This document shows, piece after piece, positions 1-45,397 of a stretch of DNA of 45,397 nucleotides. This DNA is from Paludibacteraceae bacterium (GTDB taxonomy: Bacteria > Bacteroidota > Bacteroidia > Bacteroidales > Paludibacteraceae). The notes under the pieces are model-generated. The model saw only the letters and a program-made list of their open reading frames with translations, was not told the origin of the DNA and searched no databases. The position numbers and the translations under genes were made by a program. The stretch spans positions 1-45,397 of the forward strand of contig JAILLP010000001.1 of NCBI GenBank assembly GCA_024693065.1, in the 5' to 3' direction. Position 1 is the stretch's first letter, and each line of letters opens with the position of its first letter.

Positions 1-1146
1 AGGCTCCATCCTAAGGATTACAAGGAGGTGGCCTACGTGGGCATGAACGAGCTCTACTACTTCCAAGTCCACAGCCTCTTCCCTGAGGTGAAGGTGGACG
101 CCAAGGCGAAGGAGGCCTTCACGTTCTACTACGAATTGGCAAAGAAACGTTGGCAGGACTTCTCCCTCTACGGTAGGGCGCTGGCCGCCATCGCCTTCCA
201 TCGGGGCGGTGACAAGGAGCTGGCGAAGACCATCGTGGAGTCGATCCGTGAGTTCTCCACGACGACCGACGAGATGGGTATGTTCTGGCTGAAGAACGAG
301 AGCGGTTATCTGTGGTACCAAGCCCCGATCTCCGCCCATACGCGCCTGATGGAGGCCTTGGAGGTGGTGGACCCTAAGGTGCAGGAACAGGACGAGATGC
401 GCCTGTGGCTGCTCAACCAGAAGCGTACGCAGAACTGGGACAATACGATCGCCAACGTGGATGCCTTGAACGTGCTGCTCCTGAGCGGTTCCGACTGGCT
501 CTCCAACGATAACCAGGTGACCATCAAGCTGGGAGGCGAGACCGTCCAGCCTGAGAAGACCGAGGCGGGCACGGGCTACTTCACGCACTACATCAATGGC
601 GACGATGTGAAGCCTGCCATGGGACATGTGGAGCTGAAAAGCGAAGCGGGCGGCAATATCTCCTGGGGTGCGCTCTACTGGCAGTTCGAGGAGGAGATCG
701 ATAAGGTTTTGAAGAACAAAACAGCGCTCCACGTGGAGAAGATGGTGATGCTGGAGACGCGTGAGAACGGCAAGCCTATCCTGAAGACGATCGAGGAGGG
801 CACGAAGCTCTCCGTGGGCGATAAGCTGGTGGTGCGTGTGACGTTGCGCACCGACCGCGACATGGACTATGTCTCCCTGAAGGACCAGCGGGCCAGCTGC
901 CTGGAGCCTACGCGACAACTCTCCGGCTACCGTTGCAGCGAAGGCACCTGCTACTACCAGTCGCCGAAGGATGCCGCCATGTACTACTTCTTCGACCATC
1001 TCTCGAAGGGCACCTACGTCTTCGAGTACCCGCTTTGGGTGACCCATGCGGGCGACTACAGCAACGGAATCACCTCGGCACAATGCCTCTATGCCCCTGA
1101 GTTCCTGACGAACACGGGAAGCGTACGGATACGGGTGGATAAGTGA
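1..1146 (+). CDS. Alpha-2-macroglobulin family protein, C-terminal part (5' end outside window)
   Basis: The reading frame is open from base 1, so this is the 3' part of a longer gene; the GTG at 28 is only an internal codon. The visible ~380 residues start in a helical region with WYQAPISAHTRLMEA and NWDNTIANVDALNVLL, typical of the end of the alpha-toroid (thioester-type) domain of large bacterial alpha-2-macroglobulins. A beta-rich segment follows (GALYWQFEE, then VGDKLVVRVTLRTDRDMDYVSLKD), ending in the receptor-binding-like last domain with FEYPLWVTHAGDYSNG. Bacterial family members are large periplasmic or envelope proteins thought to trap proteases. Whether a thioester CxEQ motif exists cannot be seen because that part lies upstream. 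The following genes are convergent. The family is fairly certain; the function is inferred. Confidence 0.85.
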   Translation, partial: RLHPKDYKEVAYVGMNELYYFQVHSLFPEVKVDAKAKEAFTFYYELAKKRWQDFSLYGRALAAIAFHRGGDKELAKTIVESIREFSTTTDEMGMFWLKNESGYLWYQAPISAHTRLMEALEVVDPKVQEQDEMRLWLLNQKRTQNWDNTIANVDALNVLLLSGSDWLSNDNQVTIKLGGETVQPEKTEAGTGYFTHYINGDDVKPAMGHVELKSEAGGNISWGALYWQFEEEIDKVLKNKTALHVEKMVMLETRENGKPILKTIEEGTKLSVGDKLVVRVTLRTDRDMDYVSLKDQRASCLEPTRQLSGYRCSEGTCYYQSPKDAAMYYFFDHLSKGTYVFEYPLWVTHAGDYSNGITSAQCLYAPEFLTNTGSVRIRVDK

Positions 1147-1158
1147 TGATGGGAACTC

Positions 1159-1809
1159 CTAGAAAAGCGAACTGATCTTTTTCCCTATCCAATGGGAGAA
1201 CAAAAGATTCAGCGACAGGAAGCATATGCCCGCCAATCCAGATAAGAGAAACGAGAGAATCTCTAAATTAAAAGATCCCCAGATGCAGGTGCAGAATGCA
1301 CAAATAGGGAATAGTATGCCGGCGGTTATCAATCCGGGAACATAGTGCCGACAGACTATCGACGTATAGATGTATGAGAAGAATCCGATGCTGGGGTTTT
1401 GTGTGGCGGAAGTCTCCATCCCTGGAACATACCTGCGGATCAAACATCCTTGGATGATATGAACCAGCAGATGCAAGGTGTATGCGAGGAAAATGCCGAA
1501 GAGGAAGAGGTCCCAACCCCTTTGTATGGATAGGTAGATTGCCAGCACGATCACGATAGACTCCACTATCACGGCAAATGCGAACGCCTTGGTGTCCATC
1601 GTGAGCAGATGGTCAAACACTTTCCCCAGTTTAGGAAGCCGTTGCTTTAGGGTCGGTGCGTTTTTCTGCACCCATTCATGTTGGAAGACAATCTCCTCCA
1701 CCTCGTGGGCGATAATGCCAAATAGAAATAAAACGATACTAAAAAATAAGACTGCTGCTATTCCATCCATTTTTGTAATCTGTTGTGTATAAGTAAAATA
1801 ATCAATCAA
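1159..1809 (-). CDS. HXXEE-motif integral membrane protein
   Basis: 216 residues, very hydrophobic, with about five or six predicted membrane helices. Near the N-terminus is HEVEEIVFQHEW, which matches the HXXEE signature that names a family of small membrane proteins of unknown function. Further motifs such as HLLVHIIQGCLIRRYVPG place extra His and Arg residues in or near helices, compatible with metal or polar substrate handling, though this is not established. It lies 25 bp downstream of the LRR gene on the same strand and is probably co-transcribed with it. The family assignment rests on the motif and topology. Confidence 0.75.
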   Translation of the reverse strand: MIDYFTYTQQITKMDGIAAVLFFSIVLFLFGIIAHEVEEIVFQHEWVQKNAPTLKQRLPKLGKVFDHLLTMDTKAFAFAVIVESIVIVLAIYLSIQRGWDLFLFGIFLAYTLHLLVHIIQGCLIRRYVPGMETSATQNPSIGFFSYIYTSIVCRHYVPGLITAGILFPICAFCTCIWGSFNLEILSFLLSGLAGICFLSLNLLFSHWIGKKISSLF

Positions 1810-1834
1810 TAAGTACTATTGTGGGATAGTCATA

Positions 1835-4186
1835 TCATATCGAATATTTGTAAAATAGAGCATAAAACAGAATGATAAAGGCATATGCCACCAGTATGAT
1901 GCCTATGATAACCCCTACCGCCAGCAATATTGTTATCCCAAGGGAGAAGTCGAAGAGATGGTGCAATATGCCGGATATGACGACCAACGCTATTGTGAAT
2001 GGAACAAGATGAAAGTCTCTGACTATCTCATGGAGAGCCGTCTGAAAGCTACGTTTGTAGGCGTCCCTGTCTATAAATACGTTCTCCAGATCCTTCGGGC
2101 GTTGCAGCTGGTCGCATCCCATGAATGCCCATGCCTCGATCCTTTTCAGGGAAGATGGATAGTTGATGGAACGTAACGATTTGCAGTCCTCAAAGGCATA
2201 GCTGTGGATGGTCTCCACCCCTTCCGACAACACAACCTCCTCCAGACACGATTCACGGAACGCATACTCTGCGAGCTCCTTCATTGTGGATGGTATCTGA
2301 ATGGTTTCCAATCTTGTACACTCTTGGAAAATGTTTCCCTCCATGGTGGTTACCCCCTCGGGAATCTCCACATGCTCCAATGATGTGCAGCTTGAAAACA
2401 TGTGCTCTTCAATGGTTTTTGTGTTGGCGGGCCAACTGAGGGTTTCCAGCCTTTCACAACCGCTGAAGCACCCTCTTCCAATCTCCTCCAGACTCTCAGG
2501 AAGCACCACTTCCTTCAGATGCGTGCATGCAACTAATGTGTTTCCACCGATGCGTTTTAACCCTTTTGGGAAGGCAATGCGCTTTAGCTTTTCGCAACTG
2601 TCAAACGCATTAGCCCCAATCTCCTTCAAATGCTCGGGAAGGCGGATCTCTTCCAACTTTTTGCAATTGCTGAAGGCGTTTCTGTCAATCACTTCGAGGC
2701 TGTCGGGCAACACCACTTTCTCCAGGTTGTCGCAAGAGTTGAACGCCCTGTTTCCGATGACTTTCACCCCCTCGGGAATGACCGCCACCACAATGTCTTC
2801 CCTATCACAGTATTTCTCTTCCATCACGATGAGGCATTCCTTCTGCCCGTCATGGTAGCTCTCGTGGCGGGCTTTTGTGGTCTTCGCCGTGACGATGCGC
2901 CCTATGAAGGGGGAGTCGTCCTTCTCGAAGTATCGAGGGGCAACCTTTACCTTCGGGTCAATCTCTAGTTTCTTGAGCTTCACGCAATTGTCGAACGCTC
3001 CGCTCTCTATTTCCTTCAGGGAGCGAGGCAGTGTGAGCGCTGTCAACGATGTGCAGCTGTCGAACGCGTCCTGAGGAATGGTTTCTATGCCTTCGGGGAT
3101 GTTTATCTTACTCAGTTGGTGGCAGTTCCTGAAGAGTGAGTCGCCGAACTCCCTCATGGAGTGGGGGAGTGTGACCTCCTTGAGTGCGAGGCAATACCTG
3201 AAGGCGTTGTCATCGATCACCTCGCATCCTTCGTCGACGACCACTTTGGTTATCTCATGGTTGAGATAAAAGGCGAAGGCTGATATCCCTTTGATGCCGG
3301 AAAGGTGCACTTCCCCTTTGCAGGATGATCCGTCGACTATCCATCCGTTGAGGATGAATGGAGTGCCTTCCTTCTGCCGTGCCTTTTGGTACGGGGTGTT
3401 GCGGAATGCGTAACCATATATGCGCAGCTTCTCGTTCTTCGGAAGCACCACCTCCTCCAACGAGGTGCAGTCCCTGAAAATGGCTTCGGACAGGTTCTCC
3501 ATATTGGCTGGCAACACAACCTTCCTGAGAGAAGTGCACCCTTCGAAAGCTGAGTAGGAAACGAATTCCACCGTGTCGGGGCAGACGACGCTGGTGAGCT
3601 TGGTGTTATCAGCGAAAGCTCCGCAGTTCACCCCTTTCACGTAATCTGGTATGACTAGGTCGCCTTGGCATTTCTTTCCGTCGATAATCTCGTTGTTGAT
3701 GACCACCAAAGGGTCTTTCTTGCGTAGTTCGGTCAGGAAGGCGGTGTTTTCGAACACATTGAGTCTGAAGCTGGTATAGTCTAACGTATCGTCCAGCTCC
3801 ACTTCCCTTAAGTTGGTGCAGTTGGCGAAGGCTTCGTCCCAGATGTTGATTTCCTGCGTTCCCGGGTGGATGACGACACGCTCCAGGGAGGTGCATCCTG
3901 AAAATGCGTTCCCATAGATGTTTCCCAGTCCTTGGGGGAAAATGAGCTCCTTCAGTCGTGGGCAATCCGCGAAAGCCCTATTTCCGATCGATTCCAACCC
4001 TTCCGAAAACACAACCTCCTCCAACGCCTCCATCTCTTTGAACGCCTCTTTTTTGATCTCTTTCACGGAGCTTGGGAAGACGATGCGCTTGATTGTGTCC
4101 ATGTCGCTGGGGGTGTCAAACCATCCTATGGACTCGACATCGTCGTGATAGGTCAGTGTGTTATTGTTTACGGAATAATTCCTCAT
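1835..4186 (-). CDS. BspA-like leucine-rich repeat protein with C-terminal membrane anchor
   Basis: 783 residues. Most of the chain (about 30-730) is a regular array of ~23-residue repeats of the form IxxxAFxxCxxLxxxxLPxxLxxI, for example IGNRAFADCPRLKELIFPQGL, the LRR_5 repeat of BspA-type proteins. Such proteins often mediate binding to host proteins or other cells. The N-terminus (MRNYSVNNNTLTYHDD) has no signal peptide. The last ~50 residues contain two strongly hydrophobic stretches (PFTIALVVISGILHHLF and ITILLAVGVIIGIILVAYAF), so the protein looks tail-anchored with the repeats probably on the cytoplasmic side. That is unusual for this repeat class. It precedes the HXXEE membrane gene in a likely two-gene operon. 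Confidence 0.85.
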   Translation of the reverse strand: MRNYSVNNNTLTYHDDVESIGWFDTPSDMDTIKRIVFPSSVKEIKKEAFKEMEALEEVVFSEGLESIGNRAFADCPRLKELIFPQGLGNIYGNAFSGCTSLERVVIHPGTQEINIWDEAFANCTNLREVELDDTLDYTSFRLNVFENTAFLTELRKKDPLVVINNEIIDGKKCQGDLVIPDYVKGVNCGAFADNTKLTSVVCPDTVEFVSYSAFEGCTSLRKVVLPANMENLSEAIFRDCTSLEEVVLPKNEKLRIYGYAFRNTPYQKARQKEGTPFILNGWIVDGSSCKGEVHLSGIKGISAFAFYLNHEITKVVVDEGCEVIDDNAFRYCLALKEVTLPHSMREFGDSLFRNCHQLSKINIPEGIETIPQDAFDSCTSLTALTLPRSLKEIESGAFDNCVKLKKLEIDPKVKVAPRYFEKDDSPFIGRIVTAKTTKARHESYHDGQKECLIVMEEKYCDREDIVVAVIPEGVKVIGNRAFNSCDNLEKVVLPDSLEVIDRNAFSNCKKLEEIRLPEHLKEIGANAFDSCEKLKRIAFPKGLKRIGGNTLVACTHLKEVVLPESLEEIGRGCFSGCERLETLSWPANTKTIEEHMFSSCTSLEHVEIPEGVTTMEGNIFQECTRLETIQIPSTMKELAEYAFRESCLEEVVLSEGVETIHSYAFEDCKSLRSINYPSSLKRIEAWAFMGCDQLQRPKDLENVFIDRDAYKRSFQTALHEIVRDFHLVPFTIALVVISGILHHLFDFSLGITILLAVGVIIGIILVAYAFIILFYALFYKYSI

Positions 4187-4279
4187 GCTGCATGGATTTT
4201 AGGGGAGGTATGTTTTTAGTTTCTTGAAGATATGGGTACGGATTATTTTTCGGATAATATCAGATACCAACACTTTCTG

Positions 4280-4287
4280 CAAATATA
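4280..4287 (-). promoter_or_regulatory. -7 promoter element for the LRR operon
   Basis: The minus strand reads TATATTTG, an exact match to the Bacteroides TAnnTTTG -7 element, about 93 bp before the LRR start codon. No good TTTG -33 element is seen at 19-21 bp, so this is a moderate call. Confidence 0.5.
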
Positions 4288-4352
4288 TGGATTCTTGTGA
4301 CATTCTTTCCCTGCTCCGCTCCCTTTTTTGCGTTGGGGGCGCTGTAAATAGG

Positions 4353-4391
4353 AAGCCCCCCTGCAGATGCCAGATCTGACCAGGGGGGCTT
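4353..4391 (-). terminator. GC-rich hairpin after the first surface-protein operon
   Basis: Arms AAGCCCCCCTG and CAGGGGGGCTT form an 11-bp stem, with a second CAGAT/ATCTG stem inside the loop. It lies 62 bp past the stop codon of the 776-residue gene. No T-tract follows, so it may be a terminator of the U-poor type or an mRNA-stabilising hairpin. The same hairpin follows the duplicated operon at 7674-7712. Confidence 0.55.
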
Positions 4392-4453
4392 GCCATAATT
4401 GTATCAGGTAGTTATCTATTGGTTTTCAATAGATTCAATTGAATATCCGGGAT

Positions 4454-6784
4454 TTACTCGGTAACGTCACGTACTAGGCGGACGGAGCAACCAAATTTAC
4501 GAGCGAAATCCCCCACATTGTAATAGACACTGCAAAGATCCCTATTATGGTGTTCGTAGGTCGCAGCCATGCATTCCATATAGATATACATTGCTTGTCC
4601 ACCGTCATTAGTTTCATGGGAAATAGACCAGTAGGAACCTTCTGTCCAGCTGCTCATTCCTGTGTCATCCGCGTCCCAGAAGTGGTCGGTAAGAACCATT
4701 CCTGCGCTAGGCAAGAAAACGGCTCCTTGTGCTTCCATACGAGTCCACAACTCTTTTGAGTAGACATTGCTTCCATAATTCACATCTGCTCCGTAGGATG
4801 CGAATTTCTCCATGTCAGGCTGGTCTGTATAAGGTAGGTCGGAGTCGAAATTCCAGTTGTCAGGCAAGAGAACTATTCCTTCCTTCCCACATACTGTTGC
4901 AGGTGCGCATAGACTGGTTCTGCCTATCTTTCTGTTCATAAGGTATTCCCACTCCTCTTTCGTGAGGGTACGCCAGATGTTTGGTGTGTTGCCGCCATTG
5001 GAGATAGCGTTGTTCACTCCCCAATCGAATTTAGTGCCTGCCGCATCCGAATTGCCCAAACAGTGTGCATAGGACGAGCTATATTCGAAGTGTTGAACAG
5101 GGTCAAACGCATAACCCGAGGATGCCCATGAAAAACTATCAAACCATCCATCTTCTGTAACCGTAAAAGATGATCCCCACCATTCAGGGTTCTGAATATA
5201 TTCATATTGGGCCTCCGCGAAACGCCAAATCTTTGTGTTTTTGTTGTACTGAAGATTTCCTTGCGAGAAATTTACCTGCTTGGTTTCCGAAACTGAGAAC
5301 TTACCGTTGAGTAGACCAGCTTTCATGTCAACATTTGACAAATCACCCGGTTCGTCAGGGTAATAGTTGTTTATCTCCTCGAGTGTCATCTCACCTTCCG
5401 TGGAGGTCTCTTCCGTCGTTTCTTCGCCCATTATTTTTATGGCTGTGCTATCCGGTATCACGAGACGATAAGCACACTTAGATCTGCCGGAGGATTCACT
5501 TTCACTAATGAAGCTGTTTTTGTAATAATTACCATTTGGCGTAGGGTAGGCGTGATCGACACGTAGGTCTAAAAGTGTACATAACAAGCCCCAAGACCAG
5601 TACTGATCGCATGGCATGAAGACTGCACCTAGCGCTTCCATTCTTGACCATGTTTTCTTGTCATACACGTTGATGGTGTAGTCTTCCGCTTTTGGTGTGA
5701 AGGCTAAATCTGAAGGAGTGGTCCAATCATCCGGCAAGAAAACAAATCCTTTCATTCCTCCCACTTCCGCTTTCGAATAGAGTTTGTCCGCATTGTTTCT
5801 TTCATATAAGAGATATTCCCACCCGTCATATTTGAGGATTATCCATTGGTCTACTTCTTTTACCGCATCTCGGTCATAGTCGATACGATATCCATAATAT
5901 GGATCATAGTACCAGGCATAATAAGGGCATTCCATGCCATTTATGGTTCCGAATTCAAAATGGTCGACCCAAGCTTTCGGAGGGTATTGGCAATAATCCA
6001 TATAACTCTTCCCGAGAATGTCGAGTTGATCCTTGGCGAATCTCCATTCGTTCTTTGTGTTGTGGTATTGCATGATGCCTCTGGAGAAGTGTACTTGTAC
6101 CCCTTCCTTAATGGAGAACTTGCCTGGCAACACACCGTTTTTAGCGGCAGATTTGTAGACCGTATCTGTAGGAACGGTGTCGGTAGGAATAGTATCCGTG
6201 ATGCCTGTCGGGATGGTATCGCTAGGAATCGTGTCGACCGGTGGCACCTGCAATTGTGCGGAGATGGAATCCAAAGCCGCCTCGAGCGCCTCGATCTTGC
6301 TTTGCCACTCGGCTTCCTTCTCCTCTAAGGCGCTCTGGATCTTGGTGTCGATGATATCGCTCAGGAACTTCTCATCCACCTTTTCAGAGAAGAATGAGCG
6401 CTGCGCATAGAGTGCGTAAGGAACGCTCAGCAATTGTGAGGTGACGGAGATGCTCTTGCCGTTCAGCTCGGCTGTGGAGCGGATGTAGAACGGACCATTG
6501 CTCCAATCGATGGCGGTGAAGTCGTACGAAGTCAATCCTCCTCCGACCTCAAGTGTGATGACTCCATTGACAGTGGTGGCGGTGGTGTGGTTCTCGGAAT
6601 AGATAACCGGGCCCTCAATGGAGCCTTGCAGTATGGATACCTGAACCTCCAAATTCTGGTTGGTGATCACGTTGCCTATCGCATCGCGTATTACAGCTTG
6701 ATAGGTGAGTCTTTGTGGAACTTGCGCCGACAACGACACAAACCACAACATTGTCATCGTGACAATCGTAATAATTTTTTTCAT
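4454..6784 (-). CDS. Large secreted coiled-coil surface protein, copy 1
   Basis: 776 residues with signal peptide (cleavage near VSLSA-QVPQ). Residues ~22-130 form the Bacteroidota N-terminal module seen in many adhesin or tail-fibre-like proteins (LTYQAVIRDAIGNVI, then LLSVPYALYAQ). A coiled coil (~133-175) and a Thr/Pro/Asp linker of DTIPTDT repeats (~180-210) follow. Next come two copies of a ~260-residue domain, each beginning LLxGKFSVSE..VNFSQGNLQY....WRFA, containing WRTLTKEEWEYL and ending YRLV or VRLVRD. The second half resembles the FGE/'major paralogous domain' style of Bacteroides surface proteins. No T9SS sorting domain is present. It is 73 bp downstream of a small T9SS-sorted gene and is a duplicate of the gene at 7777-10131. 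A structural or adhesin role is inferred. Confidence 0.75.
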   Translation of the reverse strand: MKKIITIVTMTMLWFVSLSAQVPQRLTYQAVIRDAIGNVITNQNLEVQVSILQGSIEGPVIYSENHTTATTVNGVITLEVGGGLTSYDFTAIDWSNGPFYIRSTAELNGKSISVTSQLLSVPYALYAQRSFFSEKVDEKFLSDIIDTKIQSALEEKEAEWQSKIEALEAALDSISAQLQVPPVDTIPSDTIPTGITDTIPTDTVPTDTVYKSAAKNGVLPGKFSIKEGVQVHFSRGIMQYHNTKNEWRFAKDQLDILGKSYMDYCQYPPKAWVDHFEFGTINGMECPYYAWYYDPYYGYRIDYDRDAVKEVDQWIILKYDGWEYLLYERNNADKLYSKAEVGGMKGFVFLPDDWTTPSDLAFTPKAEDYTINVYDKKTWSRMEALGAVFMPCDQYWSWGLLCTLLDLRVDHAYPTPNGNYYKNSFISESESSGRSKCAYRLVIPDSTAIKIMGEETTEETSTEGEMTLEEINNYYPDEPGDLSNVDMKAGLLNGKFSVSETKQVNFSQGNLQYNKNTKIWRFAEAQYEYIQNPEWWGSSFTVTEDGWFDSFSWASSGYAFDPVQHFEYSSSYAHCLGNSDAAGTKFDWGVNNAISNGGNTPNIWRTLTKEEWEYLMNRKIGRTSLCAPATVCGKEGIVLLPDNWNFDSDLPYTDQPDMEKFASYGADVNYGSNVYSKELWTRMEAQGAVFLPSAGMVLTDHFWDADDTGMSSWTEGSYWSISHETNDGGQAMYIYMECMAATYEHHNRDLCSVYYNVGDFARKFGCSVRLVRDVTE

Positions 6785-6857
6785 GTGTAATAAAAAGTTA
6801 ATAATTATTGTTTTTCAAAGTATGTCTGCGGTCCAAGCCTTTCTGCGCCTGTGACCA

Positions 6858-7319
6858 TTATTTTTTGACGATGCTGAACGACTTGACTACCGATTTGCCG
6901 CGTGTCAGCGTGAGGTTGTAAAGCCCGGACGCGTAGCGGGAGAAGTCGATGCGGGTCTCACTATCCCTCACGGGAGCGACCAACAACTGCTGCCCCTCCG
7001 CATTGGTCAGGGTCATCGTCAGGTTCTTTAACTCGCCCGTCCTTAGCACGAGCACATCTTTCGTGGGGTTCGGATAGACCGTGAGGAGCGAGACGTCGGT
7101 GAGCTCCAACCCGGTGGTGGTCGCCACACTGTACGGGATGAGGTTACCCGTCGAGAGGGAACCATCCTCCGCTTCCAAAGCCACCGCATTCCCTACCACA
7201 TGGTAGAGCGTCATGTCATTTTCCGCTTTCTCGGCCGCCGAACTGTAGACGTTCGTCTGGGAGTGGCATAGTATTGGTACCCCCATCAGCGTCGCTAGCA
7301 TGAATACTTGCTTTAGCAT
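6858..7319 (-). CDS. Small T9SS type A sorting-domain protein, copy 1
   Basis: 153 residues: signal peptide (MLKQVFMLATLMGVPILCHS), a short middle with GSLSTGNLIPYSVATTTGLE, and a C-terminal ~75-residue sorting domain (VYPNPTKDVLVLRTG, then ASGLYNLTLTRG and VKSFSIVKK). The YPNP start, the GLYxLxL strand and the final KSFSIVKK are hallmarks of the type A C-terminal domain of type IX secretion substrates. Apart from the sorting domain little is left, so it is one of the very short T9SS substrates that sit beside tail-fibre-like genes in Bacteroidota. It is first in its operon, behind a strong promoter and a long leader. Confidence 0.8.
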   Translation of the reverse strand: MLKQVFMLATLMGVPILCHSQTNVYSSAAEKAENDMTLYHVVGNAVALEAEDGSLSTGNLIPYSVATTTGLELTDVSLLTVYPNPTKDVLVLRTGELKNLTMTLTNAEGQQLLVAPVRDSETRIDFSRYASGLYNLTLTRGKSVVKSFSIVKK

Positions 7320-7540
7320 AATAATGAATAATAATTATTTATTTTACTTTAAGTATGTAATGTGCTTATTAATAGATATTTACAAATTATAAGCAAGCGT
7401 AAAAATAGAAGGAAACATACACATTAAACAACCAACAATTACTCTTCAACTTCTTGGAATGCACGCTTGCTCACATGAATATTTGTAAATATTCACATGT
7501 AATTATACGCATCAACACTATCAATCAATTAATTCTTTCG

Positions 7541-7572
7541 CAAAGATAATGGAAAGATTGCCTTAAATCAAA
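7541..7572 (-). promoter_or_regulatory. Bacteroides-type promoter for surface operon copy 1
   Basis: On the minus strand TTTG (7572-7569), then 20 bp, then TATCTTTG (7548-7541). This is a full match to the -33/-7 consensus. It implies a 5' leader of about 215 nt before the start at 7319. The leader is partly conserved in the duplicate, for example AGCAAGCGT and GTAAATATTCAC blocks on the plus strand. Confidence 0.8.
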
Positions 7573-7673
7573 ATGTTTGATACGGTAAATTTCTGATAAA
7601 GTGTTTTTTTGATGAATAGTCAATTTTTCCCCGTTCTGCTCCCTTTTTTGCGGGGGGGGGCGTTGTAAATAGG

Positions 7674-7712
7674 AAGCCCCCCTGCAGATGATGGATCTGA
7701 TCGGGGGGGCTT
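7674..7712 (-). terminator. GC-rich hairpin after the second surface-protein operon
   Basis: Arms AAGCCCCCC and GGGGGGCTT with an internal CAGAT/ATCTG stem, 64 bp after the 784-residue gene's stop codon and before the promoter of the next operon. It is the duplicate of the hairpin at 4353-4391. A G9 run lies nearby at 7652-7660. No T-tract follows. Confidence 0.55.
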
Positions 7713-7776
7713 GCCATAATTGTACCTGATAGGAATCTATTGTTTTTCAACAGATTCAATCGGGGATATCCAATGC

Positions 7777-10131
7777 TTATTCGGTCACGTCACGTACTAG
7801 GCGGACGGAGCTGCCGTATTTAGCGCGAGATCCCGATACCTTATAAATGACATCATAGTAATACCCGAAGGTTTGATCGACGCTATCATAGGAATCCACG
7901 TATATGCACATTGCAGATGGAGAAGAGGCCCAATAAGAACCTTCTGTCCAGCTGTCGCTTCCAACGTCACCTATGTCCCAAAAATGACTGGTGAGAACCA
8001 ATCCTGCGCATGGCAAATAGACAGCTCCTTGGGCTTCCATACGAGCCCATAGCTCTTCTGTATACACGTTTCTGTCGTAAGGAATGTTTCCCTCCTCATT
8101 AGGTGTGTCTGTATATGGAAGCTCCGGATCGAAATTCCAATCGTCAGGTAAGAGAATTAGTCCCCTGCTTCCACAAACAATGCCAGGGAAGCAGAGTTTT
8201 ATTCCATCCTTTTTCCTCCCTATGAGGTATTCCCATTCTTCCTTTGTAGGAGTACGCCAGATGTTTGGGGTGTTTCCTCCGTTGATGATTGGATTGTTCA
8301 CTCCCCAGTCGAATTTGGTGCCTGCGACATCCCTTGTTTCTAGGCATTGACCATAGCTTTCATCATATTCGAAATATTGAAGTGGGTCGTAAGCGAACCC
8401 TGAAGAGGCCCAAGCGAAATTATCCAACCATCCATCGTCTGTTATCTCACGTTGTGATCCCCACCAATTTGTGCTTTGTATATGCGTGTACTGGTTATCG
8501 GCGAAGCGCCAAATCTTTGAGTTTTTGTTATACTGTAGATTCCCTTGGGAGAAGTTTACTTGTTTGGTCTCCGACACGGAGAATTTTCCGTGAAGGAGTC
8601 CCGCCTTCATGTCAACGTTTGATAAATCAGCTGGCTCGGGAAGATAAGTGCTCGGTGTGGACGGATCCTCTTCGTCTTCGATTTCCTCTTTTTCTGTTGG
8701 CTCTTCACTCATGATCTTAACAGCAATGCTGTCTCGTACAACTAGGCGATAGGCGTTCATTGATCTGCAGTTGTATTCATCCCACACGATAAAATCGTTT
8801 TCATAATCCCAATAATTTTTTTCTATAGGATATGCATGGTCGGCGGAAAAGTTCAAAAATGCCCCCATCAACATCCAGGACCAATATCTGTCGCATGGCA
8901 TGAAGACAGCGCCCAAGGCTTCCATCTTTTCCCATGTTTTTTTGTCATAGACATTGCCTGAGCAAGTCTCTGTTTTTGGGGTGAAGGTTAAATCGGCAGG
9001 TGTTTCCCAATCGTCTGGCAGGAGGACGTATCCTTTTACTCCAGCCACTTCTGCCTTCGAATAGAGGCTGTCTGCCCTTTCCCTTTCTGATAGGATATAA
9101 TACCAATCTGATATAGAAGGAACATCCCATTCCCCTATTTTTTCAATTGCATTTGCATCAAGGTTATAGCCGTTGCCGTATAGTGCTTCATCTCGATCCC
9201 AGGATAAACATGGACATGCTATTTCGGACAGAGAACCATGCTCAAAATGGTCGATCCATGCTTTAGGAGGATAGTGGCAAAAATCTGTATATTTCCTTCC
9301 TGGATTATCGAATTGGTTTTTGGCGAACCTTATCTTCTTCTTCTCTCCATGGAATTGCAAAATGCCTTTGGAGAAATGTACTTGATAGTTCTTTCCCATG
9401 GAGAATTTGCCTGGCAATACATCATTTATGGCGGCCGACTTGAAGACTGTGTCCGCAGGTGTCGTATCTGTATGAACAGTGTCGGTAGGAATCGTATCCG
9501 TGATGCCTGTCGGGATGGTGTCGGTAGGAATCGTGTCAGCTTGTGAAGCGGATATTTGTGCGGAGATGGAGTCCAAGGTCGCTTCGAGCGCTTCGATTTT
9601 GCCCTGCCATATTGCGTCCCTTTCGTCCATAGCGTTTTGCATCTTGTCTTCCCAGATCGCATCCCGCTCCTCCAAGGCGCTCTGGATCTTGGCGGCGATG
9701 ATGTCCTCCAGGAATTGCTCGTCCACCTTGTTCGCGAAGAATGACCTTTGCGCATAGAGTGCGTAAGGAACGCTCAGCAACTGTGAGGTGACGGAGATGC
9801 TCTTGCCGTTCAACTCGGCTGTGGAGCGGATGTAGAATGGTCCGTTGCTCCAATCGATGGAGGTGAAGTCGTATGACGTCTTTCCGCCTCCGACTTCGAG
9901 TGTGATTACTCCGTTGACGGTCGTGCTGGTGGCGTGGTTCTCGGAATAGACAACAGGACCCTCCAATGAGCCTTGCAGAATGGAGATCTGAACCGATAAA
10001 TCTTGGTTGGTGATCACGTTACCCACAACATCGCGTATTACAGCTTGGTATGTGAGTTTTTGTGGAACTTGTGCCGACAGCGACACTATCCACAACAGTG
10101 TCATCGCGACAATCGTAAAATTTTTTTTCAT
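7777..10131 (-). CDS. Large secreted coiled-coil surface protein, copy 2
   Basis: 784 residues, paralogue of the gene at 4454-6784 with the same order: signal peptide, N-terminal module (LTYQAVIRDVVGNVI, then LLSVPYALYAQ), coiled coil, Thr/Pro/Asp linker, two ~260-residue GKFSVSE..WRFA domains and the identical end VRLVRDVTE. The first ~130 residues and the last domain's framework are near identical. The centre of the first domain (~240-470) has diverged strongly. The coiled coil is longer by one ~15-residue unit (RDAIWEDKMQNAMDE beside RDAIWQGK), a visible internal duplication. It is 74 bp downstream of its small T9SS-sorted partner. No catalytic motif is recognised. Confidence 0.75.
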   Translation of the reverse strand: MKKNFTIVAMTLLWIVSLSAQVPQKLTYQAVIRDVVGNVITNQDLSVQISILQGSLEGPVVYSENHATSTTVNGVITLEVGGGKTSYDFTSIDWSNGPFYIRSTAELNGKSISVTSQLLSVPYALYAQRSFFANKVDEQFLEDIIAAKIQSALEERDAIWEDKMQNAMDERDAIWQGKIEALEATLDSISAQISASQADTIPTDTIPTGITDTIPTDTVHTDTTPADTVFKSAAINDVLPGKFSMGKNYQVHFSKGILQFHGEKKKIRFAKNQFDNPGRKYTDFCHYPPKAWIDHFEHGSLSEIACPCLSWDRDEALYGNGYNLDANAIEKIGEWDVPSISDWYYILSERERADSLYSKAEVAGVKGYVLLPDDWETPADLTFTPKTETCSGNVYDKKTWEKMEALGAVFMPCDRYWSWMLMGAFLNFSADHAYPIEKNYWDYENDFIVWDEYNCRSMNAYRLVVRDSIAVKIMSEEPTEKEEIEDEEDPSTPSTYLPEPADLSNVDMKAGLLHGKFSVSETKQVNFSQGNLQYNKNSKIWRFADNQYTHIQSTNWWGSQREITDDGWLDNFAWASSGFAYDPLQYFEYDESYGQCLETRDVAGTKFDWGVNNPIINGGNTPNIWRTPTKEEWEYLIGRKKDGIKLCFPGIVCGSRGLILLPDDWNFDPELPYTDTPNEEGNIPYDRNVYTEELWARMEAQGAVYLPCAGLVLTSHFWDIGDVGSDSWTEGSYWASSPSAMCIYVDSYDSVDQTFGYYYDVIYKVSGSRAKYGSSVRLVRDVTE

Positions 10132-10205
10132 GTCTAATAAAAAAGTTAATAATTATTGTTTTTCAAAGTATGTCTGCGGTCCAAGCCTTGCTGCGCTTGT
10201 GACCA

Positions 10206-10667
10206 TTATTTCTTGACGATGCTGAATGTCTTAACCACCGATTCGCCGCTTATCAGTGTGAGATGGTAAACTCCGGACGCATAGCGGGAGAAGTTGATGC
10301 GTGTCTCGCTATCCCTCACCGTTTCGGACAGCAATTGCTGCCCCTCCGCATTGGTCAAGACCATCGTCAGATTCTTCAACTTGCCTGTCTTTAGCACGAG
10401 CACATCTTTTGTGGGGTTCGGATAGACCGAGAGTAGCTCGACGTCAGTGAGCCCTAGTCCAGTGGTGGTCGCCACGCTGTACTGGATGAGGTTACCCGTG
10501 GAGAGAGAACCGTCCCCTGCTTCCATGGTTACCACATTCCCCACCACGTGGGAGAGTACCATGTTATTCTCCTCCTTCTCGCCCGCCGAACTGTAGACGT
10601 TCGCCTGGGAGTGGCATAATATCGGCACTCCCATCAACGTCGCCAGCATGAAAACTTGCTTTAGCAT
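10206..10667 (-). CDS. Small T9SS type A sorting-domain protein, copy 2
   Basis: 153 residues, same length as copy 1 and nearly the same sequence: signal peptide MLKQVFMLATLMGVPILCHS, middle part ending GLGLTDVELL, then the sorting domain from VYPNPTKDVLVLKTG to KTFSIVKK. Differences are scattered substitutions. Export through T9SS is predicted. The function beyond sorting is unknown. It is the first gene of the second copy of the duplicated operon. Confidence 0.8.
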   Translation of the reverse strand: MLKQVFMLATLMGVPILCHSQANVYSSAGEKEENNMVLSHVVGNVVTMEAGDGSLSTGNLIQYSVATTTGLGLTDVELLSVYPNPTKDVLVLKTGKLKNLTMVLTNAEGQQLLSETVRDSETRINFSRYASGVYHLTLISGESVVKTFSIVKK

Positions 10668-10884
10668 AATAAATGTTCAATAATGGTTATATTTACTTTA
10701 ACACAAAAACTATCTTTCGTCAATTTACAAAGGGATAGCAAGCGTGAAAATCCATGGAAACATACACTATAAACAACCAAAAATCACTCTTCACCTTCCG
10801 AAAACGGACACTTACCTACATACACTTTTGTAAATATTCACGTGCTTTTATACACATCAACACTTTTATTACACAAATTCCATG

Positions 10885-10916
10885 CAAATATAGTAGTAAC
10901 ATTATCTAAAATCAAA
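10885..10916 (-). promoter_or_regulatory. Bacteroides-type promoter for surface operon copy 2
   Basis: The minus strand reads TTTG (10916-10913), 20 bp, TATATTTG (10892-10885), with the same spacing as copy 1. The leader to the start codon at 10667 is about 210 nt and shares several blocks with copy 1. Confidence 0.8.
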
Positions 10917-11009
10917 ATAATAAAGTAAAAAATTTTTACCAATCTTGTTTTTCTGTATAATAGTCAATATTGTGATTTTTCAGTTCTCGCAGTATATGTG
11001 CGAATATAG

Positions 11010-11053
11010 ACAGGGCGGGAAGACTGCCCGAATGGGTCAGCTTCTCGCCCTGT
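11010..11053 (-). terminator. Inverted repeat downstream of the NAD-salvage operon
   Basis: ACAGGGCG..GAAG and CTTC.CGCCCTGT pair with single mismatches, 93 bp after the stop codon of the NadE-PncA gene. No T-run follows on the minus strand, though ATTTTTC follows on the plus strand. It may be a terminator or an RNA-processing hairpin. The rest of 10917-11145 is AT-rich with nothing else recognised. Confidence 0.4.
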
Positions 11054-11145
11054 GATTTTTCGATTATGAATCTTTTATGTTTGGAGAAAGGATTTCCTCA
11101 ATTTTTTGTGGGTCCCCTCTCTAGAAGCGGTGTTTGCCTACGTCC

Positions 11146-12396
11146 TTAATCGATGAGGATAGGCAATCCTTCGAGGTCAAGCTTTGCGTTCTCGTCGATA
11201 GCGACGGTACCCGCCTTCTTGATGACGATCTTCACGCCCGGATATGCCTTGGCGCTCTCCTTGGCGCAAGATGCAACGCAATAGTCGTAGCACAAACCGA
11301 CGAGGTGTAGCTCCTTTACGTTGGTGAGGTTCTGCAACACATTGATGCCGTACTCCTCCACGCTGATGTTCATGCCTTTGTTGAGTGTCAAAGCCCTAAC
11401 CTGCAGGTGGGCGAAGTCTGCATCGATCTCAGCGCCTTTCTCACCCTGTACGCAGTGGTTAGGCCACATGCCCCCCTGCGCCTTGAAAGAGCAGTGGTTA
11501 GCCGGGTGCCAGTCTTTCGTGAAGATGATCTGGTCATAATCCTCCCCCTTCACGAGGTCGAAGATCGCCTTCTTCGCCTTGTTCCACTTCTCCACACCAA
11601 CGCCCATGCTACCGTCGATGAAGTCATTCTGCGCATCGATGATGGCCAGCACCTTCTGGGAAGGAACGAACTTAGGCAGGTTCAGCAATTTAGTTTTCCA
11701 GCTCATACCCTTGATCTTCTGCTCGATTTTCTGAGCCACCGCCGGGTCCACCTCGTCGAACTTACCCCTTGCGACCCTTTCCACGTCAGCATAGGTGAAG
11801 CCGAGGTTCTCCTCGTCCGTCTTTCCGCACATACCGTCGGAAGGAGCCTTCTTGACGAATTTCTCAGGCAAGCCCAGCTCAAGGCCCAAGTTTATCACAT
11901 CGTTTACGAAAAGGTTCGCCAACGGAGCGAAATCGCCCGCACCGTCCCCCCACAAGGTGAAGTAACCCATGAGGCACTCGGACAAGTTGCCGTTGTTAGA
12001 GATACGACAGTTACCGATTATGGCAGCCACACCATATAGGGTCGCCATCCTTAGGCGAGAAGGCGTGTTCGTCTTGAATTGGGGCGTCAGCTCACCACCC
12101 GTCTTGCGCATGATCTCGTTACTGATCCCCACATAGGCATCGTTAATATTGACCTCGTAGCTCTTGATGCCCAAGAACTCGATCAATTGTTTAGAATCCG
12201 CGATGTCGCTCTGCACACCGTTCGGCATCATGACACCCACCACTCTCTCTTTGCCCAACGCAGCCACGCAAGCCGCAGCCACCACCGAGCTATCCTTACC
12301 GCCGCTGATACCGATCAGCGCCTTCGTGTCCTTGTCTCCGTTCTTGGCGAAATAGTCCCTGATCCAAGCAACCATTTCATCTTTGATCCTCTTCAT
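11146..12396 (-). CDS. nadE-pncA: Fused NH3-dependent NAD synthetase / nicotinamidase
   Basis: 416 residues with two enzymes in one chain. Residues 1-~240 are an NAD+ synthetase: ATP-pyrophosphatase P-loop SGGKDSS (31-37) and KTDEENLGFTYADVE (192-206). The glutaminase domain is absent, so free ammonia is expected as N donor. Residues ~248-416 are an isochorismatase-fold nicotinamidase: Asp254 in IIDAQNDFIDG, metal ligands in DWHPANH (295-301), Lys340 and catalytic Cys373 in GLCYDYCV. Nicotinamidase makes nicotinate; NAD synthetase amidates nicotinate adenine dinucleotide. Together with the upstream PncB this gives every Preiss-Handler step except NadD. A good Shine-Dalgarno (AAGGAGG) precedes the ATG. 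It is last in the operon. Confidence 0.92.
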   Translation of the reverse strand: MKRIKDEMVAWIRDYFAKNGDKDTKALIGISGGKDSSVVAAACVAALGKERVVGVMMPNGVQSDIADSKQLIEFLGIKSYEVNINDAYVGISNEIMRKTGGELTPQFKTNTPSRLRMATLYGVAAIIGNCRISNNGNLSECLMGYFTLWGDGAGDFAPLANLFVNDVINLGLELGLPEKFVKKAPSDGMCGKTDEENLGFTYADVERVARGKFDEVDPAVAQKIEQKIKGMSWKTKLLNLPKFVPSQKVLAIIDAQNDFIDGSMGVGVEKWNKAKKAIFDLVKGEDYDQIIFTKDWHPANHCSFKAQGGMWPNHCVQGEKGAEIDADFAHLQVRALTLNKGMNISVEEYGINVLQNLTNVKELHLVGLCYDYCVASCAKESAKAYPGVKIVIKKAGTVAIDENAKLDLEGLPILID

Positions 12397-12433
12397 AACC
12401 TATCCTCCTTATATAGTTTTAGAGTTTTACATC

Positions 12434-12979
12434 CTATAATAACCCGATGGCCAGCGCATGTTCCCACGCCAAGCGCATCATCGCGTTGTAATCGTTTTGG
12501 CAAACGATGGACTTCATGTCCGCCTTCTTGACGATGACCGTCTCCAGGAACTCGTCCTCGTCCGGATGGTTCTTCCCGTACCCGTTCACCACCACATGGT
12601 AGCAAGTGATCTTGTTCTCCATGAAGGCAGGGTTAGGGCTCGCCGTATACAATTCACTGACGCTAAGAACATTGTCCTTCGTAATGCCCAACTCCTCGTC
12701 CAGCTCGCGGTAGAGGGCTTGAAGCGCCTGCTCCCCCTCGTCCACCATCCCAGATGGGTATTCCACCACTTCATGATTGATACCATGTCTGAACTGACGC
12801 ACCATCACAAAATCATCACTGCCAACCCCCAATTGCACGATGGCACAAACCCAGTCGGGAGCCTTCATGGAAATATATTTGCGCTCCACTCCCTTAGGGT
12901 CCACCTTCCTCGTCGTATTGAAGCTTCCGATAGGAGTTTTCAGCAGCACTTCCGTCTCTTTTATTTTCCAATCCATCAT
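12434..12979 (-). CDS. NUDIX hydrolase, ADP-ribose pyrophosphatase type
   Basis: About 181 residues from the ATG at 12979 (or the adjacent ATG at 12976). A longer frame to 13054 exists, but its extra 25 residues do not look like NUDIX sequence. The NUDIX box is complete: G-MVDEG-E-QALQALY-RELDEELGI, matching Gx5Ex7REUxEExGU. The layout (VMVRQFRHG before the box, SPNPAFMENKITCYHV after it) resembles ADP-sugar/ADP-ribose pyrophosphatases. It lies between pncB and nadE-pncA, so a role in cleaving ADP-ribose or a related NAD breakdown product for recycling is a reasonable inference. Substrate not proven. Confidence 0.85.
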   Translation of the reverse strand: MMDWKIKETEVLLKTPIGSFNTTRKVDPKGVERKYISMKAPDWVCAIVQLGVGSDDFVMVRQFRHGINHEVVEYPSGMVDEGEQALQALYRELDEELGITKDNVLSVSELYTASPNPAFMENKITCYHVVVNGYGKNHPDEDEFLETVIVKKADMKSIVCQNDYNAMMRLAWEHALAIGLL

Positions 12980-13066
12980 ATTTATTATTTTAGGCGGGTT
13001 CCGACGACCGGAATCATCAGAACCCATTGTTTCGAAATTATTGAATAAACACAATCAACGTGCGGA

Positions 13067-14314
13067 TCACATCTCCGGATGGTTCATCCTCCAGTCGATC
13101 GCCCTCTGCAGGTAGTCGACGTAGTCCGGATTCTTGCACATGCCCTTGCCTGGAGTGTCGGATATCTTCGCCACATCCCCTCCGTTACAAAGGGTAGTCT
13201 TCATGACGATGTTGAGAGGTGGCACGTCCGTATCGTTCGCGATGAACGTTCCGATACCGAAGGCGGTCTTCGCCTTTCCCTCGAAGTATTTCTTCAGCTT
13301 CGTCGCCTTCTCGAAGTTCAGGCTATCGCTGAAGAGCAAGGTCTTCGTTTTAGGGTCGATACCCAGCTTTTGGTAATGTGCGATGAGTTTATCTCCCCAC
13401 TCGTACGGGTCGCCGGAGTCGTGTCGCACACCGCTGAATACCGTGGCGAACTCCTCGTCGAAGTCGCGCAGGAAGCAGTCGGTCGTGATCGCATCCGTGA
13501 GGGCGGTGCCATTCTGCACCTTGTACTCGTTGACCCAAGCGCGTAGCGAATAGAGGTTAGAGTAGGCCGGGTTGACAGAGCGGTTGCCCTGCCCGACGCA
13601 CATGATCCACTCGTGCGCCATGGTGCCCACCGGAATCAATCCGTATTTCTTGGCGAGGAAAACGTTGCTGGTGCCTACGAATGTAGACTTCCCGTTCATC
13701 TTGGCCTCCTTCAAAGCCTTGACCGCCATCTCCTGGCACTCCGCGGAGAGTCGACGGCGCAATCCGAACTCAGAGAATGCGCCCAGTTCGTAGATGTCCT
13801 GCTCCAAAAGATTCACCTTCTCGTTCAGCTTGCGGACGAACTGCTGTCGCAACTCGTCGTAGTTGTAGGCGTAGCGGAAATAGACCTCGTTCACGATCGC
13901 CAACGTAGGGATCTCGTACATACTGGTGTTCAACCATGTACCCTTCGCCTCGATGCTGAGGCCGCACTCCGCCTTGTCAGTGATCTCGAAATCCTCATAT
14001 CTAGGGCGCCAAATGCGCAGGAAGTCTATGTAAGAGCCTTTGATCCATCCCCTCTTGACGATGTTGCCGGCAGCGTCACGCTTCGCACCGATGTTCTCAA
14101 GGTACGAAAGTTCATCTTCCGTGAAACGTAGTTTGCAATATTCCTGCAACTGATGCTTGATTTCATCGATCATCTCGGATGTGAATTTCACATCTTTGTT
14201 GCGGCATTTGAACGTCCACGTGGTTTTGTACCCAGGGAATTGATGAAAAATCGCCTGACCCATAGAGAACTTGTACAGGTCGGTCTCCAATAAAGATGTG
14301 ATAATTGCTTCCAT
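13067..14314 (-). CDS. pncB: Nicotinate phosphoribosyltransferase
   Basis: 415 residues, normal length for PncB. The start MEAIITSLLETDLYKFSMGQ is typical of the family. The core contains GTMAHEWIMCVGQGNRSVN (with the His that is phosphorylated in family members), RHDSGDP and FGIGTFIANDTD, the PRPP/nicotinate site region. It converts nicotinate and PRPP to nicotinate mononucleotide in the cytoplasm, using ATP. It is first in the operon; AAAGGAG lies a few bases upstream of the ATG, and a TAnnTTTG promoter element lies at 14340-14347. Confidence 0.93.
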   Translation of the reverse strand: MEAIITSLLETDLYKFSMGQAIFHQFPGYKTTWTFKCRNKDVKFTSEMIDEIKHQLQEYCKLRFTEDELSYLENIGAKRDAAGNIVKRGWIKGSYIDFLRIWRPRYEDFEITDKAECGLSIEAKGTWLNTSMYEIPTLAIVNEVYFRYAYNYDELRQQFVRKLNEKVNLLEQDIYELGAFSEFGLRRRLSAECQEMAVKALKEAKMNGKSTFVGTSNVFLAKKYGLIPVGTMAHEWIMCVGQGNRSVNPAYSNLYSLRAWVNEYKVQNGTALTDAITTDCFLRDFDEEFATVFSGVRHDSGDPYEWGDKLIAHYQKLGIDPKTKTLLFSDSLNFEKATKLKKYFEGKAKTAFGIGTFIANDTDVPPLNIVMKTTLCNGGDVAKISDTPGKGMCKNPDYVDYLQRAIDWRMNHPEM

Positions 14315-14339
14315 ATGCTATCTCCTTTTAATTACATGT

Positions 14340-14347
14340 CAAAAGTA
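14340..14347 (-). promoter_or_regulatory. -7 promoter element of the NAD-salvage operon
   Basis: TACTTTTG on the minus strand matches TAnnTTTG, with a T-rich stretch about 20 bp upstream standing in for the -33 box. The predicted transcript starts ~20 nt before the pncB ATG, leaving room only for the ribosome site and no riboswitch. Confidence 0.6.
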
Positions 14348-14551
14348 CGCAATATATTTCATATAAAAAAGTAAAACCTACATAAATCCGCATAAAAAAT
14401 GTTAATTTGGCTCTCATACGGTATATGGGTGTTCTTAAATGTCATGATTCTATTCTTTCATTGTCAAAAATAATGTAATTTTTCAAAGCGGGCATTATAT
14501 ATCCGAGGAAAAAATTCGTTCGTGGTGAGGGGAGGGTGATTTGTTAACAAA

Positions 14552-14580
14552 AAGGCGCCTTCACAAAAAGAAGGCGCCTT
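14552..14580 (-). terminator. Intrinsic terminator of the TPR gene
   Basis: A perfect 11-bp stem (AAGGCGCCTTC with GAAGGCGCCTT, 7-nt loop) lies 11 bp beyond the TPR stop codon and is followed on the minus strand by a short TTTGTT run. Confidence 0.85.
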
Positions 14581-14591
14581 TCCCGATGTGT

Positions 14592-15758
14592 CTATTGATT
14601 GCCTGCCTTTTTTATCAACGATAATTTCTTTTCCCGCTCGAAAATGTTTTTTGAGACATGTTCTTCATCGTTAGGGAACTTGGAGGCAGTGTTGAACCAC
14701 GTCATGAATGTATTTAATTGGTTGACGTTTTCTTCGTTCGCCATGAATGCCTCATATTCGGCAGGGAAGGCTTGTCTGTAGATGAATATATTGTATGCCT
14801 TCCAGAAGCCTGCCTCGATAACCTTCTTTTGGAAATTGAAGAGCGGGAGGTTATCGTCAGACCCGAAGAGGCTATCGGCTACAGTCGCTCTGATTTTACA
14901 GAAGAGGTCGAAATCAATCGTGTCCTTGTAGCCATGCATCATGGCGGCGATGCCTACTTTTGATTCATATGGCACCTCGAAAGAGCTATAGGCGGATTCG
15001 AGGGCTTCCATGATTTCTTCTGGTTTCGCATTCTTGCGCATATAGATGTTGTTCCTTTTGGTCAATGTGACATGCAGCGTATCATTTTCCTTCTTTATAT
15101 TATTCCTTAGGATTTCCACGACACGTTTATTGAGTGCGGCACATTCTTCCGCTTCTGGCTTAAGCAGAGAGAACATCTCCGCGTATATCATTCCCCAGAT
15201 CGGTTCGGTGGAGCTTAGGTAAAGCATCGATGCCCTCAGGTAGCCGGTCGGGTACAAAGGATCCACCTCGATGCCTTTTTCGTAGTAGGACATGGCCTCG
15301 TCGTATTTCCGTTGGTTGAGGTAGACATTTCCCTGCTCCACATACAATACTCCTGCGTTCGGGTATTTCTTCAAACCATCTTGATAGGCTTTCAGTGCTT
15401 TGCTAGGCTGTCCCATGTAGTCGTAGGTGTTTCCTATCATCGCGTGTAGCCTGGCGTTCGCTTCCGGATAATTCTCCAGTTTCCTTAGGATCTTATTCGC
15501 TTTCTTGAACTCTCCTATTTGACATAGGGTGTAGGTGTACTCGTAATTGACCATATAGTTTTTAGGGTATTTCTTTACTAAATCCTCTAAAATTAATCGG
15601 GAAGAGTCTGCCTGGCCTTGGTCTATAAGATTAACGGCGTGGGCTAGTCTCTCATTGTCCACTTCAGACAATGGATAGTTCTGGGAGAAGGCGGTCAACG
15701 TGCAAAAGATGCAGGTCAACAGAGAGACGATGGTTCTTTTAGTCGTGTTCATAGGCAA
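14592..15758 (-). CDS. Secreted tetratricopeptide-repeat protein
   Basis: 388 residues (a second ATG at 15752 is possible). Signal peptide ending near CTLTAFSQ, then TPR-like helical repeats from ~30 to 200: LEDLVKKYPKNYMVNYEYTY, ARLHAMIGNTYDYMGQPSKA and KYDEAMSYYEKGIEVDPLYP. The C-terminal half (~200-388) is helical with no recognised domain. Probably a periplasmic scaffold; its partner is unknown. It lies 62 bp downstream of hisC but is separated by a hairpin, so co-transcription is uncertain. Confidence 0.75.
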   Translation of the reverse strand: MPMNTTKRTIVSLLTCIFCTLTAFSQNYPLSEVDNERLAHAVNLIDQGQADSSRLILEDLVKKYPKNYMVNYEYTYTLCQIGEFKKANKILRKLENYPEANARLHAMIGNTYDYMGQPSKALKAYQDGLKKYPNAGVLYVEQGNVYLNQRKYDEAMSYYEKGIEVDPLYPTGYLRASMLYLSSTEPIWGMIYAEMFSLLKPEAEECAALNKRVVEILRNNIKKENDTLHVTLTKRNNIYMRKNAKPEEIMEALESAYSSFEVPYESKVGIAAMMHGYKDTIDFDLFCKIRATVADSLFGSDDNLPLFNFQKKVIEAGFWKAYNIFIYRQAFPAEYEAFMANEENVNQLNTFMTWFNTASKFPNDEEHVSKNIFEREKKLSLIKKAGNQ

Positions 15759-15784
15759 TGTGTTTTAGATGGTTAGATATAAAC

Positions 15785-15811
15785 GGGACGCTCAGCATTT
15801 GTGGGCGCCCC
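15785..15811 (-). terminator. Possible terminator after hisC
   Basis: GGGGCGC and GCGTCCC (one G-T pair) form a 7-bp stem 9 bp after the hisC stop. Only a weak T-rich run (GTTTATAT) follows. Confidence 0.5.
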
Positions 15812-15820
15812 GATCTTTGG

Positions 15821-16861
15821 TTATTTCATGTTTTTCAATTCCTGCATCAGGATTTTATTCTCCTCCGGCTTGCCCACCGTGATGCGGAGGCAGTTGCCGC
15901 AGAGTTGCACCGTGTTGCGGTTGCGGACGATGATGCCCTTGCTGACCAGATGCTGGTAGGTCTTGTTCGCGTCCTGCACCTTCACCAAGATGAAGTTGGC
16001 GTCCGTAGGGTATATCTTCTCGACGATCGGCAGTTGTGCGAGGGATTCTTGCATCAACGTGCGCTCGTTCAATAGGATCTTCACCCATTCCGCTATCTGT
16101 CCAGGATTGCGCAGCGTGTCCAACGCCTGCTTTTGGGTGAGGACGTTGATGTTGTAAGGATACTTCACCTTGTTGAAGAGTCCGATGATCTCTTCCGATG
16201 CGAAGGCCATGCCCATACGGATACCGGCACTCGCCCACGCCTTCGAGAGGGTCTGCAGGACGATGAGGTTAGGGAACTCACCGAGACGGTCCTTCCAACT
16301 GGCTTGGGAGGAGAAGTCTATGTATGCCTCATCCACCACTACGATACCCTTGAATGTCCGTAGAAGTTTTTCTATCTCTTTATCATCCAATGCGTTGCCT
16401 GTAGGGTTGTTCGGAGAGCAGAGCCACATGACACGTGTCTTGTCGTCCGCCGTCGACAAAAGGCTCTCCGCCGTGAACTGGAAATGGTCGTCCAGCAGGA
16501 CGCTGCGGTACTCCACGTTGTTAATGTCGGCACATACCCCATACATGCCGTAGGTTGGCGCAATAGCCACCACGTTGTTCTCCTTCGGCTCACAGAAGAT
16601 ACGGTAGACGAGGTCGATCGCCTCATCGCTACCGTTGCCGAGGAAGATGTTCTTCACCTCGACGCCCTTGACCTTCCGGATCTCCTCCTTCACCTTCAGC
16701 TGGAGTGGGTCCGGGTAACGGTTGAAGGAGTCGTTGTACGGATTTTCGTTGGCATCCAAGTAGACGGATGCCTCGCCCTTGAACTCATCCCTTGCGCAAG
16801 AGTAGGGTTTCAATTGCCAGATGTTCGGGCGAACTATATTTTTTAAGTCAAACATAATCAA
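15821..16861 (-). CDS. hisC: Histidinol-phosphate aminotransferase
   Basis: 346 residues, standard length for HisC, a PLP fold-type I aminotransferase. Motifs: [19 protein letters not shown] near the N-terminus, [15 protein letters not shown] and [16 protein letters not shown], where the Lys of SKAW binds PLP. It converts imidazole-acetol phosphate and glutamate to histidinol phosphate. It is third in the hisGDC operon, 53 bp after hisD. hisB, which often follows hisC in Bacteroides-type operons, is not here. Confidence 0.93.
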
Positions 16862-16914
16862 TCAGTTTTAATTCAGGAACATACGAATACGATGCGCACG
16901 TTGTCCCGCATCCA

Positions 16915-18189
16915 TCATTTACGACGCAATATCACCGCGTTCTGATGGGCGAAGAGTTGCTCGTTGCTGGCCATGATCTCGATCGCGTCGCCGATGCGCT
17001 CCAACCCCTCCTTCGTGATTTCCTGGTAGGTGATCTTCTTGCGGAAGCTGTCGAGGTTCACACCGCTGTAGGCCTTGGCGTAACCGTTGGTCGGCAGGGT
17101 GTGGTTGGTGCCGGAGGCATAGTCGCCGGCGCTCTCTGGCGTGTAGTGTCCTAAGAAGATGGAGCCTGCATTGTCGATCCGCTCCGCAATCTCCCGGTAA
17201 CCATTCGCCGAGATGATCAGATGCTCCGGTGCATAGGCGTTGCTCAGCGCTACGGCCTCGTCCATGTTCTTGACAATGAATATCTTACTGTTAGCCACGG
17301 ACTTTTCCGCGATCTCTTTCCTAGGCAATTGCGCCAACTGCACATCGACCTCCTTCATCACCTTCTCCGCCAACGCTTCGCTGGTGGTGACCAGGATGGC
17401 TTGGCTATCCACGCCATGCTCTGCTTGGGAGAGCAGGTCGGAGGCCACGAATACAGGGTTCGCCGTATCGTCCGCCAACACCTCCACCTCGGAAGGACCG
17501 GCAGGCATATCGATGGCCACGTCCTTGAGGCTCACCATCTGCTTGGCGGCGGTCACGTATTGGTTGCCTGGACCGAATATCTTATAGACCTTCGGCACGC
17601 TCTCCGTACCATAGGCCATGGAGGCGATGGCCTGCACGCCACCGATCTTGAATATCTTGCTCACGCCCGCTGTCTTGGCGGCGAACAGTACGGCTGGATG
17701 CACCTTGCCCTCCTTGTTGGGAGGAGTACAGAGCACGATCTCCTTGCAGCCCGCTATCTGTGCGGGGATGGCGAGCATCAGCACGGTCGAGAAGAGGGGA
17801 GCGGTTCCGCCAGGGATGTAGAGCCCGACCTTCTCGATGGCCTTCGCCTTCTGCCAACAGGTGACGCCCGGCATGGTCTCCACGCATGGGAGCTCTTGCG
17901 CCTGCGCCTTGTGGAACTTCTGGATGTTTCCTTTCGCCAATAGGATAGCCTCCTTCAACGCCGGGGAGACGATGGCTTCCGCCTCCGCCACCTCCGCTTC
18001 GGTCACTAGCAGGGAGGAGAGCTCCACCTTGTCGAATTTCAGTTCGTAGGCCTTGACGGCCTCGTCGCCTTTCTCCCTGACATCGTTCAGGACAGTGCGC
18101 ACGGTGTCGAAGAGCGTCGCGTTGTCGAACGTCGGGCGGGCGAGTAGCTGCGTCCATTCGGAGGCAGCAGGGTATTTATAGATCTTCAT
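16915..18189 (-). CDS. hisD: Histidinol dehydrogenase
   Basis: 424 residues, typical for HisD. Recognisable motifs: GLYIPGGTAPLFSTVLM, VFGPGN-type IFGPGNQYVTAAKQ, the zinc-site AEHGVDSQA, the catalytic YAPEHL and the late GTNHTLPTNGYA...GVNLDSFRK. It oxidises histidinol to histidine in two NAD+-dependent steps. It starts 13 bp after the hisG stop and is tightly coupled in the operon. Confidence 0.95.
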   Translation of the reverse strand: MKIYKYPAASEWTQLLARPTFDNATLFDTVRTVLNDVREKGDEAVKAYELKFDKVELSSLLVTEAEVAEAEAIVSPALKEAILLAKGNIQKFHKAQAQELPCVETMPGVTCWQKAKAIEKVGLYIPGGTAPLFSTVLMLAIPAQIAGCKEIVLCTPPNKEGKVHPAVLFAAKTAGVSKIFKIGGVQAIASMAYGTESVPKVYKIFGPGNQYVTAAKQMVSLKDVAIDMPAGPSEVEVLADDTANPVFVASDLLSQAEHGVDSQAILVTTSEALAEKVMKEVDVQLAQLPRKEIAEKSVANSKIFIVKNMDEAVALSNAYAPEHLIISANGYREIAERIDNAGSIFLGHYTPESAGDYASGTNHTLPTNGYAKAYSGVNLDSFRKKITYQEITKEGLERIGDAIEIMASNEQLFAHQNAVILRRK

Positions 18190-18202
18190 GACGATTGCGG
18201 AA

Positions 18203-19054
18203 TTAAAGGATCATTTTCTCGATAGGAACCACCAAGATACCCTCCGCACCCAACGCCTTCAGTTGGCTGATGATGTCCCAGAAGGTTTTCTCCGAGATGA
18301 CGGAGTGGAGCGAAGACCAGCCTTCCTTCACCAATGGAGTGACGGTCGGCGCCTTCATGCCTGGGAGGATCTCGCACACTTGCTTGATCTTATCGTTCGG
18401 GATGTTGAGGATGATATACTTCTTGCCCTCAGCGTTCTTGTAGGAGTCGAAGCGGAACAGGAGCTCGTCGAGGATCTGTTTCTTCTCGCCGCTCAATTGA
18501 GGGTTGCCGATGAGGATGGCCTCGGAGTTCAGGACCACCTCCACCTCCTTCAGGTTGTTGCTGACGAGGGTGCTGCCGGAGCTGACGATGTCGAAGATGC
18601 AGTCCGCCAACCCGATGCCAGGGGCGATCTCCACCGAGCCCGTGATGACGTGGATCTCCGCCTTGAGTCCGTTCTTGTCCAGGAACTGTTGCAGGATGTA
18701 AGGGTAGGAGGTGGCGATCTTCTTTCCGTTGAACCATTCCAACCCTTGGTAGTCCACCGCCTTAGGAATTGCCAAAGAGAGGCGGCACTTGCTGAAGTCG
18801 AGGCGTTTGATCAGATCGGCCTTCTCGTGGCGCTCCACGTATTCGTTCTCACCCACGATACCTACGTCGGCGATACCGCTCGCCACCGCCTGCGGGATAT
18901 CATCGTCGCGCAGATAGAGGATCTCGACTGGGAAATTGGAGGCTGGAACCAACAGGGTTCTCTTGCCCGAACTAATCTTGATGCTGGACTCCGACAACAT
19001 GGTCATCGTCTCTTCAAACAAACGGCCCTTGGCCTGAACTGCAATTCTTAGCAT
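18203..19054 (-). CDS. hisG: ATP phosphoribosyltransferase, long form
   Basis: 283 residues from the ATG at 19054 (MLRIAVQAKGRLFEETM); an upstream in-frame extension to 19117 overlaps the attenuator and is rejected. Motifs: ASGIADVGIVGEN, and SSGSTLVSNNL (PRPP-binding loop). The length and C-terminal ~80 residues (KYIILNIPND..., ...ALGAEGILVVPIEKM) indicate the long HisG with the ACT-like regulatory domain that gives histidine feedback inhibition and needs no HisZ. First enzyme of histidine biosynthesis and first gene after the leader peptide. Confidence 0.94.
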   Translation of the reverse strand: MLRIAVQAKGRLFEETMTMLSESSIKISSGKRTLLVPASNFPVEILYLRDDDIPQAVASGIADVGIVGENEYVERHEKADLIKRLDFSKCRLSLAIPKAVDYQGLEWFNGKKIATSYPYILQQFLDKNGLKAEIHVITGSVEIAPGIGLADCIFDIVSSGSTLVSNNLKEVEVVLNSEAILIGNPQLSGEKKQILDELLFRFDSYKNAEGKKYIILNIPNDKIKQVCEILPGMKAPTVTPLVKEGWSSLHSVISEKTFWDIISQLKALGAEGILVVPIEKMIL

Positions 19055-19086
19055 ATTGAATATTATTGTTTTGTTATTATTTCCTG

Positions 19087-19152
19087 AAAAAACAAAAGGC
19101 TCACCGAATCTCGGCAAGCCTTATTATATCGCACACACAACCGCTCACCGAA
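19087..19152 (-). promoter_or_regulatory. his attenuator: antiterminator segment and intrinsic terminator
   Basis: Minus strand. The terminator stem (19122-19096) pairs AAGGCT with AGCCTT and CCGA with TCGG around symmetrical TG/TG bulges, then TTGTTTTTT (19095-19087). An upstream segment TTCGGTGAGC (19152-19143) repeats the terminator's 3' arm and can therefore pair with the 5' arm instead. That segment begins one base after the leader peptide stop codon. A ribosome resting at the stop would mask it (termination); one stalled at the His codons would leave it free (antitermination). Confidence 0.85.
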
Positions 19153-19153
19153 C

Positions 19154-19201
19154 TTATCGTTGATAATGATGATGGTTATGATGGAACTTTGTATTAAACA
19201 T
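19154..19201 (-). CDS. hisL: his operon leader peptide
   Basis: A 15-codon frame on the minus strand from ATG at 19201 to TAA at 19154 encodes MFNTKFHHNHHHYQR. Five of 15 codons are CAT (His), grouped as HH-N-HHH directly before the stop. It lies between a TAnnTTTG promoter element and a terminator in front of hisG. The role as the His-sensing element of attenuation is inferred from this layout, as established for enterobacterial his leaders. Confidence 0.88.
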   Translation of the reverse strand: MFNTKFHHNHHHYQR

Positions 19202-19222
19202 ATCCTGAATTACTTTACGGTG

Positions 19223-19230
19223 CAAAGGTA
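19223..19230 (-). promoter_or_regulatory. -7 promoter element of the his operon
   Basis: TACCTTTG on the minus strand, an exact TAnnTTTG match, about 22 bp before the leader peptide ATG. No convincing -33 TTTG is seen. Confidence 0.65.
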
Positions 19231-19400
19231 TGTCTTTTTTTCCAATTAACTTGTATATCCTGTAAATATTTTTCTTTTAGGTTGTTTTCCTTTTAGGATT
19301 ACATGTTTCTGAATGGGTCTGAGGAATATATGAAATTTACTATTTGACGATTTACAATTTACAATTCGTGGCGTTCGTGGATATTCTTAACTCTTAACTC

Positions 19401-20747
19401 TCACGGTACTCTGTCATATTCGCCCATGAAGAGGATCAATCCCGTGCTGTTCTCGCGGATGGCGAAGGCGAACGGACGGTTGCAGTCTATATAATATACA
19501 GGTTCATGTTTGTTCTCTCCTTCACATATTGATAGGGTAGCTGGGATGGAAGTGACAACAGCCGCTTCGGTACCCTCTTCGCTTACGGACAAGAAATAGT
19601 CTTGGCGGATTTGTCCGATTTTTACGTCCCCATCGGGATCGCGAACTGCAGGGTACTTGGAAAATATGTCCTTGATGTTCAAATTACTCAGGATGGATTC
19701 GAATGAGTACCACCCCATGCTTTCAAATTTAGGCATGTACAATATACAGTTTTCGGCTCTGAAAGAGAGGGCGTTCCATTGAATGGATGGCAACACGTTG
19801 TCGAGCGAATGCCCTTTTTTCGGCAAGACGACAATCATGGAGTAATCTTTATTATAGTATAATTTGACGGCTTGATAGTTACGGGTCTCCGTGTAAGCTA
19901 ATTGGTAGTCGTCGCGGATGTAGTCGATATTCATGAACGTCGTCAGTTCTGTTTCCCCTTGCGTTCCATAGAATTTACGTTCCTTAGGCATCAACTTAAA
20001 TTTACATTCCCATTTCGCCCCGAAATAGCAGGCGTTGTTAATCAACAGCCGTGTGGAGTCTGTGATGTCCACACTTAATGATTTGATACGGTCTTTGGTC
20101 GCAAGTGCCGCCCAATTGTTGATGGTTGCCGCTGCGGCGCCCGGATTATTCTTAAAATCGAGGTGCCTGACGGTTGAGTAATATTTCTCCTTTGCCGTTT
20201 TTATGAAATCATTGCGGACCGGAGTCCCTTGGTTGACCCATAGTGCATTGGCGGTGTGGATCTCCGCGTCATTGGTCGTTAAATTGAGGGAACTGTATAG
20301 TTTCTGGTAGAAGTTGTTCATCTCCTCCAGTGCGTTTTCTCCTTGGAATCCAAGGACGTCTGTGATCTCCTTCGCTCCCTTTTCGGAGGCTCCGTTGGCG
20401 CATACACCCAACGCTATGTTGAGGCTGATAGGTGAAAAGAATTTGATGGCGGACGAATCCATTTTTCGTAATTGGGCATAGCAATTCATGGCGAACTGGT
20501 TATTGCTTTTCACGAATGGTTGCTCCTCTTCCGCCACTTCAAGCGAAATCTGCTCGTCGGATTCGGGTGGCAACACCCAATCGTTCAATTGGCTACTGGT
20601 GGTGTCTGAATCCCCCGCAGTGACGCTACTGTCAGCCTTTTCGCGACCAGCCACATCGTTTTGTCCAGGGTTTGGAGTTTGGCAGCCGAACAAGCCTGCT
20701 GTCAGCAATGTCATGCCCAAAATTAAGAATGGAGCTCTGTTTTTCAT
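19401..20747 (-). CDS. Serpin 1 (lipoprotein member of the array)
   Basis: 448 residues. Unlike its neighbours it starts with a lipoprotein signal (LLTAGLFGC, lipobox Cys at ~22) and lacks the MQVWLKNGE motif; an acidic linker follows. The serpin fold begins ~80. Shutter FFSPISLN, strand NNACYFGAKW and C-terminal NRPFAFAIRENSTG are present. The hinge SEEGTEAAVVTS has the small residues of inhibitory serpins. By the alpha-1-antitrypsin register P1-P1' would be Ser-Ile (PATLS|IC). The loop is the longest of the array (31 residues from P15 to the residue before NRPF). There is no acidic run after the Cys, so surface export is not indicated. Last gene of the array, behind a strong terminator. Confidence 0.9.
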   Translation of the reverse strand: MKNRAPFLILGMTLLTAGLFGCQTPNPGQNDVAGREKADSSVTAGDSDTTSSQLNDWVLPPESDEQISLEVAEEEQPFVKSNNQFAMNCYAQLRKMDSSAIKFFSPISLNIALGVCANGASEKGAKEITDVLGFQGENALEEMNNFYQKLYSSLNLTTNDAEIHTANALWVNQGTPVRNDFIKTAKEKYYSTVRHLDFKNNPGAAAATINNWAALATKDRIKSLSVDITDSTRLLINNACYFGAKWECKFKLMPKERKFYGTQGETELTTFMNIDYIRDDYQLAYTETRNYQAVKLYYNKDYSMIVVLPKKGHSLDNVLPSIQWNALSFRAENCILYMPKFESMGWYSFESILSNLNIKDIFSKYPAVRDPDGDVKIGQIRQDYFLSVSEEGTEAAVVTSIPATLSICEGENKHEPVYYIDCNRPFAFAIRENSTGLILFMGEYDRVP

Positions 20748-20781
20748 GTTACCATGTTTAAAATCATATGTCTAAGATAGT

Positions 20782-20820
20782 AAAAAAAATGGTGAGGACA
20801 ATCAATTTTTGCCCTCACCA
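20782..20820 (-). terminator. Intrinsic terminator between serpins 2 and 1
   Basis: TGGTGAGG and CCTCACCA form an 8-bp stem followed on the minus strand by eight T. It lies 26 bp after serpin 2's stop and only 34 bp before serpin 1's start, so serpin 1 needs read-through or a promoter inside this spacer; none is evident. Confidence 0.85.
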
Positions 20821-20845
20821 ATGATTATTTGACTATTCGATCAAG

Positions 20846-22249
20846 TTAGTTGCCTCCTGGCACATCGTCATACTCGCCCATAAAGAGCAGAAGGCCAGTC
20901 GTATTCTCACGGATGACGAAGGCGAACGGACGGTTGCAGTTCATTTTGAATTTAGCTTCAGGAAGCATCATTTTGATATCTGCCACAACGGAGGTAACAA
21001 CAGCGGCTTCTGTTCCTTCCTCATCCACTTTAACAAAATAATCCTGAGCGATTTGGCTTACATATAATGACTCCATTGGATCAATGATCGCATTAGGGTA
21101 TCTTGTGAAGATATCACTGATCTCCAATTCTGACAACACATTAGCTAACTGATAATTACCCCTCATTTCAAACTTAGGCATTATCACATTACAAGTTTGT
21201 TTTTGGAATGGAATAGAGTCCAGTTGAAGCGTCGGCAACACCTCATCAAGGGTGCGACCCTCTTTCGGTAATATCACGATCATGCTGTAGGCCCACGTTT
21301 GGGTCGTATCTTTCATGTCAAAGTCTCCGTTGGCATAGTCCAACACAACGGCTTGGTAATCATTTGTTTCAGCACACTTCATGTATTTACTTTCAATCTC
21401 CATGAATTCAGTTCTTTGGGACTGATTTTGTACACCCGAAAATACATTTTCCCCGAGACCTTCGAAAGGGAATTTCCACTTCGCTTTGAAGTAGCAGGCG
21501 TTGTTGAGGACGAGTTGCGTATTAGGAATAACATCTATAGAGAGCGATTTTATACGATCGTTGGTCATAAGGGCTGCCCAACTATTTATTGTATCCAATG
21601 CGCCTTGTGGATTACTGCCAAAACTCAGATGTCTAACCGTCGCATAATATTTTTCCCTTGCCTGCGACAAGAACTCACCATAGACAGCGGCTCCCTCTTG
21701 CACCCATAGCGCGTTGGCGGTGTGGATGTCCACGCTATCGACGTTCGAGTTGAGGGAGAGGTATACCTTCTGGTAGAAGTCGTTCATGTCCTTCAATGCG
21801 TTCTTTGATTGGAATCCTAAGGCGTCGGTAATCTCCTTGGCGCCCTCAGTGGACGCGCCGTTGGCGCAGAATCCCAAGGCCATGTTGAGGCTGACCGGCG
21901 AGAAGAAATGGAGAGATCTTGGCTCCGTTGATCCTGGCTTCACCGGCAACTTGCGGACCTTAGTGTAGCATTCCAGGGCGAATGCGTTGTTAGCTCGCAC
22001 GAACGTTTGCTCTTGTGCGCTTAACTTAAGCGGATTCGGCTTGGAGAATGTCGGAGGCATGGTATTCTCCAACAACGGTTGGTACACCTCACCCGGAAAT
22101 CTCTTGAAGGTGACGCTGTCCACCTCATCGATGTTAAACACTTGTTGTTCACCGTTCTTCAGCCAAACTTGCATGTTGCTTGGCGTCTCGGCGAATGATG
22201 CGGCACAGAATGTCAATGCCGCAAACCCTACTAATAAACTTTTTCCCAT
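20846..22249 (-). CDS. Serpin 2
   Basis: 467 residues from the ATG at 22249, chosen because the start MGKSLLVGF aligns with other array members (an ATG at 22255 is also possible). Signal peptide ending CAASFA, then the N-terminal motif MQVWLKNGE...VDEVDSVTF. Serpin signatures: HFFSPVSLNMALGFCANGA, NNACYFKAKW, hinge DEEGTEAAVVTS, NRPFAFVIRENTTG. Predicted P1-P1' is Lys-Met (VADIK|MM), the only basic P1 in the array, suggesting a trypsin-like target. Conserved Cys residues occur in helix A (ALECY) and before NRPF. Predicted to be exported across the inner membrane. Confidence 0.92.
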   Translation of the reverse strand: MGKSLLVGFAALTFCAASFAETPSNMQVWLKNGEQQVFNIDEVDSVTFKRFPGEVYQPLLENTMPPTFSKPNPLKLSAQEQTFVRANNAFALECYTKVRKLPVKPGSTEPRSLHFFSPVSLNMALGFCANGASTEGAKEITDALGFQSKNALKDMNDFYQKVYLSLNSNVDSVDIHTANALWVQEGAAVYGEFLSQAREKYYATVRHLSFGSNPQGALDTINSWAALMTNDRIKSLSIDVIPNTQLVLNNACYFKAKWKFPFEGLGENVFSGVQNQSQRTEFMEIESKYMKCAETNDYQAVVLDYANGDFDMKDTTQTWAYSMIVILPKEGRTLDEVLPTLQLDSIPFQKQTCNVIMPKFEMRGNYQLANVLSELEISDIFTRYPNAIIDPMESLYVSQIAQDYFVKVDEEGTEAAVVTSVVADIKMMLPEAKFKMNCNRPFAFVIRENTTGLLLFMGEYDDVPGGN

Positions 22250-22295
22250 ATCCATCTAATTTTAAATTAATAAAAAGTCTTCGCAAACATTTGCC

Positions 22296-22330
22296 GAGGA
22301 GGAGGCGCGGAGTGTCCGTGCCTCCTCCTC
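22296..22330 (-). promoter_or_regulatory. Strong hairpin upstream of serpin 2
   Basis: GAGGAGGAGGC and GCCTCCTCCTC form a perfect 11-bp stem, extended inside by CGGA/TCCG pairing. It lies 47 bp before the serpin 2 ATG and about 200 bp after the serpin 3 stop. There is no T-tract. It could be an mRNA-stability element, a U-poor terminator or a regulatory leader. Confidence 0.5.
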
Positions 22331-22528
22331 AACAGAATATCATACAGTGGAATCCTTGCGGAGTTCCAAAATCATTCATCGTCTGGTCGACAGGGGTATC
22401 CCCCTATCTGTTTAGTCCCTTATGGACGTAAATTATTATAAGTCATAAAGATAAGAAAAACTTTTCAATTTTCAGCGATTGACCAATCTTTTTAATATAA
22501 ATTTTTAATTGACCATATTGAACCAGCA

Positions 22529-23974
22529 TTAATTTCCTTCCTCCTGTGGCACGAAGTCATATTCTCCCATGAAGAGGATCAGTCCCGTGGCATTCTCACG
22601 GATGACGAATGCGAACGGACGGTTGCAGAACATAGAGAAATTTGGGTCATGCATTCCTGTGGTTTCTTCGACCTCAACGGTCGTGACGGCGGCAGCCTCC
22701 GTTCCGAGCTCGTCCACCCTCAGGAAATAATCTTGGATCACATTAGAGACCGCATAAGGATTGTCTCCTTGGTAAAGCTCTATCGCATTAGGGAAACTAT
22801 TGTATATGTCTTCGATGCCCATTGAATTGATGACGTTCAGTCCAGGGGTGGTGTCATTCAGGTTATATCCGCCCTTGACCTTGATCTTCGGCATATAGAT
22901 ATTGCATGCTTTATACTTGAAAGGGATGGAGTCCCATTGGAAGGTAGGCAATAGCTCGTCAAGACTATGGCCCTCCTTCGGCAGTACGACAATCATGCTG
23001 TATGCGGTGGGTGATTCATCTCCCCATTCTATCTCCTCTCCGCTTGAATAGTCCAAACTGACGGCGTCATAGTTGTCCGTCTCTGCGCATTTCAGCTTCT
23101 GCATTTCGATCTCCATGAAATCTGTTGCCTCAGGATCTCCTACTGATCCGTAAAATATGCTCTTGTTATAAGGTTCGAATGGAATTTTCCATTTCGCGTT
23201 GAAGTAGCATGCGTTGTTAAGGACAAGTCTTGTCCATGTGTCTATATCGACGCTAATGTTCTTGATGCAATCGTTGGTCATCAAGGCGGCCCACTTGTTG
23301 ATGGTGTCTTTTGAGCCGTCAGGATCCCCCCTGAAATTGAGGTGTCTGACCGTCGCATAATACTTCTCCTTGGCAGTCTCCAAGAAATCCTCGAGGACAT
23401 TGTTCTTATTGTCCGCCCATAATGCGTTGGCGGTGTGGATGTCCACGCTGTCAACATTCGAATTGAGGGAGCAATAGAGCTTCTGGTAAAAGTTATTCAT
23501 GTCCTCTAACGCATTCTCCGTATGGAAGCCTAGCGCATCTGTGATCTCCTTGGCACCTTCCTCGGTGGCACCGTTAGCGCAGAAGCCTAAAGCGAAGTTG
23601 AGGCTGACCGGCGAGAAGAAATGGACAGGTCTCGGTTGAGGTTCCTCTTCTTTCATTTGGTTTTTAGGAAGCTTCCTGACTATCTGGTAACACTTTTGGG
23701 CGAACTCATTATTCGCTCTGACGAAAGCCTGCTCCTGTTCATTCACCACAAGCGGATTGGGCTGGGCGAACTTTGGTGGCATGAAGTTCTCTGTCAGCAG
23801 AGTAATCTCCGGATTCTTGTATGTGCCGAAGGTGACACTGTCCACTTGATCGATGTCGAAAATCTTTGGTTCCCCGTCCTTCAGCCAGACCTGCATTTTG
23901 TCTGGTGTGCCGGCGAACGATGCGGCGCTGATGGTTAGTGCCGCAAACCCTAATAGTAAAGTTCTTTTTTTCAT
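22529..23974 (-). CDS. Serpin 3
   Basis: 481 residues from the ATG at 23974 (MKKRTLLLGF), preferred over a GTG two codons upstream. Signal peptide ending ISAASFA, then MQVWLKDGE...DQVDSVTFG. Serpin motifs: HFFSPVSLNFALGFCANGA, NNACYFNAKW and NRPFAFVIRENATG. Hinge DELGTEAAAVTT (Leu for Glu at P16). Predicted P1-P1' Thr-Thr within EVEETTG, with three acidic residues at P5-P2, unlike any other member. Helix A Cys (AQKCY) and pre-NRPF Cys are present. Longest protein of the array, with extra residues after helix A (KNQMKEEEPQPRP). Confidence 0.92.
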   Translation of the reverse strand: MKKRTLLLGFAALTISAASFAGTPDKMQVWLKDGEPKIFDIDQVDSVTFGTYKNPEITLLTENFMPPKFAQPNPLVVNEQEQAFVRANNEFAQKCYQIVRKLPKNQMKEEEPQPRPVHFFSPVSLNFALGFCANGATEEGAKEITDALGFHTENALEDMNNFYQKLYCSLNSNVDSVDIHTANALWADNKNNVLEDFLETAKEKYYATVRHLNFRGDPDGSKDTINKWAALMTNDCIKNISVDIDTWTRLVLNNACYFNAKWKIPFEPYNKSIFYGSVGDPEATDFMEIEMQKLKCAETDNYDAVSLDYSSGEEIEWGDESPTAYSMIVVLPKEGHSLDELLPTFQWDSIPFKYKACNIYMPKIKVKGGYNLNDTTPGLNVINSMGIEDIYNSFPNAIELYQGDNPYAVSNVIQDYFLRVDELGTEAAAVTTVEVEETTGMHDPNFSMFCNRPFAFVIRENATGLILFMGEYDFVPQEEGN

Positions 23975-24011
23975 AAGCACTATTTTAATTTAAAATTCAA
24001 AACTCAAAATT

Positions 24012-24093
24012 CCCTAGGGCGTTGCCCTAGGCTATATATGTTACGCCCCTTCAGGGCTAGGAAGTGCGCATCATGTAAAGATACGCACTTCCC
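24012..24093. repeat. Hairpin-rich intergenic repeat, serpin 4-3 spacer
   Basis: Three successive inverted repeats: CCTAGGGC-gtt-GCCCTAGG, GCCC-cttca-GGGC, and GGAAGTGCG...CGCACTTCC. The same module recurs at 25646 and 28770. Confidence 0.8.
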
Positions 24094-24096
24094 TCA

Positions 24097-24170
24097 ATTC
24101 TTAACTCTTAATTCTTAACTCTTAATTCTTAACTCTTAATTCTTAATTCTTAATTCTTAATTCTTAATTC
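24097..24170. repeat. Heptanucleotide tandem repeat at the 3' end of serpin 4
   Basis: About ten copies of a 7-bp unit (TTCTTAA or CTCTTAA) run up to and into the stop codon of serpin 4. The repeat gives stop codons in multiple frames on the minus strand. Confidence 0.8.
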
Positions 24171-25585
24171 TCTGCTTTTGGCACGGAGTTATATTCTCCC
24201 ATGAAGAGCAGGAGTCCCGTGGTGTTTTCGCGGATGGCGAAGGCGAACGGATGGTCGCAGTACATGTAGAATGATTCCATGACACCAGATCCACCAGCTC
24301 CCACGAAGGAGGTTACGGCTGCGGCTTCAGTACCGTTCTCATCCACATTGATGAAGTAGTCTTGTTGAACTTGTTGAATAAATATGTTTTTTTCATTCAA
24401 TATGACGTTCGGATAATGGCCGAGTTTGAACATGTCCTCGATGTTAAGTTCCTTGAGAATATGATCTAGCGGATAACCACCCATGGTTTTGAATTTAGGC
24501 ATGTAAATGTCTCCTTTCCTGTATCGGAAGGGGATGGAGTCCCATTGAATGGTCGGAAGTACTTCGTCCAGTTTGTGCCCGTCTTTCGGCAATACGACGA
24601 CCATGCTATAGGCGCTTGGGGTCGCACTGTTCTGTCCCCCCCATCTTGCCGAAGGTTTGTTCGCCTCCGTTCCGTAATCCAGTTTGATTGCTTGATAATA
24701 TTCATTCTCCGAGTATTCCAATTGTTCGTCTCTAATAATCATGAAATCTGTGGAGTCTGAGGCGTCCGTCGCTCCGTTGAAAACCATCTTTCCGAGGGGT
24801 GTGAATTTCGTCACCCAGTCTCCTTTGAAATAGCAGGCGTTGTTGATGACAAGCCGAGTGTAGCCATCTATTTTTATTCCGAGGTTTTTGATGCAATCGT
24901 TGGTCATGAGCGCCGCCCAATGGTCTATCGTGTCCTTTGAGCCTCCAGGATCTTTCATGAAGTCGAGGTTTCTAACGGTCGCATAGTATTTTTCTTTTGC
25001 GGTTTCCACAAAATCCATGTTGGCTACGCTGCGTTCGTTGAGCCATAGGGCATTGGCCGTACGGACTGTCACGCTATCGACTCCGGAGTTGAGGGAGAGG
25101 TATATCTTTTGGAAGAAGTTGTTCATGTCATCCAAGGCGTTCGCCGAATGGAAGCCTAATGCGTCGGTGACCTCCTTTATACCTTCATCGGTAGCTCCGT
25201 TGGCGCAGAAGCCCAGGGCGATGTTGAGGCTGATCGGGGAGAAGAAGTACACAGCCATAGGATTTCCATCGGCGTCTTGGGTGGTTCGTAAAATATTGTA
25301 GCACTTTTTCCCGAACTCGTTGGTGCTCTTCACGTATGCCAGTTCCTGTTCCGACAGTTTGAGCGGATTAGGTGCGGCGAACGTCGGAGGCAGGGTGTTC
25401 TCCGTCAGTGGCTGGTATTCCTGTTGTTGGGTCACGCCGAAGGTGACGCTGTCCACCTGGTTGATGTCGAAAACCCTTTGCTCACCGTTCTTCAGCCAGA
25501 CCTGCATGTTTTCCGGTGTGCCGGCGAAGGAGGCGAGGCTGAGCGCCAACGCTGCAAATTCTATGAGTAATGTTCTTTTTCCCAT
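24164..25585 (-). CDS. Serpin 4
   Basis: 473 residues. Signal peptide ending SLASFA, N-terminal motif MQVWLKNGE...NQVDSVTFG, then serpin fold: YFFSPISLNIALGFCANGA, NNACYFKGDW, hinge DENGTEAAAVTS (Asn at P16) and DHPFAFAIRENTTG. Predicted P1-P1' Gly-Ser in the small-residue loop VGAGGSGVM, suggesting elastase- or subtilisin-like targets. The middle (EYYQAIKLDYGTEANK, then TPSAYSMV) and the C-terminus YNSVPKAEN closely match serpin 6, while the N-terminal GVTQQQE block resembles serpin 7: a mosaic. Confidence 0.92.
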   Translation of the reverse strand: MGKRTLLIEFAALALSLASFAGTPENMQVWLKNGEQRVFDINQVDSVTFGVTQQQEYQPLTENTLPPTFAAPNPLKLSEQELAYVKSTNEFGKKCYNILRTTQDADGNPMAVYFFSPISLNIALGFCANGATDEGIKEVTDALGFHSANALDDMNNFFQKIYLSLNSGVDSVTVRTANALWLNERSVANMDFVETAKEKYYATVRNLDFMKDPGGSKDTIDHWAALMTNDCIKNLGIKIDGYTRLVINNACYFKGDWVTKFTPLGKMVFNGATDASDSTDFMIIRDEQLEYSENEYYQAIKLDYGTEANKPSARWGGQNSATPSAYSMVVVLPKDGHKLDEVLPTIQWDSIPFRYRKGDIYMPKFKTMGGYPLDHILKELNIEDMFKLGHYPNVILNEKNIFIQQVQQDYFINVDENGTEAAAVTSFVGAGGSGVMESFYMYCDHPFAFAIRENTTGLLLFMGEYNSVPKAEN

Positions 25586-25645
25586 GAAGCTTATATTTAA
25601 TTCTTAATTCAAAATTGACTTCGTCGAACTAACGTTTCATAATTT

Positions 25646-25730
25646 CCTAGGGCGTTGCCCCAGGCTATATGTGTTACGCCCTTTCAGGGCTGGGAGTTTG
25701 CGCATCGTGTAAAGATACGCATTCTCCCAT
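25646..25730. repeat. Hairpin-rich intergenic repeat, serpin 5-4 spacer
   Basis: A diverged copy of the module: CCTAGGGC-gtt-GCCCCAGG, GCCC-tttca-GGGC, GGGAG..GCG...CGC..CTCCC. Compensating differences keep the last stem (GGAAG/CTTCC elsewhere, GGGAG/CTCCC here). Confidence 0.8.
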
Positions 25731-25756
25731 AATTCTTAATTCAAAATTCATAATTC

Positions 25757-27142
25757 TTAATTTCCCGGTGCGTAGTCATATTCTCCCATGAAGAGGATCA
25801 GCCCCGTTTTGTTCTCGCGGATGGCGAAGGCGAACGGGTGGTCGCATGTCATCGTAAAGCGCTGCTGTACGATAGCTCCGCCAAGAGTTCCCACAATGGA
25901 GGTGACAGCCGCGGCTTCGGTACCTTCCTCATCCACGCTGATGAAGAAATCTTGACGAACTTGAGAGATATAGATAGGGAATTCCTCAACAGCATTAGGA
26001 TAGTCCTCAAATATATCTTTAATGCCTAGTCTAGGCAGTACATCCTTTTCTAGATCGTATCCTCCGTCGCTCTTGAATTTAGGCATGAATAGGTCTCCTT
26101 GCATGCTTCTGAAGGGGATGGAGTCCCATTGGATGGTAGGCCATACCTCGTCGAGGTCGTGGCCTTTCTTCGGTAGCACGACAATCATGCTGTAGGCGGC
26201 GCTTTCTGCCGATGCATTCTGGGATCCAGTGTTTTTGGACTCTTGCCCATAATCCAGCTTGATGGCTTGGAAATTATCCGTTTCCGAGTAATCCATATAC
26301 CTGTCATAGATACCCATGAATTCTGCGGAGTCCTTCTTGGTCGTTCCGTTGAATAACGCCTTGCCGACAGGGGTGAATTTCGTCACCCAGTTGCCTTTGA
26401 AATAGCAGGCATTGTTAATCACGAGTCTGGTGTCCGATGTTATATTTATTCCAAGGTTTTTGATGCAATCGTTGGTCATGAGTGCCGCCCAATGGTCGAT
26501 AGTATCTTTGGATCCTAGGGGATCGTTCTTGAAATCAAGGTTTCTGACAGTCGCATAGTAAGATTCCTTGGCGGTGTTCACGAAATTCTCCTTGGCCTTG
26601 GTACCCTCATTGACCCACAATGCGTTGGCGGTGTGGATATCCACGCTATCGACCCCCGAATTAAGGGAGAGATATAGTTTTTGGAAGAAGTTGTTCATGT
26701 CCGCCATCGCATTCTCTGATGTGAATCCCATGGCGTCAGTGATCTCCTTCGCTCCTTTTGCAGTAGCCCCGTTGGCGCAGAAACCCAAGGCGATGTTGAG
26801 GCTGACAGGAGAGAAGAAATGAACTGGTGTCGTGTCCAATTTGCGCATGAGGGCGAAACACTTCGAGCCAAACTCGTTGGTGCTCTTGATGTACTTCAGT
26901 TCCTGGTCGTTCACCTCGAGCGGAATAGGCGCGGCGAATGTCGGTGGCATGGTGTTCTCGGTCAGCGGCGTGTATTCCTGCTGAGGACTATTGCCGAAGG
27001 TGACGCTGTCCACTTGGCTGATGTCGAAGACGCTATATTCTCCGTTCTTCAGCCATACCTGCATGTTTTCCGGTGTGCCAGCGAAGGAGGCGAGGCAGCT
27101 CGCCAATGCTGCAAATCCTATGAGTAATGTTCTTTTTCCCAT
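25757..27142 (-). CDS. Serpin 5
   Basis: 461 residues, shortest of the signal-peptide members. Signal peptide ending CLASFA; motif MQVWLKNGE...SQVDSVTFG. Serpin motifs HFFSPVSLNIALGFCANGA, NNACYFKGNW, hinge DEEGTEAAAVTS, DHPFAFAIRENKTG. Predicted P1-P1' Gly-Gly (VGTLG|GA), small residues. The N-terminal ~65 residues (EYSVFDI, SPQQEYTPLTENTMPPTF) match serpin 6, whereas KENFV.TAKESYYATVRNL in the centre matches serpin 7. Helix A Cys (GSKCF) and pre-DHPF Cys are present. Confidence 0.92.
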   Translation of the reverse strand: MGKRTLLIGFAALASCLASFAGTPENMQVWLKNGEYSVFDISQVDSVTFGNSPQQEYTPLTENTMPPTFAAPIPLEVNDQELKYIKSTNEFGSKCFALMRKLDTTPVHFFSPVSLNIALGFCANGATAKGAKEITDAMGFTSENAMADMNNFFQKLYLSLNSGVDSVDIHTANALWVNEGTKAKENFVNTAKESYYATVRNLDFKNDPLGSKDTIDHWAALMTNDCIKNLGINITSDTRLVINNACYFKGNWVTKFTPVGKALFNGTTKKDSAEFMGIYDRYMDYSETDNFQAIKLDYGQESKNTGSQNASAESAAYSMIVVLPKKGHDLDEVWPTIQWDSIPFRSMQGDLFMPKFKSDGGYDLEKDVLPRLGIKDIFEDYPNAVEEFPIYISQVRQDFFISVDEEGTEAAAVTSIVGTLGGAIVQQRFTMTCDHPFAFAIRENKTGLILFMGEYDYAPGN

Positions 27143-27153
27143 GAAGCTTATAT

Positions 27154-27195
27154 TTAATTCTTAATTCTTAACTCTTAATTCTTAACTCTTAATTC
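27154..27195. repeat. Heptanucleotide repeat between serpins 6 and 5
   Basis: About six copies of the TTCTTAA/CTCTTAA heptamer fill most of the 46-bp spacer and run into the serpin 6 stop codon. Confidence 0.75.
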
Positions 27196-28610
27196 TCTGC
27201 CTTTGGCACAGAATTATATTCTCCCATGAAGAGGATCAGCCCCGTTCTGTTCTCGCGGATGGCGAAGGCGAACGGACGGTTGCAGTACATGTTGAAACTT
27301 CTTCCCGAACCACCCCATTGGGATGCCACGATAGAGGTGACCGCCGCGGCTTCTGTGCCTTCCTCGTTCACATTGATGAAATAGTCTTGCCGGACTTGGC
27401 TGATGAATATATTTTCCTCCAATACGGCATTGGGATATATTTCAAATATAGTTCTGATTCCCAAGTAGTCTTTAAGTAATCTTTCAAGATCGTATCCTCC
27501 GTTGGCTTTGAATGTAGGCATGTAGATGCTGCCGGTCATGCGTTCGAAGGGGATGGAGTCCCATTGGATGGACGGGAGCACTTCGTTCAGGTCATGCCCA
27601 CTTTTCGGCAATACGATGACCATGCTGTAGGCACTTGGGGTCTGGACATTTTGACTCCCCCATGTTGTTGAAGCCTTGTTCGCCTCCGTCCCGTAGTCCA
27701 ATTTGATCGCTTGGTAATATTCATCCTCTGAGTATTCCAATGTTTCGCCTTTAAGTGACATGTATTCTGTAGAGTCTGCCTCATGCGTTCCGTTGAATAA
27801 CGCCTTGCCGGCGGGGGTGAATCTCGTTACCCAGTTTCCTTTGAAATAACATGCGTTGTTAATCACGAGTCGGGTGTTTGAACCTATTTTTATTCCAAGT
27901 TTTTTGATGCAATCGTTGGTCATGAGTGCCGCCCAATGATCTATTGTGTCCTTTGAAGGTATGGGGTTTTCCCTGAAATCGAGTTTTCTGACGGTCGCAT
28001 AGTATTTCTCCTTTACGGTTTTTACAAGATTCATGTTGACGGGGCTTTGCTCGTCGAACCATAGGGCATCGACGGTTCTGATTGTCACGCTATCGACGTT
28101 GGAATTGAGGGAGAGGTATAATTTGTTGAAGAAATCGTTCATGCTGTCCAAGGCGTTCAGGGCATTCCCCGATGGGAAGCCCATCGCTTGGGCGATTTCT
28201 TTTATGCCCACAGTGTCAGCTCCGTTGGCGCAGATACCTAGGGCCATGTTGAGGCTGACAGGAGAGAAGAAATGGATGGGGAAAGGGTCACCATTTTCCT
28301 TCTTGTTTGTTCGAAGTCTCGCATAGCATTTTTTCCCGAACTCATTGGTACTTTTCACGTATGCCAGATTCTGCTCCGACAACTCCAACGGAATAGGGGC
28401 GGCGAACGTTGGTGGCATGGTGTTCTCGGTCAGCGGCGTGTATTCCTGCTGAGGACTTGTGCCGAAGGTGACGCTGTCCACCTGGTTGATGTCGAAGACG
28501 CTATATTCTCCGTTCTTCAGCCAGACCTGCATGTTTTCCGGTGTGCCGGCGAAGGAGGCGAGGCTGGTCGCCAACGCTGAAAATACTATGAGTAATGCCT
28601 TTTTTTTCAT
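27189..28610 (-). CDS. Serpin 6
   Basis: 473 residues. Signal peptide ending SLASFA; motif MQVWLKNGE...NQVDSVTFG. Serpin motifs HFFSPVSLNMALGICANGA, NNACYFKGNW, hinge NEEGTEAAAVTS, NRPFAFAIRENRTG. Predicted P1-P1' Trp-Gly (VASQW|GG), the only aromatic P1, suggesting a chymotrypsin-like target; if the register shifts, the Arg five residues on could act instead. Sister of serpin 4 in its centre and C-terminus (YNSVPKAEN in both). Only 46 bp from serpin 5, so probably co-transcribed with it. Confidence 0.92.
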   Translation of the reverse strand: MKKKALLIVFSALATSLASFAGTPENMQVWLKNGEYSVFDINQVDSVTFGTSPQQEYTPLTENTMPPTFAAPIPLELSEQNLAYVKSTNEFGKKCYARLRTNKKENGDPFPIHFFSPVSLNMALGICANGADTVGIKEIAQAMGFPSGNALNALDSMNDFFNKLYLSLNSNVDSVTIRTVDALWFDEQSPVNMNLVKTVKEKYYATVRKLDFRENPIPSKDTIDHWAALMTNDCIKKLGIKIGSNTRLVINNACYFKGNWVTRFTPAGKALFNGTHEADSTEYMSLKGETLEYSEDEYYQAIKLDYGTEANKASTTWGSQNVQTPSAYSMVIVLPKSGHDLNEVLPSIQWDSIPFERMTGSIYMPTFKANGGYDLERLLKDYLGIRTIFEIYPNAVLEENIFISQVRQDYFINVNEEGTEAAAVTSIVASQWGGSGRSFNMYCNRPFAFAIRENRTGLILFMGEYNSVPKAEN

Positions 28611-28641
28611 GAAAACTATATTAAACTTTTAATCAAAAATA

Positions 28642-29072
28642 TCCATGTTACGCCCTTTCAGGGCTCCTTTTGCTCACTCATTCATCGCACAGGGGTTGAC
28701 ACCCCTGCCTGGGGGATGTCGCCCCTAAGGGGCTTAGGGAGTGTGCATCATGTAAAGATACGCACTTCCCCTAGGGCGTTGCCCTAGGCTATATATGTTA
28801 CGCCCTTTCAGGGCTATATTGGCACCCTTCGTTTTGCGCACAGGGGTTGACACCCCTGCCTGGGGGATGCCGCCCCGTTGGGGCTTAGGGAGTGTGCGTC
28901 ATGTAAAGATACGCACTTCCCCTAGGGCGTTGCCCTAGGCTATATATGTTACGCCCCTTCAGGGCTATATTGGCACCCTTCGTTTTGTGGGGGGTGACAC
29001 CCCTGCCTGGAGGATGTCGCCCCGTTGGGGCTAGGGGTTTGCGCATCATGAAAAGATACGCACTTCCCTTAA
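28642..29072. repeat. Tandem array of a 151-bp hairpin-rich repeat, serpin 7-6 spacer
   Basis: Nearly three copies with a 151-bp period (CCTAGGGC blocks begin at 28770 and 28921; a partial copy precedes). Each unit carries up to five small inverted repeats: CCTAGGGC/GCCCTAGG, GCCC/GGGC, CAGGGGT/ACCCCTG, GCCCC/GGGGC and an arm pair around CATCATGTAAAGATA. The spacer holds no gene. Confidence 0.88.
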
Positions 29073-29103
29073 TTCAAAATTCTTAATTCAAAATTCTTAA
29101 TTC

Positions 29104-30507
29104 TTAATTATCCTCTGGTACCGAGTCAAATTCCCCGATGAAGAGGATCAGTCCAGTCCTTTTCTCGCGGATAGCGAAGACGAACGGGCGATTGCATCTC
29201 ATGATGGTAGGAGGAGTCATATCAGGCTCGCCACTACTCTCCGCATCCATTATGATGGAAGTGACAGCCGCCGCCTCGGTGCCGAACTCATCCACACTGA
29301 TATAAAAATCCTGACGGACTTGAGAAACGGATATTTTACCATCTATCTCCTCGTCCTCAATAGCGTTAGAGAATTCGTGGAAAATATTATTGATGCCTAA
29401 ATTCGGTAGGATTCTATCTATGTCATATCCATCTTTGCTTTTGAACTTAGGCATATACAAAGAGACCTTTTCATACTTGAAAGCTATGGAATCCCATTGG
29501 ATAGTAGGCAACACCTCGTTCAGGTCATGACCGCTCTTTGGCAATATGACGACCATGTCATAAGCGTTGTGGAAGAGTGTGGATTCCGATATGGTGCCGT
29601 AATCCAAGTTGACGGCCTGGTAGTTGCTTGTTTCCGCATAATTCTGATACTCGTCAATAATGCTCATGAATTTTGCCGTCTGCGTTCCCTCTTTCCCCTC
29701 GAATTCAGCTACCGAATCCTCTGCGAAAGGGGAGATCCATGCGCCTTTAAAGTAGCAAGCATTGTTGATTACAAGTCTCGTCAATTCCGATACTCTTATT
29801 TGGAGATCATCGATGCGATTGTTGGTCATGAGCGCCGCCCAATGGTCGATGGTGTCTTTGGATCCTAGGGGATCTCCTTCGAAATCAAGGTTTCTGACAG
29901 TTGCGTAGTAAGATTCCTTGGCGGTCTTCACGAAATTCTCCTTGGCCACGGAACTCTCGTTGATCCACAATGCGTTGGCGGTATGGACATCCACGCTGTC
30001 GACCCCCGAATTGATGGAGAGGTATAACTTATGGAAGAAATCATTCATGTCTTCCATAGCGTTCTCCGATTGGAAGCCCAATGCGTTGGCTATCTCTGTC
30101 GCCCCTCCCTTTGAAGCACCGTTGGCGCAGAAGCCCAGTGCGAAGTTGAGGCTAACAGGAGAGAAGAAATGAATTGGGAGATTAGTCCCGTCTTTCTTTT
30201 TTGTCTCACGCAATTTTGCGAAACATTTCAATCCGAACTCATTGTTTCGCTTAATATATGCTAACTCCTGAGCGTTCACCTCAAGCGGAATAGGCGCAGC
30301 GAATATCGGTGGCATGGTGTTCTCGGTCAGCAGGTTATGCTCCTGTTGCTGAGCCACGCCGAAGGTGACGCTATCCACTTGGCTGATGTCGAATACCCTT
30401 TGTTCACCGTTCTTCAGCCAGACCTGCATGTTGTCCGGTGTGCCGGCGAAGGAGGCGAGGCTGAGCGCCAACGCCGAAAAACTTATGAGTAATGTTCTTT
30501 TTTTCAT
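29104..30507 (-). CDS. Serpin 7
   Basis: 467 residues. Signal peptide ending SLASFA; motif MQVWLKNGE...SQVDSVTFG. Serpin motifs HFFSPVSLNFALGFCANGA, NNACYFKGAW, hinge DEFGTEAAAVTS (Phe at P16), NRPFVFAIREKRTG. Predicted P1-P1' Glu-Ser (IMDAE|SS), an acidic P1 that would fit a Glu-specific protease. Loop long: 30 residues from P15 to the residue before NRPF. The C-terminal signature differs slightly (LFIGEFD for LFMGEYD). Central segment shared with serpin 5. Confidence 0.92.
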   Translation of the reverse strand: MKKRTLLISFSALALSLASFAGTPDNMQVWLKNGEQRVFDISQVDSVTFGVAQQQEHNLLTENTMPPIFAAPIPLEVNAQELAYIKRNNEFGLKCFAKLRETKKKDGTNLPIHFFSPVSLNFALGFCANGASKGGATEIANALGFQSENAMEDMNDFFHKLYLSINSGVDSVDVHTANALWINESSVAKENFVKTAKESYYATVRNLDFEGDPLGSKDTIDHWAALMTNNRIDDLQIRVSELTRLVINNACYFKGAWISPFAEDSVAEFEGKEGTQTAKFMSIIDEYQNYAETSNYQAVNLDYGTISESTLFHNAYDMVVILPKSGHDLNEVLPTIQWDSIAFKYEKVSLYMPKFKSKDGYDIDRILPNLGINNIFHEFSNAIEDEEIDGKISVSQVRQDFYISVDEFGTEAAAVTSIIMDAESSGEPDMTPPTIMRCNRPFVFAIREKRTGLILFIGEFDSVPEDN

Positions 30508-30567
30508 AAAACTATATTTAATTCAAAATTCATAATTGAATACGTCGAGCTAACGTTTCAAAATCAT

Positions 30568-30696
30568 CCATGTTTCGCCCTTTTAGGGCTCCTTTTGCCC
30601 ACTCATTCATCACACAGGGGTTAACACCCCTGCCTGGGGGATGTCGCCCCGTTGGGGCTTAGGGAGTGCGCATCATGTAAAGATGCGCACTCCCTA
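30568..30696. repeat. Hairpin-rich intergenic repeat, serpin 8-7 spacer
   Basis: One partial unit of the 151-bp repeat without the CCTAGGGC part. It has CAGGGGT-taac-ACCCCTG, GCCCC-gtt-GGGGC and GGGAGTGCGCATC...GATGCGCACTCCC. The last stem is longer and fully paired here. Confidence 0.8.
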
Positions 30697-30715
30697 AACT
30701 CTTAATTCTTAATTC

Positions 30716-32101
30716 TTAATCCTCCTTAGACACCTCTTCCACCTCCGTCACCTTTCCCATGAAGAGCAGCATGCCGGTGGTCATTTCCCGGATGGCGAAA
30801 CCGAACGGGCGGTTGACGAACATTTCGGCCATATCCTCTGGAGGAACGGCACCGGTCATCCCGATGGATGTGACAGCGGCGGCCTCCGTTCCCTCCTCAT
30901 CCACCGCGACGTAGGAATCCTGCACGATTTGTGTCACCGAAGCAGGAGCATTGATGGCGTTAGGACAGCTTGAGAATATGTCTGTGATGCCAAATCCGGC
31001 CACTGTTTCATTTAGGTTAAGACTGCTGCGGATTCCGAATTTCGGGAAGCGGAGGAATACGTAGTTAGTGCTGAGTCGCAAGTCATTCCAGTCGACGGAA
31101 TTGAGCGTCGTGTCCAAGTCTTTGCCCTCCGCAGGCAAGACAATCACCATGCTGTAGGTACCCTTGCCGTTGTTGGATATCATGCGATCTGAAGGACCGT
31201 AGACGAGTTCCACCATTTGGTAATCATCTGTTTTCGCGTAGGAGTAATACGATAGCGATTGCATCATGTTGACGCTTTGGGTCTTACTTGGGGCGTTCCA
31301 GAACGTATCTTTCCTTGTCATGTTCTTTTCGATAGGGATCCTCCATTTGCCTTTGAAATAGCATGCGTTGTTGAGGACGAGGACGGTGGAATTGTCTATG
31401 AGGACACTTAGTTTCTTGATACAATCGTTGGTCATGAGCGCCGCCCATTTGTCTATGGTATCTTTTGCGGCATCAGGATCAGACTTGAAATCCAGGTGTC
31501 TGACCGTGGCGTAGTATTTCTCTTGAGCTGCCTTGAGGAAGTCGTCGTACACGGAAGCTCCCCAGACTGGCCATGCGGCGTTGTTCACGCTTAGGATGAC
31601 GCTGTCCACCTGTGAGTTGAGCGAGAGGATGACCTTGTTGAAGTAGTCGTTCATCTCCTCCAATTGTTTCTTCCCTTGGATGCCGAACGCGTCCGCTATC
31701 TCCTTGGCTCCCTTGTTGGTGGCTGCGTTGGCGCAAAAGCCCAAAGCGATTTGCAGGCTGATTGGGGAATAGAACGTGTTGGGGTTGGTACTGTCTATCT
31801 CGCAGACAGAGGCGAACGATTTCTTGGCGAATGTGTTGCCTGCGCGGACAAACTCCTTTTGCACGTCGGAAAGCATGAGGGCGGTCGGACTCTCAACCGT
31901 AGGGATGTAGGTCCAATCGCATAATGGTTTAAAATCAGGCGTTAAGCGTTCTCCGAAAGTGACACTGTCCACTTGATTGATGTCAAATACTTGTTGTTCT
32001 CCGTTTTTCAGCCATACTTGCATTCTGTTTGGTGTCTCGGCGAACGATGCCGCACAGAGCAATAAAGCTGAAAACCCTGTGATGATTTGCTTTTTTTTCA
32101 T
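30716..32101 (-). CDS. Serpin 8 (first gene of the array)
   Basis: 461 residues from the ATG at 32101 (MKKKQIITGF), chosen over a start at 32128 because AGGAGG lies 8 bases upstream of it. Signal peptide ending CAASFA; motif MQVWLKNGE...NQVDSVTFG. Serpin motifs FYSPISLQIALGFCANAA, NNACYFKGKW, hinge DEEGTEAAAVTS, NRPFGFAIREMTTG. Predicted P1-P1' Ala-Val (GMTGA|VPP), suggesting an elastase-like target. Most divergent signal-peptide member: NNAAWPVWGAS replaces the usual TANALW block, and both the helix A Cys and the Cys before NRPF are missing. The only array member with a clear promoter. Confidence 0.92.
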   Translation of the reverse strand: MKKKQIITGFSALLLCAASFAETPNRMQVWLKNGEQQVFDINQVDSVTFGERLTPDFKPLCDWTYIPTVESPTALMLSDVQKEFVRAGNTFAKKSFASVCEIDSTNPNTFYSPISLQIALGFCANAATNKGAKEIADAFGIQGKKQLEEMNDYFNKVILSLNSQVDSVILSVNNAAWPVWGASVYDDFLKAAQEKYYATVRHLDFKSDPDAAKDTIDKWAALMTNDCIKKLSVLIDNSTVLVLNNACYFKGKWRIPIEKNMTRKDTFWNAPSKTQSVNMMQSLSYYSYAKTDDYQMVELVYGPSDRMISNNGKGTYSMVIVLPAEGKDLDTTLNSVDWNDLRLSTNYVFLRFPKFGIRSSLNLNETVAGFGITDIFSSCPNAINAPASVTQIVQDSYVAVDEEGTEAAAVTSIGMTGAVPPEDMAEMFVNRPFGFAIREMTTGMLLFMGKVTEVEEVSKED

Positions 32102-32302
32102 GCGAAAACCTCCTATTATAGTAAACACTATAGTTTTTAATCAATAATGTTTTCCGGAATTAAAAAACCCTTATTGCAATTTGTTGTATAATAATTATAT
32201 AATAATGGTCGAATGTGTGTCTTTCTGTGCATTTTTCGCAGATCAGGCTAAGATGTCAGATCCGTTTTTTCATCCTAAATAATACACTCCACCTGTTTTT
32301 TG

Positions 32303-32333
32303 CAAATATACAAATGATCGCATTATTTTCAAA
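32303..32333 (-). promoter_or_regulatory. Bacteroides-type promoter of the serpin array
   Basis: Minus strand TTTG (32333-32330), 19 bp, TATATTTG (32310-32303). This fully matches the consensus. The leader to serpin 8 would be about 195 nt. No comparable promoter was seen in front of the other serpins. Confidence 0.8.
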
Positions 32334-32430
32334 GATATCATGTAAAAATGTTGTTATTTGCCAAAAAATACCCATAAATCCCCATTTTGGACACACTTAA
32401 AAAAAACTTTCAAAAACATAGTCGAAGATG

Positions 32431-32461
32431 TTTGGCGAAAATAATAAATTAGTTAAATTCG
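32431..32461 (+). promoter_or_regulatory. Promoter of tRNA-Leu and the downstream operon
   Basis: TTTG (32431-32434), 19 bp, TAAATTCG (32454-32461, one mismatch to TAnnTTTG). The predicted transcript start is within a few bases of the tRNA 5' end. Confidence 0.6.
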
Positions 32462-32471
32462 CGGGTGAAAT

Positions 32472-32554
32472 GCCCAAGTGGTGGAATGGTAGACACGCTA
32501 GTTTCAGGGACTAGTGGCCGTACGGCTGTATGAGTTCGAGTCTCATCTTGGGTA
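32472..32554 (+). tRNA. tRNA-Leu (anticodon CAG)
   Basis: 83 nt, class II tRNA. Acceptor GCCCAAG pairs with CTTGGGT (G1-T72 wobble), discriminator A. Anticodon stem CTAGT/ACTAG with loop TTCAGGG gives CAG, reading CUG Leu codons. A long variable arm (GGCCGTACGGCT region) and T-loop GTTCGAGTC are present. CCA is not encoded. The 3' end is 17 nt before the ATG of the next gene. Confidence 0.95.
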
Positions 32555-32571
32555 CAAAAATTTATCGAGAG

Positions 32572-35556
32572 ATGGTGAAAACGCGTATTCTTTCCATCAT
32601 AGTCTTCCTAGCCATTTCTTTTGATGTTTTCGCTCAAAACTCAGATTTGGACAACGCTGTCGTTCCTGTCTATGCTTTCCTGCAGAAAGAGTTCTCTGTA
32701 CTGAAACATAACAAGTTAAGCAACGATAGTTCTTTCCTTGATACAAGCAAAAAGAGAATTGACATATATCTATCTAAACATGTGGAAGGTATTGCGTTGA
32801 GGGAGGACATCGTCGATCGAATCTATGATTCAGTCTCCGCCTACCTGCCCATGTCGTATAAAAACTATGATCTCACCTTGTACGTCAATCGCTACGAATT
32901 ACATGATTTGATACCCAACTGGACTCGCAAGGAGATGAAGTTGGATAAGGGTCGCTTTGAGAAGGAGTACTTCAAGGGGCATCAGCTGGTGCGCAATGTG
33001 AGCAAACCTTACGAGGTGTCGAAAGGCTTGAGCAACCGTCACATCGCCATGTGGCCGAGCCACGGTTGGTACTTCGAATCGAACTCGAAGGGAAGCCAAT
33101 GGCAGTGGCAGCGGCCTTGCATCTTTCAGGTGGTGGAGGATACCTATACCCTGGGATATGTCTTGCCCTATATCGCCCCCATGCTGGAGAATGCCGGTGC
33201 GACCGTGCTGTTGCCTAGGGAGCGTGACACGCAGTTCAACGAGGTGATCGTCGACAATGACACCAACGGAGACTATCTCTACGAGGAGCTGAACGGCAAG
33301 GACTGCATCTGGATGGGCTGCGACTCCGCCGGTTTCGCCAACAAGAAGAAAATGTACGTGGAGGGTGACCATCCCTTCAGCATGGGTACCTGCCGACAGG
33401 TGAAGACGGCCAAGGAGAAGAGCGCTGAGGCGCATTGGATTCCGGAGATTCCGGAGGATGGCGACTATGCGGTCTATGTCTCCTACCAAACCTTGCCGGA
33501 GAGTACGGCGGAGGCGCACTATAAGGTGAACCATGCGGGTGGCACCACGGAGTTCATCGTCAACCAACGCATGGGTGGCGGCACGTGGATCTACTTGGGT
33601 ACTTTCCATTTCAAGAAGGGTCTCCACCCTTCCATGGGTATGGTGGTCTTGACGAACCAGTCGCGGGGCGGCAAGGTGGTCACGGCCGATGCGGTGAAGT
33701 TCGGTGGCGGTATGGGAAATATCGGTCGTCCGGTGGTCACCGCGGAGGGTGATACGGTGGTGCAAGTCAGTGATAGGCTCCGTTTCCTGGAGGGCGCGCG
33801 CTATTGGTTGCAGTGGGCCGGATACCCGGACTCAGTCTTCTCGAGGAATGATGCGCTGAACGATTACAAGGATGATTACATGTGCCGTGGCGAGTGGGTG
33901 AACAACCTGATCGGGGGCTCTCCCAGGGCGAAGGATAGGCCCGGCAAACGCATCCCTATCGATCTGGCGTTTGGCCTACATACGGATGCGGGACAGCTCC
34001 TGAGGGATTCGATTTATGGAACATTGGCGATATATATGTCCGAGAGTTACGGGAACCGTGACTATTGGAATGGACAAAGACGTCTGGCGGGCCGTGACTT
34101 GACAGATATGATCCAGACGCAGGTGGTGGAGGACATCCGCCGTGCCTTCCGCCCTAATTGGACCCGTCGTAAGATGACGGACGCTTCCTACTACGAAGCC
34201 CGTGTGCCGGAGGTGCCGACCATGTTGCTGGAGTTGCTCTCCCACCAAAACTACACGGACATGAAGTATGGGCTAGACCCGAACTTCCGATTCTTCGCCA
34301 GCCGCTCCATCTACAAGGCGCTCCTGAAGTTCATCGCTTACCAGTATAAGACGGACTATGTGGTGCAGCCGTTGCCTGTGACGAATTTCAGCACTGAGTT
34401 CTACGACAAGAAAAAGAGAAGTGTCTTCTTGAGTTGGGAACCGCAGGAGGATAGCCTGGAGGCGACCGCCACGCCTTCCAAATATGTGGTCTACGTCTCC
34501 CGAAATGACGGAGGTTGGGACAATGGAACCTTGGTGGACGCACCGCATTATGTGATGCCGATCGACTCGGGCGTCATCTATAACTTCAAGGTGACGGCGG
34601 TGAATGACGGTGGTGAGAGTTTCCCTTCGGAGGTTCTCTCCGTGTGCAGGGGCAAATCTGCCCAGACGGCCCTGATCATCAACGGATTTGACCGTGTTTC
34701 CGCTCCCGAGTATTTCGATACGGGGGACTACTCCGGCTTTTTGGACGATTGCGACCAGGGCGTGCCGGACCATTATGACCTCAGTTATGTGGGTAAGCAG
34801 TATGGTTTCCGCAAGCGTCAGAAGTTCCGTAGCAACGCGGAGCCCGGACATGGGGCCTGTCAGGTGGACTACGAAGGGGTGGTCATCGCCGGCAACACGT
34901 TCGACTTCCCTTTGTTGCATGGCAAGTCCATCAAGAATGCGGGCTATTCGTTCGTCTCTTGTTCCAAGGCGGCTGTCACGGAGGGTAGCTACAACATCAG
35001 GCGGTTCGCCTTCGTGGACTTGATATTGGGGGAGGAGAAGGAGACCGTGGTGGGTTTGGGCACGCGCTATAAGACGTTTCCTCCACGTATGCAGGAGGAG
35101 TTGCGCAACTATCTGTTCCATGGTGGCAAACTCTATGCGAGCGGCGCTTATATCGCTTCAGACTTGATGGAGCGGGATTCCCTCTGTGTCGATGATGATA
35201 TCTATTTTGCGGAGAAAGTGCTGAAGTACACGTTGCGGCAGAGCAGGGTGGAGACGGAGGGAAGGATATCCAACTATTTTTCCGTCAACAAGGAGTTCTC
35301 GAAGAAGTTTTATAACTATAACAAGGCGTTAAGCAAATTTCAATATGCGGTGGAGTCTCCGGATGCCATCGACAGTGTGAATGGCTCCACGGTGGTCCAT
35401 TCCTTCGAGGGATGCAACCTGCCGTGCGCTGTGGCGTACAAAGGCAGGTACCGGACGTATATCTCCTCGGTTCCTTTTGAATCTATTACCACGCAATCTG
35501 CTCGAGACGCTTTGATGAAGGAGGTTGTGGATTTTCTGCTAAAAAAGAAAAAATAG
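32572..35556 (+). CDS. Amidase-like protein with inserted golvesin-type domain ('xanthan lyase' family)
   Basis: 994 residues from the ATG at 32572 (MVKTRILSIIVFLAISFDVFA, a signal peptide); the longer frame to 32530 overlaps the tRNA and is rejected. After an N-terminal helical domain, motifs of a zinc N-acetylmuramoyl-L-alanine amidase (Amidase_3 fold) appear but are split: WPSHGWYFE and LLPRERDT come first, then a ~150-residue golvesin/CBM-like beta domain (YVEGDHPF...ADAVKFGGG), then LHTDAG and PTMLLELLSHQNYTD. A fibronectin III-like domain (KYVVYVSRNDGG...FKVTAVNDGGES) and a C-terminal domain beginning ALIINGFDRVS follow. Databases often call such proteins xanthan lyase; the motifs suggest peptidoglycan amidase instead. 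First protein gene of a four-gene operon. Confidence 0.75.
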   Translation: MVKTRILSIIVFLAISFDVFAQNSDLDNAVVPVYAFLQKEFSVLKHNKLSNDSSFLDTSKKRIDIYLSKHVEGIALREDIVDRIYDSVSAYLPMSYKNYDLTLYVNRYELHDLIPNWTRKEMKLDKGRFEKEYFKGHQLVRNVSKPYEVSKGLSNRHIAMWPSHGWYFESNSKGSQWQWQRPCIFQVVEDTYTLGYVLPYIAPMLENAGATVLLPRERDTQFNEVIVDNDTNGDYLYEELNGKDCIWMGCDSAGFANKKKMYVEGDHPFSMGTCRQVKTAKEKSAEAHWIPEIPEDGDYAVYVSYQTLPESTAEAHYKVNHAGGTTEFIVNQRMGGGTWIYLGTFHFKKGLHPSMGMVVLTNQSRGGKVVTADAVKFGGGMGNIGRPVVTAEGDTVVQVSDRLRFLEGARYWLQWAGYPDSVFSRNDALNDYKDDYMCRGEWVNNLIGGSPRAKDRPGKRIPIDLAFGLHTDAGQLLRDSIYGTLAIYMSESYGNRDYWNGQRRLAGRDLTDMIQTQVVEDIRRAFRPNWTRRKMTDASYYEARVPEVPTMLLELLSHQNYTDMKYGLDPNFRFFASRSIYKALLKFIAYQYKTDYVVQPLPVTNFSTEFYDKKKRSVFLSWEPQEDSLEATATPSKYVVYVSRNDGGWDNGTLVDAPHYVMPIDSGVIYNFKVTAVNDGGESFPSEVLSVCRGKSAQTALIINGFDRVSAPEYFDTGDYSGFLDDCDQGVPDHYDLSYVGKQYGFRKRQKFRSNAEPGHGACQVDYEGVVIAGNTFDFPLLHGKSIKNAGYSFVSCSKAAVTEGSYNIRRFAFVDLILGEEKETVVGLGTRYKTFPPRMQEELRNYLFHGGKLYASGAYIASDLMERDSLCVDDDIYFAEKVLKYTLRQSRVETEGRISNYFSVNKEFSKKFYNYNKALSKFQYAVESPDAIDSVNGSTVVHSFEGCNLPCAVAYKGRYRTYISSVPFESITTQSARDALMKEVVDFLLKKKK

Positions 35557-35559
35557 CTT

Positions 35560-37002
35560 ATGGTGGATCTTTTTATGCCTTACGTGCCGGGCGGTGAGAC
35601 TACTTTGTCCGCGCTCGCAACCGCTGATGGGGTGGGTTCTGTCACCCTGTTGTATACGGGTGCGCAACCTGCTGTGCCGGGTGTGCGTTCATTGCGTATT
35701 GACCGTTTGGATACTTGCGACGCCTTGCGTTCGATAGCGGCCACCGCCAGCGCTCCGTACATCGCCCTGGCGTGTGACGCCCGTCCGTTCCGCTTGGGAC
35801 AGAATGCCTTGAGACGGATTGCCCAGGTGTTGGAATATTCAGACGCCACCATGGCCTACGCTGACTACCTCGAACAGTCTGGTGACGAGGTGAAGCCGCA
35901 TCCTTTGATCGACTACCAATTGGGTAGTGTGCGGGACGATTTCGACTTCGGTCCGTTGCTCTTCTTCGAGGCGGGTAGCTTTAAGCGTTGCGTCTCGGAG
36001 ATGGACGAGTCCATCGCTTTCTCTTCCCTCTATGATTTGCGGTTGAGGCTTTCGGAACAGGTGCTCCCTTTCCATTTGAACGAAACATTGTACACGGTGC
36101 TGTCGGAGGACAAGACCTCTTCCGAGGAGAAGCAATTCGCCTACGTGGACGCCCGTAACCGGGAGGTGCAGATCGAGCGGGAGAGGGTCTTCACCGAATA
36201 TCTGAAACGTGTGGGGGCCTACTTGGAACCGTCGTTCATGCCGGTGTCGTTGGATGGCGCTTCCTTCGAATACGAGGCTTCGGTCATCATCCCTGTGCGT
36301 AACCGTGTGAAAACCATATCGGATGCTATCCGTTCGGTGCTTTCCCAGAAGACGGATTTCGCCTTCAACCTGATTGTGGTGGACAACCATTCCACGGATG
36401 GAACGACGGAGACGATAGATGCCCTCGCGAAGCAGGACGCCCGCATCATACATGTCATCCCTTCCCGTGACGATCTAGGCATTGGAGGATGCTGGAACGA
36501 GGGGGTGAACCATCCTAAATGTGGCAAGTTCGCCATCCAATTGGACAGTGACGATGTCTATAGCGGAGAGGATACCGTCCGCAAGATCGTCGCCGCTTTC
36601 TACGAGCAACAATGCGCCATGGTGGTGGGCACGTACGCCATCACCAATTTCAGGATGGAGACCATCCCGCCGGGTGTGATCGACCATAAGGAGTGGACCT
36701 ATGAGAACGGGCGGAACAACGCTTTGAGGATTAACGGGTTAGGTGCTCCCCGCGCCTTCTACACACCTTTGTTGCGTAAGCTCCAGTTGCCTAATACGAG
36801 CTATGGGGAGGACTATGCGATGGGACTGACCATCTCACACAACTACCCGATCGGCAGGATATACGATGTGCTCTACCTTTGCCGTCGCTGGGAGGGCAAT
36901 TCGGACGCTAATCTGGATATCATTAAGCAGAATAAGAATAATCTATATAAAGACAAGTTGCGTACCATCGAGATGATGCGCAGGATTAAGGAGTCGAGGT
37001 AA
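35560..37002 (+). CDS. Family 2 glycosyltransferase with two GT-A-like halves
   Basis: 480 residues, no signal peptide. The C-terminal half (~240-470) is a clear GT-A fold family 2 glycosyltransferase: [34 protein letters not shown], and the nucleotide-sugar/metal motif [10 protein letters not shown], followed by GYGED-like SYGEDYAMG. The N-terminal half (~1-230) has features of a second, degenerate GT-A domain ([24 protein letters not shown]) without an intact DxD-type motif. It starts 3 bp after the amidase-like gene. Sugar and acceptor cannot be told. Confidence 0.82.
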
Positions 37003-37883
37003 TGGACGTCAGGAAATTTTACGAGGAACAACTGGCCGAATGGCCGGAATTTAGGCAGAGAGTAGAACAATTGGAGCAAGTGGAGCTGCGCGAGTTCAGG
37101 CTGAACGGTTTCACCATCAAGGCGCAGTTCAACCCGGCCCGCGCCGTCTCGTCGGGTGCCAAGTTGGACAAGGAATCGATCGCTAAGCGCAAGTGTTTCT
37201 TGTGCTCCGAAAACCGTCCGGAGGTGCAGCGCGGACTCAAGCTGAACGATCGGTTCATGTTGTTGGTGAATCCCTTCCCGATTCTCAAGGAGCATTTCAC
37301 GATTGCCTGCGACACGCACTGCCCTCAGGAGATCAAGCCCAATTTGGGCGACATGCTGGACTTTGCCCAGATGATGCCTGACCATATCATTTTCTATAAC
37401 GGTCCACGTTGCGGAGCCTCTGCGCCCGACCATCTGCATTTCCAGGCGGTGGCGAAGGGCCAGTTGCCTTTGGAGCAGGAGTGGAGGAAGGCGGAGAAGC
37501 GCGAGTTGTCCGAGTGGAACGGCCATAGGATGGAGCAGTTGATGGGCTTCGGGAGGAGTTGCGTGCATGCGGAGTCTGACCGGAAGGATGCGTTGGCATC
37601 GCTCTTCAACCAGACCTACACGCAATACATGATGATGGAGGGAGGCAATGAGGAGCCTCGTCTAAACCTCTTCGCCATGTATGAGGAGGGGCGTTGGCAT
37701 CTCTTCATCTTTCCGCGCAAGACGCATCGCCCCACACAGTATTATGCGGAAGGCGAGGCGTACCGCATGATTAGCCCAGGCGCGATCGACATGGCAGGCG
37801 TTCTTGTCTTGCCCCGCAAGGCGGATTTCGAGGCATTGACCCTCAGTGAACTGAAGGATGTTTATCTTCAAGTCTCGCTATAG
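37002..37883 (+). CDS. DUF4922-family HIT/GalT-like protein
   Basis: 293 residues. Start and preceding stop overlap as TAATG, indicating translational coupling. Features of the GalT/Ap4A-phosphorylase branch of the HIT superfamily: a CFLC pair (Cys65, Cys68), NPFPILKEHFTIA, and the active-site-like DHLHFQ (His144, His146, Gln148; HxHxQ). It is therefore probably a nucleotidyltransferase or phosphorylase acting on a nucleotide-sugar or dinucleotide, cytoplasmic. The family name rests on recall of Bacteroidota proteins with this layout; substrate unknown. The glycosyltransferase next to it makes a nucleotide-sugar role plausible. Confidence 0.72.
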   Translation: MDVRKFYEEQLAEWPEFRQRVEQLEQVELREFRLNGFTIKAQFNPARAVSSGAKLDKESIAKRKCFLCSENRPEVQRGLKLNDRFMLLVNPFPILKEHFTIACDTHCPQEIKPNLGDMLDFAQMMPDHIIFYNGPRCGASAPDHLHFQAVAKGQLPLEQEWRKAEKRELSEWNGHRMEQLMGFGRSCVHAESDRKDALASLFNQTYTQYMMMEGGNEEPRLNLFAMYEEGRWHLFIFPRKTHRPTQYYAEGEAYRMISPGAIDMAGVLVLPRKADFEALTLSELKDVYLQVSL

Positions 37884-37886
37884 ATT

Positions 37887-38357
37887 ATGGGTAAGTTGAC
37901 GTTGATATTATTCTCTTTTTTGCTGGCGATGGGGGTGTTCGCTGAGGAGCAATCCCCTCAGGTCGGTGATGTCAACATCAGGGAGGTGAGCCGTGGTGGT
38001 CTTGGACTATTGCGGACACGGGAAGGTGCTCCGTCCGTCATTTTCATGCGGGAGGGAGGCACAACCCGTTATTTCCTGGAGATGATCACGACGCACCAGT
38101 TGGACAATCTGATGCTCTTCTACTTGGGGAAATCCAAGGATCAGGTGCGCGAATGCCTCGAATATTTCCAGAGGATTTTGGAGGAAAAGACGCAGGTCAC
38201 CGTGAAGGACGATGTCAAGAGTGTCTATTCCATCTCGTATCAGCAGGAAGACGGGCGCAATCTCCGTTTCTCGACCAAAGGCTTTGTGGGGGATGGTTAT
38301 CTCAGCAAGGCGAACATCAGGAAGTTCATCTCCGATCTGGAGAAATTCGCGGAGTAA
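37887..38357 (+). CDS. Small secreted protein of unknown function
   Basis: 156 residues with signal peptide (LILFSFLLAMGVFA, cleavage before EEQS). The mature part is mixed alpha/beta with no recognised domain; it ends in the amphipathic segment ANIRKFISDLEKFAE. It starts 3 bp after the DUF4922 gene, so it belongs to the same operon. No function can be assigned. Confidence 0.7.
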   Translation: MGKLTLILFSFLLAMGVFAEEQSPQVGDVNIREVSRGGLGLLRTREGAPSVIFMREGGTTRYFLEMITTHQLDNLMLFYLGKSKDQVRECLEYFQRILEEKTQVTVKDDVKSVYSISYQQEDGRNLRFSTKGFVGDGYLSKANIRKFISDLEKFAE

Positions 38358-38397
38358 TTAAATTCTAGTCAATCACTTAGCGCAGCTATATAAACAA

Positions 38398-38423
38398 GAA
38401 AAGACCCAGTGTGTAACACACTG
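38398..38423 (-). terminator. Terminator of tRNA-Arg, possibly bidirectional
   Basis: CAGTGTG-taa-CACACTG (7-bp stem) followed on the minus strand by GGTCTTTTC. It lies 11 bp beyond the tRNA-Arg 3' end and 50 bp after the plus-strand operon's last stop codon. Confidence 0.7.
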
Positions 38424-38433
38424 AGCCTTCTTG

Positions 38434-38505
38434 TAGTCGAGCCGGGAATCGAACCCGGATCTAAGGTTTAGGAAACCCGTATTCTATCCATTGAACTACT
38501 CAACC
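38434..38505 (-). tRNA. tRNA-Arg (anticodon CCT)
   Basis: 72 nt. Acceptor GGTTGAG pairs with CTCGACT (two wobble pairs); D-stem GTTC/GAAT; anticodon loop TTCCTAA gives CCT, reading AGG; T-arm CCGGG-TTCGATT-CCCGG. The anticodon stem CGGGT/ACCTT has one G-T pair and a C-T mismatch at its base. Discriminator A, CCA not encoded. Confidence 0.93.
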
Positions 38506-38538
38506 AAACCCATGATATCCTTTTCTGGAATCATTGCG

Positions 38539-38546
38539 CAAATTTA
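38539..38546 (-). promoter_or_regulatory. -7 promoter element of tRNA-Arg
   Basis: TAAATTTG on the minus strand matches TAnnTTTG, 34 bp before the tRNA 5' end. No clear -33 element. The rest of 38547-38804 is AT-rich with nothing recognised. Confidence 0.5.
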
Positions 38547-38804
38547 AGAGAAAAAAGCTCCGCTCACAACTCTTTGCGGAATAAAATTTACGTTTTTCCA
38601 CATGACGGTTTCATTTAGCCTATTGGATATTTACTATTTAGCTATTTACGGTTTACTATTTTGAGTGAAAACGCACACGATTTTATTCTTCTCTTCAGGA
38701 TGAAACCGTAGGTGTTTTTTGTAATTTTGCCTAGTAATATACTGTTATTTAGGTTGTTGTGTAGTTTTTGAATGACTATTTCCCTTTCATTTTGGGACCT
38801 CTAC

Positions 38805-40169
38805 TCACTTATCATAATACTCGATTTCGTATATGGAGCCATCCTTAAATTCGCCTTTCTCGTAGGTGAGGATTTCCGTGGCGTTTGTGTGGCTATCGGT
38901 TTTAGACAAAGTAGTCCGAAACACCTTTCCGTCAAGGTATACCTCGCTTTTCGTAGGACGGTTATATCCTTCGTAGGAGGCAGCCATGGCGAGGTGGCAG
39001 TCGCCGTATGCGTCGCAGGAAGTGAAGGCGGTTTCGTTCCCCCATTGGTCGTATTCGAAGATGCTTTTGGAGTCCGCCCATGGCTCGTCCACATATTCGT
39101 ATGGCGAGACGAAGATCACGTCTTCGTCCGGAATAGTGTTTCCCACCTTCTTGCGGTACTTGTCGCCTTTGCCGTAGTAGGTGGTGACCGACGTCTCTTT
39201 CCCATTCTTGTATTCCCAGACCCGTTTTTCCCAGTTGCCATCATTCCCCTTTGTGAGCGATTCCAGTTGGTTGCCCTCCGCGTCGTAGGTGTAGATGTGT
39301 TCCTTGCTCATCACGTTTGGCTTGGAAATGTTGCATGTCATCAACCTCACCATCCTGCCGGCCTGGTCGTATTCCACGGAATCCTTGCGGTCCTTCCGCA
39401 TGTCGTAAGTGCATACGACACGTTCCGAATCATCATAGAGGCGCAGTTCGACGAGTCCTTCACCCTGATGGTAGTACTTTCTGCCGCGCAATTTCCCCAA
39501 ACTGCTGTATTCGTATGTGAACCGAGATTCTCCGTTCCATTGTTGTTCAACCCTTTCAGTGATTTTACCATCCTTGTTGAAGGTGTTGTGGATGACCGAA
39601 TAGGGGACGCATTTGTTCTCCGAGTGGGAATAGCTGGCATAGACCGAGTCGAGCATGTTGCCCTGCTTGTCGTAGGTTATCTTCAGTTCGCTGTAGGGTA
39701 TCTCTTGCGCATGGTTATACCAGTTTGAACCGACCAGCCTATTCTTTTGGTTATAGGAGTTCTTCTTCTCCATGCTCAGTTTGCCTTTCGTGAACACCTG
39801 TTCCTCTGCCAATAGATGCTTCCCCTTGAATTTGCGCAACGTTTGTTCGTAGATGACGGAGTCCGAATTGATGAGTGTCTCCTCGATGCAATCACCGTTT
39901 TTGTCGTAGCGCATGACTCTCTTCTTCCATGAACAGGCGTATTCCGTGAGTTGTTTTTCCTTGTTGAACTTCCACGTGTTCATCACCTGACCCTTCTGCG
40001 GCTGGTCCTTCACCCATTTCACGGAGTATTGGGTCACCGACTTCACATTTCCGACGAATCCGGCTCTTTCAACGTCGTTCTCCTTTTCGGGGTGGGGGAA
40101 TTCGGACTGCGCGTTTATCGATGTGCAGCATGCAAATACGGAAAGAATGAATAAATATCTGAAATCCAT
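38805..40169 (-). CDS. Secreted YD-repeat (Rhs-like) protein
   Basis: 454 residues with signal peptide ending CTSINA. At least five YD-type repeats are visible: YDKNGDCIEE, YDKQGNMLDS, YDQAGRMVRL, YDAEGNQLES and YDQWGNETAF, spaced through ~90-370. Such repeats form beta-sheet sheaths in Rhs/YD proteins. The chain is too short for an Rhs toxin cage, and no toxin domain is seen at the C-terminus (ILTYEKGEFKDGSIYEIEYYDK without toxin motifs). Probably a small envelope protein of the short Bacteroidota YD-repeat type. Stands alone with its own promoter. Confidence 0.75.
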   Translation of the reverse strand: MDFRYLFILSVFACCTSINAQSEFPHPEKENDVERAGFVGNVKSVTQYSVKWVKDQPQKGQVMNTWKFNKEKQLTEYACSWKKRVMRYDKNGDCIEETLINSDSVIYEQTLRKFKGKHLLAEEQVFTKGKLSMEKKNSYNQKNRLVGSNWYNHAQEIPYSELKITYDKQGNMLDSVYASYSHSENKCVPYSVIHNTFNKDGKITERVEQQWNGESRFTYEYSSLGKLRGRKYYHQGEGLVELRLYDDSERVVCTYDMRKDRKDSVEYDQAGRMVRLMTCNISKPNVMSKEHIYTYDAEGNQLESLTKGNDGNWEKRVWEYKNGKETSVTTYYGKGDKYRKKVGNTIPDEDVIFVSPYEYVDEPWADSKSIFEYDQWGNETAFTSCDAYGDCHLAMAASYEGYNRPTKSEVYLDGKVFRTTLSKTDSHTNATEILTYEKGEFKDGSIYEIEYYDK

Positions 40170-40218
40170 AACAATTGCTTTTTCAATGGGTACTAGAACT
40201 CACCTTAACGTAATGTTG

Positions 40219-40226
40219 CAAATGTA
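40219..40226 (-). promoter_or_regulatory. -7 promoter element of the YD-repeat gene
   Basis: TACATTTG on the minus strand, an exact TAnnTTTG match 50 bp before the ATG; ATTG lies 19 bp further up as a weak -33. Confidence 0.55.
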
Positions 40227-40717
40227 AGGAAAAGGGTTGAAACCACAATATATGGCGGGGCCTCCTTCTTTTTGCGAATCGTATATTATTGATAATAAGC
40301 GATTTAAAAACACGTCATAGATTGATAAGATAGTAAAGATTAGTAATCATATATATTTTTATCACAGATTATATGTGATTATATCAACCAAACATAAATT
40401 CATTAATGGATCTCTTCTATAGTGAATTTTTCATATGTATAAATTTGCTTTTTAATAAATTTTAAGTTATCTTCGTTATAGTTGAGTGAAAATAAAGAAC
40501 GAGACTAAAGATATATGGATGTATATATGAATGTAACATGATATAGGCAATAAATGAAGAAGTGAAGTTTACGAATAAAGGGTATGTATTTTTAATTTTT
40601 TAGTTATGAGGTTTAATTTGTAGGGAGGAGTTTCGATGGCATCGGGACTCCTCCAAAAAGTTTATGGAGGGGGGTATCTGTCGGGCCGTCATTTCTCTGT
40701 GGAGTACATATAGGGAT
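40227..40717. other. AT-rich intergenic region with two inverted repeats
   Basis: No gene seen. 40624-40654 holds GGAGGAGT...ACTCCTCC with an inner CGAT/ATCG stem, followed on the plus strand by AAAAAG. Around 40354-40380 an imperfect AATCATAT/ATATGTGATT inverted repeat occurs. Function unknown. Confidence 0.45.
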
Positions 40718-40748
40718 AAAAAAAGTGCGGACACCTAAGCGCCCGCAC
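40718..40748 (-). terminator. Intrinsic terminator of the lipoprotein operon
   Basis: GTGCGG and CCGCAC form the stem, followed by seven T on the minus strand; 25 bp after the lipoprotein stop codon. Confidence 0.88.
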
Positions 40749-40772
40749 CTCGTTTTCTGTAATCAAGAAAGA

Positions 40773-41219
40773 TTATTCAGCGATCTCAACGATGTGAGTG
40801 ATTTTCTCCTTAGCATCGTCCAACCAGTAGCTAACCTTCTTGTTGTTCAAGATTGATTTTTCGATGTTAGCGAAAGGAATCGTATCGAACACGCCGTCCT
40901 TGAGGAGGATAACCTCAGCGTCGTTAGCCAAGAAAATCTTCTTGAGGTCGCCAGCAGCTTCGCCGTTAGCGTCAGTGTCCTTCAAGTTGAGGGTCCATCC
41001 GCCGTCAGCCTCTTCGTGCAAGCCGAAAGACTTAGCTGCGATACTGTTCTCCTGCAAGAATTTGTTTACAGCCTCAGCTGCGGTAGCTGCTGCGCTTTCA
41101 GCGGCATCAACTGTAGCCTCTACAGTCTCTTGAGCCTCGTTCTCTACCTTCTTTTGTTCCTTTTTACAACCAGCCATGATGAGAGCCAAGCAACCCATCA
41201 AAAGAAAAATCTTTTTCAT
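40773..41219 (-). CDS. Small lipoprotein of unknown function
   Basis: 148 residues. Lipoprotein signal with lipobox LIMAGC (Cys17), then KKEQKK and an Ala/Glu-rich helical stretch (VENEAQETVEATVDAAESAA), probably a tether. The C-terminal ~85 residues form a small alpha/beta domain (GGWTLNLKDTDANG, VILLKDGVFDTIPF). It follows the duplicated-domain gene by 44 bp on the same strand. No family recognised. Confidence 0.75.
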   Translation of the reverse strand: MKKIFLLMGCLALIMAGCKKEQKKVENEAQETVEATVDAAESAAATAAEAVNKFLQENSIAAKSFGLHEEADGGWTLNLKDTDANGEAAGDLKKIFLANDAEVILLKDGVFDTIPFANIEKSILNNKKVSYWLDDAKEKITHIVEIAE

Positions 41220-41263
41220 TGTACTAAAATTTAATGATTTATAAAATTGAATATTGTTTCTGA

Positions 41264-41920
41264 TTATTTAACGAACACCGTGTCGATGGCGCCCTTAGCG
41301 ATCTTTTGGTTAGAAACCAAAGAAGCGGAAACCAACTTCGTTGTTCCACCCTTCAAGGCGAACAATACCTTAGTAGGGTCAGCCTCAGCGTCGGCCATCT
41401 TGATCTCCTTGTAGTCGTTGCTGATGTAAGAAGCGGCTTGGTCAGCCAACTCGATGACGTCGCCGTCCACTTGGATCGTCACAGCGCCAGCCTTTGCGTC
41501 CAGCACATTGACTTCGCCAGTCTTTCCGAGGTGGTTGAAGCGAACCATAGTTGAGTCGCTAAGACCTGATAATTCCAATTCCTTGCTGCCTTGAGCGAAA
41601 GTAGTCTCGTTAGCAGGACCGCTGATAGCGGAGTTTGTGCTCTCAGTAGGAGAGATGAGTTTTGTAGACTTTGCGCCCAATGCCAACAATACACCAGCAG
41701 GGTTAGCCTCTGCTTTAGCCTTGTTGATAGCCTCCAAAGAGGTGCTCAAGTAAGAGCATCCGGCGTCGGACAAGTTGATTGTCTTTCCGTCGATGATGAA
41801 GGTAACGTTACCAGCAGCGATTTTGCCCGCTACGATCTTAATTGCTCCTGCATAGTTCGCATTGTTGCATGCGATGATGTCGTTGGCGCCGAATTTTGCT
41901 AAATCGATTGAATTTGCCAT
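41264..41920 (-). CDS. Protein with an internally duplicated ~54-residue domain
   Basis: 218 residues, no signal peptide. Two copies of one domain are plain: residues 37-90 and 145-198, both with pattern GxVTxxxDGxxIxLxDxxxSYxSxxxxxIxxAxAEAxPxxVLxAL...TKLxS. An N-terminal stretch (MANSIDLAKFGANDIIACNN) and a Thr/Ser-rich connector surround them. Unknown family; the repeated compact beta-rich unit suggests a binding or structural role. Upstream gene of a two-gene operon with the lipoprotein. Confidence 0.7.
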   Translation of the reverse strand: MANSIDLAKFGANDIIACNNANYAGAIKIVAGKIAAGNVTFIIDGKTINLSDAGCSYLSTSLEAINKAKAEANPAGVLLALGAKSTKLISPTESTNSAISGPANETTFAQGSKELELSGLSDSTMVRFNHLGKTGEVNVLDAKAGAVTIQVDGDVIELADQAASYISNDYKEIKMADAEADPTKVLFALKGGTTKLVSASLVSNQKIAKGAIDTVFVK

Positions 41921-42083
41921 CTTTCTATAAGCGTTTAAAAGTTAAAAAATATATGTTCTTCAATATCGAAATTATCAGGTCACTAAGTTATGAATATATT
42001 GCGAGAATTCAAAATTTTAAATGGAAGATTCAATCCATTATGAAATAATGGGATAAAAATGTAATATGTACACCAATAAATCA

Positions 42084-42091
42084 TATATTTG
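42084..42091 (+). promoter_or_regulatory. -7 promoter element of the 42119 gene
   Basis: TATATTTG, exact TAnnTTTG match, 27 bp before the ATG at 42119; the -33 region is not convincing. Confidence 0.55.
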
Positions 42092-42118
42092 CAAAAATAA
42101 ATAAACATATAAACTCGC

Positions 42119-42658
42119 ATGTTAGATATTTCGACAGGAAGATTTGTAATAAATGAAAGGGAAGGGTGGGAATTTGCTCCGTTCTTCTCAAGAGATGAGT
42201 TGATGGGCTCCAAATTTTGGAGGGACAATCAATCGAATAGGACTGACCTTGGCGGAACGGGCAGAACGTTCCTCTTTGACCATCTGCCGATATCTGATCA
42301 TCGCATGTCGATGGAGCTTCACATCGGGCGGTCTGGCTACATCGATAAAGTGACATTGAGGACGGATCTGGCGGCCAACATCCAGGAATGGTTTTCGAAA
42401 CCTGGGTGGGAAGAGACAGCGTTAAAGCAGAAGAGAATCCATGACCAATTCCTTGCACATGAAACATCCATGTCGCCCGATTTATTGTCCGAAAAGGACG
42501 AGCTATCCATCTCCGCTGAATGGGGCGGCATCACTTCCGTGATGGACCTTTCCGCCGAACCGGATGTCCGTATCGTTATTCGTTACAGGAACCTATCGGA
42601 GGCGGACAAAGAGAAATATTTGACATTGGGTAAGAAATACTTGCATGGAGAGAAATGA
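42119..42658 (+). CDS. Hypothetical protein, possible partner of the overlapping gene
   Basis: 179 residues, cytoplasmic by composition. Features: GWEFAPFFSRDELMGSKFW near the N-terminus, a beta-strand pair MELHIGRSGYIDKVTLRT, a helix WEETALKQKRIHDQFLAH, and EWGGITSVMDLSAEPDVRIVIRY near the end. The small alpha/beta layout with a final WGxIxSxxD...IxIRY pattern looks like Bacteroidota hypotheticals found in accessory loci. Its end overlaps the next gene by 14 bp, so the two are coupled. An immunity-like role would be a guess. Confidence 0.6.
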   Translation: MLDISTGRFVINEREGWEFAPFFSRDELMGSKFWRDNQSNRTDLGGTGRTFLFDHLPISDHRMSMELHIGRSGYIDKVTLRTDLAANIQEWFSKPGWEETALKQKRIHDQFLAHETSMSPDLLSEKDELSISAEWGGITSVMDLSAEPDVRIVIRYRNLSEADKEKYLTLGKKYLHGEK

Positions 42659-44108
42659 CCAATCGATACGGACTGCCTCTGACCGGCAAGGGGGAGACAA
42701 ATACCCTGGCATAGATACATACGAATACACTACTTTGAGGAAAAACATGCGTATCTGTGCTCTTGTCGCCTATTGCGAGAATGGCAAGATGAAGCCATGC
42801 GAGTTTTATTTTCCTCACAAGGTGTTGTCGCAGGTGGAGCATAACCCTATTCGCCTGAGCCAAGGGCTTCAAATCTCTCCCTGGAGGAACCCGAAGACTG
42901 GGGTATATTCTTATCGTACCCGAATCGCCACTTTCATCGTGAAAGAGGATTTCGAAACGGAGTACAGCGCTAAAGTGGAAGAGAATCCGTCTTATGGCAA
43001 GGGAGGTTTCCTGCAGTACCACATATCCAAGGAGACTGCTGATAAGTACTTGCTCAAGGAGCCGGAAGACATCTTCCTGCCAGACGGACAAATCAGCGAG
43101 GAGGAATATGAGGAGATCATGGAGAAACACCAGCAAATCCTTATCAAGCGTAATCTCTTCAGTTACTTGAAAGCCAAGTCGGACACGCTCGATATACTAC
43201 AAAATTCGTCAGATGTTCAGGAAAAAGAGAATGCCCAAAAGAATCTACGCATCCTCAATCGCCATATCGAGGACCTTACCATCGACCTCGCCTATTCTCA
43301 GGAGAATATAGGAGACATAAAATCGGGGAAGTATGATAGGCTCATCTCTCAACTTGTTATTGAGACAGAGAGCAGAGAGGAAGGCAACGTGTTGGTTATC
43401 AGCAACGCTAAGCTGGGGAAGGAGATGGATGAGATGGCGCAAAAGATTGAGCGGGACACCTCTTACATATTGGTGTCTAGCGCCGCCCCGCAAGACGAGG
43501 CTATGCAATTGGCTCAAAATATCACGAAAAAAATCAACAGCTATGAGGAGACTGTTTCTAATGGGGGGAAACCTGAGATTGATGTTCCCAAGCAGAATTT
43601 GTCCGACTACCTTGTCATTAATCATATCAACAGTCTTTGCAGGAAAGTGTTGGAGAATATTCAGCCACAAGACTACTCCTTTCAGATGCTCGACACGCTC
43701 TTGATGCAACGTCAAGATGGTCAACATCAGCGGATACCTATCAATGATATATTCGAAGCCGATTCTGTCTCTGCCATACGGTCAACCCGTAACGGGACAT
43801 TCAGCGTCCCTTTGCACCTAAAGGGGGATAAAAGGACTGTCAAACTTCTGATGCGGGGCAATAAGCCACAAATGTATTTTTCGCAGACGAAAGAACAACT
43901 CGACCAAACATTTGATCGGCTCCACCTTACTCTTGCGCAGAGAGAAACCTTGCATAGTGGAGGGAATGTTATCTTGCGTCAAGGGGTGTTCCGCCTAGAT
44001 TCTGATATCAATAGTCTAGTACCATGCCTTTGTGCTTCCAAGGGAGAGCAACATAATAAGGTGGAACCATGCGGATTCAACCTACAGCAACGTGGGCCTA
44101 CGCACTGA
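42645..44108 (+). CDS. Hypothetical protein with DUF3945/DUF4099-like elements
   Basis: 487 residues, no signal peptide. It starts inside the previous gene (14-bp overlap). The middle is charged and helical (~130-310: SEEEYEEIMEKHQQILIKRN, then QKNLRILNRHIEDLTIDLAYS). Near the C-terminus, VPLHLKGDKRTVKLLMRG and RLHLTLAQRETLHSGGNVIL resemble the 'LTxxQxxALxxGxxV' pattern of DUF3945-type proteins carried by Bacteroidota conjugative elements. Weak resemblance by eye. The last 40 residues (CLCASKGEQHNKVEPCGFN) look unlike the rest, possibly the result of a frameshift. Confidence 0.55.
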   Translation: MERNDQSIRTASDRQGGDKYPGIDTYEYTTLRKNMRICALVAYCENGKMKPCEFYFPHKVLSQVEHNPIRLSQGLQISPWRNPKTGVYSYRTRIATFIVKEDFETEYSAKVEENPSYGKGGFLQYHISKETADKYLLKEPEDIFLPDGQISEEEYEEIMEKHQQILIKRNLFSYLKAKSDTLDILQNSSDVQEKENAQKNLRILNRHIEDLTIDLAYSQENIGDIKSGKYDRLISQLVIETESREEGNVLVISNAKLGKEMDEMAQKIERDTSYILVSSAAPQDEAMQLAQNITKKINSYEETVSNGGKPEIDVPKQNLSDYLVINHINSLCRKVLENIQPQDYSFQMLDTLLMQRQDGQHQRIPINDIFEADSVSAIRSTRNGTFSVPLHLKGDKRTVKLLMRGNKPQMYFSQTKEQLDQTFDRLHLTLAQRETLHSGGNVILRQGVFRLDSDINSLVPCLCASKGEQHNKVEPCGFNLQQRGPTH

Positions 44109-44148
44109 GTACTTGTCAGAAGAAGGACTTTCCTCCTCAAGTATATTC

Positions 44149-44760
44149 CTAATTCATCATATTGGAGAAATCCATTTCGGAGAAAGTGTTTTTTAACTCG
44201 GAGGAAGAATCTTTTACCCCTTCATATGTTTGGGAAACTTCGATGTCTTCGAATCCTTCTTGTCGACAGGCTTCCCCGAATGTCATGGATTTTCCTTCCA
44301 TTGGTAACTCTGTTCCTGTAACCTTGTCTGTGGCTGAGAATGAGGTGTTCCCCAGTAAGTCTTCAACGGAGCTTCTATGCGTTTTATCCAAATGGAGGAA
44401 GTCTGCATGTGTATCTGCAGGAGAATAAGCGTCGATTACAGGAGTGGAATATACTTCTGGTGGGACTGCGTTTGGGGCGGGGCGATTCGATTTGCGGTAA
44501 TCAATCAAATCTTCCCAGTTTGAATCATCGATTTTGCGACTCCCATTCCCTTTCGCCGGGGAATGGACCACTTGTCGGTGTACGGGCTTGTCTGAGGGAA
44601 CCTCTTTCCTTTTCCTCAATTCATTTTTTGACAACTGGCTTTCACTCCCTTTCACAAACTTGAAATAGAGGAATACGCCCAATTCATATATGCAAAGGGC
44701 TACAAAAGCAATCAATAGGAAATTTCCTGTACTAATAGACAACAAACACATATTTTTCAC
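44149..44760 (-). CDS. Single-pass membrane protein with long hydrophilic tail
   Basis: 203 residues. One N-terminal membrane helix (NFLLIAFVALCIYELGVFLYF, ~13-33) followed by a positively charged segment (KNELRKRKE), so the ~165-residue tail is probably cytoplasmic. The tail is low complexity and acidic (SDKPVHRQVVHSP, IDDSNWEDLIDYRKSN), probably disordered. No family recognised. It is convergent with the 42645-44108 gene. Confidence 0.6.
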   Translation of the reverse strand: MKNMCLLSISTGNFLLIAFVALCIYELGVFLYFKFVKGSESQLSKNELRKRKEVPSDKPVHRQVVHSPAKGNGSRKIDDSNWEDLIDYRKSNRPAPNAVPPEVYSTPVIDAYSPADTHADFLHLDKTHRSSVEDLLGNTSFSATDKVTGTELPMEGKSMTFGEACRQEGFEDIEVSQTYEGVKDSSSELKNTFSEMDFSNMMN

Positions 44761-44865
44761 AATATTTCAAGTCAACCGAATACCTTCGCATGCTCTGCAT
44801 TTAGGAAAATATTAAAGCATTGGAACTTAACATCTTTCCCATCAAAAGCATGTGATTATATCTTG

Positions 44866-44873
44866 CAAAGATA
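44866..44873 (-). promoter_or_regulatory. -7 promoter element of the 44149-44760 gene
   Basis: TATCTTTG on the minus strand matches TAnnTTTG, ~105 bp before the start codon; no -33 element at proper spacing. Confidence 0.4.
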
Positions 44874-45054
44874 CGAAATATGTTTCGTGTTGACTTCGAC
44901 AAATTAAAAAATCTAAAAACGAACAAATTACAAATCCTTAGCTTATTCAACAGACAGATCTGTGGCTGGGATTTTTCCCATGCCTCCGAAGTTTTTAAAG
45001 AAACTGATCCAAATATTTTTGACCGTGATATTGGAGCGGTCGAACCTGAAGATA

Positions 45055-45397
45055 CTACAACTCTTCTATTTCTTTTGGGGATAGTCCTGTTATCTCCGCG
45101 ATGTCATCCACGTCCAAACCTTTCTGTTTCATTCTCTTCGCATTGCGTAGGTTGGCGGTCTTCTCTCCTTCGAGTTTTCCTTGCTTCATCCCCTGCTCGG
45201 TTCCTTTTTTCAGCCCCTCTTCCATACCTCTCTCGTATCCATGCTGTTCCATGTCGATCTCGTCCTCGAGGTATTTCATGCTGGCCTCGTACTGGTCGTA
45301 CTCCTCCTCGGAGAGGGCGGACACCTTCGCCTTCTCTATCAGCTTGAGCAGACCCTCGTCCGCTCGCTCGTATACCGATGGGTCAATGTTTTCCATG
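45055..45397 (-). CDS. Rpn-family recombination-promoting nuclease/putative transposase, C-terminal part
   Basis: The frame is open to the window edge, so the N-terminal PD-(D/E)XK nuclease domain lies outside. The visible ~113 residues are the characteristic tail: ALSEEEYDQYEASMKYLEDE, then a Gly/Glu/Lys-rich repeat run (GYERGMEEGLKKGTEQGMKQ) and the final DVDDIAEITGLSPKEIEEL. Family members act in recombination or phage defence rather than classic transposition. No inverted repeats are visible. Confidence 0.82.
   Translation of the reverse strand, partial: MENIDPSVYERADEGLLKLIEKAKVSALSEEEYDQYEASMKYLEDEIDMEQHGYERGMEEGLKKGTEQGMKQGKLEGEKTANLRNAKRMKQKGLDVDDIAEITGLSPKEIEEL

Follow-up and report, generated by a model that had tools for sequence, protein, structure and literature searches.

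An array of eight tandem serpin genes with divergent bait loops in a Paludibacteraceae bacterium: a candidate repertoire of exported inhibitors

Serpin systems closest to the array

Among solved structures, the best profile match to the serpins described here is miropin of Tannerella forsythia (PDB 5ncs, 5nct, 5ncu and 5ncw; E 2.1e-67); with a single array member, S2, as the query, conserpin scores higher. Miropin-like bacterial serpins form group T of Spence et al. 2021 (PMC8233489). Miropin inhibits serine and cysteine proteases (PMC6718151) of both host and microbes (PMC8201313, PMC6718151), using several cleavable bonds (PMC8201313). In Eubacterium siraeum, siropins 1 and 2 are a pair of bacterial paralogues whose hinges are conserved and whose loops have diverged (identity 48% in the loop, 63% overall without the signal sequence); they are cleaved at P3-P2 and P6-P5 instead of the predicted P1 (PMC5127057). 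In Endozoicomonas, several serpin genes occur per genome, their numbers being plotted per Mbp, and coral extract changed the expression of multiple serpins (PMC9296628). The bovine genes SERPINA3-1 to -8 form an eight-gene cluster, plus a pseudogene, on one scaffold, and in animal clusters of this kind the loops diverge while the remainder is conserved (PMC2373789).

The array shares with miropin the GTEAAAVT hinge, and its long loops are unexceptional, since the aligned miropin loop also measures 27 residues by our count. However, miropin has one loop with several usable bonds where the array has eight loops, it retains the shutter histidine that is glutamine in the array serpins, and its solved chain lacks their VWLKNG N-terminal module. 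The siropins differ in being only two genes, whose products, one of them judged intracellular, inhibit an identical pair of elastase-like proteases, and Endozoicomonas belongs to an unrelated phylum, the excerpt of its report mentioning neither a tandem array nor loop diversity. The bovine cluster, in turn, is a vertebrate locus of 235 kb in which six of the eight genes form a conserved-loop sub-group. No bacterial serpin gene array was found among the literature matches listed, which for the largest result sets were the best-ranked part.

Gene content, spacers and bait loops

Within the 45,397-nucleotide stretch analysed here (the window), the array and its surroundings comprise the following features, with P1-P1' given in the alpha-1-antitrypsin register:

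18203..19117, minus strand: hisG, downstream edge of the array
19401..20747, minus strand: serpin S1, 448 aa, last in the array; bait loop 19482-19574, minus strand, P1-P1' S-I, P1 codon 19530-19532
20790..20820, minus strand: terminator-like hairpin and T run between S2 and S1
20846..22255, minus strand: serpin S2, 469 aa; bait loop 20936-21016, minus strand, P1-P1' K-M, P1 codon 20972-20974
22529..23980, minus strand: serpin S3, 483 aa; bait loop 22625-22705, minus strand, P1-P1' T-T
24012-24093: part copies of a roughly 150-bp dispersed repeat, S4/S3 spacer
24164..25585, minus strand: serpin S4, 473 aa; bait loop 24257-24334, minus strand, P1-P1' G-S
25757..27142, minus strand: serpin S5, 461 aa; bait loop 25844-25924, minus strand, P1-P1' G-G
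27189..28610, minus strand: serpin S6, 473 aa; bait loop 27282-27359, minus strand, P1-P1' W-G
28640..29071, minus strand: three copies of the dispersed repeat, S7/S6 spacer
29104..30507, minus strand: serpin S7, 467 aa; bait loop 29194-29283, minus strand, P1-P1' E-S
30566-30694: further copy of the dispersed repeat, S8/S7 spacer
30716..32128, minus strand: serpin S8, first in the array, 470 aa from GTG or 461 aa from an ATG at 32101; bait loop 30815-30892, minus strand, P1-P1' A-V
32303..32333, minus strand: promoter-like match (TTTG, TANNTTTG) ahead of S8
32472..32554, plus strand: tRNA gene, upstream edge of the array (tRNA-Leu in orthologous loci)

The eight co-directional genes of the preliminary description are borne out as intact minus-strand open reading frames of 448-483 aa at 19401-32128; the interval it gave extends to 32333, its last 200 bases lacking serpin codons. 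All eight products belong to the serpin superfamily, each having a full-length domain that scores 215 to 265.5 bits against Pfam Serpin (PF00079; curated cut-off 27 bits), and a profile search of the 3.48-Mb genome found no further serpin. Across the sampled Bacteroidales, 154 of the 169 other serpin-bearing genomes have one or two matches by our count, at most four candidates being scored per genome, which agrees, for this order, with the earlier remark that bacterial serpins usually number one or two genes.

The sequence ahead of S8, whose consensus we take to be of the Bacteroidetes type, is the only promoter-like match near the array, but three such matches occur in the window where 0.82 are expected and 7 of 100 shuffles reach three, which makes it weak evidence. 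Terminator-like sites are not in excess (14 found, shuffle mean 14.5), and the spacers contain no Rfam element at the gathering threshold, both of the window's two Rfam matches being tRNAs. The his gene names, hisG included, are presumptive, having been assigned from the protein sequences. A single empty site beside hisG was considered and rejected, as other genes follow hisG in the seven upstream stretches read (genomes G002, G007, G008, G011, G012, G013 and G014; the contig of G004 ends there).

Both the P1-P1' pairs and the loop lengths reported earlier were reproduced exactly, the latter being 31, 27, 27, 26, 27, 26, 30 and 26 residues for S1-S8, counted from P15 to the residue before [ND][RH]PF. 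The eight loop sequences differ, as had been claimed, but the P1 residues number seven, glycine being common to S4 and S5. Comparison of paralogues within the genome agrees with the anticipated excess of loop divergence, identity being 20.8% in the loop after the hinge, 50.5% in the scaffold and 94.6% in the hinge.

The bait loop is nevertheless not the sole hypervariable region, and this idea was dropped: five alignment windows in a second surface loop (from S5 residues 297-301), probably the s2B-s3B turn, diverge still more between paralogues, and part of the bait-loop divergence may therefore be drift. This observation bears on an explanation by dosage and drift, in which eight genes provide more of one broad inhibitor whose loops present several usable bonds and differ mostly neutrally. 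The siropins and miropin, being cleaved off the predicted P1, point the same way, as does the glycine at P1 of S4 and S5, which suggests no clear specificity. We nonetheless regard dosage and drift as an unlikely account of the locus, the evidence against it coming from related species.

Orthologous arrays and the constancy of P1

Orthologous arrays are present in related species, and the array adjoins tRNA-Leu and/or hisG in seven species. The genus yielded 67 serpin matches, of which 65 were read as frames of at least 150 aa; after removal of two under 400 aa, 63 were aligned, and residue counts refer to the 61 that remain when two hinge-less members of G010 are excluded. Nine orthologue groups hold 47 of these sequences and five additional small groups hold 12, leaving two ungrouped serpins aside (one in G012, one in G010 at L047:4711).

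P1, as fixed in advance by the register of the preliminary description, is invariant in eight of the nine groups (A, E, W, G, G, G, T and K). It is the least-changing of the 12 loop positions P6-P6', with chance probabilities of 0.022 and 0.038 for the nine groups and 0.052 and 0.108 for all 14, where the P6-P6' range and the groups were our own choice; the test is thus marginal. Within the eight invariant groups, none of 101 pairs differs at P1, compared to 40% at P3, 29% at P2 and 34% at P1', the last figure being subject to inflation by one-residue indels since P' positions were counted from the hinge without gaps. P8 and P7 are likewise unchanged within groups. Drift would not single out P1 while its neighbours change, which argues, as far as a marginal test can, against the dosage explanation.

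P1 is Lys in all eight grouped orthologues of S2, Thr in all six of S3 and Ala in all seven of S8; the exception is the S1 group, with Cys in four and Ser in one. The entire loop is identical in the grouped orthologues of S6 (5/5) and S7 (4/4), but S5-S7 are 96.6-99.2% identical in nucleotide sequence between species where orthologues exist, so that loop identity there says little. At the position of S4, three species (G001, G005 and G006) have another paralogue.

The orthologue loop evolves at roughly double the rate of the scaffold (dN 0.108 versus 0.060 at similar dS; omega 0.44 versus 0.22). Omega does not exceed 1 overall, a pattern also compatible with dosage and drift, and with a pooled value of 0.44 general diversifying selection on the loop is not supported and was rejected. 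In group S3 alone, pN exceeds pS (0.098 versus 0.028), though in 24 columns, too few to carry weight.

The earlier proposal that one locus supplies inhibitors of different specificity accordingly stands as far as loop divergence goes, together with the constancy of P1 within groups while P3, P2 and P1' change; at the level of sequence, this constancy fits fixed, distinct specificities of the individual members and suggests a standing set of inhibitors, kept by position, that may have different targets.

Inhibitory-type scaffold, predicted export and proposed targets

In the alignment, the FFSP motif occurs in seven array members (FYSP in S8) and NNACYF and the GTEAA(A/V)VT hinge in all eight, each of which has the GTEAAAxT-type P17-P8 segment, with small residues at P12-P9, that characterizes inhibitory serpins. 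Among the 61 serpins of the genus that bear the hinge, P17 Glu, P15 Gly, P14 Thr, P12 Ala and P11 Ala are invariant and P8 is Thr in 60, and the shutter and breach equivalents of Ser53, Ser56, Asn186 and Trp194, assigned by motif, are present in all 61, as in inhibitory serpins. The shutter that the preliminary description listed as kept is, however, incomplete: the equivalent of His334 (alpha-1-antitrypsin numbering), placed via miropin and conserpin alignments and expected to be histidine in inhibitory serpins, is Gln in 8/8 array members, in 63/63 aligned genus serpins (no His) and in 20/20 rows of alignment A2.

His334 is described as highly conserved across the superfamily, and alpha-1-antitrypsin mutants at this position tend to polymerise (PMC8198886). 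The substitution could indicate non-inhibitory or unstable proteins, i.e. substrates or latent forms acting as decoys, carriers or sacrificial surface proteins, and two divergent members of the family in G010 have in fact lost the hinge while retaining the Gln. PAI-1, which has Gln at the same position, becomes latent spontaneously, yet is a potent inhibitor, so that the histidine is not known to be absolutely required. The hinge is often lost in non-inhibitory serpins, but here it is kept along with the other shutter and breach residues, and we regard a non-inhibitory role as very improbable.

An AlphaFold2 model of S2 has a serpin fold, matching 415 PDB chains in Foldseek at E <= 0.001; the best 50 of these, judged from their titles, all belong to the serpin family (antithrombin, PAI-1, tengpin and miropin among them); a tick serpin heads the list, and miropin chains appear from rank 35 onwards. 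In the model, pLDDT falls below 50 in residues 427-437 (P2 to P9'; P1 is 428). For S2, the structure prediction proposed earlier thus supports the fold but leaves the loop register unfixed, as P15-P4 (414-425) is drawn as a strand, so that the model may show a loop-inserted form.

Seven of the serpins are probably exported via plain signal peptides and S1 as a lipoprotein, judging from their N-termini, where S1 has by eye a lipobox-like LFGC instead. The seven also carry a VWLKNG..VDSVTF module that S1 lacks. The module is not exclusive to serpins, as it recurs near the N-terminus of the 419-aa C27 protein (48% identity, E 0.025), presumably a secreted GH5 cellulase. A DUF4995 match at the serpin N-terminus (best E 0.0092, in four of eight members, the displayed one below cut-off) and a single weak NCBIfam capsid-protein match below cut-off were set aside.

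No outer-membrane sorting domain was recognised in the serpins by eye, and most are probably periplasmic, a location compatible with self-protection, that is, restraint of the bacterium's own exported serine proteases. Trypsin-fold proteases occur in 15 of the 16 genus genomes. However, of the four genomes without serpins, three have trypsin-family matches too (G002, G008 and G013, in open frames of 487-603 aa that by size appear HtrA-like); subtilases occur in only three of the 16, one of them serpin-less (G008); and in the genome containing the window, eight serpins stand against a single subtilase and two trypsin-family matches. Of the bacterium's own proteases, the two families searched (protease families S1 and S8) were therefore rejected as partners for lack of co-occurrence across the 16 genomes, and self-protection appears improbable.

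We consider it likely that the tandem genes encode a repertoire of inhibitory serpins that are exported and differ in their P1 environment from copy to copy. In the mechanism we propose, the array grew by internal duplication from a single ancestral serpin gene, whose copies would have retained the sliding-loop machinery (hinge, breach and most of the shutter) as the bait loop diverged, each copy offering its own P1 environment, later kept by position in related species. Once the serpin is exported, cleavage of the loop by a protease would allow the hinge to insert as strand 4A, trapping the protease covalently. The likeliest targets would be forestomach proteases reaching the cell envelope, whether from competing bacteria, protozoa, fungi, feed plants or host tissue. 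Host enzymes, named as possible targets earlier, are doubtful: the close relatives are Paludibacteraceae/Bacteroidales genomes whose titles give rumen, reticulum or omasum for 7 of 11, and in the forestomach host digestive proteases are not an obvious target. The source bacterium is likewise a gut inhabitant, probably of the rumen. More tentatively, the array may be a single inherited locus of forestomach Paludibacteraceae presenting seven or eight fixed and different baits (Lys, Trp, Glu, Ala, Thr, Gly and Cys/Ser at P1) on one exported scaffold marked by its Gln shutter, kept by position between species, reshuffled by interspecies recombination and aimed at the mixture of proteases from competing microbes and protozoa.

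In conclusion, the array offers eight natural loop variants of one scaffold in one cell, which can be compared side by side, and with P1 differing between neighbours yet fixed between species, a direct test is possible. Its members represent a natural clade in which Gln replaces the shutter His. The array would supply inhibitors that differ in specificity, and it would parallel, in a bacterium, the animal serpin clusters in which loops have diversified.

Eight serpin genes with different bait loops

On the minus strand at 19401-32128, the ORFs of the window include eight serpin genes, all intact and co-directional (S8 first, S1 last), and searching the entire assembly (3,477,266 bases, 37 contigs) with a profile recovered exactly these eight and no further one. 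The shutter, NNACYF and hinge motifs named in the preliminary description were found in the alignment of the eight, and the recomputed loop lengths and P1-P1' pairs, using the alpha-1-antitrypsin register, are identical to those claimed. The eight bait loops following the hinge are all as given, but they do not supply eight different P1 residues, these being K, W, E, A, T, S and G twice, as Gly occupies P1 in both S4 and S5. The eight-gene observation is confirmed, and the core idea has withstood an initial test against relatives, on modest statistics. The serpin family itself is already known; among the papers listed by the literature searches, none describes a bacterial array of eight genes whose baits are kept by position.

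Between the paralogues of this genome, identity is 50.5% in the scaffold, 94.6% in the hinge and 20.8% in the loop, defined as P7 to the residue preceding the [ND][RH]PF motif, with similar values in four other genomes of the genus, G001, G003, G005 and G006 (loop 23.8-24.1%, scaffold 48.8-50.6%). In a scaffold tree with the loop columns removed, the genes cluster by array position across species, and most of the array is therefore older than these species. S2 of G005 is placed apart from the other S2s, and position 4 is an exception, being held by a different paralogue in G001, G005 and G006. Across nine orthologue groups (47 sequences), identity is 89.1% in the scaffold and 80.2% in the loop, and dN/dS pooled over the groups comes to 0.438 in the loop vs 0.215 in the scaffold. 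The loop is less constrained than the scaffold, with no general positive selection shown. Seven of 360 windows of 18 residues equal or exceed the loop window in paralogue divergence; two of these are the loop's own window and the adjacent one, while the other five, starting at S5 residues 297-301 in a gap-rich surface turn, rule out the loop as the sole variable region.

Constancy of P1 between species

Because the register had been set before any relatives were seen, these offer a test of P1 as a prediction made in advance; the P6-P6' range and the orthologue grouping are our own choice. Without exception, P1 is A in the S8 group (seven sequences), E in S7 (four), W in S6 (five), G in S5 (six), T in S3 (six), K in S2 (eight) and G in both kinds of S4 (three each); the S1 group has C in four and S in one. 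Within the first eight groups, P1 changed in 0 of 101 pairs and P8 and P7 are likewise unchanged, as compared to 40% of pairs changed at P3, 29% at P2 and 34% at P1'. When positions are drawn at random within groups, the chance of such constancy is 0.022 (total changes) and 0.038 (number of invariant groups) for all nine groups, and 0.016 for both measures without S1. With five small extra groups, two of which change at P1, it becomes 0.052 and 0.108. The constancy of P1 is suggestive, not strong.

The S5-S7 groups carry little weight, since these genes are nearly identical between species (96.6-99.2% DNA identity to G001, G003, G005 and G006 where orthologues exist, G006 being without S7). 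Corresponding values are 76-92% for S1, S2 and S8, 94-99.6% for the his genes next door and 73% to 99% for other flanking genes. Along the locus, the divergence pattern is thus a mosaic, for which recombination between species is one reading and uneven constraint another.

Distribution and genomic setting

Scanning named genomes with the eight-protein alignment yielded 20 loci, 18 of them in 11 genomes titled Paludibacteraceae or (uncultured) Bacteroidales bacterium, and one each in a Mediterranea and in a Tannerellaceae bacterium. Rumen, reticulum or omasum (sheep, goat, yak, water buffalo) appears in seven of the 11 titles and no organ in four; from these record titles we infer that the window bacterium is probably a forestomach dweller. 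Serpins occur in 12 of 16 genomes of the genus (one to nine matches each), with seven or eight complete genes in one contig in the present genome, G001, G003, G005 and G006, and in 115 of 358 genomes of the family and 170 of 393 in the order sample. The statement that bacterial serpins normally come as one or two genes holds for 154 of the 169 serpin-bearing order genomes besides the present one, with at most four or five candidates scored per genome. As the family and order surveys shared this scoring depth, 15 chosen genomes were rescored fully, giving at most six matches, gene fragments included, and three tandem serpin genes together in two genomes (G333 and G603). Small clusters are therefore present elsewhere, and it is the long array that is a special case within this sample. 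Endozoicomonas is an example of bacteria with several serpins (PMC9296628).

The array of the window is flanked by hisG on one side and on the other by a tRNA gene, beyond which is a golvesin-domain gene. G001 and G003 have the same flanks, the tRNA being tRNA-Leu, and in G009 and G010 each flank is found on a contig of its own, next to serpins. The tRNA-Leu side is present in G005 and G006, with hisG about 9 kb past the other end of the array in G006 and absent from the fetched stretches of G005. In all, the array is at the tRNA-Leu and/or hisG flank in seven species; the sequence fetched around the serpins of G004, G007, G012, G014 and G015 showed no hisG and no golvesin gene.

Signals and repeats associated with the array
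32333-32303, upstream of S8: Bacteroidetes-type promoter-like site (weak computer match)
Between S2 and S1: terminator-like hairpin (weak computer match)
28640-29071 (S7/S6, three in a row), 30566-30694 (S8/S7) and 24012-24093 (S4/S3): dispersed repeat of about 150 bp

The repeat, hairpin-rich with the palindromes GCCCC..GGGGC and GCCCT..AGGGC, has 53 matches genome-wide, counting both complete and partial ones; it is a dispersed REP-like element and a possible substrate for recombination.

Elsewhere in the window, a two-gene unit encoding a 776-784 aa protein (no Pfam match for the one copy tested) and a 153-aa protein occurs twice in tandem (4454-7319 and 7777-10667). A Bacteroidetes-type promoter-like match is located upstream of both copies (7541-7572 and 10885-10916). 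A single ORF at 11146-12396 seemingly joins an NH3-dependent NAD synthetase-like part to a nicotinamidase-like part, and adjoins nudix and nicotinate phosphoribosyltransferase genes in what we take to be an NAD-salvage cluster.

Inhibitory machinery, predicted export and possible protease targets

Hinge and breach residues are complete, and the equivalents of Ser53, Ser56 and Asn186 (alpha-1-antitrypsin numbering) present, in all 61 hinge-bearing serpins of the genus. The third shutter residue, equivalent to His334, is Gln throughout, both in the 63 serpins aligned from the genus and across the 20 rows of a further alignment that includes the Mediterranea and Tannerellaceae relatives. PAI-1, which goes latent, has Gln at this position. 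The Gln shutter is a change shared across the clade, at a position that a study of the shutter describes as highly conserved and where mutants tend to polymerise (PMC8198886). A pair of divergent serpins of G010 (contig C51, 2147-3577 and 3618-4991 of the stretch 83000-90000) retain a similar N-terminal module and have lost the inhibitory hinge; they probably belong to this family as non-inhibitory members.

An AlphaFold2 model of S2 (20 sequences) has the serpin fold with a mean pLDDT of 79.8, falling below 50 at residues 427-437 (P2 to P9'), as an exposed bait loop might show. P15-P4 is drawn as a strand, i.e. the model is perhaps of the loop-inserted form, and it therefore leaves the P1 register unfixed.

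By eye, the N-terminus of S2-S8 consists of a plain signal peptide and, after it, a short VWLKNG..VDSVTF module, and S1 has a lipobox-like LFGC without the module. A weak match to the module, VWQKDG..VDSITF, is N-terminal in a protein encoded on another contig of this genome (C27; 382-1641 of the fetched stretch), which by eye resembles a GH5 cellulase that is secreted; exported proteins of the genus may carry the module as a general tag.

Siropins are cleaved at P3-P2 and P6-P5 (PMC5127057) and miropin uses several bonds (PMC8201313), so that the target proteases cannot be read from P1 alone. The distribution of the bacteria's own trypsin-fold and subtilisin proteases across the genus does not track that of the serpins, as far as these two families are concerned. 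In an earlier metagenome study of the cattle abomasal microbiota, serpins were reported to be abundant and a role against host proteases was proposed (PMC3170331). The best reading of the sequences is that the array would provide a set of exported suicide inhibitors, each presenting its own bait, and for a forestomach dweller, microbial, protozoal and plant proteases would be at least as likely targets as those of the host.
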